The position numbers were made by a program, and so were the translations under genes. From positions 1 through 64,000 of IMG/VR virus record IMGVR_UViG_3300049856_000265: DNA of 64,000 bases. One strand, written 5' to 3'. Of the stretch, positions 1 through 64,000 are shown one piece after another (the first letter of the stretch is position 1; the number at the start of each line of letters is the position of its first letter). The stretch is from a virus. The notes under the pieces were generated by a model. The model saw nothing but the letters and a program-made list of their open reading frames with translations, was not told where the DNA came from and searched no databases.

Positions 1-2
1 CT

Positions 3-686
3 TGTCCCTCTCTTCCTTATCAAGTTACAGTAGTTCCTAATACTACTTATACTATAACTATAGGTGCAGGCGGAGCTGGCGGTGCCGGAGGTGCGGGTGC
101 TACAGCAGCTTCAGGTGGTGCAACGGGCGTAGCTGGAACAGCTGGTGCAGTTGGAGCTGCATCAACATTTGGATCTTTAATATCATTTCAGCCAGGTTCT
201 GGTGGAGCAGCTGGTACAGCTGGCGGCTTAGCCACAACAGGTCAAGGCGCAACTAATGGCTATGGCGTATTTGGAATGAATGTGGTTAGAGCTTCAGTAG
301 ACGGTGATGGCGGTTCTGCTAATGCCGTTGGCAAAGCTGGTGGAGTAGTAGTTGGTGCAATGTCTCCATTCTTTAGTAGCGGATCTGCCGGTACTGGTGG
401 TGCAGCTGGCGGTACTGGTGGCGGCGGTGGTGGTGGTGGCAGTGATCCTCCTCCTGCAGCAGATGCAACAGGACCAAATGGTGGTAATGGCGGTAACGGA
501 GGAGCTACAGGTACCGTAGGTGGTGCTGCAGCAACTGCACCTACAGCTATTTCAGGATCTGGAGGTTCAGGCGGAGGCGGTGGCGGTGGCGGCGGTCTTT
601 TAGCTGCATTAGGAACTGCAGGTGGTGCAGGAGCTGCTGGTGCCGCAGGTTCAAATGGTCAAATTATAGTTGAATGGGTTGAGTAA
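3..686 (+). CDS. Glycine-rich tail adhesin-like protein (5' truncated by window edge)
   Basis: The frame is open from base 3, so the gene begins before the window. It encodes runs of Gly, Ala, Ser and Thr and ends in QIIVEWVE. Its first visible part (VVPNTTYTITIGAGGAGG) and its end match the gene that follows, so the two are tandem paralogues. Long glycine runs are typical of polyglycine-rich phage tail-tip adhesins, where they form sheets carrying receptor-binding loops. That role is inferred from composition and from position upstream of other virion genes. Confidence 0.75.
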   Translation, partial: CPSLPYQVTVVPNTTYTITIGAGGAGGAGGAGATAASGGATGVAGTAGAVGAASTFGSLISFQPGSGGAAGTAGGLATTGQGATNGYGVFGMNVVRASVDGDGGSANAVGKAGGVVVGAMSPFFSSGSAGTGGAAGGTGGGGGGGGSDPPPAADATGPNGGNGGNGGATGTVGGAAATAPTAISGSGGSGGGGGGGGGLLAALGTAGGAGAAGAAGSNGQIIVEWVE

Positions 687-689
687 GCA

Positions 690-1556
690 ATGGCTAAATT
701 AGTTAAAGCTACATTTACTTCTTCTGGATCATGGGTAGCGCCTGCGGGCGTTACTGAAGTAATTGTTTATGGCCGAGGAGGCACGGGCGGTGGCGGTGGC
801 GGCGGAGGTGGCGGTGGCGGAAGTACTACAGCTGGAGCCGGTGGAGGAGCTGCTGGAGGATCTGGTGGTACTGCACCTTCTTTAGAATACTTTGCAACCG
901 TAGTTCCGAATACTTCCTATACTATTACAATTGGAGCTGCAGGTACCGCAGGTTCAGGTGGAGCGGGTGCTACGGCAGCAGCCGGTGGAGCTGGTGGAGT
1001 TAATGGAACAGCTGGAACTAATGGTGGAGACTCTTCTTTTGGATCTCTTATTGTATTTAAAGGAACTACGGCTGGAGCTTTAGGTCCTAGAGGAACCTTA
1101 TCAGGTGGCGGTTTAGCTGCTAGTCAAGGTGTTGGAGTTTTTGGAACTAATGGTGGAATGTCTGGAGCTGGTGGAGATGCTAATGTCGCTGGAGGAAAAG
1201 GAACTAGTGGGCCTACCTATGTAGGAGCAGCTTCGCCTTTCTTTACCGAAGCTGGTGCAGGCGGTGGTGGTACAGCTGGCGGAGCAGGTGGCGGCGGCGG
1301 TGGCGGCGGCTCTTGTCCAGGTGGAGCAGGAGATGCGGCCTCAAATGCTGGAGTAAATGGTGGTAATGGGGGAGCTTCAGGAGCTGCAGGTTCTGCTGGG
1401 ACAGCTGCTACAGCCTCTACAGCGGGCTCAGGTGGCATTGGCGGCGGTGGTGGTGGCGGAGGCGGTACTTTAGCCGTTACAGGTAGTGCAGGTGGAGCAG
1501 GCGGCAATGGTAGTGCAGGAAGCGCAGGCCAGATAGTCGTGCAGTGGGTCGAATAA
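690..1556 (+). CDS. Glycine-rich tail adhesin-like protein
   Basis: A 288-residue protein starting three bases after the previous stop. The N-terminus (residues 1-28, with FTSSGSWVAPAGVTEVIVYG) is the usual start of glycine-rich phage and prophage surface proteins, where a short beta domain precedes poly-Gly. Residues about 30-45 and several later stretches are almost pure Gly. It ends QIVVQWVE like its upstream paralogue. Probable function is a distal tail or receptor-binding component. The proline-rich reading frame on the other strand is only the complement of the glycine codons. Confidence 0.8.
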   Translation: MAKLVKATFTSSGSWVAPAGVTEVIVYGRGGTGGGGGGGGGGGGSTTAGAGGGAAGGSGGTAPSLEYFATVVPNTSYTITIGAAGTAGSGGAGATAAAGGAGGVNGTAGTNGGDSSFGSLIVFKGTTAGALGPRGTLSGGGLAASQGVGVFGTNGGMSGAGGDANVAGGKGTSGPTYVGAASPFFTEAGAGGGGTAGGAGGGGGGGGSCPGGAGDAASNAGVNGGNGGASGAAGSAGTAATASTAGSGGIGGGGGGGGGTLAVTGSAGGAGGNGSAGSAGQIVVQWVE

Positions 1557-1557
1557 A

Positions 1558-2040
1558 ATGGAAAAGTATTTCGCACTAATTAAAAAGCACATGGTGGAGA
1601 GTATTATTGTAGCAAATGACGCTTTTGCTAAAGAGCTATTATCCAAATATGATTATGTAGTTGATGTAACTAAACAACGTCCAACAGTAGGTGATAGCTA
1701 TTATCCAGAGACTGACAGTTTTATTTCCAATACTACAGATTTTCATCATATTCCAGTAGATCTAGAAGCCGAGCATCTTCAAAAGGGCACTGAGGACTCC
1801 TTTGAACCTTTTAAACTATCTAAATATTCCGTAAGTTATGAAAATGGCGTAGTAACCATTGGATGTAAACAGTACTCTGCTCCAGGATTACTTGATTCTT
1901 TACATAAAGTTTTAATAGAAGACCATTCAACTGTAGCCTATTTCAATACAATGGGACCTAATCCAGGTCATGGTAAATTTGATATAACTTGGGAAGATGC
2001 TCAAGCTTTGTATGATGCTTTAATAAAGGTGAAATTCTAA
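1558..2040 (+). CDS. Hypothetical tail-associated protein
   Basis: A 160-residue protein. The N-terminal part (YFALIKKHMVESIIVANDAF, then YDYVVDVT and VGDSYYPETDSF) resembles the small phage proteins encoded beside tail fibres that carry a 'value, time, dimension' style repeat. The rest is acidic and has no motif I recognise. Its start follows the adhesin stop by one base and its stop overlaps the next start, so it belongs to the same transcript. A tail accessory or chaperone role is a positional guess. Confidence 0.7.
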   Translation: MEKYFALIKKHMVESIIVANDAFAKELLSKYDYVVDVTKQRPTVGDSYYPETDSFISNTTDFHHIPVDLEAEHLQKGTEDSFEPFKLSKYSVSYENGVVTIGCKQYSAPGLLDSLHKVLIEDHSTVAYFNTMGPNPGHGKFDITWEDAQALYDALIKVKF

Positions 2041-2267
2041 TGATTTTTGCTCAAATAAAAGATGATAAGATAGTTAATACAATTACTATTGACTCTGTAA
2101 ACATTTTACCATTATTTCTTAATGATCCTATTACTAACGAACCTTTTGATTTTGTTTTACAAATAGACTTTGTTTATCCTCAACCGGGAATAGGTTGGAC
2201 GTTTGATAGAATTAGATTTATACCACCTGAAGTTGTAGAAGTAGTTGAGGAACCCGAAGATGTCTGA
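2040..2267 (+). CDS. Small tail-region protein, FAQI...PGIGW family
   Basis: A 75-residue protein with IFAQIKDDKIVNTI at the start and PQPGIGWTFD in the middle, the pattern of small phage proteins common next to tail-fibre genes. Function is unknown. Start and stop both overlap neighbours. The tail is acidic (VVEVVEEPEDV). Confidence 0.7.
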   Translation: MIFAQIKDDKIVNTITIDSVNILPLFLNDPITNEPFDFVLQIDFVYPQPGIGWTFDRIRFIPPEVVEVVEEPEDV

Positions 2268-2571
2268 TATCCCAGCAGCCTACATAGCATATGGTGCAGC
2301 TAAAGTTGAAAATGCAAAAATAGGTTTTAATAAACTTATAGCTGAGTTTGCAGGAGAAAATGTAGTCAGACAGATTACAGCTGCTGGCAAAACTGAATTA
2401 ATAGGAACTGCCGTAAAAGACGTATTATTCTGGGGAACTTCTGGATCTCTTTGGGAAGCTTATAAAGCAGTTGAGCATATAAAAATCACTCCAGAAATGG
2501 CACCTTTCTTGACCGAAGAAAAGAAGCAATTGTTTAAAAATAAACTAATAGAAATACTATCAAGCCTATGA
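2260..2571 (+). CDS. Hypothetical protein
   Basis: A 103-residue protein, mostly helical by composition, with no recognised motif. I chose the ATG at 2260 (MSDIPAAYIAYG) because a GAGG ribosome-binding site lies just upstream; an in-frame TTG at 2245 is less likely. It overlaps the previous gene by eight bases and the next by four (ATGA), so translation is probably coupled. Confidence 0.65.
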   Translation: MSDIPAAYIAYGAAKVENAKIGFNKLIAEFAGENVVRQITAAGKTELIGTAVKDVLFWGTSGSLWEAYKAVEHIKITPEMAPFLTEEKKQLFKNKLIEILSSL

Positions 2572-3071
2572 CTCAGCTTATTATTGGATTCTCTAAACCT
2601 AAATCAAAATGGGCATTCGGCGCTAAATCTATTATGTGGTTTGAGGGAACTCCGTATTCCCATGTGTACTTAAAATGGCATTCAACTAAGTATGATCGTG
2701 ATCTTTTCTATGAAGCTAAAGGCAATGGCGTTAATTTTACTTCACCTATACATTTTAAAGAAGCCGTCCAAATAGTAGAAGAGTATAGTTTAGAAATTAG
2801 CGATGAAGCTAACATAAAAGTAATGCAATATGCTATTGATAATGCTCGTGCTAAATATGGTTATTGGCAACTTTTAGGTATAGTATTAGTAAAAGTAGGT
2901 AGAAAGCTTGGGCTTACCTTTAAGAATCCTTTAACTTCTGGAACTATATGTTCTGAACTTGCTGGAATTATCTTAGAGCATTGTCTAGACCTCGAAGTTC
3001 CCGATGATCTTGAAATGGCCGGACCTAAAGATATCAATGACTTTATCAAAACAGTAGGTACTAAACTCTAA
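2568..3071 (+). CDS. YiiX-like permuted NlpC/P60 papain-fold hydrolase
   Basis: A 167-residue protein. The conserved order is that of circularly permuted NlpC/P60 enzymes: an early histidine (TPYSHVYLKW, about residue 32) and a late cysteine (SGTICSELAG, about residue 128). Family members cleave peptide, amide or thioester bonds. In a phage virion region this could be a cell-wall or lipid hydrolase used during entry. Its stop codon touches the first promoter-like motif, so it closes the first visible transcription unit. Confidence 0.7.
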   Translation: MTQLIIGFSKPKSKWAFGAKSIMWFEGTPYSHVYLKWHSTKYDRDLFYEAKGNGVNFTSPIHFKEAVQIVEEYSLEISDEANIKVMQYAIDNARAKYGYWQLLGIVLVKVGRKLGLTFKNPLTSGTICSELAGIILEHCLDLEVPDDLEMAGPKDINDFIKTVGTKL

Positions 3072-3090
3072 ACAAATATAGGTATATAAG
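3071..3090 (+). promoter_or_regulatory. AACAAATATA-type motif, candidate phage promoter
   Basis: AACAAATATAGGTATATAAG is the fullest copy of a motif found about eleven times between genes in this window. It lies between the hydrolase and the scaffold gene. A phage-specific promoter, perhaps late, is the simplest reading; no such sigma factor or RNA polymerase gene was seen here. Confidence 0.5.
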
Positions 3091-3153
3091 TCTATCTCAA
3101 TTATGAGACGACAAACTTAACTCTACTAAAGCGAGTTACAGGAGATACCTAAC

Positions 3154-4131
3154 ATGTCTGAAGCCCAAGCCCCAGCTGCGCCTGCAGCCCCTATTGCCGA
3201 AGGATCGGCACCCCAAACAGAAGAAATCGTAGATGATGGAGCAGACCTTCAAGAAGAAGGCAGTGCCCAAGCCGCAGCTCCAGCAGCTGAAGGCAAAGCT
3301 CCAGCTAAAGCCGTAGCTAAAGCTGCCGATAAAATGGACGCTGAAAAAGTACCAGGTACTAAAATGTACAAACTGGTAGTTGACGGTGAAGAAGAAGAAG
3401 TAACGGAAGCTCAACTAGTTACTATGGCCCAAAAAGCCAAAGGCGCGGATAAGAAGTTTTCAGAAAGCGCACAAATCCGAAAAGAAGCAGCACAACTAGT
3501 TAAGATGCTAAAAGATGATCCAGAAGCTATCTTGGCTGATCCAGCTATCCTAGGTAGTCATGAAAAGGTCTTAGAACTTGCTCAAAAGATCCTAGCTCGT
3601 AAGATTGAAGATGAGCAAAAGAGCCCAGAAGTTCTTAGAGCTGAAAAGGCTGAAAAAGAACTAGAGCAGTATCGTAAAGAGAAGAAAGATGAAGAAGATG
3701 CTCGTCAGGCTTCCGAATACGAAAAGATGGTAAAAGAACAAGAAGTTCAAATGGAAGAGCAGATTACGGAAGCTATTGGAGCTTCAGGTCTTCCTAAATC
3801 ACCTCATATCCTTAAGCGTTTGACGGATGTTCTTATCAGTGCTCATGAAGGTAAGCGTGAAATTACACCTAAACAAGCTATGAATATTGTTAAGCGTGAA
3901 TGGGAAAAGGAGCTTAAACAGCACTTTGACCTTTCGGCTGATGATGTTTTGGAACAGTTGCTTGGAGATGATAACATTAAGCGTCTAAGAAAGCGCCAAC
4001 TAGCTAAAGTTAAAGCACAACAAGTCAGTCCTCCAGCGGCTATGCAAGCTCAAAGAACGCCTGCTACAGCCCCTAAAACTGAAGATAAGCCTAAGAAAGA
4101 GTCAATTAGGGATTGGCTTCGCGGTAAGTAA
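3154..4131 (+). CDS. Capsid assembly scaffolding protein
   Basis: A 325-residue protein lying directly before the major capsid gene, the usual place for a scaffold. The first 70 residues are Ala/Pro/Glu-rich and probably disordered. Residues about 90-260 are charged and helical with coiled-coil character (EKELEQYRKEKKDEEDARQA). The C-terminus is basic (ESIRDWLRGK), as expected for a capsid-binding scaffold tail. A GGAG ribosome-binding site precedes the ATG. The call rests on position and composition, not on a sequence motif. Confidence 0.8.
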   Translation: MSEAQAPAAPAAPIAEGSAPQTEEIVDDGADLQEEGSAQAAAPAAEGKAPAKAVAKAADKMDAEKVPGTKMYKLVVDGEEEEVTEAQLVTMAQKAKGADKKFSESAQIRKEAAQLVKMLKDDPEAILADPAILGSHEKVLELAQKILARKIEDEQKSPEVLRAEKAEKELEQYRKEKKDEEDARQASEYEKMVKEQEVQMEEQITEAIGASGLPKSPHILKRLTDVLISAHEGKREITPKQAMNIVKREWEKELKQHFDLSADDVLEQLLGDDNIKRLRKRQLAKVKAQQVSPPAAMQAQRTPATAPKTEDKPKKESIRDWLRGK

Positions 4132-4308
4132 CAAATCATTAATAAGGTATAGAGTTTGAGACTTTAGGGTCTTAGGCTCGTTACACTTAAGCGGCTCTGG
4201 ATACGAAAGCTCCAGATACTTAATAAGATGTACGGGACTTGTCCAACTCGGACTAATACCAGAGTAACATAACATTAAGTAATTAATAAAAGGAAAATAT
4301 AAAATAAT
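4132..4308 (+). other. Structured leader of the capsid gene (candidate)
   Basis: A 177-base gap with no ORF. GGTAT at 4146 can pair with ATACC near 4256. Inside are CTGGA/TCCAG with a nine-base loop (about 4196-4216) and GGAC/GTCC pairings. It is the transcribed 5' region of the most strongly expressed virion gene, so a stability or translation element is plausible. It does not share the conserved blocks of the two RNAs at 38 and 49 kb. Confidence 0.35.
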
Positions 4309-5553
4309 ATGGCAATTGTTTCACCTATTCAAAATACAGTAGCAACCCTCAACGGGTTGTTCAAAGAAAAATATGCAGATAAGGTCATGAACCTTATCCC
4401 CGATAACGTCTGTGTTCTTAACATGGTCGATTTCGTTGGTCAAGATAAAGTCACAGGCAACCTGTTCCACCAACCCGTGGTTCTTGGTTCTGAGCACGGC
4501 ATGACCTACGGCGGTTCTGATGGTACAGCTTTCACGCTGAATGATGCTATCGCTGGTCAAGTCAAAGATGCTACCGTTCAAGGATATGAATTCTTGCTCC
4601 GTACTCAAATCAGTTATGCTGCGGCTTCGCGTTCTGCGTCAAGCTCGGCTGCTTTTGAGCGCGGCACTAAACTTATCGTTGCAAATATGATTCGTTCATT
4701 TGCAAAACGTCTTGAAGCTTGCTTGCTTTACGGTCAAAAAGAACTTGCTAAAGCAAATGGCGCTATGGTCTCGACCGCATTGACCATTGCTAAAGCTGAT
4801 TGGGCTCCTGGTATCTGGGTCGGCGCTGAAAAGGGTATCGTTGATATCTATGACTCGACTCTTGCTACTCTCCGTGGAACGGCTCAGATCACTGGTGTCA
4901 ATTTGGAAACTCGCGTCTTGACGCTTGATTCTAACATTGCTACTGTTGTTGCTGGCGACCGTATCTTCTGGAAGGGCGCTAAAGGTAATGAGTTCAAAGG
5001 TCTGCACTCGATCATGACGGAAACTTCGTCTTTGTTCGGAATCAGCCCCACGGCTTACAGCCTCTTTAAATCGGTTGAGTATGATGCCGGTGCTGCACAA
5101 CTTTCCTTCTCCAAAATCCAATCGGCTATCGCTCGCGGTGTCGAAAAAGGTCTTGATGAAGACGTTGTTTGCTTGGTTAATCCTCGCACTTGGGCTAAAC
5201 TGTTGACCGATCAAGCCGCTCTCCGTATGTATGATTCGTCGTACAGCACGAGCAAAGCTGAAAATGGTTCGCAATCGATCAAATTCTACGCTCAAAATGG
5301 CGTGGTTGAGATCCGTCCTTGCACATACATGAAAGAATCGCTTGCTATGATCGTTCCGCCTAAGGAATTGATGCGCGTCGGCTCGACCGATGTGACCTTC
5401 AATCTCCCTGGTCGTGAAGGTGGTCAAGAGAACTTCTTCCTCGAGTTGCAAAGTGCCTCAGGATATGAACTTCGTGCCTATTCTGATCAAGCCCTCTTTT
5501 GCCCTGCCCCCGCTAAACTCATAATTATCTATAACGTGGATAATGATGCTTAG
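4309..5553 (+). CDS. Major capsid protein
   Basis: A 414-residue protein located after the scaffold and before a strong terminator, of the size and composition of an HK97-fold phage capsid protein. The N-terminal part carries NTVATLNGLFKEKYADKVMNLIPD, and a long helical stretch around residues 105-150 (SASSSAAFERGTKLIVANMI) would be the spine region. Codon choice is visibly more C-ended and G+C-rich than in neighbours, fitting heavy expression. I infer the fold; no diagnostic motif proves it. Confidence 0.85.
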   Translation: MAIVSPIQNTVATLNGLFKEKYADKVMNLIPDNVCVLNMVDFVGQDKVTGNLFHQPVVLGSEHGMTYGGSDGTAFTLNDAIAGQVKDATVQGYEFLLRTQISYAAASRSASSSAAFERGTKLIVANMIRSFAKRLEACLLYGQKELAKANGAMVSTALTIAKADWAPGIWVGAEKGIVDIYDSTLATLRGTAQITGVNLETRVLTLDSNIATVVAGDRIFWKGAKGNEFKGLHSIMTETSSLFGISPTAYSLFKSVEYDAGAAQLSFSKIQSAIARGVEKGLDEDVVCLVNPRTWAKLLTDQAALRMYDSSYSTSKAENGSQSIKFYAQNGVVEIRPCTYMKESLAMIVPPKELMRVGSTDVTFNLPGREGGQENFFLELQSASGYELRAYSDQALFCPAPAKLIIIYNVDNDA

Positions 5554-5588
5554 TAGCTGATTTTACTAAGTAATTAGTAGAAATCCAA

Positions 5589-5626
5589 CCCTCGTTACCT
5601 TAAGTGGTAGCGGGGGTTTTTCTTTT
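5589..5626 (+). terminator. Rho-independent terminator after capsid gene
   Basis: CCCTCGTTACC pairs with GGTAGCGGGGG across a six-base loop (11 pairs with two G-U), followed by TTTTTCTTTTT. It would end the scaffold-capsid transcript. Confidence 0.9.
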
Positions 5627-5725
5627 TAATGTGTTCCTTTTTTGGATAGACTTTTAATTGAGTGCTCCGCGCATTTTATTATCATACTTGCGTAATTCTA
5701 AAAAGAAAGTTAAATAAAAATCACT

Positions 5726-5745
5726 AACAAATAAAGGTAGACAAT
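5726..5745 (+). promoter_or_regulatory. AACAAATA motif variant upstream of HNH gene
   Basis: AACAAATAAAGGTAGACA lies downstream of the capsid terminator. It is followed by a four-codon ATGAAGCCTTAA and then the HNH gene, so a new transcript probably begins here. The rest of the 5627-5772 gap shows nothing else I can name. Confidence 0.4.
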
Positions 5746-5772
5746 GAAGCCTTAAAATGTTAGGATTAGAGT

Positions 5773-6492
5773 ATGAAGTACGCAACTTGTCATCCCGATA
5801 AACCCCATCATGCTAATGGTCTTTGCAAAAGCTGCCGACAAAAAGAAAGGCGAGCGACTCCTGAAGGCAAAGCTCAAATGGCTAAATTCAATAATAAGCC
5901 AGAACGAAAAGCTTACATGGCAGATTATGTCCAAACGGAAGTTGGTAGAAATTCTCATAATAAAGCAAGCCTTAAATATAATAAATCGGAACACGGTAAG
6001 CCTATAGCCAAAGCGGCAAGTGCTCGTTACAGAAAATCTGAAAAAGGGTTAGCATGGCAAGCTAATTATCAACAAACTGAAGAATTTAAAGCTAAATCTA
6101 GAGAAAATAGTAGCAATTTTGCTAAATCGGAATCTGGCAAAGCTTACATTAAACGATATCATAATGAACAATATGCAACTAACCCCCAGTTTAAACTAAC
6201 AGTTACCTTAAGAAATCGACTTAGAGCGGCTATTAGAGGTAACTTTAAATCAGGTTCAGCTGTAGCTGACCTAGGCTGTACTATCGAATTCCTTAAACAA
6301 TACTTAGAATCTCTATTCCAGCCTGGCATGACTTGGGAAAACTATACGATAGATGGTTGGCACATCGATCATATTAGGCCTTTGATTTCTTTCGACCTTA
6401 CTAATCGTGAAGAACTACTTAAAGCTTGTCATTATACTAATTTACAGCCTTTATGGGCGGCTGATAATTTAGCTAAATCTGATAAAGTCTAA
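5773..6492 (+). CDS. HNH homing endonuclease (freestanding)
   Basis: A 239-residue protein. The N-terminus has Cys residues typical of a zinc-binding start (CHPDKPHHANGLCKSC). The middle consists of short basic repeats around Y(N/R)KSE. The C-terminal HNH part is WENYTIDGWHIDHIRPLISF then CHYTNLQPLWAADNLAKSDKV, with the His-Asp-His core of this nuclease type. The same C-terminus appears in the gene at 37387, so these are paralogous mobile genes. It lies between capsid and lysozyme without disrupting either. Confidence 0.85.
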   Translation: MKYATCHPDKPHHANGLCKSCRQKERRATPEGKAQMAKFNNKPERKAYMADYVQTEVGRNSHNKASLKYNKSEHGKPIAKAASARYRKSEKGLAWQANYQQTEEFKAKSRENSSNFAKSESGKAYIKRYHNEQYATNPQFKLTVTLRNRLRAAIRGNFKSGSAVADLGCTIEFLKQYLESLFQPGMTWENYTIDGWHIDHIRPLISFDLTNREELLKACHYTNLQPLWAADNLAKSDKV

Positions 6493-6505
6493 GTTACTCT
6501 ATTCG

Positions 6506-6518
6506 AACAAATATAAGC
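6506..6518 (+). promoter_or_regulatory. AACAAATATA motif directly before lysozyme start
   Basis: AACAAATATAAGC is followed immediately by the ATG of the lysozyme. If it acts as a -10-like element, the mRNA would be nearly leaderless; no Shine-Dalgarno sequence separates it from the ATG. Confidence 0.4.
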
Positions 6519-7049
6519 ATGTGGAAATGGCTAATAGATTTGCTCTTTAAACGCGCTACAAGCCCCACCATTGAACAAACGGAGAAGCTCATGTCAGATA
6601 GTACTCGCCACATTAATCAAGCAGGCCTAGACCTTATAAAGTCGTCAGAAGGTCTTAGACTTGAAGCCTACCCAGATCCAGGAACAGGGGCGTCCCCAAT
6701 TACGATAGGCTATGGGACAACAGGTCCCGACATTAAGCTAGGGATGACTATATCTAAAGAACAAGCTGAAGAGTTCCTTAAACGTGATTGCGAGAAGTTT
6801 GAAAAACAAGTAAGTGAAATGGTGACAGTACCCATTAGTGATAATGCTTTTGCAGCCTTGGTATGTTTTACATATAATGTAGGCGCGGGTAGTCTTAAAT
6901 CCTCAACGCTACTTAAACTACTGAATTCAGGAGCGCATCCAGAAGAAGTCGGCTCGCAATTTTTACGTTGGAATAAAGCTAATGGCAAAACTCTACCTGG
7001 ATTAACTATCCGTAGACAAGCAGAAAAAGATCTATTCCTCACTCCCTAA
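6519..7049 (+). CDS. Endolysin, GH24 lysozyme (muramidase)
   Basis: A 176-residue protein. The catalytic segment is KSSEGLRLEAYPDPGTG followed by ITIGYGTT, the Glu-Asp-Thr arrangement of T4/P22-type lysozymes that cut the MurNAc-GlcNAc bond. The later LPGLTIRRQAEKDLF is the usual family C-terminus. The first 12 residues (MWKWLIDLLFKR) are hydrophobic and basic and might be a short signal-arrest or membrane-binding segment; an internal Met at residue 25 is an alternative start. It probably releases progeny, with a holin supplied from elsewhere in the window. Confidence 0.92.
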   Translation: MWKWLIDLLFKRATSPTIEQTEKLMSDSTRHINQAGLDLIKSSEGLRLEAYPDPGTGASPITIGYGTTGPDIKLGMTISKEQAEEFLKRDCEKFEKQVSEMVTVPISDNAFAALVCFTYNVGAGSLKSSTLLKLLNSGAHPEEVGSQFLRWNKANGKTLPGLTIRRQAEKDLFLTP

Positions 7050-7055
7050 GACGTG

Positions 7056-7075
7056 AACAAATATAGGATAGTAAG
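7056..7075 (+). promoter_or_regulatory. AACAAATATA motif before tail-fibre operon
   Basis: AACAAATATAGGATAGTAAG precedes a gene with a clear AAGGAG ribosome-binding site and TTG start at 7100. It is the probable start of the tail-fibre transcript. Confidence 0.45.
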
Positions 7076-7099
7076 TACTTAGTCTGAAGGAGCTTCAAT

Positions 7100-7576
7100 T
7101 TGTCTATCAATCTAGTTGTCGGTGGCGTAACCTATGCGTACCCCGAAACGAACTCAGAATTATGGGGCAATTCGGCAACTGACTGGGCTCAGGCCGTAAC
7201 TCAACAACTTCAACAAGTTTCAGTAGTTGGCGACATCGGTCCTACTACATTAGTTACCGTAGTTAATAACCAAGCAACGCCTGCAAATGTCACTAATCTT
7301 CTTATGAATCCTGCTTTAATTCGAGCAGGTTTTGCTGAATATTACGTAGTTCGTACTACTGCTGGAACTGAAATCTCGGAAGCTGGAATGCTTTACTTAC
7401 TTTATAACGATCTAGCTGCTACTTGGAGTATTGCAAATGTTGGAAATGCTGTCGGCAGTACCGGAGTTACTTTTTCAGTAAATAGTCTGGGTCAAGTTCA
7501 ATATACTTCAACTAATATTCCGCTACAAACAAGTGGCAAACTTAAGTATCGTCTTAGAATCTTACAAAAAACATAA
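7100..7576 (+). CDS. Tail fibre-related protein (receptor-binding type C-terminal module)
   Basis: A 158-residue protein read from TTG at 7100, supported by AAGGAG seven bases upstream. Residues about 50-158 (VVNNQATPANVT ... GQVQYTSTNI ... LKYRLRILQKT) match the C-terminal module of the large fibre at 11772. It therefore looks like a stand-alone copy of a beta-rich fibre head domain. It may attach to a fibre or be a decoy or assembly form. Confidence 0.65.
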   Translation: MSINLVVGGVTYAYPETNSELWGNSATDWAQAVTQQLQQVSVVGDIGPTTLVTVVNNQATPANVTNLLMNPALIRAGFAEYYVVRTTAGTEISEAGMLYLLYNDLAATWSIANVGNAVGSTGVTFSVNSLGQVQYTSTNIPLQTSGKLKYRLRILQKT

Positions 7577-7600
7577 CTGGAAAAATGAAGGTTAAATATA

Positions 7601-10216
7601 ATGTCTAATAATAGTTTTCGAATAAAGAACTCAGCAGTACTAGTACCGGCTTCAAGCCCTACCCTTTCTGATCAGGGAGAATTAGCCTTTGATTCAGTTA
7701 CAGATACTATAAAAGTACGTAATTCAGCATCAACTGACACTCTTGCCCAAATCGCAGCTACTCAAACTTTTACTAATAAATCTATCAATGCGGCTACTAA
7801 TACAATCACTAATATTACAAATACTGAAGTTAGTGCATCGGCAGCTATCGCCTATTCAAAACTAGCACTATCCAATAGTATCGTAAATGCAGATATTAAT
7901 ACCTCAGCAGCTGTTGCTTATTCTAAACTAGCTTCAATGTCTACTGGCCAAATCCTTCTTGGTAATGCTGGTGTAGCTACAGCTACAACTCTCTCTGGAG
8001 ATATTACAGTTAATGCTACTGGCATAACTGCAATTGGAGCTGCTAAAGTTACTAATGCCATGCTAGCTGGCAGCATTGACGTTACTACTAAGGTTACTGG
8101 AATACTGCCTTTGGCTAATGGCGGCACTAACGCTTCGACTAAAGCTGGAGCTTTTGATTCTCTAAGTCCAATGACAACTCTCGGTGACACCATTTATGGT
8201 GGAGCTTCTGGAACTGGGACGCGTCTTCCTATCGGAACAACGAATCAAGTTTTGACCACAGTTGGAGGTATTCCTGCTTGGACTACTGTCAATTCTGGTG
8301 GCATTAACTACATCTCAGCTAATCCAAGTTCTGAAACTGATACTGCTGGATGGGCTACCTATGCCGACGCAGCTGGAAACATTCCAGTTGATGGTACTGG
8401 TGGTACTGCCACTGGTCTTACTTTTGCGCGTAGTACATCTTCTCCTCTTATTGGAACTGCATCTTTCTTGATGACTCAAGCTAATAGCACATCTCTTCAA
8501 GGTAAGGGAGTTAGCTACGATTTTACTATTGATTCAGCTTATAAAGCATCTGTTCTTAGTGTTCAATTTAACTATAATGCGTCTTCAACTTTCGTAGCAT
8601 CTAATGGTACTACAGCACCTCTTAATGACGGAACTACGACTACTAATGCTGGTAATTCTGATGTTGAAGTGTTCATATATGACATTACTAATGCTGTTCT
8701 TATTCCAGTATCTCCTCAAGTCATTACAGCTAACGGTGCTAATAACTTCGTATTTAAGGGCACATTTCAAACCGCTAGCAATTCTACTAGCTATCGTTTG
8801 ATTTTCCACGTAGCCACGGCTAATTCTAATGCAACAGGCTGGCAATTTAAGTTTGATGGCGTTTCAGTAGGTCCACAAGTCTCGGTAAGCGGCTCTGCTA
8901 TAACAGATTGGGTAGCTTATACTCCAACAGGGGCATGGACAGCAAATACGACATACACCGGGTATTACAGGCGCGTTGGAGACACTCTACAAACTTGGGT
9001 AAAGATTGCCCTAGCAGGCGCTCCAACTTCTGCAACCTTGTCCGTAAATCTTCCTTCTGGATTAACAATTGATACTACAAAATTTGATGCGGACACCGAT
9101 AACTACACTTTAGGTTTAGCTTATGCAAAATCGGCAGGAGCTGATTATCAGTCAAGCATTAGATACCAAACCTCTACAAGTGTGCAGCCGGTAAGCTGGT
9201 CTGTTTCTGGCGCTAGAGTTGGAAATGCTGCAATAACTCAAGCCGCACCGGCTACCTTTGCCAATGGTGATGAAATCCACATCGAGTATTCAGTTCCAGT
9301 TGCTGGATGGTCTTCAACTTCAGTAATGTCTAACGATACTGATACTAGAATCGTTTCAGCTCGATATACAGTAGGAGCTGCTCAAAATATCAACAGCAGT
9401 ACTACACCTTCTATTGTTAACTATAGTGCCCTTATTGAAGATACACATAGTGCGGTTACTACAGGAGCCTCTTGGAAATTTACAGTACCTATTGCTGGTG
9501 ATTATAAAGTAAATGCGGCTTTAGATTGGGGTGTTTACACTAATATAACAGCGGCGTCTTTTAACGTTTTTAAAAATGGTTCGCTTTTTGCTAGGTTACA
9601 AAATTTAGCTTCTTCGACTTTAGCTTCTCAACAAATGGGTGGCGGTTGTAAATTAACTGGATTAGTTGCTGGTGATACTATTGATGTTAGAGCTGCTCAA
9701 ACTGATAGCGGTTCAGCAACTCGGGCAATTGATACTGCTTCTACTCATGGATTTATTGAAATTGAACGACTTTCAGGTCCTGCGACTATTGCAGCAAGCG
9801 ATACGGTTGCTTGTAAATATACAGGAACAGCGAGCCCTACAATAACTACGGAAGCCATCATTAAGTACCAAACTCTTGATTATGATACCCATGGCGCATA
9901 TAGCGTTAGTACTGGTTTATTTACAGCTCCTATTAGTGGAAAATATCAAGTTACTGCACACGCTAGATTTAATAGTGCAAACTGGAGCGCTGCTCAGGCT
10001 GCAGTTCTTGGGGTTCAGTTTAATGGTGCTGCCGCAGCAAGTAATGCAATTGATGAACGCTACGGCGTTGGTGCTACTACAAACTTAGAGCCGTATGTTA
10101 TGAATACGTTTAATCTATTAGCTGGACAAACTTTAGCCATATCGGCATCGTCAGATGTATCATCAAGTCTTAGCTCTTCTAGAGCTTGGTTAACCATTAC
10201 TAGAGTAGGCAATTAA
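7601..10216 (+). CDS. Tail fibre / receptor-binding protein
   Basis: An 871-residue protein. The N-terminal 200 residues contain typical fibre repeats (SASAAIAYSKLA, TSAAVAYSKLA) and PLANGGTNAS, a hallmark of phage fibre shafts. Residues about 430-590 and 590-871 look like several beta-sandwich modules, some with C1q/TNF-like features (WKFTVPIAGDYKVNAAL; YSVSTGLFTAPISGKYQVTAHARF), which are common in carbohydrate-binding fibre heads. Ser, Thr and Ala are abundant and Cys rare. It is the largest fibre in the window and so the best host-range candidate. Confidence 0.88.
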   Translation: MSNNSFRIKNSAVLVPASSPTLSDQGELAFDSVTDTIKVRNSASTDTLAQIAATQTFTNKSINAATNTITNITNTEVSASAAIAYSKLALSNSIVNADINTSAAVAYSKLASMSTGQILLGNAGVATATTLSGDITVNATGITAIGAAKVTNAMLAGSIDVTTKVTGILPLANGGTNASTKAGAFDSLSPMTTLGDTIYGGASGTGTRLPIGTTNQVLTTVGGIPAWTTVNSGGINYISANPSSETDTAGWATYADAAGNIPVDGTGGTATGLTFARSTSSPLIGTASFLMTQANSTSLQGKGVSYDFTIDSAYKASVLSVQFNYNASSTFVASNGTTAPLNDGTTTTNAGNSDVEVFIYDITNAVLIPVSPQVITANGANNFVFKGTFQTASNSTSYRLIFHVATANSNATGWQFKFDGVSVGPQVSVSGSAITDWVAYTPTGAWTANTTYTGYYRRVGDTLQTWVKIALAGAPTSATLSVNLPSGLTIDTTKFDADTDNYTLGLAYAKSAGADYQSSIRYQTSTSVQPVSWSVSGARVGNAAITQAAPATFANGDEIHIEYSVPVAGWSSTSVMSNDTDTRIVSARYTVGAAQNINSSTTPSIVNYSALIEDTHSAVTTGASWKFTVPIAGDYKVNAALDWGVYTNITAASFNVFKNGSLFARLQNLASSTLASQQMGGGCKLTGLVAGDTIDVRAAQTDSGSATRAIDTASTHGFIEIERLSGPATIAASDTVACKYTGTASPTITTEAIIKYQTLDYDTHGAYSVSTGLFTAPISGKYQVTAHARFNSANWSAAQAAVLGVQFNGAAAASNAIDERYGVGATTNLEPYVMNTFNLLAGQTLAISASSDVSSSLSSSRAWLTITRVGN

Positions 10217-10218
10217 TC

Positions 10219-10653
10219 ATGGATTTTAGCCAACTCAAGAACTATATCCAAGCTCGATATAAAGATGCTGGAGACTATTCTGACAAATTAGATGCTGATA
10301 CTAATCAGCAAATGTCAAATATCTACCAAAAGCTAGGAGCTACCCCAGAAGAGGCTGGTCAAAGAATTGCAGAAACCAATGATTTAGCTCAAAAAGGTGG
10401 TATGACCATGGGAGCAATTAATCCCGTAGGCTTGGCTGCACCTATTGAAGCTGCCGCTGCCGAAGCCGCCCCTGGCGCATTCCAAAAGATTAGGCAACTA
10501 TTTCAAAGTCCTGAAGCTGCCGGAAGGGCTCGAGCTAAAGCAGGAATGTCTGCAGCTGATCCTGTAGCTCAACGACTGCTAGCTCAAGAGCTTTCAACTG
10601 GATTACAAAAAACTAAAGTACCGACTAATTTCGGTAAGATTATCTATAAGTAA
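10219..10653 (+). CDS. Hypothetical virion-region protein
   Basis: A 144-residue, Ala/Gln-rich helical protein starting two bases after the fibre stop. No family is recognised. The composition resembles the ejection-type proteins downstream. Confidence 0.55.
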   Translation: MDFSQLKNYIQARYKDAGDYSDKLDADTNQQMSNIYQKLGATPEEAGQRIAETNDLAQKGGMTMGAINPVGLAAPIEAAAAEAAPGAFQKIRQLFQSPEAAGRARAKAGMSAADPVAQRLLAQELSTGLQKTKVPTNFGKIIYK

Positions 10654-10663
10654 GGGAGATATT

Positions 10664-10867
10664 GTGCCTAGCATTTCAAAAAGTCAGTTCCGCTTCATGC
10701 AAATGATGGCGCATAATCCAAAGATTGCTAAAGAGCATGGCATGAAGCCCACTGCGGCGAAAGAGTACGTAAGCGAGAATAAGGGCAGCGAAGCCTATAG
10801 TGAATTGCCTGAAAAGGCTTCTAAATTTAATAAACTCAAAAGCTATTTGAGCAAAAAGGGCAAATAA
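10664..10867 (+). CDS. Small basic phage protein
   Basis: A 67-residue protein read from GTG after a GGGAG ribosome-binding site. The pattern KSQFRFMQMMAHNPKIAKEHG...AKEYV resembles a small basic protein seen in many phage structural regions; its function is unknown. It overlaps or abuts both neighbours. Confidence 0.6.
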   Translation: MPSISKSQFRFMQMMAHNPKIAKEHGMKPTAAKEYVSENKGSEAYSELPEKASKFNKLKSYLSKKGK

Positions 10868-11131
10868 ATGTCTATAAGCGATTTCGACTCACCTCAGATT
10901 ATCCAGAAAGTATATGATAATTCTGGGCAAGCTTTAAAAGTTAAAGGTATAGGCGCTACCTTAGTAACTGAATCTTATGATTACATTGCGCTTACTAATA
11001 GTGTAATAAGTGGAACTACGGTTCCTGTTACGATTGTGTATAAAACGGGCGGTGCTTCTGGTACTGTTGTAGCAACTCTTACTCTAACTTATGATGGAAG
11101 TGCAAATCTTCTAACGGTAACAAAGGTATAA
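10868..11131 (+). CDS. Hypothetical small beta-rich protein
   Basis: An 87-residue protein with alternating Val/Thr/Tyr stretches (TVPVTIVYKTGG, VVATLTLTYDG) suggesting a single beta-sandwich. It has the size of a capsid or tail decoration protein, but nothing proves that. The ATG overlaps the previous stop (AAATAAATG). Confidence 0.55.
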   Translation: MSISDFDSPQIIQKVYDNSGQALKVKGIGATLVTESYDYIALTNSVISGTTVPVTIVYKTGGASGTVVATLTLTYDGSANLLTVTKV

Positions 11132-11132
11132 G

Positions 11133-11771
11133 ATGGGTTTAGAACGACAATACCTTTATCCAGTAGATGAGACTGCGACTGTTCGCAAGACTCAATGGAT
11201 TTGCGTTTGTCCAAGTTGTCAATGTGAACGCCTTATTTCATATGCTCAAAAATGGAACATTGAAACAGGTAAGAATACATATAAGTGTAAGGATTGTTCG
11301 GAAGCGCCCAACGGGGTCCCTCCAAAACCTACCTTAGAAACTCAAAAAAAGGCTACAGCAGCCCGAGTTGGTATAAAAAGACCTAAATCTATAGAAAATT
11401 GTAAATATCGTTATCTTTTTAATTCTGAAAGCTATAGTTCTGATATTTCTAAAATAAAACAAAGAATTGCTAAACTTGGTAAAGTTGGTGAATTAGCAAA
11501 TAATTGGCAAGGTGGTAAAGTTAAAGAGCGACAACTTGCAACAGGCCGTGATGACTATAAACAATTACGAAAATTTGTATTTGAACGAGATTCTTATTCT
11601 TGTCAAATATGTAATAAGTACAGTGGAAAATTAGAAATGGATCATATTAAAGAATGGTGCAATTATCCAGAGCTTCGATATGAAGCGACTAATTGTAGAA
11701 CTTTATGTCATGATTGTCATAAAAAAACAGACAATTATGCTTCAAAAGCTCTTAAGAATAGGAAGAGCTAG
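11133..11771 (+). CDS. HNH homing endonuclease (freestanding)
   Basis: A 212-residue protein. The N-terminal zinc-finger-like part has CVCPSCQCE and CKDC. The HNH part near the C-terminus is RDSYSCQICNKYSGKLEMDHIKEW ... NCRTLCHDCHKK, with two CxxC pairs and the DH core. It is inserted between a small virion gene and a tail fibre, with only one or zero bases to each side. It is more AT-rich than its neighbours, fitting mobile origin. Confidence 0.88.
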   Translation: MGLERQYLYPVDETATVRKTQWICVCPSCQCERLISYAQKWNIETGKNTYKCKDCSEAPNGVPPKPTLETQKKATAARVGIKRPKSIENCKYRYLFNSESYSSDISKIKQRIAKLGKVGELANNWQGGKVKERQLATGRDDYKQLRKFVFERDSYSCQICNKYSGKLEMDHIKEWCNYPELRYEATNCRTLCHDCHKKTDNYASKALKNRKS

Positions 11772-13394
11772 ATGGCCAAACTTGTCTTTAATCCATTTAC
11801 TTCCCAGCTCGACTATACAGGTGCTGGCAGTTCTTACACTGCCGACGGCCAAGGTATTGAGCTGACTGGGACTATATTTAGTCTTGAATTAGATAGTACA
11901 ACTTTATCCAAAAGCGCTACAGGACTTAAGGTAGCGACAGGCGGTATTACTAACAATGAAGTGGCAGTAGCTGCCGCAATTGATTTTAGTAAACTAAACT
12001 CCTTAGCTGTAGATTCTTCTCTTATTCCTGATTCGGATGGTCCTCGTAGCTTAGGATCTACCTCTAACCGATGGGGTGCAACCTTCGTCACTGAATTAGA
12101 CGACACTACAGGTGCTCCAGTACTGATAGTACCAAATAGAACTTTAAATAGTTCGAACGGATTTACTTCAGTTGATTTTCAAGGACGCCTACTTTTTGCT
12201 TCCGATCCAGGTGAAGAAGGAGATATCCAAGCTCTTTCCGCTAATTACCAAAGTAGAGTATTATATGCTCCAGGATCAACTGCAATGCTTAGTTGGGGTG
12301 GTACGGATATAAGTGCCAACTCTCATAAAATAACAGATCTTGCAGCTCCTACCGTTAATGGTGATGCTTTACGATTTGACCAACTAGGTGCCAATAACGG
12401 AATAGCAACTCTAGACGGTGGCGGTAAAATTCCAACAGGTCAACTTCCTTCATCAGTAATGACTTATGAAGGTATTTGGAATGCTTCAACTAACACTCCT
12501 ACGTTAGTTGACGGTACCGGCGATGCCGGTATGGTATATCTTGTAACTGTTGCCGGAACGCAAGATTTAGGTTCTGGATCTCAGACTTTTGCAATAGGTG
12601 ATTGGGTTGTAGCTAATTCTAGCGTAGTTTGGCAGAAATCTATTAATTCTAATGCAGTAGTGTCTGTGAATAGTCAAACGGGCGTAGTTACTATAAATGC
12701 CATCAATCAATTGACTGGCGATGTTACTACTTCCGCAGCTTCTGGATCTGAGTCTAAGGCTACTACTATTGCTGCTGGCGTAGTTTCAGCTACTAAACTT
12801 GGAACAGTTACCGATGGCGTAACTCTTGACCAAGGTGGCGCAGGCTCTACTCTTGAGATTAAAACAGGCGGCATATCAAATACTCAAGTCAACGCCTCTG
12901 CAGCTATAACTCTTACTAAACTAGCAGCTACAACGGCTAGCCGGGCTTTAGTTTCAGATGGCTCAGGTTTCATTTCTCCATCAGCTGTCACTTCTACTGA
13001 ACTTGGATACGTCTCAGGTGTAACTTCAGCTATCCAAACTCAAATTAATAATCTAATATCAACTGGAGACCTTAATCAAACCAGTTTTAGCGCAGTTAAT
13101 AATCAAGCAGCAGCGGCTAACGTTACTGGACTAGCCTTTGCTAATGCTTCAGTACGTTCTTTTGAAGCTCAAGTAAGCGTGACAATACTAGCCACGGGTA
13201 ATTTATATGAAGTATTTACATTAAGAGGCATCCAAAAAGACGCGTCATGGGATCTAGCCCAAACTTCAAATGGAGACACTTCAGGTATAGTGTTTACTAT
13301 TACTTCAGCTGGTCAAGTTCAGTACACTTCAACTAACGTTTCCGGATTTACTTCAAATACCATGAAGTTTAGAGCAAAGGTATTGAGCGTATAA
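11772..13394 (+). CDS. Tail fibre protein
   Basis: A 540-residue protein. It starts with AKLVFNPFTSQLDYTG, a usual phage fibre N-terminus, then fibre repeats (NNEVAVAAAIDFSKLNSL). A middle domain contains LDGGGKIPTGQLPSSVMTYEGIWNAST, frequent in fibre and sheath-like proteins. Residues about 435-540 repeat the module of the 7100 gene (VNNQAAAANVT ... AGQVQYTSTNV ... KFRAKVLSV). A shared head module on different shafts suggests exchange of receptor-binding parts. Confidence 0.85.
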   Translation: MAKLVFNPFTSQLDYTGAGSSYTADGQGIELTGTIFSLELDSTTLSKSATGLKVATGGITNNEVAVAAAIDFSKLNSLAVDSSLIPDSDGPRSLGSTSNRWGATFVTELDDTTGAPVLIVPNRTLNSSNGFTSVDFQGRLLFASDPGEEGDIQALSANYQSRVLYAPGSTAMLSWGGTDISANSHKITDLAAPTVNGDALRFDQLGANNGIATLDGGGKIPTGQLPSSVMTYEGIWNASTNTPTLVDGTGDAGMVYLVTVAGTQDLGSGSQTFAIGDWVVANSSVVWQKSINSNAVVSVNSQTGVVTINAINQLTGDVTTSAASGSESKATTIAAGVVSATKLGTVTDGVTLDQGGAGSTLEIKTGGISNTQVNASAAITLTKLAATTASRALVSDGSGFISPSAVTSTELGYVSGVTSAIQTQINNLISTGDLNQTSFSAVNNQAAAANVTGLAFANASVRSFEAQVSVTILATGNLYEVFTLRGIQKDASWDLAQTSNGDTSGIVFTITSAGQVQYTSTNVSGFTSNTMKFRAKVLSV

Positions 13395-13395
13395 T

Positions 13396-13686
13396 ATGAA
13401 CATTTTGGATAAAGCTAAAGAACTAATTAAAAAACTAAATGAGCAAGGAGTTCCTTTGCCCATGGTTCGAGTTAACGGTGCGCCCACGCTGACGGGCACT
13501 CTAGTAGTCCTTAGTTTTACGACTGCATTGCTAGGTCAATTGGGAAAACTGGCCCATTTCTTTGGAAATGTAGACCTGGCCAATTCCAACTATCTCTTCG
13601 GTATTGCGCTAAGCGCCTACCTAGGCCGTAAAATGATGGGTTCAAAAGACTCAGTTACTATTGAAAAAGACGAGGATAAAAAATGA
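13396..13686 (+). CDS. Small membrane protein, holin candidate
   Basis: A 96-residue protein with a hydrophobic stretch at about residues 32-50 (TGTLVVLSFTTALLGQLG) and another at about 65-78, and a charged C-terminal tail (SKDSVTIEKDEDKK). Two membrane passes with a charged tail fit a holin, but a virion membrane protein is equally possible given the location among tail genes. Confidence 0.5.
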   Translation: MNILDKAKELIKKLNEQGVPLPMVRVNGAPTLTGTLVVLSFTTALLGQLGKLAHFFGNVDLANSNYLFGIALSAYLGRKMMGSKDSVTIEKDEDKK

Positions 13687-14171
13687 GCGCTAATCCAAAC
13701 ATTTCTGATCTAGACTTTACACAAGCGCTAAAACGCTGTGTAGACTCAACTGACGATACTTTGCGCGTCGAACTATCTTCGGCTACCGGAATGGACGTTG
13801 AACTTAGTGCAGCTGATGGCGATACTATTTCAGCTCTATCCCTTAATTATAGCGGTACTGGAACTGTAACTAGCTCTAATGTGGCTACTGACGTAGTAGT
13901 TGCTGCTATGGACGTTTCTACGACTAAACAGCTTCAGCTCTTTGCAGATGTTGGTGCTGGAGTAACTGGGATAGCTACTTTGAAGATCCAAATCAGTCCT
14001 TCAGCTTCTGCTAACGTCTGGATTGATTCTGGAGTGACTTTAGCTGTTACTGGAGCTTCAAATCTTAAATCTACTCAAGTATCTGATATTGCTATGCGCG
14101 CCCGCGTAGTAGTAGTTTCTAATACTATTAGTGCCGGAACTGGCAGTCTTTACCTTATCGCGAGAAGCTAA
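13683..14171 (+). CDS. Hypothetical beta-rich virion protein
   Basis: A 162-residue protein overlapping the previous gene by ATGA. It is rich in Ser, Thr, Ala and Val with alternating hydrophobics, and looks like a phage decoration or neck protein. No named family is recognised. Confidence 0.6.
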   Translation: MSANPNISDLDFTQALKRCVDSTDDTLRVELSSATGMDVELSAADGDTISALSLNYSGTGTVTSSNVATDVVVAAMDVSTTKQLQLFADVGAGVTGIATLKIQISPSASANVWIDSGVTLAVTGASNLKSTQVSDIAMRARVVVVSNTISAGTGSLYLIARS

Positions 14172-14578
14172 TGGGTAGAATGACACTAAGCTCTAAAAAG
14201 CTCCCAGTTGAAGATCAGATCGAGGTGGCTCAAGAGCCTACCTTGGAGATTGTCGTTCAACCTGAGCCTACTGAGCGCGTTATAGAGGTTATTAAAGAGG
14301 TACGAATCGAGGTACCCGTAGAAGTGCGCGTAGAAGTCCCAGTTGAGCGTATTGTTGAAGTTATTAAAGAAGTACCTACGACTATTTTTGTAGACCGAGT
14401 AGTCGAAAAGCAAGTAGAAGTACTAGTTGAAGTACCAGTAATCCAAGTTCAAGAAGTCGAAAAGATTGTAAGAATTCCAGTGATCGAAGTACGAAAAGTC
14501 ACTCCTCAATGGATTCGATGGGTTACCTTAATCGCAGTAGTTGAGGCCCTAATTATAGGGCTTTTGGCAAACAAATAA
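14171..14578 (+). CDS. VEVP-repeat protein with C-terminal membrane anchor
   Basis: A 135-residue protein. Residues about 25-110 are a degenerate repeat built on (V/I)EV(P/I) and EVIKEV units (EVRIEVPVEVRVEVPVERIV). A single membrane segment follows at about 116-133 (WVTLIAVVEALIIGLLANK). The repeat alternates acidic and branched residues and could form an extended fibre or stalk held in the membrane. It overlaps the previous stop by one base. Function is unknown. Confidence 0.65.
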   Translation: MGRMTLSSKKLPVEDQIEVAQEPTLEIVVQPEPTERVIEVIKEVRIEVPVEVRVEVPVERIVEVIKEVPTTIFVDRVVEKQVEVLVEVPVIQVQEVEKIVRIPVIEVRKVTPQWIRWVTLIAVVEALIIGLLANK

Positions 14579-14589
14579 GTAAGTATAGA
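14570..14589 (+). promoter_or_regulatory. AACAAATA motif variant over a stop codon
   Basis: AACAAATAAGTAAGTATAG covers the last Asn-Lys codons and stop of the preceding gene and lies about 20 bases before the next start. It may begin the transcript for the adaptor and nozzle genes. Confidence 0.4.
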
Positions 14590-14606
14590 TATTTAAGGGG
14601 ATAAGA

Positions 14607-14972
14607 ATGAAAGATATGAAAGAATCAACCAGCTCTAAAGTTAAGATGGACTTGCTTCAGCACCTTCGCAAAATGGCGATGCAAATGATCAACGATGGTC
14701 ATGGTGATGGCGAAGTTCCTGGACACATGGAAAGTGTACAAGTAGCTGCTAAAGATAAAGCAGGCTTGGCTGAAGGTTTGGATAAAGCTAAAGAAATCGT
14801 AGGCCGCGATGCTCACGGTTCTTTGAGCAAGATTCCTGGCGTTGAAGGCGTTAATGATGAAATGGCTTCTGAACCAGATGACGCTTTGGAAGAGACTTCT
14901 GAAGAAGATCCAGCCGCTCTTAAAGCTGAAATTGAAAAACTGAAAGCTGAACTCGCTAAGCACGGCAAATAG
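14607..14972 (+). CDS. Hypothetical acidic helical protein
   Basis: A 121-residue protein with a basic N-terminus and an acidic C-terminus ending in a coiled-coil heptad run (AALKAEIEKLKAELAKHGK). AAGGGG lies upstream of the ATG. It is encoded just before the adaptor; a structural or assembly role is possible. Confidence 0.6.
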   Translation: MKDMKESTSSKVKMDLLQHLRKMAMQMINDGHGDGEVPGHMESVQVAAKDKAGLAEGLDKAKEIVGRDAHGSLSKIPGVEGVNDEMASEPDDALEETSEEDPAALKAEIEKLKAELAKHGK

Positions 14973-14998
14973 TTTAGTCTTTAAGAAAGGACTACTAT

Positions 14999-15946
14999 AT
15001 GGCTAAGTTGGCAATGAATAGCTCCGATCTCTTGGCATCGATCAAGAGTCGTGCATTAGTACCTACTTCGCAAATTACTTTTTCAGATGAAGATCTGTTA
15101 AACTTTGCGACAGAAGAAGTTAGCTTAAAGCTAGTGCCTTCTATTCTCGCAGTTCGAGAAGAGTTCTACGTTACTGAGGAAGTACAAAATTTAGTCGATA
15201 ATCAATCAAACTATAAGATCCCCTATAGATCAATTGGTAATCGAGTACGCTTTGTATATATCAATCAGTCTGGAACTCAAGCTCAACCTTTAGCCCAACT
15301 TCCTATCGAAGATATTATTGAATATCAAGAAGATAACTTTTCCTATCAAAATGCTGGATTTTATCTTCAAAATGATGAAATAGTCATCATGCCGCCCATT
15401 ACTGCTTCGGCTAATGGGACTATTGTCTTTAAATACTATCTTAAGCCTAATGCCGTTGTACTTTTAAGTCGCGGCGCTAAGATTACAGCCATCAATACCA
15501 CAACTGGTGAAATTTCAGTTGAAACTGTTCCATCTAACATCTCAGTCAATTCTGAAGTAGACTTTATAGGCAGTACTGGTAATTTTAAGACCAAGGCTTT
15601 TGACATTATAGCTTCTGGAGTCAGTTCGATATCCAAAATTATCATGGTAAGTCCTGGCGACATCCCTACTAATCTATCAGTAGGTGATTATATCTGTACG
15701 GCTGGGGAAACTGTTATTCCTCAAGTTCCAGCTGAACTTCAAGTAATGCTTGCTCAAGCTGTTGCTTGCCGCGTTCTTGAAGCCTTGGACGATACTGTAG
15801 GCCTTCAAAATGCTAATGCTAAGCTTGCTGAAATGGAAGCTAAACTTTTGAATGTGATCTCGTCAAGGATAGAAGCCCCAGGTCGCAAAATAACTAATCG
15901 AAATTCGTTTTTAAGAAATAGACGCTATAACCGTCAACGTTACTAA
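14999..15946 (+). CDS. Head-tail adaptor (tail tubular protein A-like)
   Basis: A 315-residue protein. Position directly before a 1200-residue nozzle-like protein, and overall plan (helical N-terminus, beta-rich centre, helical part with QVPAELQVMLAQAVACRVLEALDD, basic Arg/Asn-rich C-terminus ending NRRYNRQRY), match the dodecameric adaptors that sit under the portal in podoviruses. AAGAAAGGA precedes the ATG. The call is by context and pattern. Confidence 0.7.
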   Translation: MAKLAMNSSDLLASIKSRALVPTSQITFSDEDLLNFATEEVSLKLVPSILAVREEFYVTEEVQNLVDNQSNYKIPYRSIGNRVRFVYINQSGTQAQPLAQLPIEDIIEYQEDNFSYQNAGFYLQNDEIVIMPPITASANGTIVFKYYLKPNAVVLLSRGAKITAINTTTGEISVETVPSNISVNSEVDFIGSTGNFKTKAFDIIASGVSSISKIIMVSPGDIPTNLSVGDYICTAGETVIPQVPAELQVMLAQAVACRVLEALDDTVGLQNANAKLAEMEAKLLNVISSRIEAPGRKITNRNSFLRNRRYNRQRY

Positions 15947-15954
15947 GGAGTCCC

Positions 15955-18900
15955 GTGGCAGTTGAAGTAAAACTACATTTATCGGGACTTTTTACAAATT
16001 CCAACTCACTTGGATCTGTTCCTGAAGGCGCACTAGTTGTAGCCAATAACATCGTCATCGATAAAGATGATGTTGTGGAATCACGTCGTGGTTTTAAAGT
16101 ATATGGCGATCCTGCTAGTGCTCCTATTGCTCAACTTTTGAACTATAAAGATATTGCAATACGTCAATATTCGGAATATTTGGATTATGACAGCACCGGA
16201 AGTCCTGGTATTTTTACTAAGTATCAAGAATTGGTTTGGAAGTATTCTACAAGTCTAGTTCGAACTAGTGCAATTCTAGCTACGTTTACCAGTATCAAAC
16301 CCCACGGTTTAGTTACTGGTGATACCGTACTTATTAGTGGAGCCACTCAAGCGGCTTATAATGGGTATTTTGTAGTTAACGTAAGCACCCCTAGTATTTT
16401 TACATATGCTTTGGCTACTGATCCTATTGTGAACGCTACAGGATTTCCTGTAATTGAAACCAGAACTGCCCACGTTTCACCAGTAGATGCTAGCAATAAA
16501 GTGCGCGGCTATGAAGCAGTGAATAGTAATTTCTATTTTACATCATCCAAAGGTATCAGGAGACTGTCTGCAGTAGATGGATTTATATCCAATGCTGGAG
16601 CTATTAAAGCTTTGGATATCTCGCTTGATCTTGTTCCGGCTACTACTAGTCCTATCCTTCCTCAAAACTCGCAACTTGGATATCGCGTACTTTGGGGCTA
16701 TAAAGACGTTAACGGTAACTTCTTTTATGGATCGCCCAGCACTCGTAACACTATTGGATTGAGTGTTTCTGATCTTATCTTGCCTGATTTTAATACTTTG
16801 CTAAATAAGATCGACGCTGCAGCTGCTGCCAATGGTGGGGCTACTGATCCTAATCATCTATCCGATGTAAATTACTTTTCAACTTTAAACATTGCTACTA
16901 CTTCTTCTGCTGCAGTTTTAAATAGTGCTCTAAAAGGCCTAGCTGCTAAATTAGAAAATGATTTAAACTATACAAGTGGCGGCACTGCAGGATCCTTAAA
17001 TCCACGATATGGACGTTCTCCAGGAGTAACGGGTGGTTCACCTGCTATTACTGCAAATACAGCAGCTGCTCAAACGATAGTAGCCTCATTAGCTCATGGT
17101 TTAACTAATGGATCACTTATCACTATTGAAGGCTCTAATAGCATTCCGTCAATCGACGGTCAATATACCATCTTTGGAGTAACTGCTAATACTTTTACTA
17201 TAAATGTTACAGTAACTACGGCAGGTAGTACTGGAACTTGGACAAGTGGCTTAGCTCAAAATTATCCTACTCCCACGACGGACGTTGCTCAAGACTATAT
17301 TGATCAGCAAGCCTTTTTTGACGGCATTGTAGATCTTTTATTGCTAGAGCCCGATCCTACTAAAATCTTAACCGCAGCCCAAACTGCTGGAGCTTTTACT
17401 AATAGCACTCAAGGCGAAAATGTATCAATTACCTTGTCAGTACCGGATGACGTAACTCCTAGCCATTTCTATCAAATCTATAGAACTGCGGCTTCGGCTG
17501 GATCAGATGTTGATCCTGGCGATACTGAAGGGCTTGTATTTGAAGATAATCCTACGGCAGCTCAGATTATTGCTGGAACTATTACAGTTACAGATGATAC
17601 TACAGACGACTTCCGAGGGGCCGATCTTTATACGAATCCTACCCAAGAAGGCATTTTGCAAGCTAATGAGCCGCCACCTTGGGCTAAAGACATCACAATC
17701 TATAAGAATATCATGTTCTTTGCTAACACTAAAACTCTCCAAAAGAAGCAAGTATCCTTGTTTGGAACGGCTGGATTAATTGGAACGACTATTACTATCA
17801 ATGGAGTAGTCTTTACTTTCGCAGCTAGTGAAAATACAGCTATGGGAGATGTTCTAGTCGATACTTCTGGAACTCCTGCTCAAAATGCTGATACTACGGC
17901 TAGAAGTTTAGTTAAAGTAGTAAATCGTTATCCCGCCAATACGACAGTTTATGCTTATTACATCTCTGGAACTAATGACGTTCCAGGCCAGATCCTATTT
18001 GAAGCGCGTAATTTGGATGTGCCTCAGTTTTCTATACAAGAAAGTAATGCCTCAGTAGGCGATACTAACTTCAATCCTTCCATTGGAACTACTGCAGTAA
18101 CTTCAGATAATGAAACTACTAAAAATAGAGTGTACTACTCTAAGCAAAATCAGTTTGAAGCTGTTCCTTTACTTAACTATTTCAATGTGGGTAGCGGCGA
18201 TAAGGACATTATCCGGGTAATTCCTTTACGAGATAGCCTATTCGTTCTTAAATCAGATGGCATATATCGTATTTCAGGAGATACTACATCTAGTCTTAAC
18301 TTGACCTTGTTTGATAGCACAACTTCGATTAAAGGTCCTGAAACTATCGCAGTTGGTAATAATCAAATCAATACCTTTTCAGATGAAGGCGTAGTTACGA
18401 TTTCAGATACTGGTATTAATATTATATCCAGACCCATTGAAAACCAGATCTTACCTATTACTCATTTTACTAATCTTAATAGTACGGCTTTTGCAGTTTA
18501 CTATCATACTGATCGAAAATATATTCTATTTCTTCCTGAAACTGAAACGGATACTGTCGCAACTATAGCTTGGGTTTATAACAATATTACCAATGCTTGG
18601 GTAAATTGGGACATGTCTAAAACGTGTGCTATCAATAATACAGCTGATGATAAGCTCTATTTTGGAGCCGCTGATATTAACTATATCGAGCAGGAACGAA
18701 AGAATTACGATAGAACCGACTTTGCAGATCGAGAATATACTTTAACTATAAATGCCTATGATTCTGAACTTAATCAAGTAACTGTAGGTAGTGTTTTGCA
18801 AGTGGCTATTGGAGATGTGCTAGTCCAAACACAAAGCCATCTTAACGGCAATAGCGGAACTATTACGGCTATCAGTACTGGATCCGTGATTACTTCAGTT

Positions 18901-19557
18901 AACGATCTTGTAGAAGGTGATTATATCACTATTAACGGTTCTGATTGTACTCCTAGTATTGATGGAACTTGGCCGGTAATGAATGTTACTGCAACTAGTT
19001 TTGAGATCGGGGCTACAATTACAGTAGCTGGAACTACGGGAACTTGGATTAGTGGTGTAATGTCAACCTACGATATTGAAGTCGAAGGTAAAGTTACAGA
19101 CATTGATTATACCAATAATATCTTAACAATTGATTCAGTATATCCATATGAATTAGCAGATGCTACCTTGTATAAGGCTTTTGAAACTAAGATCGTTTGG
19201 GCTCCTGAACATGCTGGCAATGTTGGCATGATTAAGCATTTTAGTGAAGCAACCCTTCGCTTTAGGCGTTCTAGAATCTCAACTCCTATTATTGGATTTA
19301 ATAGTGAACTCCAACGTGGAGTAGAAGAAATTGAACTTATCGGTCCTGGACTTGGTAATTGGGGCTACTTTCCTTGGGGTAGTGTGCCTTGGGGTGGTTC
19401 TAGCGAACAACGAGGCTTTAGGACTTATGTGCCGCGTGGTAAACAACGCTGTGCTATTTTGAATTGCCAATTTAGACATGTGATAGCTCGTGAAGACTGG
19501 CAACTTGAAGGCTTGACTTTAGTAGTTGAGCTTAGTTCGCAACGGATTAATCGATAA
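15955..19557 (+). CDS. Tail nozzle / tail tubular protein B-like
   Basis: A 1200-residue protein read from GTG with AAGGAG seven bases upstream. The N-terminus (GLFTNSNSLGSVPEGALVVANNIVIDKDDVVESRRGF) is characteristic of podoviral nozzle proteins. The middle has inserted Ig-like or beta repeats: IASLAHGLTNGSLITIEGSN...SIDGQYTI near residues 375-430 and a similar GDYITINGSDCTPSIDGTW near 985-1040, with an earlier related THKPHGL-type unit around 110-150. The C-terminus resumes a conserved propeller-like region (GNWGYFPWGSVPWGG). It should form the hexameric tail tip beneath the adaptor. Confidence 0.85.
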   Translation: MAVEVKLHLSGLFTNSNSLGSVPEGALVVANNIVIDKDDVVESRRGFKVYGDPASAPIAQLLNYKDIAIRQYSEYLDYDSTGSPGIFTKYQELVWKYSTSLVRTSAILATFTSIKPHGLVTGDTVLISGATQAAYNGYFVVNVSTPSIFTYALATDPIVNATGFPVIETRTAHVSPVDASNKVRGYEAVNSNFYFTSSKGIRRLSAVDGFISNAGAIKALDISLDLVPATTSPILPQNSQLGYRVLWGYKDVNGNFFYGSPSTRNTIGLSVSDLILPDFNTLLNKIDAAAAANGGATDPNHLSDVNYFSTLNIATTSSAAVLNSALKGLAAKLENDLNYTSGGTAGSLNPRYGRSPGVTGGSPAITANTAAAQTIVASLAHGLTNGSLITIEGSNSIPSIDGQYTIFGVTANTFTINVTVTTAGSTGTWTSGLAQNYPTPTTDVAQDYIDQQAFFDGIVDLLLLEPDPTKILTAAQTAGAFTNSTQGENVSITLSVPDDVTPSHFYQIYRTAASAGSDVDPGDTEGLVFEDNPTAAQIIAGTITVTDDTTDDFRGADLYTNPTQEGILQANEPPPWAKDITIYKNIMFFANTKTLQKKQVSLFGTAGLIGTTITINGVVFTFAASENTAMGDVLVDTSGTPAQNADTTARSLVKVVNRYPANTTVYAYYISGTNDVPGQILFEARNLDVPQFSIQESNASVGDTNFNPSIGTTAVTSDNETTKNRVYYSKQNQFEAVPLLNYFNVGSGDKDIIRVIPLRDSLFVLKSDGIYRISGDTTSSLNLTLFDSTTSIKGPETIAVGNNQINTFSDEGVVTISDTGINIISRPIENQILPITHFTNLNSTAFAVYYHTDRKYILFLPETETDTVATIAWVYNNITNAWVNWDMSKTCAINNTADDKLYFGAADINYIEQERKNYDRTDFADREYTLTINAYDSELNQVTVGSVLQVAIGDVLVQTQSHLNGNSGTITAISTGSVITSVNDLVEGDYITINGSDCTPSIDGTWPVMNVTATSFEIGATITVAGTTGTWISGVMSTYDIEVEGKVTDIDYTNNILTIDSVYPYELADATLYKAFETKIVWAPEHAGNVGMIKHFSEATLRFRRSRISTPIIGFNSELQRGVEEIELIGPGLGNWGYFPWGSVPWGGSSEQRGFRTYVPRGKQRCAILNCQFRHVIAREDWQLEGLTLVVELSSQRINR

Positions 19558-19955
19558 TGGCTAAGATTTCATTAACTAGAATTATAACGGAAGACTTTCC
19601 TCAAAAATACCAGGATCTCCTGGGCAAACTTCTTTATAAAATTAATCAAGCGTTTGAACAAACTTCACTTGCTTTGAATAATGGATTGACCTTTGCCGAT
19701 AACCTTTCGGCGCAAGAAACAGTTCTTAATGTAATAACCTTACCTACTGCGGCTAGTCCTATTTATATAAAGAGTACCTTAAAGGGAAATTGCCGAATGA
19801 TTCTGTGCGGAGCTGCTGAAACTGTTAGCGGAACTCCTCCTACTGGAACTCCTTTCTTTACGTTTGAAATGTCTGGAACTAATATAAAAGTTACTAATAT
19901 CACTAATTTAACTTCGGGTAGTCAGTATAATTTACGACTATATTGCTTAACATAA
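19557..19955 (+). CDS. Hypothetical virion protein
   Basis: A 132-residue protein with start overlapping the nozzle stop. A helical N-terminus (FPQKYQDLLGKLLYKINQAFEQTSLALNNG) is followed by beta-rich sequence, the plan of small podoviral tail or fibre-attachment proteins. No family is recognised. Confidence 0.6.
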   Translation: MAKISLTRIITEDFPQKYQDLLGKLLYKINQAFEQTSLALNNGLTFADNLSAQETVLNVITLPTAASPIYIKSTLKGNCRMILCGAAETVSGTPPTGTPFFTFEMSGTNIKVTNITNLTSGSQYNLRLYCLT

Positions 19956-19961
19956 TTAGCG

Positions 19962-19981
19962 AACAAATATAGGTAGATAAA
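19962..19981 (+). promoter_or_regulatory. AACAAATATA motif before ejection-protein operon
   Basis: AACAAATATAGGTAGATAA ends about ten bases before the ATG at 19984. It would drive the four ejection-type genes to 26743. Confidence 0.45.
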
Positions 19982-19983
19982 CT

Positions 19984-21558
19984 ATGGCAACTGTATTAAC
20001 TGACGAAGATCTTAAAAAACCTCAAGCTCCTGGCCAAAATCTGTCCACTGGGGCTGGAACGGGTGCTGCCATTGCTCCTCAAGGCCAAGCACCAGGTCCT
20101 AAACCTGCTCCAGCGGCTCCTGGTCAACAACAAGCGGGTAGTTCTGGTCAATTCCAGAACCTACATAAGTTTATCCAAGCTAATAATCCTGGCCAATTTG
20201 GACAACAGTTCCAAAATAAAGTCGGTCAAGTTGCTCAACAAGGCCAACAAGCTATTGGCCAAGCCGCTACTCAATTTAAAACTCAAGCAGGACAAGCTGG
20301 ACAACAGCTTAATCAAGTAGGCCAAGGCGTTCAACAAGCGGGAACAGGCCTTAATTCTAATGACGATACCGCTTTTAATACTGCAACCGGCCAACTAGGT
20401 GCAGGTCTTAACGCCAAGTATGAAGGTCCTCAAAATCTTGCTAATCAAGATCAACTAGCTCTACAAGCTCAACAAGCTGGAGCTATTGGCAATGCTGCTG
20501 GAACTGACAGCGGTCGTTTTGCCCTTTTACAGAAGTTTTTTAATAAGCCAACTTATAATGCGGGACAAGGTCGTTTAGATAATCTTTTGCTCAGCGGGCA
20601 AACGGGGGCACTAAATCAAGTGCGTCAACAAGGTCGCCAAGTGGGAAGTCAATTAAGCCAAGCTCAACAAGAAGCAGCAGCGCAGGCCGGATCTTTAGGT
20701 CAACAAGCTACTGATATCCAAAATCAAGCACAAGGTCTTGGGAGCAATGTTGCTACTGGACTAGAAGGTGGCTTAAAAGCCGATGCTTCTAAATGGCTTG
20801 ATGAGGCTGGGGCTTTTAATGATCCCAATAGTGTTAAACGAGCTTTCATAGATCAAAATCAAAAATATGGTCCTGGAGGCTGGGCACATGGTACTTTGAA
20901 TATTGGTGGCACTGCTCTAAATACCGATCAACTAGCTAAACTAGTAGATAGTGGAATGGCTGGAGTTCAAGGTGGGTCTTTAGATTCTGCGGCTCTAGCT
21001 AAACTTAAAGCTAGTGGAGATCTTAGTTCACTTTACGGTAATACTTCAGCAGAGGCCCAAGGCCAAGCTGGACGTTTTAATAAACTAGCTGGATTGCTTA
21101 AAACTGGTAAGTCCTACGGTGGTGGTAGTCTTTTGAATAAGGGTACTATTGGATTGAGTGATCAAGCTCGCGGAGATTTAGAAAGCCGAGTAGGCTCTGA
21201 AGGCCAAGCGATTGCTGATCAAGGTATGGCTGCTGCCGTTGACAAAGCAAATAATGCTAAAACTGATGAACTATTCCGAACTAAATATGCAGGTCAACAA
21301 GCTGAAAATGATGCCAGAGCACAATCTGGATATAAAGGTGAGATGACTCCTGAACTACAAGCCCAAATTGCTGAAAGAACGCAAGCGATTCTTGCAGCTG
21401 GTGGTAAGTCTAATTGGGCTGGAGATCAAGCTCGGGCCGAAGGCAATGCCTATGCTAAGTCTTTAAATGATCAAACCAGCCAAGCTGGACAAGATTTTAG
21501 AAAACAACAAGTAGCTAAAGCTAATGCTGAAGCGCTAAAACGAGTATTAGGAGTTTAA
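19984..21558 (+). CDS. Gln/Ala/Gly-rich internal virion (ejection) protein
   Basis: A 524-residue protein. Residues 1-170 are low-complexity Gln/Ala/Gly/Pro, with repeating GQQ units. The remainder is helical, with coiled-coil potential (SQLSQAQQEAAAQAGSLGQQ). Such proteins in this place in podoviruses are injected with the DNA and line a channel. No enzymatic motif is seen. The next gene starts one base after its stop. Confidence 0.65.
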   Translation: MATVLTDEDLKKPQAPGQNLSTGAGTGAAIAPQGQAPGPKPAPAAPGQQQAGSSGQFQNLHKFIQANNPGQFGQQFQNKVGQVAQQGQQAIGQAATQFKTQAGQAGQQLNQVGQGVQQAGTGLNSNDDTAFNTATGQLGAGLNAKYEGPQNLANQDQLALQAQQAGAIGNAAGTDSGRFALLQKFFNKPTYNAGQGRLDNLLLSGQTGALNQVRQQGRQVGSQLSQAQQEAAAQAGSLGQQATDIQNQAQGLGSNVATGLEGGLKADASKWLDEAGAFNDPNSVKRAFIDQNQKYGPGGWAHGTLNIGGTALNTDQLAKLVDSGMAGVQGGSLDSAALAKLKASGDLSSLYGNTSAEAQGQAGRFNKLAGLLKTGKSYGGGSLLNKGTIGLSDQARGDLESRVGSEGQAIADQGMAAAVDKANNAKTDELFRTKYAGQQAENDARAQSGYKGEMTPELQAQIAERTQAILAAGGKSNWAGDQARAEGNAYAKSLNDQTSQAGQDFRKQQVAKANAEALKRVLGV

Positions 21559-22695
21559 ATGGGCAAAGGTACACGAGCAATAGGTGGGGCTGCTCAAGGA
21601 GCTGCGGCGGGAGCTGCTCTTGGTCCATGGGGTGCAGTTGCTGGTGGTGCTTTAGGTGCTTTGGGCGGTCTTTTTGGAGGCGGCGAATCTGAAGAAGAAA
21701 AAGCAGCAAAAGCCATACAACAAGCGTATGGCGACCAGACAATCCTAACGCCCGAGCAACGTCGAGTTCAGTTAGAATATCTTAAAAGTGTGGGTCAACT
21801 TACTCCAGAAATGGAACAAGCCATTGCCCAACAAGATACCCAACTTAAAAGTATCAATGTAGATCCTCGTTTTAAGAGCGCCCAGATGGCTGCCCTTAAT
21901 CGATTGAACCAACAAGGCCACGAAGGTCTTACCCTTGAAGATCGTTCAGCCTTGGCCGATGTACAGCGTCAAAATGCCCAAGCTCAACGTGGTCAACAAG
22001 AAGCTATTCTTCAAAATGCTCAAGCTCGTGGAATGGGCGGAGCCGGTGCTGAACTGGCTGCGCGTCTGTCTTCTGCACAATCTGGAGCAGACCAAGCAGG
22101 TAGCCAAGGCCTTAAAGTAGCGGCACAAGCTCAACAAAATGCCTTGCAAGCTATGCTTGCAGGTGGTAATCTGGCAGGACAGATGGGTCAACAAGAGTTT
22201 TCAAATCAAGCTCAAGTCGGATCAGCTCAAGATCTTATTAATAGGTTTAATACTGGAAATCAACAAAATGTCCAACATAGCAATGTTGGAGCCCGTAATG
22301 CAGCTCAAGAATCTAATCTTAGGGATGCTCAAAATCGAGAAGCTAATCGAGTTGATACTATGAATAGACAGCGCCAAGGCGATGCTAATAACCTTATAGA
22401 CTACACAAATTCGCACAATAATCAATTAATTGGCAAAGCTGGAGCTGGAATGGGTGTTGCCCAAGCTCATACGGCTGCTGAACAGCGTGCCGATTCTGGA
22501 TATGCTAGTCTTCTTGGTGGCGTTGGTGGAGCCGTTAGCGCTGCTAAATCCATGATTCCTAGTAGCTTGACCAGTGGTACAGCTCCTAGTGCCTATGCAA
22601 AACAAGCAAATGCCGGAACTAGTCCTTTGGCAAAAGCCCCAAACCTGATACCTGAAGAAGACGATCTTCTTGGAACGAATAAGTGGTTTAAATAA
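21559..22695 (+). CDS. Internal virion protein with glycine-zipper segment
   Basis: A 378-residue protein. Residues about 6-37 form a glycine-zipper hydrophobic segment (GGAAQGAAAGAALGPWGAVA, then GGALGALGGLFGGG), a pattern of membrane-inserting phage ejection proteins. The rest is Gln/Ala-rich and helical. It probably crosses or lines the cell envelope during DNA delivery, with the flanking proteins. Confidence 0.7.
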   Translation: MGKGTRAIGGAAQGAAAGAALGPWGAVAGGALGALGGLFGGGESEEEKAAKAIQQAYGDQTILTPEQRRVQLEYLKSVGQLTPEMEQAIAQQDTQLKSINVDPRFKSAQMAALNRLNQQGHEGLTLEDRSALADVQRQNAQAQRGQQEAILQNAQARGMGGAGAELAARLSSAQSGADQAGSQGLKVAAQAQQNALQAMLAGGNLAGQMGQQEFSNQAQVGSAQDLINRFNTGNQQNVQHSNVGARNAAQESNLRDAQNREANRVDTMNRQRQGDANNLIDYTNSHNNQLIGKAGAGMGVAQAHTAAEQRADSGYASLLGGVGGAVSAAKSMIPSSLTSGTAPSAYAKQANAGTSPLAKAPNLIPEEDDLLGTNKWFK

Positions 22696-22697
22696 CT

Positions 22698-23930
22698 ATG
22701 GCATTACCTTTAGATCCTAGTTTATTCATGAATGCTGGAATTGGTAAGACTCGTAATCTTACTGAAGATGATCTTCATCTTGAAGATTCCTTACAAGATC
22801 CTACTCAAGTAGCTATGCCCGAAACAGCACCTCAAGCTGCCCCAATGCCTGCAGCTATCCCTAAATCGCAGTTTCCTACATTGGCTGGAGTTGAATATAA
22901 TCCTTCTGATGATTATTCTAAAGCTCTAGAAGATGCTCGAAAAACTGAGCAAATGAATAACTTGCTAAAAGCTGGTAATCAAATTGCAGTTGGAGCAGCT
23001 GGTTATAGCGGTGCTAAACCTGATATGACTGGAACTAATGAAGTTCTGGATGCCGTTACTAATAATGCTAAAGGTAAAGCCGCTGACTTTGTATCTAAAC
23101 AGAAGTTTGGACAAGAACAGACACAAGGTGCTCAATTAAAAAGCAAACTTAAAAAGGACTCAGATGATTTAGATCCTAATTCTGAAGCTTCTATGAGTAT
23201 GCGTAAGATGTATGAAACGCAATTTCCTAATATAGCTAAAGCTTATGGACCTTTGTGGGAACGTGTGGCTGCAGGTGATGCTGATAAGATACTGAAACCT
23301 ATGGAACTTGGAGAACAAATAGCTGCCCGTAGGCAGAATTTGCAACTAAGTTTGGATAATAAACGTGATATTGCTCGTGAGAAAGCTGAAGCAGCTAACT
23401 CTATGAGTGCTGGTGTTAAAAAGTTAGATCAAGAGTTTGCTAAAGACTATAATGACTGGACTAGTGGAGGTCGCGCAGCTTTAGATAAAAACATTGAAAG
23501 ACTACAAAGCTCCAAAAAAGCATTAGAGTCGGGTGCAGTCAGTTCTGGTAGGTTTATTGGCCGATTACCTGATATTCTTAAACCAGAAGATCGTATTAGA
23601 GTTCGGGATGATGTACATGCTGCTGCAGTGGCCGGAATGCGGGCAGCTCTTGGTGCGCAATTTACTGAAAAAGAAGGCGAACGTATTCAAGGGTATGCCT
23701 TTAATGAAAAGCTTTCTCCTGAAGAGAACATTAAAAAGATTGATGCAGCTATTAAGGAACTTACTGAAGCCAAAGCTAATAAAGACGCCAAAGCTCTTCA
23801 ATTTCAACAAAAAGGTACGTTAGCAGGATATACTCCTAAGATCTCCGTAGATAGTGCACAAGATGCTACTAAAATAGTAAACGGTGTTACTTATAAAAAA
23901 GTCCAAGGCGGCTGGCAAAAGGTTAAGTAA
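22698..23930 (+). CDS. Helical internal virion protein
   Basis: A 410-residue, mostly helical protein with long charged stretches and a C-terminal QGGWQKVK end typical of Ala-rich structural phage proteins (VNGVTYKKVQGGWQKVK). It lies in the ejection cluster and its stop overlaps the next start. No catalytic motif is seen. Confidence 0.65.
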   Translation: MALPLDPSLFMNAGIGKTRNLTEDDLHLEDSLQDPTQVAMPETAPQAAPMPAAIPKSQFPTLAGVEYNPSDDYSKALEDARKTEQMNNLLKAGNQIAVGAAGYSGAKPDMTGTNEVLDAVTNNAKGKAADFVSKQKFGQEQTQGAQLKSKLKKDSDDLDPNSEASMSMRKMYETQFPNIAKAYGPLWERVAAGDADKILKPMELGEQIAARRQNLQLSLDNKRDIAREKAEAANSMSAGVKKLDQEFAKDYNDWTSGGRAALDKNIERLQSSKKALESGAVSSGRFIGRLPDILKPEDRIRVRDDVHAAAVAGMRAALGAQFTEKEGERIQGYAFNEKLSPEENIKKIDAAIKELTEAKANKDAKALQFQQKGTLAGYTPKISVDSAQDATKIVNGVTYKKVQGGWQKVK

Positions 23931-26743
23931 TGGCTGACAATAAAGACTTTCTTACTGATGAAGAAATGGCTCAGCATGAGTCTTCGTCATCACCTGACTT
24001 TTTGTCAGACGATGACATGCAAAAACATGAAGCCACATCTGAACAAGAAGCGACGGCAGAAACTCCAGATTTCTTTAGCATGCCTACTTTAAACGATCCT
24101 AGAGAAGCCGGTTTACGAGCTTTTGCTAAAAACGCAACTCTTGGATTTGCTCCTAAAATTGGAGCAGCTGCTGGAGCTTTAGGCACATTGTCAGAAGCTG
24201 GAGTAGATCCTAAACTGGGTCTTTTTGGATCTCTTAAGAAGAATTATGAAGAGGCTTTACCAGAAGTGCGTAGCCAAACTGCAGCTCAAGACGTTGTAGA
24301 TGAACGTAATAGTCCTTGGTTAAAGGCTATGGGCGGTTTAGCTGGAACTGGAGCAGCTTTAGCTGCCGCTACCAGCGCCATGCCTCTTCTTGGCGGTGGA
24401 GCAGCCAGTGGAACTGCTGCTTTAGTTCCTGAAATAGGCGCTGGATTAGGTCAAAGATTAGCATTAAGTACTCTTAAACACGGTCTTATAGGTGCAGAAC
24501 AGATTCCTGCAATGGCTGCTTATGGGGCGGTTCACGGTGCCGGTAGAACTGAAGATCTTACTAATATACCTGATTTGGCCAAAAATGTAGCTACAGATGC
24601 CGCAGAGAATGCAGCTATGTCTCCTGTAGGCGGCGCAACTATTGGAGCCCTTGGAGAATTAGCTCCAGCGGCATATGGCGCAGTTAAACCTTTACTTAAT
24701 CCATTAGTCAATGCTGGCAAAGGTGTACTAGAACTACCTGGACGTATTCCTTTTGTAAAAGGACTTGGTAAACGTTTTGCCCTTAATTTGCCAGAAGGTG
24801 CTACAACTAGTGGATCTGATGCTAATAAACTTGCAACTTCAGAAGCCTTAATAACTGCTGGCAAAGAGGCAACAGTTCCTTTAGAAAAATATCATACTAA
24901 ACTTATTGAAGAATCAGCTGCTAAAATTACGGATATTGCTAATAGAATATCTAGTATTACAGCTGAAGGTGCTTCTAATGAAAATCAAAACATCATTAAA
25001 CAGCAATTAGCACAAGCTAAAGCCATGTTTGCTGATTTAGTCAATGCGGGCGAAGAGGCTGGTAAAGGCATTGGCGAAATGATGAAGGGTGCTAAGGGCT
25101 CTACAAAGGCACTTAAGGATAGCTTTACGGCTCTTGAGACTTCTGTAAAAGAAAATCCTTGGCTATCTCAAGACGAAGAAGCTAAAGCTTTTATTAGTCA
25201 ATATAAACAAGCTATTTCAGAAGCTGGCAAAGAAGTGACATTACCCTCTTCTATTATAAGTAAATTTGGAGAAGAGGAAAAAACGGTACTTAAAGACGCT
25301 TTTAAGGACGCTAAAAACCTTTCTCCAGAAGATGTAGACTATCTAAAAGAAGTCATTAAATTGCCTCAAGATCAACGAATGGAAGCGCTTAGTAAGCGTT
25401 TTTCTCAAGTTGAAAATAAAGTTGTTAGTGGAAAAGCTACTAAACTTGCACGGCCCATTGAAGATACTACGGATGAGCGCGAGTTCTTAGAAGGCTCTTT
25501 AAAGCATGCTGAAGAAAACACCCCAGAGCTAGTACCTAGTTTACAAAAAGACCTAAACAATTTTAGACCTGATGAAGTTACGCAAACTCAAGTTAATTCT
25601 GAAATAAAAGCATCTAATCCTTCTGTCTTAAAAGAATCAGCATCTGCACCCGAGTACCTTAATGCGTTAAAGGCCATTGATGATAAGATTCAAAAAGTAG
25701 GATCCGATAGTCAACTTGGCAGAACCTTATCTGAAAATAGAAAAAAGCTAGTATCTCAAGCTCGTACTGAACTATTAGGCGAAGCTAAGGGAACGGCAGA
25801 AGAGCTAGCCACTAAGTACGGAGCTTTTAAAGACATAATTAATAATTCTAATTTAGGTAATAAAAAAGAACTGGCCAATAGCCTTCTTAAAGAAATGTCT
25901 AGTATTGTAGAGCAGCCCGACACAGCAGTTCAATTAAATAAATTTAATACGCTTATAGGCACTGTTGAAAAATTAGATCCATCTTTAGCTAGAAAGCTAA
26001 CAGAAGAGTTTACAGTTTTAAATCAAGCTAAATCTAATATTCCTAAAGTAACTAATCCAGAGCAGGTTGCTAGTTTTCTTCAAAATGAGTTACCCGTAGT
26101 TGCTGAAAATGCACCAGGAGATATTGCTAAGAAGAAGATATTTAATCCTTTAGAACGTTATGCTGGAAAAGAACAAGCAAGTCAATTAGAACAAGAAGCC
26201 ACTACGGCTGCTAAAGCAAGACTAGAATCTATTGAAAAACGTAAGTTATCTGATATTACCACTGTTTTACAAAACTTAGGTAATATGAAAAATATGGATC
26301 CTAAAACGTTTTCTTATTTTCAAGATCTAGAAAAAGCTTTAAAAGAAATGGATAAAGCACAAGGCACGGAAGTTGCGCATAAGTTCTTCACAGAGAATGC
26401 GCCTTTAATCGAACGATTTAAAGTTATGGCAGAAGACGCCAACCGAACTGGTTTTAATAAAATACTACAAGGCGGTAATGCATTAGCTGCGCTTGCTGGC
26501 AAAATAACAGGAAATGTAAGTCGGGCTTTAGCTAAACCCATTACTCAAGCAAGTAGTGCTGTATCTTCTAAGTTTCCAAAACTAGTCCAAGCTCAAGATG
26601 AGTATATACGTAAAGGCTTGAAATCTGTTCCTAAAGTTATTAATGAACTGCAATCTAGTGATCCTATAGTTAGGGCTTCTTCCGCATTTACAGCTTCACA
26701 AATCCCATCACTTCGTAAACTCACTAAAGAAGACGAGAAATAA
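23930..26743 (+). CDS. Large internal virion (ejection) protein
   Basis: A 937-residue protein, the largest of the cluster. The first 50 residues are acidic repeats (DFLTDEEMAQHE, DFLSDDDMQKHE, then TPDFFSMP). A hydrophobic Ala/Gly segment at about 120-210 could insert in membranes. The remainder is long helical sequence. It corresponds by size and place to the large core proteins of podoviruses. I find no transglycosylase motif in it. Confidence 0.7.
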   Translation: MADNKDFLTDEEMAQHESSSSPDFLSDDDMQKHEATSEQEATAETPDFFSMPTLNDPREAGLRAFAKNATLGFAPKIGAAAGALGTLSEAGVDPKLGLFGSLKKNYEEALPEVRSQTAAQDVVDERNSPWLKAMGGLAGTGAALAAATSAMPLLGGGAASGTAALVPEIGAGLGQRLALSTLKHGLIGAEQIPAMAAYGAVHGAGRTEDLTNIPDLAKNVATDAAENAAMSPVGGATIGALGELAPAAYGAVKPLLNPLVNAGKGVLELPGRIPFVKGLGKRFALNLPEGATTSGSDANKLATSEALITAGKEATVPLEKYHTKLIEESAAKITDIANRISSITAEGASNENQNIIKQQLAQAKAMFADLVNAGEEAGKGIGEMMKGAKGSTKALKDSFTALETSVKENPWLSQDEEAKAFISQYKQAISEAGKEVTLPSSIISKFGEEEKTVLKDAFKDAKNLSPEDVDYLKEVIKLPQDQRMEALSKRFSQVENKVVSGKATKLARPIEDTTDEREFLEGSLKHAEENTPELVPSLQKDLNNFRPDEVTQTQVNSEIKASNPSVLKESASAPEYLNALKAIDDKIQKVGSDSQLGRTLSENRKKLVSQARTELLGEAKGTAEELATKYGAFKDIINNSNLGNKKELANSLLKEMSSIVEQPDTAVQLNKFNTLIGTVEKLDPSLARKLTEEFTVLNQAKSNIPKVTNPEQVASFLQNELPVVAENAPGDIAKKKIFNPLERYAGKEQASQLEQEATTAAKARLESIEKRKLSDITTVLQNLGNMKNMDPKTFSYFQDLEKALKEMDKAQGTEVAHKFFTENAPLIERFKVMAEDANRTGFNKILQGGNALAALAGKITGNVSRALAKPITQASSAVSSKFPKLVQAQDEYIRKGLKSVPKVINELQSSDPIVRASSAFTASQIPSLRKLTKEDEK

Positions 26744-26744
26744 C

Positions 26745-27026
26745 ATGTCTAATGATAGATTTGATAAGCTAGAGTCTAAAGTTGATCGTCTTGATGAGCG
26801 TTTGGATACTATTACGGTAGTTTTGGATAGAAATACGAATTCTTTGCAAGAACATATGCGTAGATCTGATGCCAATGAAGCAGCTATTGAAGAAGTCAAA
26901 AAGGCAATGTCGCCGGTCGTAAGCCATGTTCAACGTATTACTTGGGCAGTTCGGGGCATCTTCTGGTTCGTTTCAATCTTGGCTGCAGCGGCGCTACTAG
27001 CCCACCAATTAGGTATTCTTAAGTAG
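26745..27026 (+). CDS. Coiled-coil membrane protein (XhlA-like, lysis candidate)
   Basis: A 93-residue protein. Residues 1-50 form a heptad coiled coil (DKLESKVDRLDERLDTITVVLD). One membrane helix follows at about 72-90 (IFWFVSILAAAALLAH). This plan is that of small phage holin-associated or haemolysin-like proteins. It is the last gene of the rightward virion block, and the convergent minus-strand block ends two bases later. Confidence 0.6.
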   Translation: MSNDRFDKLESKVDRLDERLDTITVVLDRNTNSLQEHMRRSDANEAAIEEVKKAMSPVVSHVQRITWAVRGIFWFVSILAAAALLAHQLGILK

Positions 27027-27027
27027 T

Positions 27028-27516
27028 CTAATCTTCGGACTCTTCCCAGTTACCACTACGTTTTAAAGCAATTGCCAAAATCATGGCATCTTCTTCGTCA
27101 TCTTTTACACTTTTCTTAACGGTATTATCAATAGCGTTATTTAAAGCTTCTATAGTATTAGTATTAGCAATCTTACCCATAGCTAGTGCTTTCGTATACA
27201 TGCACCTGTTCCTAGCATTGTTTGCGTCGTAGAACGGCTTGCGATCCTTGTAAATAAGCTTGCCTTTGTGATCAAAATTAGTAATAACAGTCTCTTCCAA
27301 AAAGGCATTTAAAAAGGCTTTCTCTTTATCGTTTAGTTTATCCACGTAATCGCAGTCAAGTTGTTCAAGGCGAGTTTTAACCTGGCGCTTAAAGTTCAAA
27401 GCAGGATACTTTTCCTTATTACGAGGAGTCTTTTGCTTATCGACTGCAAGCTTGGACTTATTACGGATATTATTCTTGTTCTTTTGTTTCTTTTTTGTTT
27501 TTGGCATCCTTGCCAT
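27028..27516 (-). CDS. Hypothetical basic protein
   Basis: A protein of 162 residues if read from the Met at 27516 (MARMPKTKKKQKN). The first 40 residues are strongly basic and probably disordered. A helical, acidic C-terminal part follows (SVKDDEEDAMILAIALKRSG). A longer read-through start at 27591 would only extend into the upstream gene. It overlaps that gene by 47 bases. A DNA-binding or packaging accessory role is a guess from the basic N-terminus. Confidence 0.55.
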   Translation of the reverse strand: MARMPKTKKKQKNKNNIRNKSKLAVDKQKTPRNKEKYPALNFKRQVKTRLEQLDCDYVDKLNDKEKAFLNAFLEETVITNFDHKGKLIYKDRKPFYDANNARNRCMYTKALAMGKIANTNTIEALNNAIDNTVKKSVKDDEEDAMILAIALKRSGNWEESED

Positions 27517-27871
27517 ATTTTCTCGATTTTCCTGTTGTTCCTGGATAAAAACGTTTATCCGTAAAAATGCTATAACTTTCGGGTAATCCAAAAGAAATAG
27601 GATCTAGTCTATAATAAAGACCCCTAGCTGTGCGATAAGGGGTAAAGTGTTCACTAAGAATTCGTTTAAAGACAAGTTTGCCCACATGAGTCTTTGGACA
27701 TTTCTTTTTAAAGAATTCAAATATCATAGTAAAGGCTATTGGATTATCTGCAGCTTTAATGCCATACATTTGAATAAAGGACTTGACTTCACGCTTACGA
27801 CCATTGAGTTCAGGCTCTTCCTCAGCTCCAAAAAGAGCAGCTTGGATAAGAGTTTCAATCTCATCTGACAT
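27470..27871 (-). CDS. Hypothetical protein
   Basis: A 133-residue protein with no recognised family. The N-terminus is acidic and the C-terminus basic (YGKDAKNKKETKEQE). It starts three bases after the upstream spanin-like gene. The pairing with the next basic gene could suggest two-subunit function, for example a packaging accessory, but the sequence does not show it. Confidence 0.5.
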   Translation of the reverse strand: MSDEIETLIQAALFGAEEEPELNGRKREVKSFIQMYGIKAADNPIAFTMIFEFFKKKCPKTHVGKLVFKRILSEHFTPYRTARGLYYRLDPISFGLPESYSIFTDKRFYPGTTGKSRKYGKDAKNKKETKEQE

Positions 27872-27873
27872 AG

Positions 27874-28266
27874 TTACTTATTGATCGCCTTATTGACTCC
27901 GAAGGCCAACGCTGTTGTAAGGGCCGCACCGAGGGCAAAGTACAAAGTATTGTGCCAAAATGAACTATTCTCCCGATCAACTAGCTGTTTTGAAAGAGCT
28001 TCTGATTGAGTTCTCCAAAGCACTACTTGGCTATCTAGTAAGGAGTTCTGTTGGTCTTTAAGCCCAATAAGCTTAGTAGAATTATCCAAGATCATCTTAG
28101 TAGTCTTGAGTTCTTCTTTATCTCGTCGTACTTGGAGTTCTTGATCAGTTGAGAAAACATAACCATCGCAGTTTGAAGGATCACCACGTTTAATGAATTG
28201 GACAGGATTGCAAGCTAGTGCCGATTGAGCAAAAAGGAGCGAACCGATAATCAAGTACTTATGCAT
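27874..28266 (-). CDS. Exported membrane protein, spanin-like
   Basis: A 130-residue protein read from the ATG at 28266, two bases after the previous stop. It has a signal peptide MHKYLIIGSLLFAQSALA ending before a Cys. A coiled-coil central part follows (EELKTTKMILDNSTKLIGLKDQ). A C-terminal membrane segment is at about 107-124 (YFALGAALTTALAFGV). Together with the next gene this resembles a two-component envelope-disruption pair, though neither matches a known spanin by sequence. A longer in-frame start would run through the neighbour. Confidence 0.6.
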   Translation of the reverse strand: MHKYLIIGSLLFAQSALACNPVQFIKRGDPSNCDGYVFSTDQELQVRRDKEELKTTKMILDNSTKLIGLKDQQNSLLDSQVVLWRTQSEALSKQLVDRENSSFWHNTLYFALGAALTTALAFGVNKAINK

Positions 28267-28267
28267 A

Positions 28268-28558
28268 TTATTTCTTCTTTGCCCAGTAGGCTTCGATTTC
28301 GGCTGGCGTTTTGTTGGCTTGTTCTTTCTGATCTGCCACCAGGCGCTCCTGGAGCCTTGCAGTTGAGTCTTTGACTTCTTGTTGAGCTTGGGCATTAGCC
28401 TCAACCTTAGCGCCTATAACGGCATCCTGGAGGCGGCCATCATTAAGCTTGGCATCTGCTTTCAAATCACGCTGAAAGTAGTTACGGAGCATTAAAAGGC
28501 CTATAATAGCGCCCAGAACTCCTACGATCCATTGCCACATTGATTTAAGCTTTTCCAT
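28268..28558 (-). CDS. Membrane-anchored coiled-coil protein (i-spanin or holin candidate)
   Basis: A 96-residue protein with an N-terminal membrane helix at about 8-24 (WQWIVGVLGAIIGLLML) and a long charged helical C-terminus. A single N-terminal anchor followed by a periplasmic coiled coil is the layout of an inner-membrane spanin. It is directly upstream of an exported coiled-coil partner. Confidence 0.55.
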   Translation of the reverse strand: MEKLKSMWQWIVGVLGAIIGLLMLRNYFQRDLKADAKLNDGRLQDAVIGAKVEANAQAQQEVKDSTARLQERLVADQKEQANKTPAEIEAYWAKKK

Positions 28559-29217
28559 TAAATAGTCTCCGATAAGTTATGAAGTTTTTCAAGCCATTGA
28601 AACGGAGTAAAAGCCGTATGACTTTGGGTTACTTTATTTAGACCATGATGTCGACCAACGGCTAGAGCAATAGCAAGTACATCGGTAATATCATTAGGCA
28701 TTTGACGCACTTTACGGGTAATGTTGCTAGGGATTTCAGAAGGTAGTTTAACTTGTTGAGATACCAAGTTAGCTGTAGGTACTTTGTAATCACGTTTGCC
28801 TGCCGAGTCTTTAACTGCCTTGATACCTAGAATCCCTCGCCAAGTGGTAGCACCGAAGTCTAGATAACCTAGTTTGAATTCATCAGCAGCCATGCAAGCA
28901 AAAGCATTAATAGTAGGGACTACAGCTGAACCCATCATTTGATTTGGATTAGAAAAGAAAGCTTCAGTGATTATTACTTCTGGAGTGCCTTCTAGATCGC
29001 CTTGTGCGAGTAAACGAAGAGTCTGCTGCATATAACGGTATTTCTTACCTTTAGACCAAGAATCTTTAGTCCAGATCATGCCACAAGTTTCAATACCTAC
29101 TTCTTGAAGCTTAAAATCTAAGGTAATAATGCAAAAAGCCATATGACTAGAACTAGGATCAAGTACTAGAATGCGATGTTTGTCAGCTTTAAATAGTTGA
29201 GGAAGAGAATTAGCCAT
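28558..29217 (-). CDS. RuvC-like Holliday junction nuclease
   Basis: A 219-residue protein with an RNase H-like fold. Key segments are ILVLDPSSSHMAFCII (first Asp, residue about 17), VIITEAFFSNPNQ (Glu), and NDITDVLAIALAVGRHHG (late Asp pair), the acidic set of RuvC-type resolvases and phage relatives that bind magnesium. It likely resolves branched DNA before packaging. Its stop overlaps the next start by one base. Confidence 0.75.
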   Translation of the reverse strand: MANSLPQLFKADKHRILVLDPSSSHMAFCIITLDFKLQEVGIETCGMIWTKDSWSKGKKYRYMQQTLRLLAQGDLEGTPEVIITEAFFSNPNQMMGSAVVPTINAFACMAADEFKLGYLDFGATTWRGILGIKAVKDSAGKRDYKVPTANLVSQQVKLPSEIPSNITRKVRQMPNDITDVLAIALAVGRHHGLNKVTQSHTAFTPFQWLEKLHNLSETI

Positions 29218-29249
29218 AAAAAAAGCGTCACATCCTTGTGACTTATCTG

Positions 29250-29579
29250 TTATTCCTTAACAGAAGTAGGTTTAAGAACAGTTTGGCGATGTTTACAATC
29301 GCTCTTACTGCAAGAATACAATAGTTTAAAACCCATGTCAATAATAAAGATAGTACTTCCACATTTCACACACTTAGGTTTAGTCTCTTTAACAACTTCT
29401 GGTGTAGCGTAATTTACTGGATTATCTTTATCAGTTAGTTCGGAATACAAGGCTTCATTTTTACGGGTATTCTTTTCAGCTCTAGCTAGCTGCTTCTGAA
29501 GATGTTTTAACTGAGACTTTTGTTGGCGAATAATACCACGTAGGAATTCTACTTCACTGCGCTCTTTGGATTTTGACAA
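29250..29579 (-). CDS. Coiled-coil protein with zinc ribbon
   Basis: A 109-residue protein. The N-terminal half is a charged coiled coil (RGIIRQQKSQLKHLQKQL). The C-terminal half has CVKCGSTIFI and CSKSDCKH, four Cys in a zinc-ribbon spacing. Such small ribbons bind DNA, RNA or a polymerase. A regulatory role is possible but unproven. It overlaps the kinase gene by 31 bases. Confidence 0.6.
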   Translation of the reverse strand: MSKSKERSEVEFLRGIIRQQKSQLKHLQKQLARAEKNTRKNEALYSELTDKDNPVNYATPEVVKETKPKCVKCGSTIFIIDMGFKLLYSCSKSDCKHRQTVLKPTSVKE

Positions 29580-30211
29580 TCGAGTTCCTTTATCAGCATG
29601 TAGGTCGTTTCAACATCATATTGGAGTTCTTTAATTGTATAAAGATTCTTAAGTATGAAATCACAATTAGATAAATCAATTTGCTCAGAAGCATGAGTAT
29701 CTGAACTAGCAATGCCGGGGCGCTCAATGCCGATGGTATAACCGCCTAATTCTTTAACTAAAGCTTGCTCATTGCTAAAACGGGCGTCATCACAGATGTA
29801 ATTCTTACCTGCTTTGATTTGGCTTTTGAAAGCATTAAGCCAATAATCTTGGGCAACAGTCTCACGAAATACTTCAGTACCAACTACTTGGAGTAACTGC
29901 CTAGGCGTCATGCAAAGAGTATTGCAAGGATTGTTTATAGCATTAAAAAACTGCTTAGCTGTAATAGGATAGAACTTAGCGCCTGCAATTCGACAAAGGT
30001 CCATTACAGCAACCTTATCTAAGTTAATACTTAGTTCACATTTCTCTTTAGCAACTTGATCCGTCAAAAGAAACATAGGAAGATTAAAAGCTTCGGATAC
30101 GATTTGCTTAAGTGGTCCAGCAAAGCTAAGCCGCTCAAAGCCTTTAGCTTCTAGTATCTTAGCTACAGTAGATTTACCAGATAGTTTCTTACCAGACAAT
30201 GAAATGATCAT
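29549..30211 (-). CDS. Deoxynucleoside monophosphate kinase
   Basis: A 220-residue protein. The Walker A loop is SGKKLSGKST (residues about 6-15), followed by a phage dNMP kinase pattern (FERLSFAGPLKQIV, TPRQLLQVVGTEVFRE, YICDDARFSNEQALVKELGG). It phosphorylates dNMPs for DNA synthesis, completing the route begun by RNR and ThyX encoded on the other strand. The start overlaps the previous stop by four bases. Confidence 0.85.
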   Translation of the reverse strand: MIISLSGKKLSGKSTVAKILEAKGFERLSFAGPLKQIVSEAFNLPMFLLTDQVAKEKCELSINLDKVAVMDLCRIAGAKFYPITAKQFFNAINNPCNTLCMTPRQLLQVVGTEVFRETVAQDYWLNAFKSQIKAGKNYICDDARFSNEQALVKELGGYTIGIERPGIASSDTHASEQIDLSNCDFILKNLYTIKELQYDVETTYMLIKELDCQNPKSAVK

Positions 30212-30561
30212 GCGGTCCCCTTTAGTTGAGAATACAACGTTTGAGCCATCTCTGTAAAGCGTAAATGATTCTTACCTAGCCAACTAGCTACGATTTCTTC
30301 TAAGTTATCGACATCCAATCCTATAACGGAATCAAGGTGCAAGTACTTAAAATAAGCATGGGTAAGTTCATGGGCCACTACCTCAAGAGAAAGCTCATCA
30401 TCTCTAAAATCGATCAAGAATTCATTAGGCGAAGTGATAGCTCCTGAATCATCACCGTATAACTTTATATATGGCTTAGTTCTCCAAAGACGACAAGTCC
30501 ATTCATCATTACCTATAATGACTTTTAGGACTACTTTCGGCTTTGCTCTAGTTTTAGGCAT
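30208..30561 (-). CDS. HExxH zinc-metalloprotease-like protein
   Basis: A 117-residue protein read from ATG at 30561, one base after the upstream stop. The active-site motif is VAHELTHAYFKYLHLD, an HExxH zinc site as in SprT/ImmA-type proteins, followed by a Glu-rich stretch (NLEEIVASWLGKNH) that may supply the third ligand. The substrate is unknown. A longer start at 30612 lies within the neighbour and lacks support. Confidence 0.7.
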   Translation of the reverse strand: MPKTRAKPKVVLKVIIGNDEWTCRLWRTKPYIKLYGDDSGAITSPNEFLIDFRDDELSLEVVAHELTHAYFKYLHLDSVIGLDVDNLEEIVASWLGKNHLRFTEMAQTLYSQLKGTA

Positions 30562-30562
30562 A

Positions 30563-31870
30563 TTAGGCTTTCCACTTGCCTTTAATGATATTAATAAGTT
30601 GTCTTGCTCCATTTTCGTAAACTAAACAATGAGTCTGCATCCAAGAACTAGGACCCTTATTGTAGTTTAGTTTAAGATAAGAACTAGTTCCCATAACGTA
30701 GGCTTGTCTAAGAATCTCAGGACTGTGAGTATGGCCACTTACGGAAGCCAGAAAAGCTAATTCAAGAGAAGAGGCAGAACCTCGGCTACCATTAGGCCCC
30801 AAGTGCCCATGCATACCGCATTCAATTTGCTTGGAACTAATCTTAAAAGAATCCTCAGATTGAAGAAACTTTACCTTACTAAGCTTTTGATATTTACTAA
30901 TTCCATATTGCAAAGGATCCTTGCCCTGAGCTTTAGCAAAGGCCAACTCAAGCCCAACAATATGATTTTGTGTATCCCTAAGGTAATTGCCCTCATCTAA
31001 CCATTTATCCAAAAATTCATCATGATTACTCTTAACCACTATTACTTGTTTCTTTGGATATTGCTGTAGATTTGCGAGTTCAATGGCAGTAGCTTGAAGT
31101 TCTCCAGCTAGACTATTTTGAGCACCTAGCATAGCTTTCATTAGTAATTTACGATCAATATGATGATTAACTGAAATTCCATCAAAAAGATCATGCATGA
31201 TTAGATAATCAGGTTTAAGTAGTTTGAGCATTTCTATAGTACAAGTTCGGACTACAGGATCAGTATATCCAACATGCCAATCTCCAGGAATTAAGGCAGC
31301 AAGCTTAGCTTCTGAAGTTTTTCCACTAGGATGATACTCAATTCCAAGATCTACGAAACTTCCAGTTTTAGAAGCCTGAACTTGTCGATAATGGTAAAGC
31401 TTAGAACTCGTTACTTCTACTACAATTGCTCCAATAACTAGATCTAGATTGGCCACAATAGATCGTTTAGAAGTACCTTTAAAAGGTTTACAGCATGTTC
31501 CGGGAGTCATAACTACCCTGGGGAGATTGCTACTAGGAGACGCTATGGACTTTAGGCGCTGCTTAGGTGAACCATAGATAACACTTCGTTCGTTACCGTG
31601 AATTCGCCCAAGCCCTGAAATAGGATCAGGTTGATCTGGGCTAATCGGCAAAGTAGAAAGACTTAGATTATTGTTAAGCAAGACATCTCTACCAATTAAA
31701 TTACCATAGTTTAAGATACTTTCGTCTATCTCAGCTTTTTTAAAAAGTGTAGGAGTACTTATAAATACAACTTCGGCATGCATTCTTTTGCTATAGTTTT
31801 TAATAGCTTCTAGAAATCCTACATGACCCTCACAACCTGGAACAATAGTAGTTATAATATAGCGTTTCAT
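30563..31870 (-). CDS. Calcineurin-like metallophosphoesterase
   Basis: A 435-residue protein. Metal-binding motifs in order are GDWHVGYTD (about 200), HDLFDG (about 228), KSNHDEFLDKW (about 283), MHGHLGPNG (about 357) and SGHTHSPE (about 377). These are the motifs of dimetal phosphoesterases that hydrolyse phosphodiesters, including nucleases. The N-terminal 180 residues are a separate nucleotide-binding-like region (GCEGHVGFLEAIKNYS). In a phage it may degrade or process DNA; a protein phosphatase is less likely from this layout. Both ends abut neighbours. Confidence 0.72.
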   Translation of the reverse strand: MKRYIITTIVPGCEGHVGFLEAIKNYSKRMHAEVVFISTPTLFKKAEIDESILNYGNLIGRDVLLNNNLSLSTLPISPDQPDPISGLGRIHGNERSVIYGSPKQRLKSIASPSSNLPRVVMTPGTCCKPFKGTSKRSIVANLDLVIGAIVVEVTSSKLYHYRQVQASKTGSFVDLGIEYHPSGKTSEAKLAALIPGDWHVGYTDPVVRTCTIEMLKLLKPDYLIMHDLFDGISVNHHIDRKLLMKAMLGAQNSLAGELQATAIELANLQQYPKKQVIVVKSNHDEFLDKWLDEGNYLRDTQNHIVGLELAFAKAQGKDPLQYGISKYQKLSKVKFLQSEDSFKISSKQIECGMHGHLGPNGSRGSASSLELAFLASVSGHTHSPEILRQAYVMGTSSYLKLNYNKGPSSWMQTHCLVYENGARQLINIIKGKWKA

Positions 31871-32298
31871 TTTAGTCTCTTTCTTGTAATAGAGGATCTT
31901 CGACTATTTTCGGACATAGTTACCCATTCCATATTACTAAGTTTGTAGCCTTCATCTGGATTAATCCTGTCAACAGATGGGGCCAACTTTCGATCATAGT
32001 TATTACAAATATATTGATTATATAAGAATACAAAGGAGGGGTGTTTTTCTGCCCAATCATAAAAGGTTTCTTTAGGAAGAAGCGATTTTCCTTCATAAAG
32101 ATGATATTTCTTTTTTTGAATACCTTCTACTCTAGATTTCATATTACGATAAAGTCGCATAAGAAACCCTTTAGGTGTTTTTTCATATTCTTTATCTTTA
32201 TTTGGATTAAGTGCTCTAGCCCGTTTATGATTATGAGGGCCGCAGAGCCCGTGAGAATGTGTCTTTTTACTACAACCTCGCTTTGAGCATATTCCCAT
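31867..32298 (-). CDS. HNH-type homing endonuclease
   Basis: A 143-residue protein. The N-terminus has CSKRGCSKKTHSHGLCGPHN, a short Cys/His finger. The nuclease part is APSVDRINPDEGYKLSNMEW VTMSENS, the late HNH sequence in which the first His is replaced by Ser (SVDRI). It overlaps the phosphoesterase start and ends one base from the subtilase. It is an insertion in an otherwise compact operon. Confidence 0.75.
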   Translation of the reverse strand: MGICSKRGCSKKTHSHGLCGPHNHKRARALNPNKDKEYEKTPKGFLMRLYRNMKSRVEGIQKKKYHLYEGKSLLPKETFYDWAEKHPSFVFLYNQYICNNYDRKLAPSVDRINPDEGYKLSNMEWVTMSENSRRSSITRKRLK

Positions 32299-32299
32299 A

Positions 32300-33022
32300 T
32301 TACTTAGTTCCTAGTAAAGAAGCTGTGACATTAGCCGTAGCTTGGGAGCTGCCGCTAAGACAAACTCCAAACATACCACATTGGTTCTTACCTAACGCAT
32401 AATCAGTAACTGGACCTTTAAAGTTGGATAAAGCAAGATCGCTAGCCGCCGCTACATGGAAGTTTTTATTGTGCATTTCATAGCAAGCTGGATAGGTATA
32501 GCAGGATAGTGAAAGGTTATGTGCACTATTCCCCGCAGCTACTACAATTTTAGCACCATTATAAAGAAGAACGTCCATGGCTAGGCGTTCAGCTCCAGAA
32601 TAACTGCCATCTACCAGACTCATATTAACAATGCTTGGATTCATCTTTAAAAGAATGCGCATATATTCCAGCACTCGTGTGTTATAATTATGAGTTTCTG
32701 CATAACTCCTGTTTTCAGCATCATCATGGTACCATTTAATCATAGCTAAGCAGTGGGTTTTATTATTCATCTTTGAAGCAATAATCCCCAATATATTTGT
32801 TCCATGACCATTTACGTCTTGTATACCTTGGCCTGTAACATCAAATTGAAGACCTTTACAAAGGTATGGTTGAATCTTTTTATTATGGACAGGAAGTCCC
32901 GTATCAACAACTGCAACTACTTTACGCGTTTCTACAGGTTCTGCACCAAAGCATTGAAAAGCAAAACTAATCAAAAGAAGAAGCAAGAATTCCCTATAGA
33001 AGTCTTTAAAGAACTGTTTCAT
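32300..33022 (-). CDS. Secreted subtilisin-like serine protease (S8 family)
   Basis: A 240-residue protein read from ATG at 33022 with GAGGTG just upstream. A signal peptide spans residues 1-27 (MKQFFKDFYREFLLLLLISF, then AFQCFGA). Catalytic segments are VVAVVDTGLP (Asp), DVNGHGTNILGII (His), VAAGNSAHN (oxyanion Asn) and LSGSSQATANVTASLL (Ser, in the place of the usual GTSMA). There is no propeptide or extra domain, so it is a minimal catalytic core. It would act in the periplasm or outside. Subtilases are rare in phages; a role in lysis, exclusion or adsorption is speculative. Confidence 0.85.
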   Translation of the reverse strand: MKQFFKDFYREFLLLLLISFAFQCFGAEPVETRKVVAVVDTGLPVHNKKIQPYLCKGLQFDVTGQGIQDVNGHGTNILGIIASKMNNKTHCLAMIKWYHDDAENRSYAETHNYNTRVLEYMRILLKMNPSIVNMSLVDGSYSGAERLAMDVLLYNGAKIVVAAGNSAHNLSLSCYTYPACYEMHNKNFHVAAASDLALSNFKGPVTDYALGKNQCGMFGVCLSGSSQATANVTASLLGTK

Positions 33023-33041
33023 AGGCACCTCTACTGTCAGA

Positions 33042-33485
33042 TTATTCTATTGAGTAACTTTTGGCAAGTACAATATTATAACTATGTAGATTAAATGGTA
33101 CAGAATAACTAAAGATCCATCGTTTAAATCCAAGACTAGCTGAATAGACTTTATTTAAAGTATCCACATTGTTATTAATAGAATAGGCATCTACTGTCAT
33201 ATTAGAATAGAAGATACCCTTTTGAAGCTGCATGCCTAAATAAGCAGAAAATAGAGCACTAGGTTTAATAGTAGTTGTGGTATTCTTAGCAAAGTCTATT
33301 AAACCAGTGGCTTGTTTAGTTTGGACATTGTTCTGTTTAGCCGTTTCAATAAAACGATTAATATTATGGAGGATCAGTTGCTTTTTAAAAACAGCAAGAT
33401 TATTACTAGGCCTAGGAGGAACTTGGATAAGTTGCCCATAGGCTATAAAAGGAAAGCATACCAATAGGATTAGTATGCGTCGCAT
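33042..33485 (-). CDS. Secreted small protein, outer-membrane-like
   Basis: A 147-residue protein with a clear signal peptide (MRRILILLVCFPFIAYG). The C-terminal half has alternating polar and aromatic residues (SASLGFKRWIFSYSVPFNLH), which could be beta strands of a small surface protein. It sits between recA-like and subtilase genes in the same transcript, spaced by three and 19 bases. Its partnership with the protease is inferred from position only. Confidence 0.6.
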   Translation of the reverse strand: MRRILILLVCFPFIAYGQLIQVPPRPSNNLAVFKKQLILHNINRFIETAKQNNVQTKQATGLIDFAKNTTTTIKPSALFSAYLGMQLQKGIFYSNMTVDAYSINNNVDTLNKVYSASLGFKRWIFSYSVPFNLHSYNIVLAKSYSIE

Positions 33486-33487
33486 GG

Positions 33488-34414
33488 CTATTCTAGGACT
33501 TCCCCATCATCCGTCATGAAAACACCCCAGTTAGCTTTATTTTCATTCTTATAATCATTGATCGCGCCAGGCTCATTAGCAATAATAGAATTAGGAGTAA
33601 TTACAAAAACACCTTCATTTGAAATACCATTGATGTGATTCTTCTCTACCGCAAGTTTGGATACTAATCCAAAAGTAATATCAATACCGTCTTTAACTGC
33701 CTTGAGCATCTTAGTTTTACGAACTTTAATCACAAGACTTGAGGCATAGTAAATGCCATCGCCGCCATAGGGCGTGTCGGTTGTAGGACCTCCTGGGAAG
33801 GCTGGAGGCGTTTTATAGGAATGGTTAACGAAAACTAAACCTGCGTTAAACTTGCTATTAACTTTACGAGTGTTGTTGATCTTATGGCTCATAATCCGCA
33901 TACGTTCTCGGATCACCTTGGCCGCCTTCATCATAGCACCACCAAGCTCGGAAGTACCATCGTCATTAATCGTAACGGAATCGCGGCTAAGAGTATTACC
34001 AATAGAATCCACGATCAAAAGGATATCAGAAAGAAGTTCACCAGAAGCTTGATCTGAAACGTATTTATCAAGTTTACCAAAAAGATCTTCAAGATATTCA
34101 GCATCATCCAAGATAACATTATCAAGATCAATACCCATACTCTTCATCCGAGAATGATCGACTTTACCTTCGGTAGTAATGAATACTGGAATAACCCCTA
34201 CCGCTTGGGCTTCTTTAGCCAAGTAATATGCTAGACTCGACTTGCCGCCATTGGATGGTCCGTAGAGTTGTACGACATGGCCAAGGGGTAAACCTTGGAG
34301 TCCTGAGATGGCTTGAAGAGCTGGTGTAATAGGAATGATTTTATCTTCTTTAAAAGGAACGCTAGCAACCTTAATAGATTCTTTATACTTTGATAGATCA
34401 AACTTTTTAGCCAT
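33488..34414 (-). CDS. RecA/Sak4-like recombination ATPase
   Basis: A 308-residue protein. Walker A is GPSNGGKSS (about residue 51). Walker B is DILLIVDSIGN (about 127), and SKLAVEKNH is in the expected later position. It is shorter than bacterial RecA and lacks that protein's C-terminal domain, like phage UvsX or Sak4 proteins. It should act with the ERF annealing protein in recombination-dependent replication. First large gene of the minus-strand early block. Confidence 0.78.
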   Translation of the reverse strand: MAKKFDLSKYKESIKVASVPFKEDKIIPITPALQAISGLQGLPLGHVVQLYGPSNGGKSSLAYYLAKEAQAVGVIPVFITTEGKVDHSRMKSMGIDLDNVILDDAEYLEDLFGKLDKYVSDQASGELLSDILLIVDSIGNTLSRDSVTINDDGTSELGGAMMKAAKVIRERMRIMSHKINNTRKVNSKFNAGLVFVNHSYKTPPAFPGGPTTDTPYGGDGIYYASSLVIKVRKTKMLKAVKDGIDITFGLVSKLAVEKNHINGISNEGVFVITPNSIIANEPGAINDYKNENKANWGVFMTDDGEVLE

Positions 34415-34415
34415 G

Positions 34416-34595
34416 TTACTCCTTGTTACAAGCTGAAATTAGCTGTGTACATTGAAACTTAATATAATCAAGTTCGCTTTCAAAATAGCGTTCTTGTTGT
34501 GCTAGTTTATTATGGGATTGATATAATTTGTTTACTAAATAAACATTGCCTAGGATGCTAAAAAAGAGCAACCCTTTAAGTATATTAAGCTTCAT
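34416..34595 (-). CDS. Small membrane-anchored protein
   Basis: A 59-residue protein. It has a hydrophobic N-terminus (MKLNILKGLLFFSILGNVYLV) and a charged helical remainder with two Cys near the end. Its stop lies just before the recA-like start, and its SD is weak. It is the first minus-strand gene after the divergent gap. Confidence 0.55.
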   Translation of the reverse strand: MKLNILKGLLFFSILGNVYLVNKLYQSHNKLAQQERYFESELDYIKFQCTQLISACNKE

Positions 34596-34727
34596 AACTT
34601 TAAGTATACCAAAGAGTAACTAAGCTGTCTACTAAAACAAATAATGTATAAGAATCTTGAATTAAACCTTTGCGTCTGTTAGCCTGAAAAGGTAATCAAA
34701 CGTTATAATTAAAACTGGAGCAAGCTA
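34596..34727. promoter_or_regulatory. Divergent promoter region between early blocks
   Basis: A 132-base gap between the leftward block and rightward nrdB. Plus strand carries TATAAT at 34704-34709, with no clear -35. GGAG precedes the nrdB ATG. A copy of the AACAAATA motif (34636) lies in the middle. Minus-strand signals are not clear to me. Confidence 0.45.
34636..34652 (+). promoter_or_regulatory. AACAAATA motif variant upstream of nrdB
   Basis: AACAAATAATGTATAAG keeps the motif core and the downstream TATAAG seen at 3071. It points toward nrdB, about 75 bases downstream. Confidence 0.35.
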
Positions 34728-35687
34728 ATGCTTTTTAGGCCACGGGCGTCCTTTACGCCATTCGAGTATCCGCAACTATTTGAATATTTTACAAAACAAA
34801 ATCAAGCACATTGGCTTTGGACCGAAGTTTCCTTGGCTGGAGATATCGCTGATTGGAATTCCAAGCTTACTGAAACTGAAAAGAATGTAGTAACTGGTAT
34901 TCTTAAAGGTTTTACGCATGTCGAAACTTTAGTGGGAGAATATTGGGGCAACCGAGTATTCAAATGGTTCCCAAAGCCTGAGATTAAAGCTATGTGTTCT
35001 GCGTTTTCCAACATGGAAGCGGTACATGCAAAAGCATATAACTATCTAGCTGAGAGTTTAGGCTTAACTGAGTTCGAGGCTTATGCCAATGAACCTGCCG
35101 CCAAAGCTAAAATCGATCATATTTTGGATACGAATGGCAAGTCGCGTCCAGCCATTGCCAAGTCCTTAGCAGTGTTTAGTGGCTTTACTGAAGGCGTAAA
35201 CCTTTTTAGTAGTTTTGCCGTCCTTCTAAACTTCAGCCGTTTTAATAAACTTAAAGGGGTCGGGCAAATCATTAGCTGGTCTATTCGAGACGAGTCATTA
35301 CATTCGGAAGCCGGGTGCTGGCTATTTAGAATGCTAATCCAAGAGAATCCAGATATCTTAACTGAGGAGTTCAAGAAGGAAATCTATGAAGCTGCACGTT
35401 TGACAGTAAAGCTTGAAGATGACTTTATCGACATGGTATTTAAGACTGGATCTATTGAAGGTTTAGATCCGGTAGACCTTAAGCAGTATATCCGTTATCG
35501 AACTAATGCTAAGTTATCTGACCTAGGTTTTAAAAGCAATTGGAAGCAATTGGATAAAGCTGCGGTGGACCGTATTACTAGCTGGTTTGATATTTTAAGC
35601 TCAGGTCAAATCTTGACCGACTTCTTTGCATTAAAAAGTTCAGAGTATTCTAAAGGCCATGTAAATTGGGATGAGGTTTTTAAATGA
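34728..35687 (+). CDS. nrdB: Ribonucleotide reductase small (beta) subunit
   Basis: A 319-residue class I R2 protein. Iron-ligand segments visible are ETLVGEYWGN, NMEAVHAKAYNY and SIRDESLHSEAGCW, and the helix GVNLFSSFAVLLNF is typical. It generates the radical used by NrdA for NDP reduction. GGAG lies eight bases before the ATG. It overlaps nrdA by ATGA, so the subunits are made together. Confidence 0.9.
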   Translation: MLFRPRASFTPFEYPQLFEYFTKQNQAHWLWTEVSLAGDIADWNSKLTETEKNVVTGILKGFTHVETLVGEYWGNRVFKWFPKPEIKAMCSAFSNMEAVHAKAYNYLAESLGLTEFEAYANEPAAKAKIDHILDTNGKSRPAIAKSLAVFSGFTEGVNLFSSFAVLLNFSRFNKLKGVGQIISWSIRDESLHSEAGCWLFRMLIQENPDILTEEFKKEIYEAARLTVKLEDDFIDMVFKTGSIEGLDPVDLKQYIRYRTNAKLSDLGFKSNWKQLDKAAVDRITSWFDILSSGQILTDFFALKSSEYSKGHVNWDEVFK

Positions 35688-37369
35688 TTAAAGGGATTGA
35701 TTATCCAAATTGGATGGATGAATCACAAGGACTTAAAACTTTACAAAATGGTTATCTACTTGAAGGCGAAACGGTAAAGCAAGCTTGGGAACGGGTTAGT
35801 AATGCCGCAGCTAAGCAGCTAGGAAAGCCTGAACTAGCTCCTAAGTTCTTTGACATCATTTGGAAAGGTTGGCTTGGACTTGCAAGCCCTGTTTGTTCGA
35901 ATCTTGGATCAGAGCGTGGTCTTCCTATTTCCTGCTATTCTGTCCACATTCCAGATAGCATTGACGGCATTTATAAAACATTACATGAACAAGCTTCTCT
36001 TTCTAAGCAAGGTGGCGGCGTTGGAATATATGCTGGCGATATCCGCGCTCGGGGTATTCCTATTAAGAACGGAGCAAATGGCCATAGTGAAGGCGTAGTT
36101 CCTTGGATGAAGATCTTCGATGTTAGTACTATTGCTACTTCGCAAGGATCAGTACGCCGGGGTGCTTCAGCAGTATATCTTCCAATCGACCATGGGGACA
36201 TTAAAGAGTTCCTGCGCATTAGGCGGCCTGAAGGCGACGTGAATCGCCAATGCTTGAATCTTCATCAAGGAGTTTGCATTACAGATGAGTTTATGCATAA
36301 AGCTTTAGGCGGCGATAAACCTGCTCAAGAACTACTTCTTGAAGTTTATAAAACGCGGCTAGAAACGGGCGAACCCTACATCTTCTTTACAGACAATATT
36401 AATAAGGCTAATCCAGAATGCTACAAGGATAAAGGATTGCATGTAAGTACGAGTAACATCTGTTCTGAAATTGTACTCCATACAGATAATGATCATAGTT
36501 TTGTATGCTGTCTTAGTTCTATGAACTTAACTAAATGGGATGAATGGAAAGATACGGATGCCGTTTATCTAGCTACTTGGTTCTTGGATGCCGTGATGTC
36601 AGAGTTTATTGAAAAAGCTAAGACAATCCCTGGTTTTGAGCGATCTGTGCGCTTTGCTGAGAAGAGCCGCGCTTTGGGTTTAGGCGTCCTAGGATGGCAC
36701 AGCTTGCTTCAATCTGAAGGTACGGCCTTTGACTCATTCCGAGCTAAACTTCTCAATAGAGCGGTGTTTAGCCGCCTTAAAAGCGAAACGGAAAGGGCTA
36801 CGAAGGACTTGGCGGTAGAGTACGGTGAACCAGAATGGTGTGTAGGGCACGGTCGGCGTAATACTCATTTGATGGCCTTAGCTCCTACGGTAAGCAATGC
36901 CACGATCTGCGGCAATGTAAGCCCTAGTATCGAACCTTGGGTAGCCAATGCTTTTGCTAAGAAAACAGCTAAGGGCGTCTTCATCCAGCATAATCAACAA
37001 TTAAAGCTTAAACTAGCTGAATTAGGCCAAGATAGTGACGAAGTTTGGAAGTCTATTGTAAATCATGAAGGATCCGTTCAGCATCTAGACTTTTTGGATA
37101 GTAATACTAAAGATGTATTTAAAACGGCTTTTGAAATTGATCAAAGAGCTATAGTTGAGCAGGCTTGTGAACGTCAGCAGTTTATAGATCAAGCTCAAAG
37201 TCTTAATCTATTCTTTAGTAGCTCAGTGGATCCTAAGTATTTTCATTCCGTCCATGTTCAAGCCTGGAAAGGTGAACTAAAAACACTATACTATGTTCGT
37301 AGTTCTAGTGTTCTTAAAGCTGATCTTTCAAGTCGTGAAGATTCAAAATGTGAGGCTTGCGAAGCTTAA
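35684..37369 (+). CDS. nrdA: Ribonucleotide reductase large (alpha) subunit, short form
   Basis: A 561-residue protein, shorter than the roughly 760 residues of bacterial NrdA; the N-terminal ATP-cone is missing. Catalytic residues are in place: PISCYSV (first redox Cys), STSNICSEI (radical Cys, with Asn and Glu), FVCCLSSMNL (second redox Cys). The C-terminal Cys pair that takes reducing power is DSKCEACEA. Without the ATP-cone, allosteric activity control is probably lost. Its last codons are repeated downstream of the HNH gene (see repeats). Confidence 0.92.
   Translation: MIKGIDYPNWMDESQGLKTLQNGYLLEGETVKQAWERVSNAAAKQLGKPELAPKFFDIIWKGWLGLASPVCSNLGSERGLPISCYSVHIPDSIDGIYKTLHEQASLSKQGGGVGIYAGDIRARGIPIKNGANGHSEGVVPWMKIFDVSTIATSQGSVRRGASAVYLPIDHGDIKEFLRIRRPEGDVNRQCLNLHQGVCITDEFMHKALGGDKPAQELLLEVYKTRLETGEPYIFFTDNINKANPECYKDKGLHVSTSNICSEIVLHTDNDHSFVCCLSSMNLTKWDEWKDTDAVYLATWFLDAVMSEFIEKAKTIPGFERSVRFAEKSRALGLGVLGWHSLLQSEGTAFDSFRAKLLNRAVFSRLKSETERATKDLAVEYGEPEWCVGHGRRNTHLMALAPTVSNATICGNVSPSIEPWVANAFAKKTAKGVFIQHNQQLKLKLAELGQDSDEVWKSIVNHEGSVQHLDFLDSNTKDVFKTAFEIDQRAIVEQACERQQFIDQAQSLNLFFSSSVDPKYFHSVHVQAWKGELKTLYYVRSSSVLKADLSSREDSKCEACEA
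37355..37365 (+). repeat. Direct repeat, left copy (GCTTGCGAAGC)
   Basis: GCTTGCGAAGC within the last codons of nrdA (Ala-Cys-Glu-Ala then stop). The same 11 bases recur 655 bases downstream, just after the HNH gene, suggesting duplication on insertion. Confidence 0.6.
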
Positions 37370-37373
37370 TTTA

Positions 37374-37386
37374 AACAAATATATGT
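37374..37386 (+). promoter_or_regulatory. AACAAATATA motif directly before HNH gene start
   Basis: AACAAATATATGT is followed at once by the ATG at 37387, the same close arrangement as before the lysozyme and the gene at 62706. Confidence 0.4.
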
Positions 37387-38016
37387 ATGAAGTTGAAATG
37401 CAATAAATGTAAAATAGAAAAACCGCTAACCATTGAATTCTTTAAAAAAGGTAAAACTAATAAGTACGGCTTTGCGCCTCAGTGTAAACTCTGTTTAAAC
37501 GCTTATCAAAAAGCACATAGAACTAAAAATAAAACGACAGTAAATGCTAAGCGTCAAGAGCATTATAAAAAAATACCTGATAAAGTAAGAACTTGGGATC
37601 AAAAATCAAAAGCTAATCGCAAAAAACGAATGCAAAATGATTCAGAATATGCAGCTTTTATTCGGAAACAGAATCTGGATCGTAGAAATAAACGGTTTAA
37701 AAATGAACCTAGTTATAAAATAGGGCATGCTCTTAGAACACGCATTAGGAAAGTTCTTAAAAATAGTAAAAAAGTAGGATCAGCGGTTAAATATTTAGGA
37801 TGTTCTTTAAATGAGCTTAAGCACCGTATAGAATCCCTATGGCAACCTGGTATGACTTGGGAAAACTATACAATAGACGGTTGGCATATTGATCATATCA
37901 AACCACTATCTTCATTTAATCTAGAAGATCTAGAACAGTTTAAACAAGCTTGCCATTATACTAATTTACAGCCCCTATGGGCTAAAGACAATTTAAGTAA
38001 ATCTGATAAAGTTTGA
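37387..38016 (+). CDS. HNH homing endonuclease (freestanding, nrdA-linked)
   Basis: A 209-residue protein. The N-terminus has a CNKCKIEK ... CKLC finger. The C-terminal HNH domain (WENYTIDGWHIDHIKPLSSF, CHYTNLQPLWAKDNLSKSDKV) is nearly identical to that of the gene at 5773. Between them the linkers differ. It lies at the nrdA stop, flanked by GCTTGCGAAGC copies; the downstream copy reads Ala-Cys-Glu-Ala-stop in the nrdA frame. Confidence 0.88.
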   Translation: MKLKCNKCKIEKPLTIEFFKKGKTNKYGFAPQCKLCLNAYQKAHRTKNKTTVNAKRQEHYKKIPDKVRTWDQKSKANRKKRMQNDSEYAAFIRKQNLDRRNKRFKNEPSYKIGHALRTRIRKVLKNSKKVGSAVKYLGCSLNELKHRIESLWQPGMTWENYTIDGWHIDHIKPLSSFNLEDLEQFKQACHYTNLQPLWAKDNLSKSDKV

Positions 38017-38019
38017 CAA

Positions 38020-38030
38020 GCTTGCGAAGC
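38020..38030 (+). repeat. Direct repeat, right copy (GCTTGCGAAGC)
   Basis: Copy of the nrdA 3' end, starting four bases after the HNH stop. With the following CTGA it encodes Ala-Cys-Glu-Ala and a stop, as expected for the original nrdA terminus. It marks the right border of the proposed insertion. Confidence 0.6.
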
Positions 38031-38047
38031 CTGAGTATACTGAAAGA

Positions 38048-38231
38048 GTAGTAGCGGCGTGGAAAGCTGGGATATTCCGGATACGGTAAAGTCCCTGGAG
38101 ACACGCAAAGCAACTTGGGGCGCTTATCGTTAAAAGGACCCAAATCGGACGCAGTAAAGCGGGACAGGCAGACCATCCGATCTTCCTCCGCATCAGTTTT
38201 CGAATAGCCAGACTCGCGACTGGCCTACTAC
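38048..38231 (+). ncRNA. Structured RNA A (unrecognised family, shared with 49248-49414)
   Basis: No ORF covers this stretch. GTAGTAG (38048-38054) pairs with CTACTAC (38225-38231) to close the domain. Next is CGGCGTGGAAAGCTG, then GGGA/TCCC around CCGGATACGG, then CTGGAGACACGCAA, with GCGTG/CACGC paired. A later part contains TTGGG/CCCAA and ATCGGA/TCCGAT helices. A hairpin GCCAG/CTGGC with a loop carrying TCGCG lies directly before the closing strand. The boxed blocks recur in the RNA at 49248 though helices differ in sequence. It lies upstream of the NMNAT-Nudix gene. Confidence 0.65.
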
Positions 38232-38242
38232 ATGTTTTGATA

Positions 38243-38262
38243 AACAAATAAGTATTGTAGGG
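38243..38262 (+). promoter_or_regulatory. AACAAATA motif variant before NMNAT-Nudix gene
   Basis: AACAAATAAGTATTGTAGG lies 12 bases after RNA A and 40 before the ATG at 38303. It would start a separate NAD-gene transcript, making RNA A a 3' part of the previous one or an independent RNA. Confidence 0.4.
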
Positions 38263-38302
38263 ATTCAGTTAGAATCCTGAATTTAAAACTTAGGAGATAA
38301 GT

Positions 38303-39382
38303 ATGGATTACCAACTCGCAGTATTCGTGGGTCGTCTGCAACCCTGTCATATCAGTCATTTAGAAGCTATCCGTCAAGGATTAGCAATTGCTGATAAACT
38401 TCTTATCATTATCGGATCTTCTAACGCTGCTCCCAATATTAAAAATCCCTTCAGCTACGATCAGCGCAAAGCCATGATCTTGGCTGCACTCGACGAATCG
38501 GAACAAAAACGAGTAACTTTTGAAGGTGTGCGGGACTACTATTATAATGAGAACAATTGGGTAACAGAAGTTCAGAATGCCGTAGCGCAACATTCTAAAC
38601 CCATGGATCAAATCGTAATGTTAAAACATTATAAGGATTCAAGTTCTTATTATCTTAATCTTTTCCCTCAATGGGATGCTCACCTAATCCAAAACACTAA
38701 GGTCATGAATGCCACAGACATTCGTAAATCGTTGTTTGATCCAGATAATCTTAAAGAAGTTACAGAATGGCGTGATAAAGGGATTGATAATTCAGCCTAT
38801 AAAGGTAATTTTCTAGATCGTACTAAAAAAATGCCATTAAATATAGAGCATTGGCTTATGCACAACTTTATAGGCACAGAAGCTCATTATGCTCTTATTA
38901 AAGAATATCAGTTTATAAAGGCGTATAAAGCATTATGGGCTAATTCCCCCTTTCCTCCTACTTTCGTGACGGCAGATGCTGTAGTTATTAAAAGCGGGCA
39001 TATTTTGCTAATTCGTCGTAAGTTCGAACCTGGCAAGGGACTTTATGCTTTGCCTGGAGGTTTCATTAAACAAACTGAATCCATTGAACAGGCGGCTATT
39101 CGTGAGCTTAAGGAAGAAACTAGGATTGACATTCCAAAGCCTATATTGCATACTTGTATTAAGGATATGAAAGTATTTGATCATCCAGAACGAAGTTTAA
39201 GAGGCAGGACCGTAACTCATGCTTACTTGATCAATCTTGGACAAGGTGAGCTTCCTGCTATTAAAGCATCGGATGACGCCCTGGGTGCCCAATGGGTCCC
39301 AATCCTTAGTTTGGGTAAGCTTGAATCTGAATTCTTTGAAGATCATTTTTCAATGATACATTATTTTGTAAGTAGGAGTTAA
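38303..39382 (+). CDS. Bifunctional NMN adenylyltransferase / Nudix hydrolase
   Basis: A 359-residue protein. Residues 1-180 are a nucleotidyltransferase: VGRLQPCHISHLEAIRQ (GRxQPxHxxH), SYDQRKAMI, and NATDIRKSLF (the late (S/T)xxxR-like motif). Residues about 205-359 are a Nudix domain with the box GGFIKQTESIEQAAIRELKE followed by ETRI. The pair makes NAD+ from NMN and ATP and may clear ADP-ribose-like dinucleotides. AGGAG precedes the ATG. It works with the NAMPT encoded at 40741. Confidence 0.9.
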   Translation: MDYQLAVFVGRLQPCHISHLEAIRQGLAIADKLLIIIGSSNAAPNIKNPFSYDQRKAMILAALDESEQKRVTFEGVRDYYYNENNWVTEVQNAVAQHSKPMDQIVMLKHYKDSSSYYLNLFPQWDAHLIQNTKVMNATDIRKSLFDPDNLKEVTEWRDKGIDNSAYKGNFLDRTKKMPLNIEHWLMHNFIGTEAHYALIKEYQFIKAYKALWANSPFPPTFVTADAVVIKSGHILLIRRKFEPGKGLYALPGGFIKQTESIEQAAIRELKEETRIDIPKPILHTCIKDMKVFDHPERSLRGRTVTHAYLINLGQGELPAIKASDDALGAQWVPILSLGKLESEFFEDHFSMIHYFVSRS

Positions 39383-39383
39383 T

Positions 39384-39695
39384 ATGCCATGCTATGATGG
39401 AAGAACTGATCAAGATTATGAAAATGAAAAGTTAAAGGATGCTCTTAAAGAATTAGGTAATGATTTGAATGATGTTACTATGATGCTTTGTTTAAGTCTT
39501 GCAGCAATTCAAGAGAAAGTGCCTCAACTTTATGAGGAATTAGTCTGCGCTACTCCTAAAATGTATAATTGGCATAATGAGCATAAAAAACTAGATGAAA
39601 AGCGTAAAGCCGAAGCGGAAGCCGTGTTGCATGAGATTAAAAAAACAGAAGAGACTTTAAAAAGGCTTAAAGCTGTTTACGATAGGAAGAAGTAG
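39384..39695 (+). CDS. Hypothetical helical protein
   Basis: A 103-residue protein beginning MPCYDGRTD, a start often seen in small phage proteins of unknown role. The rest is charged and helical (AEAEAVLHEIKKTEETLKRL). It lies between NMNAT-Nudix and the macrodomain in one transcript. Confidence 0.55.
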   Translation: MPCYDGRTDQDYENEKLKDALKELGNDLNDVTMMLCLSLAAIQEKVPQLYEELVCATPKMYNWHNEHKKLDEKRKAEAEAVLHEIKKTEETLKRLKAVYDRKK

Positions 39696-39696
39696 T

Positions 39697-40164
39697 ATGC
39701 TTAAATATGAAAAGATCTCCTTATTTGATGCGCCTAAAAATAGCCTAATCGTCCATGCCGTTAATGCAGGAGGTAGATGGGGTTCAGGAATTGCTAAGGA
39801 GTTTAAAAAGCGTTATCCTAAAGCTGAGACCTATTATATGGCTAGATGTGCTTTTGGAAGTACTCTTGCTAGATTTGGATGTCACCATGTTGGGGAAGAA
39901 CACCTCGTGGGATGGCTTGGCACTTCAGCAGGTTACGGGCATACTAAATCCCCAGAAGATGAAATCTTAATTTATACGACTTTAGCTATTCAAGAAATGC
40001 TAATTAGTATATCTAAAGAAGATCAAAACCTTCCACGTACTGTTTATTCTAATAAGTTCAATTCAGGACTTTTTGAAGTACCCTGGGAAAAGACGGAAAA
40101 GATCCTTAAAACTATTTTAAAACTCAATCCACATATTGAGTGGATTGTTTGTGACCCGACATGA
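39697..40164 (+). CDS. Macrodomain (ADP-ribose 1''-phosphate processing) protein
   Basis: A 155-residue protein, one complete macrodomain. Diagnostic segments are LIVHAVNAGGRWGSGIAKEF (phosphate-binding), FGCHHVGEE, and KFNSGLFEVPWEKTEKIL at the end. Such proteins bind or hydrolyse ADP-ribose derivatives. In this NAD gene cluster it may recycle or remove ADP-ribose formed by host defence enzymes. It overlaps the next HNH gene by four bases (ATGA). Confidence 0.85.
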   Translation: MLKYEKISLFDAPKNSLIVHAVNAGGRWGSGIAKEFKKRYPKAETYYMARCAFGSTLARFGCHHVGEEHLVGWLGTSAGYGHTKSPEDEILIYTTLAIQEMLISISKEDQNLPRTVYSNKFNSGLFEVPWEKTEKILKTILKLNPHIEWIVCDPT

Positions 40165-40724
40165 AAAGGCTTGAACGTCATATTAAAAATACAAGATGGA
40201 CTCCTGTTAGTTTTGTAAGAAAAGATAAATACGATACTTATTGGCTAATGCGATGCGAATGTGGTAAAGAAAAGATAGTTTTATATAAAAATTATAAACA
40301 AGGTAGATCTTTAAGTTGTGGTTGCTATAATAAAGAAGTAGTAACTGATCGTAAATCTACACAGCAAAAGCCGTTTGGAGAAAGTGCATTAAATCACTTA
40401 TTCTTAGTTTATAAAAAAGGAGCTAAAGAACGTAATCTTTCTTTTGAGTTAACTAAAGAGGAATTTAAGAAATTAACATCAGATATTTGCCATTTTTGTG
40501 GAGTAGAACCTAGACAATTAACAGGCAGAACTAAGTATACTCAAATTAATGGAGATTATACTTATAATGGAATTGATAGATTAGATAATAAAGAAGGTTA
40601 TACTATAGGTAATTGTGTAACTTGTTGTAAAAGATGTAATTATGCCAAGCACAGCAGTACTCAAGAAGAGTTTGAAACTTGGATTAAAAGACTTGTAGAT
40701 TTTCAATTGAGAAAATCGAAATAA
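40161..40724 (+). CDS. HNH homing endonuclease
   Basis: A 187-residue protein. N-terminal zinc-like segment: MRCECGKEKI...SLSCGCYNKE. Nuclease part: DICHFCGVEPRQL ... NGIDRLDNKEGYTIGNCVTCC KRCNYAKHS, with paired CxxC and the D-x-N motif. It is AT-rich and inserted between macrodomain and NAMPT. Confidence 0.85.
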   Translation: MKRLERHIKNTRWTPVSFVRKDKYDTYWLMRCECGKEKIVLYKNYKQGRSLSCGCYNKEVVTDRKSTQQKPFGESALNHLFLVYKKGAKERNLSFELTKEEFKKLTSDICHFCGVEPRQLTGRTKYTQINGDYTYNGIDRLDNKEGYTIGNCVTCCKRCNYAKHSSTQEEFETWIKRLVDFQLRKSK

Positions 40725-40740
40725 CGTAAGGAGTTTTATA

Positions 40741-42117
40741 ATGAATAGTTTTCTTAATAATTTAATACTTGATGTAGATTCTTATAAGTCGAGCCACTTC
40801 CTGCAGTACCCGCCGAATACTACTAAAGTCTTTTCGTATATCGAATCCCGTGGCGGTAAGTATGCCCAAACCGTTATGTTTGGACTTCAGCCTTTGCTTA
40901 AAAAGTTAGAGGTCGGCGTAACTAAAGAAAACGTCGAAGAAGCTAAGACTTTCTTTGAAGCACATGGCGAACCTTTCAACTACGATGGCTGGATGTATAT
41001 TGTAAATGAACTTAAGGGTAAGCTTCCTATTAAGATCAAGGCAGCTCCTGAAGGTAGCGTAATCCCAACAGGCAATGCTTTGGTAACAGTTGAGAATACT
41101 GATCCTAAATGCTATTGGTTAACTTCCTGGCTTGAAACTCAATTGCTTAGAGTTTGGTATCCCATTACAGTTGCTACCCAATCTTATACTATTAAGAAGA
41201 TCATCAAAAGCTACCTAGAAGCTACTTCAGATGATCCTGCAGCTGAGCTTCCTTTTAAGCTTCATGACTTTGGATCGCGTGGCGTATCCAGTGAAGAATC
41301 AGCAGCCCTTGGTGGCGCGGCACACCTTGTAAACTTCATGGGTTCTGATACAGTTGCTGGAGTAGTTCTGGCTAATCGAGTTTATAAATCTCCCATGTCT
41401 GGATTCTCTATTCCAGCTTCTGAGCACAGTTCTATTACCTCCTGGGGACGTGATGGAGAGCTGGCAGCCTATCGCAATATGCTGAAGCAGTTCGCTAAGC
41501 CTGGAGCCCTTGTAGCCTGCGTATCGGATAGTTATGATCTTTATAATGCCGTTGAAAACCTGTGGGGCGGTGAACTTAAAAAAGACATCGAAGAATCAGG
41601 AGCTATCCTTATCGTGCGACCTGACAGCGGTAATCCAGTAGAAGTAGTTCTTAAGACTACTCAGCTTTTGGATAGCCGTTTTGGCAGTACCTACAATACC
41701 AAAGGCTTTAAAGTTCTTAATCATGTTAGAGTTATCCAAGGTGACGGGATCAATGAAGAATCGATTCGCCAGATCCTTGAGGTTTTGAAAGCTAATGGCT
41801 ATTCTGCAACCAATATCGCTTTCGGTATGGGCGGTGCGTTGCTTCAGCAAGTAAATCGGGATACTCAGAAGTTTGCCATGAAGTGTAGTCATGCCGTAAT
41901 CAATGGTAAGTCAGTTGAAGTGTACAAAGATCCTGTTACAGACCATGGTAAGAAGTCTAAGAAAGGCATGCTTGATCTAGTCTATCGTATGAATAAGTTT
42001 GAAACTATTCAAGGCGATAATGCTTGGGGTTCAGTACTTAAAGTAGTATTCCAAGATGGTAAAGTTACTAAAGAATATACTTTAGATGAAATCAGGGCCT
42101 TGTCAAATAAGTTTTAG
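40741..42117 (+). CDS. nadV: Nicotinamide phosphoribosyltransferase (NAMPT/NadV)
   Basis: A 458-residue protein, the usual length. Motifs: LDVDSYKSSHFLQYPP, HDFGSRGVSSEESAALGGAA, IPASEHSSITSWG (catalytic His region), VSDSYDLYNAV, IVRPDSGNPVEVV and IAFGMGGALLQQVNRDTQKF. It makes NMN from nicotinamide and phosphoribosyl pyrophosphate. The next step is NMNAT, encoded at 38303. TAAGGAG lies upstream of the ATG. The phosphoribosyl supply is from the host. Confidence 0.94.
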   Translation: MNSFLNNLILDVDSYKSSHFLQYPPNTTKVFSYIESRGGKYAQTVMFGLQPLLKKLEVGVTKENVEEAKTFFEAHGEPFNYDGWMYIVNELKGKLPIKIKAAPEGSVIPTGNALVTVENTDPKCYWLTSWLETQLLRVWYPITVATQSYTIKKIIKSYLEATSDDPAAELPFKLHDFGSRGVSSEESAALGGAAHLVNFMGSDTVAGVVLANRVYKSPMSGFSIPASEHSSITSWGRDGELAAYRNMLKQFAKPGALVACVSDSYDLYNAVENLWGGELKKDIEESGAILIVRPDSGNPVEVVLKTTQLLDSRFGSTYNTKGFKVLNHVRVIQGDGINEESIRQILEVLKANGYSATNIAFGMGGALLQQVNRDTQKFAMKCSHAVINGKSVEVYKDPVTDHGKKSKKGMLDLVYRMNKFETIQGDNAWGSVLKVVFQDGKVTKEYTLDEIRALSNKF

Positions 42118-42134
42118 TATGCTAATCTAAGAGC

Positions 42135-42917
42135 ATGGAACCTAAATGGTTTGTTCTTGGAGATGTTCATGGAAAGTACGATAACTTGATGAAGCTTATT
42201 AAGCTGATTCGAGATGATGGTGGTTTAGACTTCAAGAATGGTGATATGCTAGTCCAACTTGGAGATCGTTGTGATCGTGGCCCTGATTCTTTCCGAGTTA
42301 ATAACTTTTTCTATAAGCTTGAAAAGCGCTATCCTAGCCAAGTGATATGTTTAAAGGGCAATCATGAAGATATGATGCTTAAGGCTGCACTTAACATTGA
42401 TAATTATGGATTTATGCTTAATGGCGGCGGCGCTACGATGAAATCTTATAAGTGCTATAGCAACAATCCTCAAGTTCTTGGATACAAGCTTCAAGATTGT
42501 GGACATTTACTTTGGCATGACCGTCAACCTATCTTTTATGAAACTGATAAGTATATTTTTACTCATGCACCTATTCCTCTGCCAGAATATCGGCATAACC
42601 AGGCTTCTCGTGATAACTTTAGAGAGGATAATGAGACTTGCTTTTGGAGCTATGGCGGTGATAAGTTAGTTGATTGGGTTGATCCTGAACCCGTACCTGG
42701 TAAAATCGCGGTATCTGGCCATGTTCATGGAATGCATAAGCGTAAAACAGATAACCAGTATATCGTCCCTGGAATCCGTCAAGTAGGTAGTAGTTTTTGC
42801 ATCGATACTGGCAGCGGTTGCCACAAGGCAGGGTATCTTACAGCTTTAGAGCTTACAACAATGACTCAGTATACTAGCAATGGAGAGGTCCTAATAGGAG
42901 AGTTTATAAATGAGTAA
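42135..42917 (+). CDS. PPP-family serine/threonine or ApaH-like phosphatase
   Basis: A 260-residue protein. Metal motifs: LGDVHGKYDN, LGDRCDRGPDS, CLKGNHEDMML, FTHAPIPLPEY and SGHVHGM, the set shared by lambda-type protein phosphatases and diadenosine tetraphosphatases. It may remove phosphates from host proteins or split dinucleotides. Placed after NAMPT. Confidence 0.85.
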   Translation: MEPKWFVLGDVHGKYDNLMKLIKLIRDDGGLDFKNGDMLVQLGDRCDRGPDSFRVNNFFYKLEKRYPSQVICLKGNHEDMMLKAALNIDNYGFMLNGGGATMKSYKCYSNNPQVLGYKLQDCGHLLWHDRQPIFYETDKYIFTHAPIPLPEYRHNQASRDNFREDNETCFWSYGGDKLVDWVDPEPVPGKIAVSGHVHGMHKRKTDNQYIVPGIRQVGSSFCIDTGSGCHKAGYLTALELTTMTQYTSNGEVLIGEFINE

Positions 42918-43266
42918 CAAAGTTGACTATAATACACCTGCCCATAAAGGGCATTGGATTAGTGGATCCTTTTCTAATCCAGCTACTCCTGATGAGATTG
43001 CTCAAGCTGTAAAAGATGGTATGATCCCAATGAGCGAACTTAAGGACGGCCAATGGTATGCTGGGCATTGCAGGAATGCTAGCAAGGCTCAATGGAAAGC
43101 CGAGGCTAAAGAGTTTAGCTATTGGCGTTATAAGTTTGGTAACTACTTTCTGGATACGGCTAATCATATCGAAGAAGATAACGGATTTGATTGTTTTATC
43201 CCTGTAGCAGAAACTACACCTGAAACTAAGCATTTGGAGGCTAAAGATGAATCAGATAAAGGTTGA
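42910..43266 (+). CDS. Hypothetical protein
   Basis: A 118-residue protein with a central DGMIPMSELKDGQWYAGHCRNAS segment and a KFGNYFLDTANHIEEDNGFDCFIP end, the sort of pattern seen in phage accessory proteins. Start overlaps the phosphatase and the end overlaps thyX. Role unknown. Confidence 0.6.
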   Translation: MSNKVDYNTPAHKGHWISGSFSNPATPDEIAQAVKDGMIPMSELKDGQWYAGHCRNASKAQWKAEAKEFSYWRYKFGNYFLDTANHIEEDNGFDCFIPVAETTPETKHLEAKDESDKG

Positions 43267-43939
43267 ACTTCAAGAATGGATGGGTTCAGATCGGCAAATT
43301 GCGGAAGCCGCTTGGACTAGTAGCCTCACCTTAGAATCCAAAGATACGAGGACTCAAGAAGACATAGCCCGAGTAGTTCAAATGCTAATAAAAGACAAAC
43401 ATGCTAGCCCTATTGAGGCTGTTGTCTTTAGATTTTGGATTAAAATGCCTATATCAACGGATCGTCAGCATATGACTCACCGTATTGCTAGTCATAATGG
43501 TATGTCTGGACGTTATAGGACTATGCCTGCCGAGTTTCAAGTAGTTCCAGATGACGTTAAAGATATTATTAATAAATTCCCAGCAAACTCCTTATGTAAT
43601 TGGGTAGACGAGTATCAAGCTATTTGCAGATCTTCTAATGATTGGTATCAAAATGTAGCGGCGGCGGCTAGGCCGTTAATTAGTACAGAACATATTACTA
43701 ATACTGAATTTAAACGACTTCGTGAGTTCTTTCGTGGCGTACTACCTCAGAATAATATTACAGAGCGCACTACAATTATGAATCTTCGTAGCTTTGCTAA
43801 TTATCAAAAGCTTCGTAATTCAGAACATGCCCAACCTGAAATTAAGCAAGTAGCTGAACTTATGCTTAAAGCCGTAATAGAAGCTAATGTTTGTCCAGTT
43901 GCTATTGCAGCTTTGCAAACTAATGGCTGGAATATCTAA
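43247..43939 (+). CDS. thyX: FAD-dependent thymidylate synthase
   Basis: A 230-residue protein. The ThyX signature is THRIASHNGMSGRYR, with the usual leading Arg replaced by Thr. The C-terminal LPQNNITERTTIMNLRSF is also typical. It converts dUMP to dTMP using a flavin and folate. GGAGG lies upstream of the ATG, and the start is inside the preceding gene by 20 bases. Confidence 0.93.
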   Translation: MNQIKVELQEWMGSDRQIAEAAWTSSLTLESKDTRTQEDIARVVQMLIKDKHASPIEAVVFRFWIKMPISTDRQHMTHRIASHNGMSGRYRTMPAEFQVVPDDVKDIINKFPANSLCNWVDEYQAICRSSNDWYQNVAAAARPLISTEHITNTEFKRLREFFRGVLPQNNITERTTIMNLRSFANYQKLRNSEHAQPEIKQVAELMLKAVIEANVCPVAIAALQTNGWNI

Positions 43940-43946
43940 CTTTAGT

Positions 43947-43966
43947 AACAAATATTAATAGTAAAC
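43947..43966 (+). promoter_or_regulatory. AACAAATATT motif variant after thyX
   Basis: AACAAATATTAATAGTAAAC is in the 51-base gap after thyX, 25 bases before the next ATG. Weaker match than the copy at 3071. Confidence 0.35.
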
Positions 43967-43990
43967 GAATAGCTTTTAAGAAGGAATAAA

Positions 43991-44212
43991 ATGGCAGCAA
44001 TAACAGATAGACTTAAGACAGCACTTTTACATGCTTTTGGGCTTCCTGAAACATCACTTGAGCTAATCAATGTGATTAATGAGCAAAATCAACAAATTAC
44101 ACAACTTACAACGAAATTTGACGATTTACTTGTTAAGTTAGATTCCGATGCTGGAGTTAGTGATACTGACTATCTTGCTTCACTTGAAGTTTCAGAAGAT
44201 TGGGATTCATAA
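43991..44212 (+). CDS. Hypothetical small protein
   Basis: A 73-residue protein with a helical heptad run (LINVINEQNQQITQLTTKFDD). No family is recognised. AAGGAATAAA precedes the ATG. Confidence 0.55.
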   Translation: MAAITDRLKTALLHAFGLPETSLELINVINEQNQQITQLTTKFDDLLVKLDSDAGVSDTDYLASLEVSEDWDS

Positions 44213-44216
44213 TAAA

Positions 44217-44480
44217 ATGCCGAATACGCCACTTTCTCAATTAAATTATAGACCTGGACATCATTCAGAAGAAGCTGAGCTTTTGCATCACGAGCTACGA
44301 GTTTCTATTAACTCAATATCGGATGTACTAGAGACTAAAGTATCAAAAGAACAGTTTCTAGCTATAGTAGATAGCTTTACACAGAAAATAGAAACTTTAG
44401 ACGCAGATAATAAAGTACTATTAAACATCATTAGTCAACAAATTCAGTCACTTAGTGATCGAATTACAAACTTAGAATAA
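44217..44480 (+). CDS. Hypothetical coiled-coil protein
   Basis: An 87-residue protein read from ATG 44217, four bases after the previous stop. The second half is coiled coil (DADNKVLLNIISQQIQSLSD). With its neighbours it may be a small complex. Unknown role. Confidence 0.55.
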   Translation: MPNTPLSQLNYRPGHHSEEAELLHHELRVSINSISDVLETKVSKEQFLAIVDSFTQKIETLDADNKVLLNIISQQIQSLSDRITNLE

Positions 44481-44498
44481 TTAAAAAGGAATAAAATA

Positions 44499-44975
44499 AT
44501 GACAACTGTAACTAAACTAACCGGCCTTGCCTCACAATCTTACTCTGAAACAGACGGAACAGCACTTGTTCAAACTTCTACAATGTCGGATGCTGTAGAG
44601 CAAGCATCATTGACTTTGGCCATGGCCACTGCTGGCGTTAATAAAGGAACTACAGAACTAGAGCTAGTAAATGCTGCTGGAGTTACCGTTGCTACTATTA
44701 AAGGTAAATACGAAACAAACCTTACTGTTAACTTGACTGCAACAGAAGGCGCTTCTGCTAATAACGGTTCTACTTCTCAAGCTATTACTTGGAATGTAGG
44801 TTTGGACGCTTTTGGCCCAGGCTCAAAGATTAAAGCAACTTTCTCAGGTAAGATTGCAAAAGAAACTGTTACAGGTTCTGGATATGCAAGTACTATTAGC
44901 GGTAGTGGACATACGGTCATTACCTATCCTTTTAAAGCTGTTTCTGTTGAAGTTATTGAAGGTTCTGACGGTTAA
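44499..44975 (+). CDS. Hypothetical beta-rich protein (decoration-like)
   Basis: A 158-residue Ser/Thr/Gly/Ala-rich protein with alternating hydrophobics (TELELVNAAGVTVATIKGKY). It resembles capsid decoration or tail-tube-like proteins, but sits in the metabolic region. It is followed by a strong terminator, so it may be strongly expressed. Confidence 0.6.
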   Translation: MTTVTKLTGLASQSYSETDGTALVQTSTMSDAVEQASLTLAMATAGVNKGTTELELVNAAGVTVATIKGKYETNLTVNLTATEGASANNGSTSQAITWNVGLDAFGPGSKIKATFSGKIAKETVTGSGYASTISGSGHTVITYPFKAVSVEVIEGSDG

Positions 44976-45006
44976 GTTCTAACCTTTAGCTAAGTTTAAA
45001 GCTAGT

Positions 45007-45043
45007 CCTCGGTAGGTTCTTCGGGATCTATCGAGGTTTTTTT
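45007..45043 (+). terminator. Rho-independent terminator overlapping next ribosome-binding site
   Basis: CCTCGGTAG GTTC pairs with GGAT CTATCGAGG around a TTCG loop, followed by TTTTTTT. The ATG at 45044 directly follows the T-run, and GAGG in the right arm is seven bases from that ATG. Confidence 0.9.
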
Positions 45044-45973
45044 ATGTCTAATAAAAATGTAGTTATATTTATAGAAGGCGGTTTAGGCGATCAGGTTGAT
45101 TCTGAGCCGGTAGTGCGCAAACTAAAGGTGCTATATCCAAACAGTAAAGTAATATTAATTACACAACATTCTGAAGTCTTTGATCACCTAGGTTTAGATA
45201 TCTACAAACCCGGTCAGTTTATAGTGCCTGACGACGCTTTTATAATCAATACCCTAAAGCCTATAAATCACGTTTCTAAAAACTACATGGTACATAAGCT
45301 ATGTCATGGCGTAGACTATGCTAGTTTACAATGTTTAAAAGGTACTTTAACTGCTAAAGAGAAAGAAATAACCCTTAGCTTTGAGCCTAAGCACCTAGCT
45401 CATGTTGAAAAGCTATGTGGAGATACGAGTAAGCTAGTAGTTCTCCATCCTGGTCTTGGATGGGCTTCCAAAACCTTCCCAGACGACGTATGGGACTCTT
45501 GGATTGACTTTCTTCTGGCTAACGGCTATAAGGTGGCCCTAATAGGTAAACGTGTTAACGAGGCGCAGGGAGCGTTAAAACTAAAACCACGAACTCATCC
45601 AAACTTTGTAGATTTAATAGATAAACTTAGCCTTAAAGAAACATTCGCATTGCTGTCTAAAGCCCCTATTCTTATATCCAATGATTCGTCTCCTATTCAT
45701 ATTGCAGGAGCTTTTGACAACTATATAGGCGTTATAGCTACTTGCAAGCATCCAGAATTAATACTACCTTATAGGGGCGGTTTTGGTAATGTCTGGCATA
45801 AAGCAAAATCTCTTGAAAAGGCTAGGATGTATGATGAATATAATCATCTACCTTCAAAAGAACTATCTCTAATCTATTACCTTCCCGATGGCATAACTAG
45901 CATTCGTCCGTATCTACCGTCTCCTTTGGACATCTTATGCTATGTTCAATCTATATTAGTTGACAAGACTTAA
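45044..45973 (+). CDS. Glycosyltransferase family 9-like protein
   Basis: A 309-residue protein. The heptosyltransferase-type pattern is visible: VIFIEGGLGDQVDSEPVVRK near the start, VVLHPGLGWASKTFPDDVWDS WIDFL at about 127, LIGKRV, and LISNDSSPIHIAGAF plus YRGGFGNVW near 223-250. Such enzymes transfer sugars from nucleotide donors to LPS or other acceptors. A phage copy might modify host surface or its own DNA or protein. Its RBS is within the terminator hairpin. Confidence 0.75.
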   Translation: MSNKNVVIFIEGGLGDQVDSEPVVRKLKVLYPNSKVILITQHSEVFDHLGLDIYKPGQFIVPDDAFIINTLKPINHVSKNYMVHKLCHGVDYASLQCLKGTLTAKEKEITLSFEPKHLAHVEKLCGDTSKLVVLHPGLGWASKTFPDDVWDSWIDFLLANGYKVALIGKRVNEAQGALKLKPRTHPNFVDLIDKLSLKETFALLSKAPILISNDSSPIHIAGAFDNYIGVIATCKHPELILPYRGGFGNVWHKAKSLEKARMYDEYNHLPSKELSLIYYLPDGITSIRPYLPSPLDILCYVQSILVDKT

Positions 45974-46008
45974 GTTACTTAGTCTCTACTCCCACCACAA
46001 AGTACTTG

Positions 46009-46022
46009 CAAATTGAGTAACT
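46009..46022 (+). promoter_or_regulatory. CAAATTGAGTAACT element, copy 1
   Basis: CAAATTGAGTAACT is 19 bases upstream of the PD-(D/E)XK start. An identical 14-base copy precedes the gene at 47500. TATAGT follows closely. It may be part of an early promoter or an operator. Confidence 0.4.
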
Positions 46023-46040
46023 TTATAGTAAGCTGAGGGT

Positions 46041-47213
46041 ATGAGTAAACCTAACCGACTTTCCCATTCGGCATGCAATAAGTTTCAGCAATGCCCTAAA
46101 GCTTACCAATATCATTACATCGATAAGTTGCGTTCAACGGTAACTTCGTCAGCGCTCATTTTCGGTTCAGCAATTGACTTGGCCCTCGGAGCCATGCTTG
46201 AAGATCATAAAAACAATAATCTAGACATCCTAGGCCAAGCTTATGAAAGCGTATTCGTGCGCAATTGGCGGCGCGGCAAAGTAAACAACGTTGAAGTAGA
46301 TCTATTTGATAATCCAGATATTGTTTATGCTGCCGCCGATCTTGATATTAAGCTTTTTAATCAGAAGGATTGGATGCAGATCTTGTCAGCTGGTCAGAAC
46401 ATCTATCTAGGTATTAATGCTTTTAAAGGAATTACTCCTGAAGCCATTATGGCCACTTATGATCTAGTGCTGGCTGAAAAGGAAGCTAAAGGCTGGGATA
46501 ACTTGCCAGTAAATGCTAGGAAGTTCTATAACTATGTCAATTGGCTTTGCTTAACCAAGAAAGGCATCTTGATGCTTGAGGCTTACCGTACTGAAGTCTT
46601 GCCTAAAATCAAGAAAGTACTAGCTATCCAAAAAGAAATCAATATTAGTAACGATTCAGGTGATAGTATTATTGGCTATATTGATCTAGTTGCCGAGATG
46701 GATGACGGTAAGGTTTATGTTTTGGATAACAAGACGGCTGCTCGTGCCTACGACTGGGATGCAGTTGAAAAGTCAACCCAGTTAGCTCTCTATGTACATG
46801 CGGTTGAAAATGAATATAATACTCGTCATGCCGGGTTTATCGTCCTAGGCAAAGCTATCGATAAAAACCTGGTTAAAACTTGTGCGTTTTGTAAAAAAGA
46901 TCTTAGCGGTAGCCGAGTCAAGACTTGTGATGAGATGCTTCAGAATGGATTACCTAGTAAAATGTACCGATGCGGCGGCGAGATCCAAGAAGTAGCGCAT
47001 CCTAAAGCTACGGTTCAGATCTTGCTTGGAACTATTCCAGATCAAGTAGATACTTTGGTTATGGAAAATATGATGGATATTAATGCTGCTATTAAAACTG
47101 AGGTATTCCCGCGTAATTTGAATGCTTGTGATAAACCTTTTCCCTGTCAGTTTAAATCGCTTTGCTGGAAGAATAGTATGCAAAACTTGGTCGATACGAA
47201 GGAGAAAGAATGA
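46041..47213 (+). CDS. PD-(D/E)XK nuclease, Cas4/RecB-like with Cys cluster
   Basis: A 390-residue protein. N-terminal SHSACNKFQQCPKAYQYHYI has the first Cys of an Fe-S-type set. The nuclease core is IIGYIDLVAEMDDGKVYVLD NKTAA (D, then D-x-K) with a later QLALYVHAVE. A Cys-rich insertion at about 274-318 (CAFCKKDL, CDEM, YRCGGE) may bind zinc, and the C-terminus has CDKPFPCQFKSLC. It probably degrades or trims DNA ends for recombination with the ERF protein downstream. Confidence 0.82.
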   Translation: MSKPNRLSHSACNKFQQCPKAYQYHYIDKLRSTVTSSALIFGSAIDLALGAMLEDHKNNNLDILGQAYESVFVRNWRRGKVNNVEVDLFDNPDIVYAAADLDIKLFNQKDWMQILSAGQNIYLGINAFKGITPEAIMATYDLVLAEKEAKGWDNLPVNARKFYNYVNWLCLTKKGILMLEAYRTEVLPKIKKVLAIQKEINISNDSGDSIIGYIDLVAEMDDGKVYVLDNKTAARAYDWDAVEKSTQLALYVHAVENEYNTRHAGFIVLGKAIDKNLVKTCAFCKKDLSGSRVKTCDEMLQNGLPSKMYRCGGEIQEVAHPKATVQILLGTIPDQVDTLVMENMMDINAAIKTEVFPRNLNACDKPFPCQFKSLCWKNSMQNLVDTKEKE

Positions 47214-47440
47214 GTAAACTTAAGTACTATCTAGTAGAAAATGAAAGAATGACTTTAAATAAACTACATAATGCAGATTTATTGCTCAATGCACGTAATA
47301 GAGATTGTATGTCACGCATGTCTGAAGAACTTTTAGGAACTATCGGTGGGCTTACTTTTGAACAACGGGCTACTTTTGAGAAAATCTTCAAAATGGGCTA
47401 TATTGCAGGTTGTTGCTATTATCCAGAAGAACAAGATTAA
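47210..47440 (+). CDS. Hypothetical protein
   Basis: A 76-residue helical protein overlapping the nuclease stop by four bases. Ends with GYIAGCCYYPEEQD. No known family. Confidence 0.55.
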   Translation: MSKLKYYLVENERMTLNKLHNADLLLNARNRDCMSRMSEELLGTIGGLTFEQRATFEKIFKMGYIAGCCYYPEEQD

Positions 47441-47455
47441 TAGGATTATACTTTA

Positions 47456-47469
47456 CAAATTGAGTAACT
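47456..47469 (+). promoter_or_regulatory. CAAATTGAGTAACT element, copy 2
   Basis: Second copy, 30 bases upstream of ATG 47500. Here TTTACA and TATCCT are spaced 17 bases apart around the element, a passable host-type promoter. Confidence 0.45.
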
Positions 47470-47499
47470 AGTGCTATCCTCAAAATATAGGAGATCTAA

Positions 47500-47745
47500 A
47501 TGAGTAAAGTAGGACAATCGATCAGGCTTAAGCAAAGCGAAACCAAGCCTTATGTAACTTTAGGCATCGCGACAACTGACGAAGGCTATGAACTTCGCAG
47601 GGTAACGGTAAGTGGTCTTGAAGTACAAGCTTTTAAAGTATTGCTTAAATCTAAAGAACGTGCGGAAGTAATGCAGCAATTGCAACTCGAGTTGAGTGCT
47701 TATATTATTAACTTTAATCGTGGTGAAACTAAGGAGACTAAATAA
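47500..47745 (+). CDS. Hypothetical protein
   Basis: An 81-residue protein with mixed beta and helical segments and no recognised motif. ATAGGAGAT precedes the ATG. It shares its stop with the HNH start. Confidence 0.55.
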   Translation: MSKVGQSIRLKQSETKPYVTLGIATTDEGYELRRVTVSGLEVQAFKVLLKSKERAEVMQQLQLELSAYIINFNRGETKETK

Positions 47746-48239
47746 TGGAAGAAATGTGGGAATCTATAAAAGATTATCCCGATTATCAAGTAAGTAATTC
47801 TGGTAAAGTTTATTCTCTAAAGAATAATATGGAATTAAAAGGTCAAGTTGAGCGTTCTGGGTATAGGTTAGTTAAGCTTTTTATTAATGGAAAAGCTAAA
47901 TCTTGGATGATCCATCGACTTGTAGCCAATGCTTTTATGGATAACTGGAATAATAAGTCTCAAGTCAATCATAAAGATGGAAATAAACAAAATAATTACT
48001 TTCTTAATCTAGAATGGGTTACGGCTTCTGAAAACCAATTGCATGCTATAAAAGAAGGTCTTGTACGGCATTGTGAAGGTGAAACGCACTTTAATTGTAA
48101 GCTTAGTTCTAATGATGATGCTGAAATTGCAGAATTATACAAAACGCAATCACAAGTACAAATTGCTAAAATGTATGAGATTTCTCAGTCTAGTGTTGGA
48201 CGGGCTTTAAATCGTTATTATAAGAAAGGAATTAAATAA
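47745..48239 (+). CDS. NUMOD4/HNH homing endonuclease
   Basis: A 164-residue protein. N-terminal WESIKDYPDYQVSNSGKVYS is the NUMOD4 DNA-binding motif. HNH core: WMIHRLVANAFM, QVNHKDGNKQNNYFLNLEWV. The C-terminal part (SQVQIAKMYEISQSSVGRAL) is a helix-turn-helix (NUMOD1-like). It lies immediately before the ERF gene. Confidence 0.92.
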   Translation: MEEMWESIKDYPDYQVSNSGKVYSLKNNMELKGQVERSGYRLVKLFINGKAKSWMIHRLVANAFMDNWNNKSQVNHKDGNKQNNYFLNLEWVTASENQLHAIKEGLVRHCEGETHFNCKLSSNDDAEIAELYKTQSQVQIAKMYEISQSSVGRALNRYYKKGIK

Positions 48240-48905
48240 ATGAATCGTTCTGAATCAATTAGTAAATTGGCTGTAGCTTTGCTTAAAGCTCAAGCAAGTA
48301 TGGGTAATGCCAGCAAAGGCGCATCTAATCCTTACTTTAAATCGAGCTATGCCGATCTTAACTCTATTCGTGAAGTCGTAACTCCAGCTCTTAATGCTAA
48401 TGGCATTACGGTGCTTCAACCTACTACTACTTTGGATGGTAGGGCTTTTGTTGAAACATTGCTTCTCCATGAATCAGGTGAATTCTTGTCAAGTTTGACT
48501 GAAATTACAGTAGCTAAAGCTAATGATCCTCAAGCGGCAGGTAGCGCTATTAGCTATGCCCGTCGATATGGTCTGCAATCCTTCCTTAGTGTTGGTGCAG
48601 TAGATGATGATGGCGAAAAGGCCATGGCTCGAGGTCCTAGCCCTGCTCAACAGAAATGTGAGGCTAAAGCCGCGTTTAAGGCCGCCACCGCCGCCGTCTC
48701 AGAACCCCCTACAGTGCCCGCTACGCTTCCTGCAAGCGCCGTAGCTGAACGTTTGGCCGTAACTAGGCCCGAGGTATCGGCTGCTCCTGTCGCAGCTCCT
48801 GAGGCCGTTAAAACGCCTAAAAAGACCCCGTTTAATAAGCCGGGCAAGGTAGCAACCCCAACTCCTATAAGTAATGGTACTGGCGACGCTGGAGGTTGGT
48901 CATGA
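48240..48905 (+). CDS. ERF-family single-strand annealing protein
   Basis: A 221-residue protein. ERF signature: KASNPYFKSSYADL-type segment (ASNPYFKSSYADLNSIREVV), LNANGITVLQ, LLHESGEF and AISYARRYGLQSFLSVGAVD DDGE. The second half is an Ala/Pro-rich linker and a short tail ending GTGDAGGWS. It anneals homologous strands in phage recombination. Confidence 0.9.
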   Translation: MNRSESISKLAVALLKAQASMGNASKGASNPYFKSSYADLNSIREVVTPALNANGITVLQPTTTLDGRAFVETLLLHESGEFLSSLTEITVAKANDPQAAGSAISYARRYGLQSFLSVGAVDDDGEKAMARGPSPAQQKCEAKAAFKAATAAVSEPPTVPATLPASAVAERLAVTRPEVSAAPVAAPEAVKTPKKTPFNKPGKVATPTPISNGTGDAGGWS

Positions 48906-49000
48906 AATGGGTAATTGCATTGGTAGCTTTGGCTGCTTGTGTGACTTCAGGTCAAGTAAGAGAACATAATCACGATACTCATAATAAAGGAGTTAATTAA
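48902..49000 (+). CDS. Tiny His-rich lipoprotein
   Basis: A 32-residue protein starting inside the ERF stop (ATGA). MKWVIALVALAACVTSG has a clean LAAC lipobox. The mature peptide of about 20 residues contains EHNHDTHN, a possible metal-binding patch. This short outer-membrane type lipoprotein could be an o-spanin-like or exclusion peptide; neither is shown. Confidence 0.6.
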   Translation: MKWVIALVALAACVTSGQVREHNHDTHNKGVN

Positions 49001-49001
49001 A

Positions 49002-49238
49002 ATGTCTGAATCGAATAGTAAATATGTAAAAGTAGGTCAAATTGTTTTGAATACGGATAAAGAGGGTAAAGAGTATCAACAGTTAATTCTCAATAAAGAA
49101 TTTATTGAAAATGCTAATAATCTTATTAAATTGGCTTTTCTTGATAAGAGCGGTGGTCGTCGCTTTAATATTTTTGAGCCATTTGAAGGTGCACCATCTT
49201 TTGTTAAATATAATGTTTGTGTAAAAAAAGCAGAATAG
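49002..49238 (+). CDS. Hypothetical protein
   Basis: A 78-residue protein. AAAGGAG lies before the start. A helical middle (EFIENANNLIKLAFL) is followed by a beta-like end. No recognised family. The structured RNA B follows it. Confidence 0.55.
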   Translation: MSESNSKYVKVGQIVLNTDKEGKEYQQLILNKEFIENANNLIKLAFLDKSGGRRFNIFEPFEGAPSFVKYNVCVKKAE

Positions 49239-49247
49239 TAATACAAT

Positions 49248-49414
49248 TTGTGCAACGGCGTGGAAAGCTGTGGAGCTAGTGATTAACGATAGTCGGCTTA
49301 AGAGCAACGGATCACACGATATGTACCACTGGAGACACGCAACGAGCCGTCGTAGGGGCCATGTAAGAATGATCGGCAATTCCTCTAAGCCAGAGTCGCG
49401 TCTGGCTTGCACAA
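49248..49414 (+). ncRNA. Structured RNA B (same family as 38048-38231)
   Basis: TTGTGCAA (49248-49255) pairs perfectly with TTGCACAA (49407-49414). Inside are CGGCGTGGAAAGCTG and CTGGAGACACGCAA, identical to RNA A, with GCGTG/CACGC and an inner TGG/CCA and GTGAT/ATCAC helix instead of A's GGGA/TCCC. TTCCTC is also shared. The hairpin GCCAGA/TCTGGC with loop GTCGCG directly precedes the closing strand, as in A. No ORF spans it. Confidence 0.65.
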
Positions 49415-49490
49415 TTCATTTTGAGTTGGCTAGGTCGCGCCTAGTCCTGACCTGATGGTACCAGGTGACTCCGGGGAGAGACCCGACCAT
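49415..49490 (+). other. Run of three hairpins downstream of RNA B
   Basis: GGCTAGG/CCTAGTC with another TCGCG loop (about 49428-49447), ACCTG/CAGGT (49450-49466) and CGGG/CCCG (about 49472-49485). They fill the rest of the gap before the ribosome-binding site of the gene at 49503, so they may be part of RNA B or control that gene. Confidence 0.4.
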
Positions 49491-49502
49491 TTTAGGAGAA
49501 AT

Positions 49503-49673
49503 ATGAAAAAATCAGCTAATGAACTTGCTAAAGGCTCTAGTCGTCGAAGACGAAATGAACGAGCAAATACCTATCAAGCTATATTGAATGGCGAATTGGT
49601 ATTGCCTAAAGTTAGAGTTAAAAAGCCTACTAAAAAGCAACGTCGTCTTGCTAAGGCGGCGCTAAATGGATAA
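49503..49673 (+). CDS. Small basic protein
   Basis: A 56-residue, strongly basic protein (SRRRRNERAN; RVKKPTKKQRRLAKAALNG). Start at 49503 is backed by TAGGAG. Probable nucleic-acid binding. It overlaps the next gene by eight bases. Confidence 0.6.
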   Translation: MKKSANELAKGSSRRRRNERANTYQAILNGELVLPKVRVKKPTKKQRRLAKAALNG

Positions 49674-49953
49674 TACACCTAAGTTTCAAGAACCCGTGCC
49701 CTTGTTTGCAGACGATGCCCCTTCTTTGATCAGCGATGAGCTAGCAAGTAAACTTAATCCAGAAGAAGGTCCTTTAACCGAAGCTGAGATTGAGAACTTT
49801 AAACGAGTCCTTTCTGGATTGCCTAAAGATAAGAAAGTTCGTCCTCAACGCTATTGGTACAATGGTGACTTGATTAGTCGTGAAGAACATGATAAACTGA
49901 GCTGGCAAGAGAGACATGACAGTAGTAATCGTGGTAATAGTAGATTGAAATAG
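49666..49953 (+). CDS. Hypothetical protein
   Basis: A 95-residue, charged protein with a C-terminal RPQRYWYNGDLISREEHDKL SWQERH segment. No known family. Followed by a 241-base untranslated gap. Confidence 0.55.
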   Translation: MDNTPKFQEPVPLFADDAPSLISDELASKLNPEEGPLTEAEIENFKRVLSGLPKDKKVRPQRYWYNGDLISREEHDKLSWQERHDSSNRGNSRLK

Positions 49954-49956
49954 ATT

Positions 49957-50170
49957 TTACAGCGAGCTATAGGACGTCTAAAGGCTCCGCAAGGTAGGGG
50001 ATGAATTCCTGATTGGTCCGGTAAAACGGACTAAGTGCTGTAAGTACGAGTCACCTGCGCTGTGGTGAGATTGGCTAAGCAACTGTAACGGGTTTTATTA
50101 ATATTGCCCAGTGCCTAAGAAATATTAGTAGCTGTGGACCTCGTGGCTAGAAGGGTGTAAGTCCCTAGGG
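49957..50170 (+). ncRNA. Candidate structured RNA or leader before primase-helicase
   Basis: A gap of 241 bases with no ORF. TTACAGC (49957-49963) pairs with GCTGTAA (50037-50043), enclosing AGC/GCT and a TTGGTCCG/CGGACTAA hairpin with a GTAAAA loop (50013-50034). A second part has TCACC/GGTGA (near 50050-50070) and a CTA..GGG/CCC..TAG hairpin near 50145-50170. It is not alike in sequence to RNAs A and B. Confidence 0.45.
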
Positions 50171-50194
50171 GTACGATTTTATACTGGAGGAGAG

Positions 50195-52147
50195 ATGCAA
50201 TTGGACTTTATTCGCGTTAGTTGTGGTCTTAACGACAAAGGCCGCCTTATCCCAGCTTCCGAACTTGGGAATGCAATTCAAGATCATAATAAAGATTACT
50301 ATCGCTCTATTTTTAAGTACACCGATAAACATTATGCCGACTTTCAAAAGTCAGGCTCCGTAGCAGGCGTTACCGATCTATTGACGTCAAGCTTAGTTTT
50401 TGACTTCGATTCAGCTCTTAATCCAGAACTGGCGCGGCAAGATGCGGTAGAACTAGTTTCAAGGCTTATGAAAGCTGGAGTTAATACTGACGACTTTATG
50501 GTAGCTTTTAGCGGGCAAAAAGGCTTCAGCATTGAATTAGATACCCGCCATACCTTTACCCCTATCCAAATGAAGCGGTTAGCCTCAAATCTAGCTAAAG
50601 ATCTTAAAACATTTGATACTAAGATCTACAACGCCTCTAGGATCTTCAGGTTGCCCTATACGAAGCATCCAAAGACTGGATTGTACAAACTACCTATTAC
50701 GGTAGGCCAGCTTTCAGAGCTTAATATGGATCAAATTAAAGCCATGGCTAAAGACTTGGATAATGCTGCAGATCCAGCTAATGCTGAAGTAACATTACCT
50801 GAGACTCTTTTGGATATCTTCCAGCCTGAGAAGGAAGTTAAGCCTGTTTATGATGGCGAAGAGCTTAGCCAAGACTTTAAAACCTTGGACTTCTCGACTT
50901 GCCATAAGTCCATGCCTAAGTGCAAATTCTCATTGTTGAATGGGTTCTTTAAGCCAGGGAATAGAAACCATGCCTTGATGGCGCTAGCGGCGCATTATAA
51001 AAGCCATGGTACGCCTAAAGAAGTAACTTATCGCATCCTAAAAGGTGCAGCTGAACTTCAAGCTCGTCGCTTTAATCAAGAACCTTATGAAAATGACAAG
51101 ATCTGGAATGAAATCGTCAAAGTAGTTTATAGCCCGACTTGGAAGGGTGCAGTCTATTCCTGTAAAGATCAGGAATGGCTTAAAGAAGTCTGCCCTAATG
51201 ACGGGATGTGTAATTCTAAGCAACGCGATTCGGTAACTGACGTTACGGAAATGGCTGCTAGTTTTACCGACTTCTCAACTAACCTTGAAAAGAATCTTAT
51301 TAAAACTGGGCTTAAAAGTCTAGATGACAAGCTTATGCTTTTGACTTCGACCTCAGTAGGTCTTTTGGGTGCACCTGGATCAGGTAAAACTTCTTTAGCT
51401 CTTAAAATCCTAGCCAATGCTAAAGAGTCTGGTAGTTGTGGACTTTTCTGTTCTTTGGATATGGGTAAGCCCATTGTATTTGCTAAAATGGCCATGAGTG
51501 TTTCAGGACTTAATGATCGCGCACTTATCGACGTGTTTAAGAACAATCCAAAGAAGCGGGAAGAGATTAGCCGCGCCGTTAAAGAGAAGTACGGATCCTT
51601 TCCTATTTCCTTCAGGTCTGGGCAATCTGTCCAGGATGTTAAGGAACTCGTAATTGATCAGCAGGAAAAACGTGGTGAAAAGATCAAGCTTGTAGTTTTG
51701 GATTACCTTGAGCTTATCGGTGGCCCCTATTCTGATGCCACAGCTAATTCTGCTTATATTTCAGCACAGCTTAAAGATCTTTCAACGGATCTTGAAACTT
51801 GCGTAATTACCTTGGTTCAACCTCAGAAGTCGGCGGGTGGTGCGGAAGTGCCGCTTGAGTCTATGCGCAAGATTAAAGGTGCCTCGGCTCTTGAGCAGAA
51901 CTTTAGAACTATTCTTTCGGTATTTCGAGAAGGGTTTAGCCCAACGCATCCAGAAAATGATAAGTACATGACTATTAACTGCCTTAAAAACACTTTGGGT
52001 GGATTGTTTAGTGTAGATTACCGTTGGAGCGGCTTGCAAGGGGAGCTTTACGAGATGACTTCAGAAGATAAGGTTGATTTGGCCTATCTTCGTGAACAAA
52101 ATGCTAAGAAAAAAGATGATTCTAAAAGTTCAGGTTGGGGAGATTAA
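50195..52147 (+). CDS. Primase-helicase: AEP-like primase fused to DnaB-type helicase
   Basis: A 650-residue protein. Residues about 1-200 match the archaeo-eukaryotic primase pattern: SSLVFDFDSAL (DxD), VAFSGQKGFSIEL (SGxKGxH-like, with Ser for His) and ASRIFRLPYTKHP (third motif). Residues about 385-640 are a RecA-fold helicase: LLGAPGSGKTSLALKIL (Walker A), KLVVLDYLELIGG (Walker B), TLVQPQKSAGG. This replaces separate primase and helicase at the fork. GGAGGAG precedes the ATG. Confidence 0.78.
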   Translation: MQLDFIRVSCGLNDKGRLIPASELGNAIQDHNKDYYRSIFKYTDKHYADFQKSGSVAGVTDLLTSSLVFDFDSALNPELARQDAVELVSRLMKAGVNTDDFMVAFSGQKGFSIELDTRHTFTPIQMKRLASNLAKDLKTFDTKIYNASRIFRLPYTKHPKTGLYKLPITVGQLSELNMDQIKAMAKDLDNAADPANAEVTLPETLLDIFQPEKEVKPVYDGEELSQDFKTLDFSTCHKSMPKCKFSLLNGFFKPGNRNHALMALAAHYKSHGTPKEVTYRILKGAAELQARRFNQEPYENDKIWNEIVKVVYSPTWKGAVYSCKDQEWLKEVCPNDGMCNSKQRDSVTDVTEMAASFTDFSTNLEKNLIKTGLKSLDDKLMLLTSTSVGLLGAPGSGKTSLALKILANAKESGSCGLFCSLDMGKPIVFAKMAMSVSGLNDRALIDVFKNNPKKREEISRAVKEKYGSFPISFRSGQSVQDVKELVIDQQEKRGEKIKLVVLDYLELIGGPYSDATANSAYISAQLKDLSTDLETCVITLVQPQKSAGGAEVPLESMRKIKGASALEQNFRTILSVFREGFSPTHPENDKYMTINCLKNTLGGLFSVDYRWSGLQGELYEMTSEDKVDLAYLREQNAKKKDDSKSSGWGD

Positions 52148-52148
52148 T

Positions 52149-52460
52149 ATGGAAAATGATGTAGTGCCTGCGATCTTGTTTATCGGTGAAGTTGTCAAAG
52201 TAAGTACTAAGATTATGACAGAACTTGAACCTGAACCAGGTGAAGATGCTGAAGTTCAAACAGCTAGTGTCATGTTGTTGGGTACTGTTTTGGATAGTGA
52301 TTGTATGTATTTGACATTGGGTGTAATTGATGAAGAAGGCGAATCGCACCCTAAACTCGCCATTAAGCATGCAGATATTGAATCTATCCAAGTTTATGAA
52401 GACGATGTTGAAAATATGCTCGATCCAGCTAAAGCCGTTGACGGAAGTTTAATTAATTAA
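52149..52460 (+). CDS. Hypothetical acidic protein
   Basis: A 103-residue protein read from ATG 52149, just after the helicase stop. Acidic throughout with alternating beta-like residues (ASVMLLGTVLDSDCMYLTLG). Perhaps a replication accessory such as an ssDNA-mimic or processivity factor; there is no motif to say so. Confidence 0.55.
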   Translation: MENDVVPAILFIGEVVKVSTKIMTELEPEPGEDAEVQTASVMLLGTVLDSDCMYLTLGVIDEEGESHPKLAIKHADIESIQVYEDDVENMLDPAKAVDGSLIN

Positions 52461-52463
52461 ATC

Positions 52464-54623
52464 ATGCGTAAAACAGAAGTAGTAACCTCCTCAGCTAGGC
52501 TTGAAGAGTTAACTGAGCTATTCTGGGAATCGCCCTATCTTGCGACCGATACTGAAACAACTGGCCTGAAGCGGTTTGACGAAGTAGTAGGCATCTCCTT
52601 TAGTCCTAATGCTGATTACGGTATTTATATCCCTATCAAGATCTGGAATGGTCAAGAATTAGTTAAGCCTTGGAAAGACGAGGCAGGTTGCTATGTTTTC
52701 GATTGGATTACTATGCAGTTATTAAAGTCTAAACGACTAATTACTCATAACGGATCATTCGACGCTAAGGTAATAAATACGACGTTTGGTATTGATGTTA
52801 TCGATAAGATCTTTTGTGATACTCAATTACTGCATCATACTCTTGATTCCGATCCACCCCACGGTCTTAAGCCGCTGGCCGCCAAGTTTATTAGTGAGGA
52901 TGCTAATGCCTCCCAGGACGATTTAAAGGCCTCTGTAATAGCAAACGGCGGTAGTTGGAATGCCGAGAACAAGGAATTCTATAAAGGTAACTGGAAGCTT
53001 CTGGGGACATATGGTGCCTACGATACGATCTGGACCTATGCTTTGTTTGAGAAGTTCTGGGCCGAGCTGAACCTGCCTAAGAATGCGAAGCAGCTTAAAC
53101 TATTCCAAGAAGAAGTTATGCCGCTTCAAGCCAGTACTTATGATATGGAAACTTATGGAATTCGTGTGGATGTTGCCAAAACAGAAGTACTTAATGCGCA
53201 AATGGCTCAGCAAATTGAAGTTTTAGAAGATGAAGTCTACGCTACTATGTCCGATCAGCTTAGATCGTACGAGCTTAATAAGATCTTTGAAACTACTAAG
53301 ATGACCAAAGCTTCGGCTTTAGGTAAGGCTTTAATAGCCGCTAATCTTGAGCCTAATCCAGAAGATCCAAGAGTTCAAGATATCGCTTACGATTTAGCTA
53401 TTAAAAGAAAAGAAACTAAACGAATCTTCAATTTAGATGCGGGAGATGACAAAGCTTTTCTGATCTATGATCTTATGGGAATTCCCTGTACTGAGTTTAC
53501 AGCTTCGGGTAAGCGTAGTACTGCTAAATCTACTATGGATGCTTTAGCTGAAGCTAATGAAGATCGTAGCCCCGTCATTAAAATGATTAGGCAACGAAGT
53601 GGTGAAATCAAACAGAAAACTACTTATGTTGAGGCTATTCAATCCGACCATATTGATGGGCGAATCTATAGCGGTTTTCGTCAAGTAGGCACTACCTCAG
53701 GACGCTATAGCAGTGGGGGTAGTAGCATTAACATGCAGACCCTTCCTAAAAATGACACTAGGATCAAGTCGCTGTTCATCCCAGATCCTGGATGGGTTTT
53801 TGTGGCGGCTGACTACTCAAGCCTAGAACCTAGAGCCTTTGCCGCAGCTAGCGGTGAGCCTAAACTTAAGAAGATTTTCACGGATGGGCTAGACTTCTAT
53901 AGCTCTATCGCAATTGATGTATTAGGTTTGAAGGGGGTATCTGCTAATCCAGAAGATTCAGATTACTTGGGAACTGTAGATAAAGATAAAAGACAGTGGG
54001 TTAAGGCCATAGCACTCAGCATTCCCTATGGAGCAGAGGCTGGAAGATTAAGCCAATTATTAAAGGTTGATTATCAAGAAGCTCAAATAGTCGTTGATAA
54101 GTATTTAAAAGCCTTTCCCATTCTTAAACAATGGATGGATCGATGTGCTTTAGAGATGAAAATGAACGGCTATGTTGATGGAATCTCAGGTCGAAGAAAG
54201 CGCGGCGATATTGTTAAAGAATTATATGATAAAGGAGTTAGAGATTTCGGTAAAAAGAATACGGAAAAGGTCTTTAATAAAATAGGACCTAGAGAAGGCA
54301 TAAAGGACGCCATCGGCCTATATCTAGAATGCCGTAATCTATTGAACGTATCCAGAAATCATAAAATTCAGTCATTAGCAGCTTCTATTTGCAATCGAGC
54401 TATGATTAAGTTCCGAGAGTCTATCAAGGCTTCAGATTTAAATGCTACAATTATACTTCAGGTGCATGACGAGCTTGTAGCTACTTGTCCTAAAGAACAA
54501 GCGGAAAGGGTAGCTGCCATACTAAAAGAATGTATGGAGCATAATGCCATTACTGCCATTTTGGATATTCCTTTTATAGCTGAACCGATCATTACTGATA
54601 AATCTCTTGCTGAAGCGAAATAG
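52464..54623 (+). CDS. polA: Family A DNA polymerase with 3'-5' exonuclease
   Basis: A 719-residue protein without the 5' nuclease domain. Exo motif I is LATDTETTGL, with LITHNGSFDAKVI (Exo II) and GTYGAYDTIW (Exo III). Polymerase motif A is VAADYSSLEPRAFA, motif B RQWVKAIALSIPYG, motif C LQVHDELVA. In motif B the residue matching E. coli Phe762 is Leu. It replicates the phage genome. Confidence 0.93.
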   Translation: MRKTEVVTSSARLEELTELFWESPYLATDTETTGLKRFDEVVGISFSPNADYGIYIPIKIWNGQELVKPWKDEAGCYVFDWITMQLLKSKRLITHNGSFDAKVINTTFGIDVIDKIFCDTQLLHHTLDSDPPHGLKPLAAKFISEDANASQDDLKASVIANGGSWNAENKEFYKGNWKLLGTYGAYDTIWTYALFEKFWAELNLPKNAKQLKLFQEEVMPLQASTYDMETYGIRVDVAKTEVLNAQMAQQIEVLEDEVYATMSDQLRSYELNKIFETTKMTKASALGKALIAANLEPNPEDPRVQDIAYDLAIKRKETKRIFNLDAGDDKAFLIYDLMGIPCTEFTASGKRSTAKSTMDALAEANEDRSPVIKMIRQRSGEIKQKTTYVEAIQSDHIDGRIYSGFRQVGTTSGRYSSGGSSINMQTLPKNDTRIKSLFIPDPGWVFVAADYSSLEPRAFAAASGEPKLKKIFTDGLDFYSSIAIDVLGLKGVSANPEDSDYLGTVDKDKRQWVKAIALSIPYGAEAGRLSQLLKVDYQEAQIVVDKYLKAFPILKQWMDRCALEMKMNGYVDGISGRRKRGDIVKELYDKGVRDFGKKNTEKVFNKIGPREGIKDAIGLYLECRNLLNVSRNHKIQSLAASICNRAMIKFRESIKASDLNATIILQVHDELVATCPKEQAERVAAILKECMEHNAITAILDIPFIAEPIITDKSLAEAK

Positions 54624-54641
54624 ATAGTCTATACTAAACTT

Positions 54642-54809
54642 ATGAAACAAAAAGACAAGATCAAAAAGCTACTTAACGAAGCTTATGAAATGCTTAGTCG
54701 GCAGGTACTCCCTAGCGAAGAGCTGAAAGCGCGTGCTATGCTTAAAATGGCTATTAATATCGTCTTGGATGCTGAGGACGAAGAAGCCCCTAAGAGCGGT
54801 GCTGTATGA
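54642..54809 (+). CDS. Small helical protein
   Basis: A 55-residue protein, MKQKDKIKKLLNEAYEMLSR followed by a charged tail. Starts 18 bases after the polymerase and overlaps the next gene by ATGA. Unknown. Confidence 0.55.
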   Translation: MKQKDKIKKLLNEAYEMLSRQVLPSEELKARAMLKMAINIVLDAEDEEAPKSGAV

Positions 54810-54967
54810 ACGTAAGTATGGCTGTATTTATGCTAGTAGTTAATGCCATACTTAATTTTATAGCAGTTGGTGCAAATGCTCAAGATGAAGAACGTCATGA
54901 AGTGAGTGGTTTTTGGTTTATTGTTGGACTTCTTAATATTTGGGCTATTTACGTAATGTTGGGGTAA
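54806..54967 (+). CDS. Small two-span membrane protein
   Basis: A 53-residue protein with two hydrophobic stretches (residues about 5-22 and 35-51) around a short charged loop (AQDEERHE). Possibly a holin-like or anti-holin protein. Confidence 0.5.
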   Translation: MNVSMAVFMLVVNAILNFIAVGANAQDEERHEVSGFWFIVGLLNIWAIYVMLG

Positions 54968-54971
54968 TAAA

Positions 54972-55109
54972 ATGATCACTATTTGGACAGTACTCAAAAT
55001 ATGGTTTGCTTGGGTAGTTCTTGCCCCAGTTGTCGCCATCTTGACTATCTTTGGAATAGCCGTAAGCTATTCAGCTGTTCAAGAACTTTTTAGAAAGAAA
55101 CATAAATGA
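54972..55109 (+). CDS. Small one-span membrane protein
   Basis: A 45-residue protein: a long hydrophobic stretch (WFAWVVLAPVVAILTIFGIA) and a basic end (FRKKHK). Ends overlapping the next start (ATGA). Unknown. Confidence 0.5.
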   Translation: MITIWTVLKIWFAWVVLAPVVAILTIFGIAVSYSAVQELFRKKHK

Positions 55110-55450
55110 GCGTCCTGTCTGGTATCCAAGACACGTTCTATTTATTGGCTAGAGAAGGTAAAGAGCCTTCTTTTATCGAAATTGAAGCCAATGACTATGC
55201 GGCTTTACTAAATGAAATGGAATCGCAGCAATCCTATTATCTTAGAGATCCTATGCCCGAGCCTCCAGTTGCCAAGTATACGGTTAATTGGTTTGGTGCA
55301 ATTGATTCTAAAGAATACGATCATTCTGCTCCAGCCTATCTGGATGCGTTGAAGAAATGGCAAGATCAGCAAGAAGCTAAATCTAAAGAACCTCAAAAGC
55401 TTGTAATGTGGGCTCCTTGGGGTCAAGTCGAAATAAAAATGAAGAAATGA
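55106..55450 (+). CDS. Hypothetical protein
   Basis: A 114-residue protein with no recognised family; C-terminal half charged with Gln/Lys. Overlaps neighbours at both ends by four bases. Confidence 0.55.
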   Translation: MSVLSGIQDTFYLLAREGKEPSFIEIEANDYAALLNEMESQQSYYLRDPMPEPPVAKYTVNWFGAIDSKEYDHSAPAYLDALKKWQDQQEAKSKEPQKLVMWAPWGQVEIKMKK

Positions 55451-55716
55451 AACTTCCTAAAGGCCGAGTAGTTTGGCAATATGTTTCAGGCGGCGGTATA
55501 TACGGCATGAAAGATCGCGCCGCTAAGGGCGGTAGCGGTACGCTATCCTTACTTAAGATCGGATCATGCATGTTCATTACAGGAGATTTAGGACTAGTCA
55601 CGACTCCAGTCCAGTCTATTGAAAAGATCGATGGCTGGTTTTATGTCAAAACCATGAATTCAGTTTACAAAGTAGCTGAGCAAGAGTTCAAAAAGCCTAA
55701 GAAGAAAACTAAATGA
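55447..55716 (+). CDS. Hypothetical basic protein
   Basis: An 89-residue protein read from ATG 55447 (overlapping the previous stop). Gly-rich segment (YVSGGGIYGMKDRAAKGGSG) then beta-like sequence and a Lys-rich end. Unknown. Confidence 0.55.
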   Translation: MKLPKGRVVWQYVSGGGIYGMKDRAAKGGSGTLSLLKIGSCMFITGDLGLVTTPVQSIEKIDGWFYVKTMNSVYKVAEQEFKKPKKKTK

Positions 55717-55820
55717 AATACCTTATATTGTTTTTAATTATGAGTTGTTCGAAACCTTTATGTAAAGATCGTCCTTGGAATTACTTTGATTTAGAATGTC
55801 AACCAAGCAGGCCTAAATGA
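55713..55820 (+). CDS. Tiny lipoprotein
   Basis: A 35-residue protein, MKYLILFLIMSC, with a lipobox-like end (I-M-S-C), then two more Cys. Overlaps both neighbours (ATGA). Probable envelope peptide. Confidence 0.5.
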   Translation: MKYLILFLIMSCSKPLCKDRPWNYFDLECQPSRPK

Positions 55821-55957
55821 AATATCTGATCGTTCTAATCGCAGGAATCGCAGCTTTGACTTATATCGATCATCTTTATAACAAAGATCTTCAGCAAAGC
55901 CATGACTATAATCGTTGGGTAATCGAGCATTATTGCCATACTAATGGCGTTAAGTAA
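55817..55957 (+). CDS. Small membrane-anchored protein
   Basis: A 46-residue protein with an N-terminal hydrophobic segment (YLIVLIAGIAALTY) and a polar end with one Cys. It is the last rightward gene of this block, overlapping the convergent minus gene by eight bases. Confidence 0.5.
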   Translation: MKYLIVLIAGIAALTYIDHLYNKDLQQSHDYNRWVIEHYCHTNGVK

Positions 55958-56252
55958 GCTTAAGTACAATTGGAATATGATAGGCCCAATGACCTGGATC
56001 TTTAGCTATTCTATCCAATAAGCTATTACTGTTCATAATAATATCAGCAACTGGATTACTAAATACTAGTTCTCCAGTATAGTCAAGCCTAACCTTAGTC
56101 GCGTAATGCAAAGTAAAAAGATCATTTAAACTACTACCAGGAATTGCCCGTTTAAGGCGATCTAAATCGCTATTCCTAAACTTAACTCCAAGCTCTTTGG
56201 CTTTTTTATGATAAAACTCAGCCCTAAGCTTGAATAACTTATCAGACTTCAT
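55950..56252 (-). CDS. Hypothetical protein
   Basis: A 100-residue protein, basic N-terminus and hydrophobic C-terminus, with no recognised motif. Last gene of the leftward block. Confidence 0.55.
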   Translation of the reverse strand: MKSDKLFKLRAEFYHKKAKELGVKFRNSDLDRLKRAIPGSSLNDLFTLHYATKVRLDYTGELVFSNPVADIIMNSNSLLDRIAKDPGHWAYHIPIVLKLT

Positions 56253-56484
56253 TAGAGTCCAGTCCTAGTACTTCGGGCGAATGATCCAAGATGCCGTCGT
56301 ATTCTTCCATACCATACTCGTAAAGCGCAGCTTCGCCGTTAATCGTAATCTCAAGATCGTTATGGACTAGCCGATAGTCTTTAAAGCCTTCCGGTGCAGT
56401 CTTATCATAAACTCGAAAAAACCATGTATCATCTAAGTCGCGATGCAATGTGCCTTTAAGGCCAGTAGCATTGATTGTTTTCAT
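56242..56484 (-). CDS. Hypothetical protein
   Basis: An 80-residue acidic protein. It resembles a small anti-repressor-size protein only in length. Overlaps neighbours on both sides. Confidence 0.55.
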   Translation of the reverse strand: MKTINATGLKGTLHRDLDDTWFFRVYDKTAPEGFKDYRLVHNDLEITINGEAALYEYGMEEYDGILDHSPEVLGLDSNEV

Positions 56485-56681
56485 TTGTCTTCCTTATTCA
56501 TGACTATAAATTCGCCTTCAGTAGGCAGTTCTCCAGAAACTTCAAAATGTGCAATAGCATCTGGTTCAAAACCGTAAAGATCTTGCAATTCAGAATAAAT
56601 AGTAGTTCCAAAAGATGAGCCATGAGTAGTATTGGATTCCTCGCCCCATTCGTATATAGGAATAAAGAAGACACTTTTCAT
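56481..56681 (-). CDS. Hypothetical small acidic protein
   Basis: A 66-residue acidic protein (PTEGEFIVMNKEDK end). Starts in the stop of the upstream gene. Unknown. Confidence 0.55.
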   Translation of the reverse strand: MKSVFFIPIYEWGEESNTTHGSSFGTTIYSELQDLYGFEPDAIAHFEVSGELPTEGEFIVMNKEDK

Positions 56682-57160
56682 TTAGTGCTCGTCCATCTTC
56701 CAATTTCCTCGCCATTCCAGCCAAGGATAATGGTGCGTCGTTCCTTATCGTCTTCCTCAAAACGGGTAGCGCCCTTGATTAGCTCTGGATAGTCTGCCGA
56801 GCTGAGCAACTCCCTACGCAAATTAGGATGCTTCTTAAGGCATTGTTGATAAGCATAATTGTAGACTTGCTTGCGCCACCAAAAGAGCGGGCGGCCAAAG
56901 ACTTTACCGATAAATTCACTAATATAATAGATATCCAAAGACCAAAGCCAATTAGGATAGTTCTTATGCTTATAGCAATATCCAGGGAAGATCAAGCCAT
57001 GAAGACTTTGATCATTAAATACTGCGTAGAATCTAATAGTGCCGTACTTTTCCTTAATTTGCCCGCCAAAGCGGCCATAGCGATGACTATAATGATAAAG
57101 AATGTCTTGGCAAGAATTCATGCCAGCATAGTCTGTAGTATCGTCATCGTAATAGCTCAT
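56678..57160 (-). CDS. Hypothetical protein
   Basis: A 160-residue protein rich in Tyr and Trp (GYCYKHKNYPNWLWSLDIYY), with IKEKYGTIRFY at about 36-46, a segment I associate with small phage proteins of unknown role. Start overlaps the RNA ligase stop. Confidence 0.6.
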   Translation of the reverse strand: MSYYDDDTTDYAGMNSCQDILYHYSHRYGRFGGQIKEKYGTIRFYAVFNDQSLHGLIFPGYCYKHKNYPNWLWSLDIYYISEFIGKVFGRPLFWWRKQVYNYAYQQCLKKHPNLRRELLSSADYPELIKGATRFEEDDKERRTIILGWNGEEIGRWTSTK

Positions 57161-58029
57161 GTAATTACCTCAAATGTATTGGTTTCAATGCAATGCTTAA
57201 TGAAAGGATATAAAGCATTGTGAAGCGCCTTATTAAAAGGCTTATCCAAAAGGCTAGCTTCGCCTATTTGATCTTCCTTAACTAGATCGGCTATGTAGTC
57301 TTTAACGATATCTGGCAAGGAACTTGGATATGACGTCCTGTACACCTCATTACGACTAAGTAGCTTTTCAAGCCTGATAGGCTGTACCGTATAGCTGACG
57401 TCAATTGTAGGGGCTTGTGGGCCTTTAGGACGGCTATTGGGCAATCCTTTCCACTTGGTTTCCTCAGCTGTAAAGACTTTCTTATATCGATTGCCGCCGA
57501 TACTTACAACTACGCCTTCAACGCCCATAAAACCAGGAACTAGCTTCGAGCCGTTAGCCTTAAGATCGGCCATAACTTCGCCAATCTTAGCAGCGTCTAC
57601 ACCGCCTTTATAAAGGACCGGCACTACGCTAGTTTTAGGCGGCAAAGGACGCTCTTCTGGCCATTTCCAATGATCAAAGAGTACGAATTGCTTTTCAGTT
57701 AACCCTTCACCTGAATTAATGCCAGGACCTACCCATTCCCCAAAGTGTTGGCCTACGCCTAGTTTTTGGATGAATTCTACAGCATTGGTATAGATAAAGC
57801 TCGCGAAGCCGTAGTTATCATTTTCAGGAGTAATCCAGCGAGTACGACTTCCTACTTTAAGGATATACTGCTTACCATCAACTTCAATAAAAGGCGCATC
57901 TGGTTGAAACCCAGTAGCTTCTAGAACTTCGGCAATGTAAACTTGAGCATTAGTACCATGCAACTTTTGAGTAATGAACATGGGAAGTCCATCAAGGCGT
58001 TTGATATCTGGGAATGCTTTGAATTCCAT
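57157..58029 (-). CDS. RNA ligase (Rnl2/DRB0094-like nucleotidyltransferase)
   Basis: A 290-residue protein. Motif I is FITQKLHGTNAQVYI with the adenylated Lys; later GEWVGPGINSGEG (motif III region), VEGVVVSIGG (motif IV) and RYKKVFTAEETKWKG (motif V-like). It seals RNA breaks and, in phages, can repair tRNAs cut by host anticodon nucleases. No partner kinase-phosphatase gene is seen in this window. Confidence 0.82.
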   Translation of the reverse strand: MEFKAFPDIKRLDGLPMFITQKLHGTNAQVYIAEVLEATGFQPDAPFIEVDGKQYILKVGSRTRWITPENDNYGFASFIYTNAVEFIQKLGVGQHFGEWVGPGINSGEGLTEKQFVLFDHWKWPEERPLPPKTSVVPVLYKGGVDAAKIGEVMADLKANGSKLVPGFMGVEGVVVSIGGNRYKKVFTAEETKWKGLPNSRPKGPQAPTIDVSYTVQPIRLEKLLSRNEVYRTSYPSSLPDIVKDYIADLVKEDQIGEASLLDKPFNKALHNALYPFIKHCIETNTFEVIT

Positions 58030-58030
58030 A

Positions 58031-58234
58031 TTACTTCTTCTCTAATGATTTAATAAAAGTAATCATCATTTCATTTACACATTTAGCTTGAGCAAGTTCA
58101 TTTTCTGGATAAAGTTCAGCACAATATTGCTTGAACCAGTCGGCGGCTAGGTCGATCTTATGAGTAACTGTAACGTCTCCGCTTAGTTTAACTCCGCAAC
58201 CTGTAAGCATTGCTAGTATCAATAAATACTTCAT
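58031..58234 (-). CDS. Small lipoprotein
   Basis: A 67-residue protein, MKYLLILAMLTGCGVKL, with an LTGC lipobox. Mature part is mixed with two further Cys. Overlaps the neighbouring lipoprotein gene (ATGA). Confidence 0.65.
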   Translation of the reverse strand: MKYLLILAMLTGCGVKLSGDVTVTHKIDLAADWFKQYCAELYPENELAQAKCVNEMMITFIKSLEKK

Positions 58235-58398
58235 TTAAGCTCCTTATTGCACATGATTTCAAACAAAGTAGTGCCTTGATCATTTTCAAGAACCATGAGA
58301 TTGCATTTACGATATTTGTCGCGATAGCCCATATCGTAAAGGTCTTGGTTAGCGCTAGCGCATGAGGTTAGGAGTAGAATTAGAAGTAGGTATTTCAT
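58231..58398 (-). CDS. Small lipoprotein
   Basis: A 55-residue protein, MKYLLLILLLTSCASANQD, with an LTSC lipobox and two more Cys in the mature part. Its start overlaps the upstream stop. Confidence 0.6.
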   Translation of the reverse strand: MKYLLLILLLTSCASANQDLYDMGYRDKYRKCNLMVLENDQGTTLFEIMCNKELK

Positions 58399-58868
58399 TT
58401 GAATTCCTTATCTTCCGTGGCAGAGAGGGCTTGGCGGGCGAGAACAATCGCGGTGTCTAAATCGTATCTAGTTCGATCAAGAAACTCGTCGTCTCGACTC
58501 GACGGCATCATTTCGTATTCCCATTTACCGACATTGTTCAGAACATTGCTGCCGCGCTTAACTTTCCACGTGTTTTTTTCCCAATGCGTTTTAATTACTT
58601 CAATACAGTTTGAACTCATCGGGTGTCCAAAGGTGAATTGGCTGCATGTCGCGAGTTTTGCTTCGAGGGCTGCGATGCGGTTGGCTGCTAACTTTTTAAT
58701 CTCAAGATTTTGCCGCATCATTGCCTCCAGCTCCTCAATCCGTATGGCGTCCTTCTCGAATTCGGCGGCGATGTCTGCGCAAAGCGAGTCATAAACGTCG
58801 CAAGAGTCTTGTGCCTTTGCATTCTCAACAATCTGTTTTGCACGTTCGGGCGCACTCTTCGTAGTCAT
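58395..58868 (-). CDS. Hypothetical protein with distinct base composition
   Basis: A 157-residue protein. First 70 residues are a charged coiled coil (AIRIEELEAMMRQNLEIKKL). The end (DDEFLDRTRYDLDTAIVLAR QAL) is helical. Codons are more G+C-rich than neighbours, which suggests recent acquisition. Function unknown. Confidence 0.6.
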   Translation of the reverse strand: MTTKSAPERAKQIVENAKAQDSCDVYDSLCADIAAEFEKDAIRIEELEAMMRQNLEIKKLAANRIAALEAKLATCSQFTFGHPMSSNCIEVIKTHWEKNTWKVKRGSNVLNNVGKWEYEMMPSSRDDEFLDRTRYDLDTAIVLARQALSATEDKEFK

Positions 58869-59059
58869 TCCCCGTTCTCCTTAGACCAAAGCATACCATT
58901 TCTAACGTAATCTCTAAGTTGTTCAAGATTTGTACTTACTATAAAGGCCCATGGATAATCAACATGCATTTTATAAGGCGCAAGTTGTTCTAGTTTATGA
59001 TCAATTGCTTCAACCAATTGCCTTTTAGCTAGCAAATAACCTTCACTTGGATGTTTCAT
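58865..59059 (-). CDS. Hypothetical small protein
   Basis: A 64-residue protein read from ATG 59059 (MKHPSEGYLLAKRQLVEAID). Overlaps the previous gene by 17 bases. Mostly helical. Unknown. Confidence 0.55.
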   Translation of the reverse strand: MKHPSEGYLLAKRQLVEAIDHKLEQLAPYKMHVDYPWAFIVSTNLEQLRDYVRNGMLWSKENGE

Positions 59060-59264
59060 TGAGTGCCTTAATAAGAGCATCTGCCAACATTACGGCAGTA
59101 GTTGGATGTTCTTGAACTAATCTATTAGGACTATTATGTGCCCCTGGAATAGCACAAACGCAAAGTCCTTGCAAAGCAAGTGCTGCGAAGTATTCGCGTT
59201 TAGTAATGCCTGGTTCATTAAGCATATTTACAATTGCTGGAAAAGCCGGTTCATCTGGTTTCAT
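59043..59264 (-). CDS. Small phage protein, GITKREYFA type
   Basis: A 73-residue protein with NEPGITKREYFAALALQGLC, a segment seen in many small phage proteins of unknown role. It overlaps both neighbours. Confidence 0.65.
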   Translation of the reverse strand: MKPDEPAFPAIVNMLNEPGITKREYFAALALQGLCVCAIPGAHNSPNRLVQEHPTTAVMLADALIKALNETSK

Positions 59265-59467
59265 TCTTCCTCCTCGAAGCCTGGATCAGATTGCCAATCT
59301 TCAAATTGTGCTAATTGCATTTCAAGTTCTATTTCACGTCGATAATCCCTAAGAGACTGCATAGATTCTAAGTAATCGTCGGTATATTCGACTGCAAAAA
59401 TCATGTCCATTTGATAAAAGTCATTATGGTAAGTCCACATTGCCGGACCAGCTTTAGATGCGCTCAT
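59261..59467 (-). CDS. Hypothetical acidic protein
   Basis: A 68-residue protein read from ATG 59467 (MSASKAGPAMWTYHNDF). Glu-rich end. A longer frame to 59566 overlaps the neighbour and is less likely. Confidence 0.5.
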   Translation of the reverse strand: MSASKAGPAMWTYHNDFYQMDMIFAVEYTDDYLESMQSLRDYRREIELEMQLAQFEDWQSDPGFEEEE

Positions 59468-59792
59468 CGTCTTTGGACTCCCGCATTCTTCTAAGGGTAG
59501 GATTGCCCGTATATTCCGAAAACTGAATTGACCAAACTTCGTCAGCACCAGATCCCTGTACAACATGAGGTGTTAGCCAATCTAAAAACTCATCTTGACC
59601 GCGACCATATTTAGTCTGCCCTACAAGGATAAGTTGTACTGGATCTTCAGGGTAAGCGCGGTTTATATATTTAGCAACTCCGCTACAATGATAAGCTGAA
59701 TCTAAAAGGCCTAATTCCTCTATTTTTGCTTTAAGTTCTTTTTCGTTAACTCTAACTTCAGCATTTACAATTAGTTTTTCATAATCGCCCAT
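59454..59792 (-). CDS. Hypothetical protein
   Basis: A 112-residue protein with mixed structure (VQLILVGQTKYGRGQDEFLD). No recognised family. It shares one base with the upstream stop. Confidence 0.55.
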   Translation of the reverse strand: MGDYEKLIVNAEVRVNEKELKAKIEELGLLDSAYHCSGVAKYINRAYPEDPVQLILVGQTKYGRGQDEFLDWLTPHVVQGSGADEVWSIQFSEYTGNPTLRRMRESKDDERI

Positions 59793-60019
59793 TATAACTT
59801 CTCCTTAGCGTTTTTACGATCCCAGAATTCAGAATAATCTTCAAGTCTAGATTCGTCAAGTCTAATGTAAATGCCATTAAACAAGATCTCAACCAATTCC
59901 TTCTTAGTCGCCGCACTGTAGACGTATCGCTCAAAGGTAGCGTTAATATCCATTCGACTGCCGTTAACCATAAATTGCACCACTACGACCTTTTGATTAG
60001 CTTTAAACTTGCGCTCCAT
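59792..60019 (-). CDS. Hypothetical small protein
   Basis: A 75-residue beta-rich protein with Lys-rich end (RKNAKEKL). It starts 17 bases inside the upstream gene. Unknown. Confidence 0.55.
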   Translation of the reverse strand: MERKFKANQKVVVVQFMVNGSRMDINATFERYVYSAATKKELVEILFNGIYIRLDESRLEDYSEFWDRKNAKEKL

Positions 60020-60731
60020 TAGCCAACTCTACCAATCTCCTGACAGGATGTCCAGGTTTAAAATATGCTTGAACATCGGTTAACTTCAAGTCTACAGGCA
60101 ATCCAAAGGACCGCAGTCTAAGCCATCGCATCATCCTAGAATCAGGCTTCTTAGCTACGAGCATACCACCCACCATCCAAAGAACCCAAAGCGGCATAAA
60201 AAGCCACCAAAAGGGTGTAAACAGATTAGGTAGTCTAAAGATAGCCATCAGGTTATAAAATGCAATATCTCCACCTTGCCGCTGATATCGGATATCGTAT
60301 TTATCTGGATTCTCATTATTAAAACAATACCAATGCTTATCTCCAAAATCAGCTACTTGCTTATGATAGTCTAATCCATACATCTTGGATAATCTAACGT
60401 AAGAAAGCATGTTATCATGGGCATCGCCCCGCGCATCAAAGCGCGACCGTCTAATCCTACCAGGTCCTATCGTGATCGAGTCTAGTGCGCTCTTTACAAT
60501 GTATTCAAAATACTCTTTAGGAATGCCCATATCAATTGCCTGTTGTACATAGTAATCCAAATAAGAGATACCGTTATCGCTATGGGCTTTACGATCATCT
60601 TTAGGTAATTCTGGAAACTGTTCTTGAAGCCACGACCAAGGATCTAGGTTCATAAGACCATCTTCGGTCATGAAGTTAGCTAGAAAGTCTTGATGAATAG
60701 CTTGGAATTCCGGTGATTCTTGATCTAGCAT
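60003..60731 (-). CDS. Membrane-associated hypothetical protein
   Basis: A 242-residue protein with a hydrophobic hairpin at about 172-192 (FTPFWWLFMPLWVLWMVGG) and a basic C-terminal part. The N-terminal half is soluble-looking. A cytoplasmic-membrane accessory protein is possible. Unknown family. Confidence 0.6.
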   Translation of the reverse strand: MLDQESPEFQAIHQDFLANFMTEDGLMNLDPWSWLQEQFPELPKDDRKAHSDNGISYLDYYVQQAIDMGIPKEYFEYIVKSALDSITIGPGRIRRSRFDARGDAHDNMLSYVRLSKMYGLDYHKQVADFGDKHWYCFNNENPDKYDIRYQRQGGDIAFYNLMAIFRLPNLFTPFWWLFMPLWVLWMVGGMLVAKKPDSRMMRWLRLRSFGLPVDLKLTDVQAYFKPGHPVRRLVELANGAQV

Positions 60732-60739
60732 GCTATCTC

Positions 60740-61513
60740 CTAATAGTGATGATTTTCATTAACAATATTATTGTTTGAATCGACTGTAAAAATACAATGA
60801 TCATTATCAGTTGTGGAATATGTTCCAGGAACTAAAACACTAAACCTAGTATTATTGCCTGCAGTATTATCCGAGAAGGAAGCTAGCAAGGTCCCATTAG
60901 ACAACTTAAGAAATATTTCATCATAAATCCCATTAGCATCGCCACAAGGGTTGATAAGCCCAACCGGCGTAAAAGGGGTAGGCGGCGCGTTAAGTCCGTT
61001 CGTTCCATTGGTCCCGTTACTTCCATTTGAACCGTTTGTTCCATTAGTTCCTGCCTGTCCTGTCGCACCTTGTGCACCGTCATTGCCATTACAAATAGTT
61101 ACCGATTGGATATTAGTATCATCGATATCCAAAGATAAATTATCGTTTGAGTCAACAGCTAACATAACTGTCTGCCCACCATTAGAACAACTCGTAGCTG
61201 CCAAAGTTGAGTAGACTATACTATGCCCATTGCTCCCGTTAACTCCATTTGAACCATTAAGGCCATTGGTGCCATTAGTGCCGTTGCTACCTGCAGCACC
61301 TTGAGCGCCCGTCGCTCCAACTGCTCCCGTTTCGCCATCTTCGCCATTCTTAACCAAAGCTTGAGTTCCATCTGTGCATTGTATAAGTACGCCATCATCA
61401 GTCTGGCTGATTGAACAAGGTTGCATCCGTTCTGGCGGTCCAGGCACAAGTCTAATTGAAGTTCCAGGACCTTCTATACAAGCCATAAGCAATAACAAAA
61501 CAGTATATTTCAT
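60740..61513 (-). CDS. Collagen-like lipoprotein
   Basis: A 257-residue protein. Signal: MKYTVLLLLMACIEG with an LMAC lipobox. Two Gly-X-Y blocks: about residues 58-96 (GEDGETGAVGATGAQGAAGS ...) and about 142-175 (GNDGAQGATGQAGTNGTNGS ...). Between and after them are beta-rich parts with paired Cys (ATSC...TIC; NPC...DHC). It would be anchored in the outer membrane with a triple-helical stalk. This is unusual for a phage and might alter host adhesion or block later phages. Confidence 0.8.
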   Translation of the reverse strand: MKYTVLLLLMACIEGPGTSIRLVPGPPERMQPCSISQTDDGVLIQCTDGTQALVKNGEDGETGAVGATGAQGAAGSNGTNGTNGLNGSNGVNGSNGHSIVYSTLAATSCSNGGQTVMLAVDSNDNLSLDIDDTNIQSVTICNGNDGAQGATGQAGTNGTNGSNGSNGTNGTNGLNAPPTPFTPVGLINPCGDANGIYDEIFLKLSNGTLLASFSDNTAGNNTRFSVLVPGTYSTTDNDHCIFTVDSNNNIVNENHHY

Positions 61514-61734
61514 ACGCCTATCTCCATTTTGGTTTTAATAACTTCATCAAAATATTCATCAATAAACTGAGCCATCTTTAAAACAGTATCTAAACTAAGT
61601 CTTATCTTAACAGATTCGTTTTCTGCGTCAATAACTATAAATTGCTTATTGTGTGTATTTTTAACTTCGAGTATGAAATGCTCCCCTATTGTTGGATGTT
61701 CCGTTACTTTTAGGTCAATGTTATTGATTTTCAT
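61510..61734 (-). CDS. Hypothetical protein
   Basis: A 74-residue protein read from ATG 61734 with AAAGG upstream. The C-terminal half is helical (VLKMAQFIDEYFDEVIKTKM). Overlaps the collagen-like start by four bases. Confidence 0.55.
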   Translation of the reverse strand: MKINNIDLKVTEHPTIGEHFILEVKNTHNKQFIVIDAENESVKIRLSLDTVLKMAQFIDEYFDEVIKTKMEIGV

Positions 61735-61745
61735 TATAATACCTT

Positions 61746-62204
61746 TCAGCTCATGAAAGCTAGCCATCCAACTTTAGCAACTTCTAAAGCTTGAGGCAAT
61801 GTAAATACTTTACGTTCATGGCGACCACAATGACGCATTTCAATAGCTACCTCATCACTTCCAGTATAGTGAGTTTGGATGGCGTTAACTTCTTTACCGC
61901 AAATATAACACTTGATCGGAATCAAAGGTACTTCGACCTTAGGTGTCGAAGGTGGGACATAGCCGCCATCCCAATTAAAAGCAGTTAAGGCTTCGTCATT
62001 GCTAATGCCTAAAGCTTCAGAATGTCGAGCATTAGCGGCAATTTTATTGAGCATATCTTGAGCCCACTGACGACCTTCATTTTCACTAGGCCAATAACGG
62101 ACTGCTTCTACTTGACCTGTATTAATATTGCTAATAATAGCGGTCCAACGAGTTTTAGGATCTCCAGTGCCTCCCGTTTCGTAGACCATATAAGTCTTGC
62201 TCAT
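61746..62204 (-). CDS. Hypothetical protein with Cys/His cluster
   Basis: A 152-residue protein. KCYICGKEV and RHCGRHERK look like a zinc site; the N-terminus (MVYETGGTGDPKTRWTAIIS) is beta-rich. Starts in the stop of the upstream transglycosylase gene. Unknown. Confidence 0.6.
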   Translation of the reverse strand: MSKTYMVYETGGTGDPKTRWTAIISNINTGQVEAVRYWPSENEGRQWAQDMLNKIAANARHSEALGISNDEALTAFNWDGGYVPPSTPKVEVPLIPIKCYICGKEVNAIQTHYTGSDEVAIEMRHCGRHERKVFTLPQALEVAKVGWLAFMS

Positions 62205-62677
62205 TGTTCTAACTCCTTAAGTTTATTATAATATCCAATCTTGCGACTAGGTGTTTTACTATGAAAACGCCCAAGGTAATAAGGATCGCCGCTTAGCTTA
62301 TGCCGTTTGATTACCTTAGCCGCGCAATAACTGTTACCTATTATTGTATAAATATTATACTCCAAACACTCACTACTAGCTATAACTGTATTTATTTGGA
62401 AAAGGCCATAATCTAGAGTCCCATTGCTGTTAAAGTTAAAAGCTACTGGATTAAGTCCGCTTTCTATAAGCCCTATGGCTAACATTTTAGTAGGATCTAG
62501 GCCGTAAGCCTTAGCAGCCTTTGAAATCGCACTATAGACTTCTACAGGCGCTTTAAACCCTAGTCTAGTTGAGTAGCTTTTAAGTGACTCCGCTTGCGCT
62601 TCTTTACAGCCTTTAAGTAGGGCTATAACTCCAAAGACAAAAAGCATATAGAGTAACTTGCTTTCATATCTAGCCAT
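62201..62677 (-). CDS. Secreted lytic transglycosylase-like protein
   Basis: A 158-residue protein read from ATG 62677, seven bases after AAAGGAGG. Signal or anchor: YMLFVFGVIALLKGCKEAQA. The transglycosylase core is MLAIGLIESGLNP (catalytic Glu) and LDYGLFQINT. It cleaves peptidoglycan from the periplasm. The window also has a GH24 lysozyme and an NlpC/P60-type protein. Confidence 0.8.
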   Translation of the reverse strand: MARYESKLLYMLFVFGVIALLKGCKEAQAESLKSYSTRLGFKAPVEVYSAISKAAKAYGLDPTKMLAIGLIESGLNPVAFNFNSNGTLDYGLFQINTVIASSECLEYNIYTIIGNSYCAAKVIKRHKLSGDPYYLGRFHSKTPSRKIGYYNKLKELEQ

Positions 62678-62691
62678 AATACCTCCTTTAA

Positions 62692-62705
62692 AACAAATAT
62701 ACTTT
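62692..62705 (+). promoter_or_regulatory. AACAAATATA motif between divergent genes
   Basis: AACAAATATACTTT ends at the ATG of the lone rightward gene 62706 (position may be off by one base). On the other strand the transglycosylase ribosome-binding site is close by. Confidence 0.4.
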
Positions 62706-62975
62706 ATGGACATTGAATCGCCTAATGATTCGGATTTCTTAGATTACTTCTTAACAGTAGTGGCCGAGCATCCCTCGCCTAAACTTATAGCTACCATAAA
62801 TGAGCAAGGTCAAAGCTTAACTCCTTTCGACGTAGCTTGGGCAGCGGGCTTATCGGAAGACGTAGGTCAGTATCCGTTAATTAGTTCGCCTAGTCAATAT
62901 ATAAATTACTTTATATTCTATGCTAAGTCTACTGGCTTAACTGGCTATTTGTCTTTCTATCCAAGCATCTGCTAG
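62706..62975 (+). CDS. Hypothetical protein, lone plus-strand gene
   Basis: An 89-residue protein, MDIESPNDSDFLDYFLTVVA, acidic N-terminus. I chose the ATG rather than an upstream TTG because that would run through the divergent gene's start region. Its stop overlaps the convergent gene by four bases. Unknown. Confidence 0.55.
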   Translation: MDIESPNDSDFLDYFLTVVAEHPSPKLIATINEQGQSLTPFDVAWAAGLSEDVGQYPLISSPSQYINYFIFYAKSTGLTGYLSFYPSIC

Positions 62976-63235
62976 TTATCATCTAAATCGTCTTGAGGCG
63001 GTCCGGCAAATCGAAGCGTCCTTATCTCCCGAACGTATTTAAGCTCTTTTTCCCAAAGCGTAATAGGTTCTTTGCCTAACAATTCCATATCAATTGGACC
63101 ATATCCATTCTTCATAATCTGAAGTGCGCTATCTAAGTCTTTTGCAATGGCATAATCCTCAAAGATCGGATCGCCGTGACAATCTTGGACTTCATAAAAC
63201 CTAAAATAAAACTTAGTAAACTCTTCAGGTAACAT
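62972..63235 (-). CDS. Hypothetical protein
   Basis: An 87-residue protein read from ATG 63235 with GGAG upstream; a GTG at 63262 is less likely. Mixed structure with an acidic end (AGPPQDDLDDN). Unknown. Confidence 0.55.
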   Translation of the reverse strand: MLPEEFTKFYFRFYEVQDCHGDPIFEDYAIAKDLDSALQIMKNGYGPIDMELLGKEPITLWEKELKYVREIRTLRFAGPPQDDLDDN

Positions 63236-63359
63236 CTTTATCTCCAATTCGTTTAAAAGCACCTATGGCCGCATAAAAGGCAAAAGACAATGCCCAAACT
63301 AAAAGCCCTATCCAAATTGGCAATAGTAAGAATATATAAAATAGAAATAAACCTTTCAT
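63225..63359 (-). CDS. Small membrane protein
   Basis: A 44-residue, very hydrophobic protein (FLFYIFLLLPIWIGLLVWAL). Its start overlaps the stop of the next upstream gene. Unknown. Confidence 0.5.
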   Translation of the reverse strand: MKGLFLFYIFLLLPIWIGLLVWALSFAFYAAIGAFKRIGDKDVT

Positions 63360-63520
63360 TTTAGCTTTTCTTTAATATAATCTTTTAAAGCTTTTATTGC
63401 AAAATAGCAAAACAAGTAAACAAAAGCTATGCCGTAAACTAGTCCATAAAAAACCAGGACTAGCAAAGCGCCCCACAATGGCGACAATCCAATAATAACT
63501 AGCATCAAGCCTAATCGCAT
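63356..63520 (-). CDS. Small two-span membrane protein
   Basis: A 54-residue protein, two hydrophobic stretches and a Lys-rich end (LKDYIKEKLK). Ends overlapping the next start (ATGA). Possibly a holin-like or exclusion peptide. Confidence 0.5.
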   Translation of the reverse strand: MRLGLMLVIIGLSPLWGALLVLVFYGLVYGIAFVYLFCYFAIKALKDYIKEKLK

Positions 63521-63699
63521 AGCAGCTCCTTAGGCGGTACTTGAAGCGCCTTAGCAATCTTGGATAGCATGACTAGACTTGGTGCCTTTCCGCGTTTCTC
63601 AATATGCGCAATCGTTGCTTGAGAAATGCCCGCTAGTTTAGCTAGTCTAGCTTGGCTAAGTTCCATAACTTGACGATAATGCCTAATTTGAGTTTTCAT
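63511..63699 (-). CDS. XRE-family HTH regulator
   Basis: A 62-residue protein: almost the whole length is the HTH (ELSQARLAKLAGISQATIAH, then IEKRGKAPSLVMLSKIAKAL). It binds operator DNA as a small Cro-like regulator. Overlaps its neighbours; autogenous control is likely but unproven. Confidence 0.88.
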   Translation of the reverse strand: MKTQIRHYRQVMELSQARLAKLAGISQATIAHIEKRGKAPSLVMLSKIAKALQVPPKELLCD

Positions 63700-63929
63700 T
63701 TAGCTCCCAATAGCTTTCTAGCCGTTGCGTTACGATTCTTAAGCCCTTTTTTTACTTCGGCGCGCATATCGTCTTTAACCATGGCGAAACTGCTAAGATT
63801 GAGCGATTGTTCAGCCCAGAAATCAACTAGCCAATTGGATAAGGCTAGCCGCTCTTCTACCGTTTTAAGACGATCTACTTCGTCGATAGCATTGTCTAGG
63901 ACTTCTAGCATACTAAGTTTATAATTCAT
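63696..63929 (-). CDS. Hypothetical helical protein
   Basis: A 77-residue, mostly helical protein. AAAGGAGATT precedes the ATG. Its stop overlaps the HTH gene start, so the two are co-translated. Confidence 0.55.
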   Translation of the reverse strand: MNYKLSMLEVLDNAIDEVDRLKTVEERLALSNWLVDFWAEQSLNLSSFAMVKDDMRAEVKKGLKNRNATARKLLGAK

Positions 63930-63931
63930 AA

Positions 63932-64000
63932 TTAATCTCCTTTTTTAATAGCTTCAATTGCTTTAATAGCACTACTAGAAACATGTGTCAAGTTACGATC
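63932..64000 (-). CDS. C-terminal end of a gene cut by the window edge
   Basis: Reading from 64000, 22 codons (DRNLTHVSSSAIKAIEAIKK, then GD) lead to a TAA at 63932, two bases before the next start. The rest of the gene is outside the window, so no function is given. Confidence 0.5.
   Translation of the reverse strand, partial: DRNLTHVSSSAIKAIEAIKKGD

What the first reader, a model, noticed from the sequence alone, without database searches (positions are those of the whole stretch)
38048..49414. Two intergenic RNAs share motif blocks with compensatory closing helices
RNA A (38048-38231) and RNA B (49248-49414) both contain CGGCGTGGAAAGCTG, CTGGAGACACGCAA and a hairpin GCCAG(A)..TCGCG..CTGGC in the same order. 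Each is closed by a perfect helix directly touching the first and last block, but the helix sequence differs completely (GTAGTAG/CTACTAC versus TTGTGCAA/TTGCACAA). The inner helix also differs (GGGA/TCCC versus TGG/CCA). Conserved loops with changing but paired stems are what a functional RNA family shows. I do not recognise the family. They lie before the NMNAT-Nudix gene and before a small basic protein gene.
Basis: partly seen in the sequence, partly recalled or inferred. Interest (0 to 1): 0.75.

Follow-up and report, generated by a model that had tools for sequence, protein, structure and literature searches.

The report
New family of structured phage RNAs
Two intergenic stretches of this phage genome are members of a previously uncatalogued family of folded RNAs, found here in about 84 distinct versions in uncultured phages and a few bacterial genomes (probably prophages), with a near-invariant core, helices that change sequence but stay paired, and inner modules that related phages swap; what the RNA does is not known.

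Summary
RNA A (38048-38231) and RNA B (49248-49414) have the blocks and closing helices described. Scans of IMG/VR and GTDB gave about 84 distinct homologues; Rfam 15 has no match. On 47 members, 98.1% of pair cells are paired and 17 of 21 pairs show double changes (0 of 500 shuffles reach the covariation score). 74 of 77 hits found by sequence alone carry the closing helix and 3' hairpin. A reversed-sequence control gave 0 hits. New facts: a sigma70 -10 box sits so that transcription starts at the first base of P1 (14 members, 10 with a -35; RNA A is one), and a U-rich, G-poor tract follows P1. The RNA looks like a defined unit whose ends meet in P1. Inner modules are swapped between related phages, and some look like tRNA. 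Downstream genes are diverse and no pairing to ribosome-binding sites was found, which argues against an ordinary riboswitch. Function is inferred only: a discrete, possibly trans-acting, modular phage RNA (about 0.42), a cis-acting leader/attenuator (about 0.33), or a ribozyme (about 0.15).

The parts
38013..38041 (+). sigma70-type promoter of RNA A: TTGACA 38013-38018, 17-nt spacer, TATACT 38036-38041; predicted start of transcription 38048 = first base of P1
   Evidence: 11 of 12 consensus matches; the same -10 position recurs in 14 of 84 members, 10 with a -35
38048..38231 (+). RNA A, whole element (184 nt)
   Evidence: descriptor hit, covariation, fold
38048..38054 (+). RNA A P1 5' strand GTAGTAG
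   Evidence: pairs with 38225-38231; P1 covaries in homologues
38055..38061 (+). RNA A junction CG (38055-38056) and P2 5' strand GCGTG (38057-38061)
   Evidence: near-invariant; P2 covaries GC/GC to GT/AC
38062..38068 (+). RNA A internal loop, 5' side GAAAGCT
   Evidence: consensus RRAAGCT in 84 members
38069..38095 (+). RNA A P3 module
   Evidence: P3 base covaries; module interchangeable in relatives
38096..38106 (+). RNA A internal loop 3' side TGGAGA (38096-38101) and P2 3' strand CACGC (38102-38106)
   Evidence: T(G/A)GAGACAC near-invariant
38107..38206 (+). RNA A variable domain (100 nt)
   Evidence: 30-163 nt and unalignable across the family, but conserved within sub-groups
38207..38231 (+). 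RNA A P5 hairpin GCCAG-ACTCGCGA-CTGGC (38207-38224) abutting P1 3' strand CTACTAC (38225-38231)
   Evidence: loop consensus AGT(A/C)GCGN; P5 covaries
49248..49414 (+). RNA B, whole element (167 nt), between two genes, 9 nt after a stop codon
49248..49255 (+). RNA B P1 5' strand TTGTGCAA
   Evidence: pairs with 49407-49414
49256..49269 (+). RNA B junction CG, P2 5' strand GCGTG (49258-49262), internal loop 5' side GAAAGCT (49263-49269)
   Evidence: as for RNA A
49270..49329 (+). RNA B P3 module
   Evidence: GTGG/CCAC base, covaries in the family
49330..49340 (+). RNA B internal loop 3' side TGGAGA (49330-49335) and P2 3' strand CACGC (49336-49340)
   Evidence: as for RNA A
49341..49388 (+). RNA B variable domain (48 nt)
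   Evidence: possible pseudoknot GCCG/CGGC with TAGGGG/CCTCTA, by eye only
49389..49414 (+). RNA B P5 hairpin GCCAG-AGTCGCGT-CTGGC (49389-49406) and P1 3' strand TTGCACAA (49407-49414)
38303..39382 (+). gene after RNA A: NMNAT (cytidylyltransferase-like) plus Nudix protein, 71 nt downstream
   Evidence: one member of the downstream set matches PF01467 and one PF00293; distance
49503..49673 (+). gene after RNA B: small basic protein, 56 aa, 88 nt downstream
   Evidence: ORF with AGGAG upstream

Best explanation
Shown: RNA A and B belong to a phage-borne family of structured RNAs (121-276 nt, median 177) with one architecture. P1 is a closing helix, usually 6-9 bp, of free sequence. It is followed by CG, then P2 (GYGTG/CACRC) with a near-invariant internal loop RRAAGCT/T(G/A)GAGA, a variable P3 module, a variable domain, and a P5 hairpin with loop AGT(A/C)GCGN stacked against the 3' strand of P1. 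Strongly indicated: the RNA's natural ends are at P1. In members with their own promoter the predicted transcript starts at the first base of P1, and a terminator-like U-tract follows the last base of P1. Inferred (about 0.42): it is a discrete RNA, made from its own promoter or released from operon mRNA, that acts as an RNA or RNA-protein particle. The constant core (internal loop plus P5 loop) would bind a widespread host component or a phage protein, and the exchangeable P3 and variable modules would set what the particle acts on. Readthrough past the U-tract would express the next gene.
For: Covariation 0.700 against 0.172 in shuffles, 0 of 500. P1 and P5 present in 74 of 77 sequence-only hits. 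-10 box at the one position that puts the start at P1: 14 of 84, against 0-3 per equal window clear of that position. U-tract after P1: T 0.49 and G 0.07 in members with a nearby gene, against T 0.28 and G 0.17 upstream of ordinary ribosome-binding sites; T-run of 4 or more in 16 of 28 against 8%. Downstream genes share no function. 28 of 85 have no gene start within 100 nt (counted from the table). No pairing of P3 or variable domain with the downstream 60 nt beyond chance. Modules swap between related loci: L092 copy 2 and L107 share the variable domain but not P3, L092 copy 2 and L095 share P3 but not the variable domain, and L107 and L118 have identical modules although their flanks are about 84% identical. 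Two copies with different modules in one genome are common.
Against: No expression data. About 47% of members lie within 60 nt of a downstream start codon on the same strand, which also fits a leader acting on that gene. 30 of 85 follow a stop codon within 20 nt, so many copies have no obvious promoter and would need processing. No common partner protein was found; the carrier against non-carrier comparison is dominated by phage relatedness. Module swapping may reflect nothing more than recombination at conserved cores.
Confidence: 0.42

Rival explanations
1. Cis-acting leader: the RNA works on its own transcript. Either it is an attenuator (P1 plus U-tract as a regulated terminator in front of the next gene) or a nascent-RNA element that modifies RNA polymerase, like HK022 put RNA.
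For: Transcription predicted to start at P1 and the RNA to precede genes. U-tract after P1. RNA and genes on the same strand in runs of same-direction genes; 16 of 20 lie nearer the start than the end of the run. putL likewise lies just downstream of an early promoter and needs no protein (PMC9378689).
Against: Position in the run is not significant against gaps of similar size (P about 0.16). No alternative pairing with the ribosome-binding region. Downstream genes unrelated. About a third have no gene start within 100 nt. Swappable modules are not expected.
Confidence: 0.33
2. Self-cleaving ribozyme: the invariant internal loop and P5 loop form an active site, and cleavage frees flanking mRNAs.
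For: Compact invariant core with free peripheral domains and gene-independent spread through phages and metagenomes, as known ribozyme classes show (general knowledge). No gene association.
Against: No match to any ribozyme family in Rfam. No conserved nucleotides just outside P1. A transcription start at P1 and a U-tract after it are not needed by a ribozyme. Catalysis is not testable here.
Confidence: 0.15
3. Metabolite riboswitch controlling the downstream gene.
For: 5' leader position in about half of members; conserved loops.
Against: Downstream genes range over DNA polymerase, GroEL, ParB, head protease, NMNAT, kinases and unknowns. No expression platform by pairing.
Confidence: 0.06
4. 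A DNA-level element (hairpin origin, attachment or packaging site) rather than an RNA.
For: Closing inverted repeat; tandem copies in some phages.
Against: G-U pairs among the changes; promoter placed exactly at P1 and U-tract on one side only; orientation follows the genes.
Confidence: 0.03

Closest known systems
HK022 put RNA (putL/putR), RNA polymerase-binding antiterminator
   Same: Phage RNA element next to early promoters; putL is just downstream of its promoter, and the structure begins at transcript base 3 (PMC9378689); no dedicated protein needed
   Different: put is about 70 nt with two stem-loops and no closing helix around the whole; here 121-276 nt, one closing helix, internal loop and variable modules, U-tract after P1. 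No sequence resemblance was looked for beyond Rfam.
phi29-type prohead RNA (pRNA)
   Same: Phage ncRNA of about 120-180 nt with paired ends (general knowledge)
   Different: No Rfam match; two copies with different modules in one genome; carriers are unrelated to phi29 as far as seen
GOLLD, ROOL and OLE large ornate RNAs
   Same: Large structured RNAs of unknown function; GOLLD and ROOL are associated with phages (PMC12286853 seen as a search hit; association from general knowledge)
   Different: Those are about 500-800 nt and are in Rfam (general knowledge); no match here
Pistol, hatchet, hammerhead and theta self-cleaving ribozymes
   Same: Small conserved core, variable periphery, no fixed gene partner, metagenomic spread (hatchet and pistol papers PMC4604424, PMC4604425)
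   Different: No Rfam match; core layout different; cleavage untested
tRNA / tRNA-Sec
   Same: Some P3 modules carry a T-arm and acceptor-like stem; best case L020 scores 20.6 bits, E 0.077, to tRNA-Sec
   Different: Below the gathering score (47); only about 5 of 84 members

Membership tests
Any Rfam 15 family | Match at the curated gathering score | tested here: not met
   0 matches in the whole window and in 15 homologue loci; 0 up to E=5 for RNA A and B; the weak matches are all below gathering score
Functional structured RNA family (this family) | Compensatory base changes across independent homologues | tested here: met
   17 of 21 pairs with double changes, 0 of 500 shuffles
Functional structured RNA family (this family) | Homologues not selected for structure also form it | tested here: met
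   74 of 77 sequence-only hits
Metabolite riboswitch | Downstream genes of one pathway | tested here: not met
Metabolite riboswitch | Alternative pairing with terminator or ribosome-binding site | tested here: not met
   no excess pairing of P3 or variable domain with the downstream 60 nt; P1 strand against downstream z -2.0, weak
Metabolite riboswitch | Specific ligand | not testable with these tools
   needs in-line probing
Self-cleaving ribozyme | Site-specific self-cleavage | not testable with these tools
   needs an in vitro transcript
put-like antiterminator RNA | Suppresses downstream terminators in cis through RNA polymerase | not testable with these tools
   needs a reporter; position in the gene run inconclusive
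put-like antiterminator RNA | About 70 nt, two stem-loops | tested here: not met
   121-276 nt, P1-closed; put dimensions from PMC9378689
tRNA / tRNA-like RNA | Cloverleaf recognised by tRNA models | tested here: not met
   ARAGORN finds none in the window or at the RNAs; best sub-threshold tRNA-Sec match in L020
Trans-acting small RNA | Own promoter and terminator | tested here: inconclusive
   promoter at P1 in 14 of 84; U-tract in about 44%, but P1 encloses the whole domain, so it is not a standard terminator hairpin

The most novel reading that the evidence does not exclude
A phage-specific RNA machine: one constant core that docks on a widespread host component, carrying exchangeable recognition modules (P3, sometimes tRNA-like, and the variable domain) that phages recombine as cassettes, for example to counter host defences or redirect host RNA processing, with no known counterpart.
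Probability: 0.25. Interest if true: 0.88.

Novelty: categorically new. Interest (0 to 1): 0.72.

Why it matters
A family of about 84 distinct structured RNAs, with covariation as strong as in established classes, is missing from Rfam. It was not found in a collection of 50,697 phage records (where only near-exact stretches of about 18 bases could be seen), and no paper in the held library prints its core in a phage context. The grade 'categorically new' refers to the RNA family, which has no detectable relative, not to a proven new mechanism. Exact ends, a near-invariant core and cassette-like modules give a testable object. If it is a trans-acting particle, a polymerase-modifying leader or a ribozyme, it would add a class of phage RNA; each option is separated by one simple experiment.

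Tried and rejected
Riboswitch for NAD or nucleotide genes: rejected, downstream genes diverse. RBS sequestration and P3-variable-domain kissing: no excess pairing. Kissing of the P5 loop: weak and inconsistent signs (z -1.6 and +1.5). Early-operon position as evidence for antitermination: 16 of 20 nearer the start, but P about 0.16 against gaps of similar size. Common partner protein: HNH endonucleases (assigned by eye) in 15 of 20 carriers against 4 of 17 controls, and a shared structural and terminase gene set; confounded by phage lineage. tRNA neighbourhood: 12 tRNAs in 0.8 Mb, only two within 150 nt. Empty sites: no locus lacking the RNA between the same genes was found in the held data. 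Close relatives of the RNA A downstream gene gave two loci at 39-41% identity and those of the gene after B gave none; the two were not followed further. MAFFT on full lengths fails because of the variable domains (one reference in that call was also on the wrong strand), so covariation was counted on a core of fixed length with loops cut out. A single-sequence fold of B does not recover P2; energies are not unusual (z about -1). The last viral scan was mis-specified by one base (4 N instead of 5), so its zero says nothing about variants of the 3' loop.
Full report
What was checked. RNA A and RNA B are in the sequence as described. The P1-P2 junction is CG. The P5 hairpin touches the 3' strand of P1. 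The minimum-energy fold of RNA A shows P1, P2, P3 and P5 together. For RNA B the single-sequence fold keeps P1 and P5 but not P2, so the evidence for P2 in B is comparative. Folding energies are not unusual (z about -1).

Homologues. Gapped pattern scans of IMG/VR with the two core strands and with a relaxed 5' loop, plus one scan of GTDB genomes, gave hits that were filtered by a descriptor: 85 distinct sequences, one of which (L012) was dropped, leaving 84. A reversed-sequence control over 3.2 Mb gave 0 hits against 139 places, duplicates included. The GTDB hits that fit are in an Armatimonadota MAG, a Gammaproteobacteria MAG, Paludibacterium purpuratum and Cerasicoccus frondis; the fifth hit (L084) lacks the structure. 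A consensus core found nothing credible in 50,697 phage records or 72,556 plasmids, although only near-exact stretches of about 18 bases would show there.

Is the structure real? On 47 distinct members with loops cut out, 98.1% of 987 pair cells are standard pairs, 17 of 21 pairs have changes on both sides, 260 cells are doubly changed (64 expected in shuffles), and the covariation score is 0.700 against 0.172 in shuffles, with no shuffle reaching it; sliding partners by 1-3 columns drops the score to about 0.1. Because P1 and P5 were located partly by complementarity, a test without that bias was made. Of 77 distinct hits defined by core sequence alone, 74 have P5 plus P1; 92% reach z>=28, against 12% when the upstream strands are swapped between members. 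Per-position conservation over 84 members: C G G (C/T) G T G (G/A) (A/G) A A G C T for the 5' core, T (G/A) G A G A C A C (G/A) C for the 3' core, and (A)(G) T (A/C) G C G N for the P5 loop. Part of this conservation is fixed by the search patterns; the P5 loop is not.

Ends of the RNA. Upstream of P1 a TATAAT-like hexamer falls 14-11 nt before the 7-bp P1 in 14 of 84 members, and 10 of these also have a -35 with at most 2 mismatches; windows of the same width clear of this position hold 0-3. This puts the transcription start on the first base of P1. RNA A is one of these: TTGACA 38013, 17-nt spacer, TATACT 38036, predicted start 38048. RNA B has no such promoter and lies 9 nt after a stop codon. 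Directly after P1 there is a U-rich, G-poor tract: T 0.44-0.68 and G at most 0.08 at positions +1 to +4. It is not the usual stretch before a ribosome-binding site: in members with a nearby gene T is 0.49 and a T-run of 4 or more occurs in 16 of 28, against 0.28 and 8% upstream of 332 ordinary genes in the same loci. P1 is mostly 6-9 bp (67 of 84).

Context. The RNA lies between genes on the same strand. In 30 of 85 the upstream stop codon is within 20 nt, and in 40 of 85 a downstream start is within 60 nt. Downstream products have no common function: DNA polymerase, GroEL, helicase, primase, NMNAT, Nudix, ParB, UvsX, head protease and unknowns; upstream products are also mixed, with recombination and nucleotide genes frequent. 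P3 and variable domains do not pair with downstream sequence or with each other beyond chance. The RNA tends to lie early in runs of same-direction genes, but not significantly against gaps of similar size.

Modules. P3 (13-88 nt) and the variable domain (30-163 nt) differ almost completely between members, yet they are not neutral filler. L107 and L118 have identical P3 and variable domains while their flanks are about 84% identical. L092 copy 2 shares its variable domain with L107 but not its P3, and its P3 with L095 but not its variable domain. A variable-domain type beginning GGGAAGYRCGGGAACAAGCGC recurs in phages that otherwise differ. Some P3 modules look like tRNA (L020, L052, L127, L007, L061). 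Two copies with different modules in one genome are seen in the window's own phage and in at least five others.

Reading. That this is a conserved structured RNA family is as good as shown. That its ends are at P1 is strongly indicated. What it does is inference. The paired and sharply defined ends, lack of a gene partner, two-copy genomes and swapped modules favour a discrete RNA that acts as a particle with a constant core and exchangeable modules (0.42). A cis-acting leader, either an attenuator with P1 as terminator stem or a polymerase-modifying element comparable to HK022 putL (PMC9378689), is nearly as likely (0.33). A self-cleaving ribozyme is possible (0.15). A metabolite riboswitch is unlikely (0.06) and a DNA-level element very unlikely (0.03).

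Limits. No expression data. Only exact core patterns could be scanned, so divergent relatives are under-counted (L054 holds one). Papers could be searched only in open full text, not in supplementary tables, so an unnamed listing of this motif elsewhere cannot be excluded.

Noticed in passing
window 49426-49490: A second structured stretch between RNA B and the next gene: GTTGG / CCGAC closing pair, hairpin CTAGGTCGCGCCTAG whose loop resembles the P5 loop, then TTTT and AGGAG. Its sequence recurs in no other held locus; folding energy is ordinary (z -0.7).
   Followed up: partly
window 5773-6492 and 37387-38016: Two similar ORFs (blocks 73% and 85% identical) that look like HNH homing endonucleases; one ends 31 nt before RNA A. 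Family assigned by eye only.
   Followed up: no
window 53-1556: Glycine-rich, repeat-filled coding sequence (many GGTGCAGGT-type copies), possibly a collagen-like or tail-fibre protein.
   Followed up: no
window 34728-37369: Genes before RNA A; the second (35684-37369) matches phage ribonucleotide reductase at DNA level, so RNA A lies in a nucleotide-metabolism operon.
   Followed up: partly
L020 minus strand (copy at 5728 of the reversed locus), L052 5907, L127 minus strand, L007 136, L061 minus strand: P3 modules with a T-arm (GTTCGA) and acceptor-like stem, as if tRNA sequence had been captured; the L020 module matches tRNA-Sec at E 0.077.
   Followed up: partly
L020, L068, L092, L113, L110: Two copies within about 500 nt. 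In L020 and L092/L113 both copies have the same P1 but different inner modules.
   Followed up: yes
L054 minus strand, just upstream of its main copy: A divergent relative: P1 GAGACCA/TGGTCTC, P2 GCGTG/CACGC, P5 GCCAGGGTCGCGTCTGGC, but internal loop AAGTCGCT / TGGGA.
   Followed up: partly
L023 minus strand near 2409 and L108 near 2600: P5-like hairpins with remnants of the core (GGCGGGGAAATG; CCACTGGAGACACGC), probably further divergent copies.
   Followed up: no
L176 7098 (same phage record as L052): A second copy about 46 kb from the first, with junction CC instead of CG.
   Followed up: no
L107 5225 and L118 2496: The whole inner RNA is identical although flanking genes are only about 84% identical, so it is under strong constraint or recently exchanged.
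   Followed up: partly
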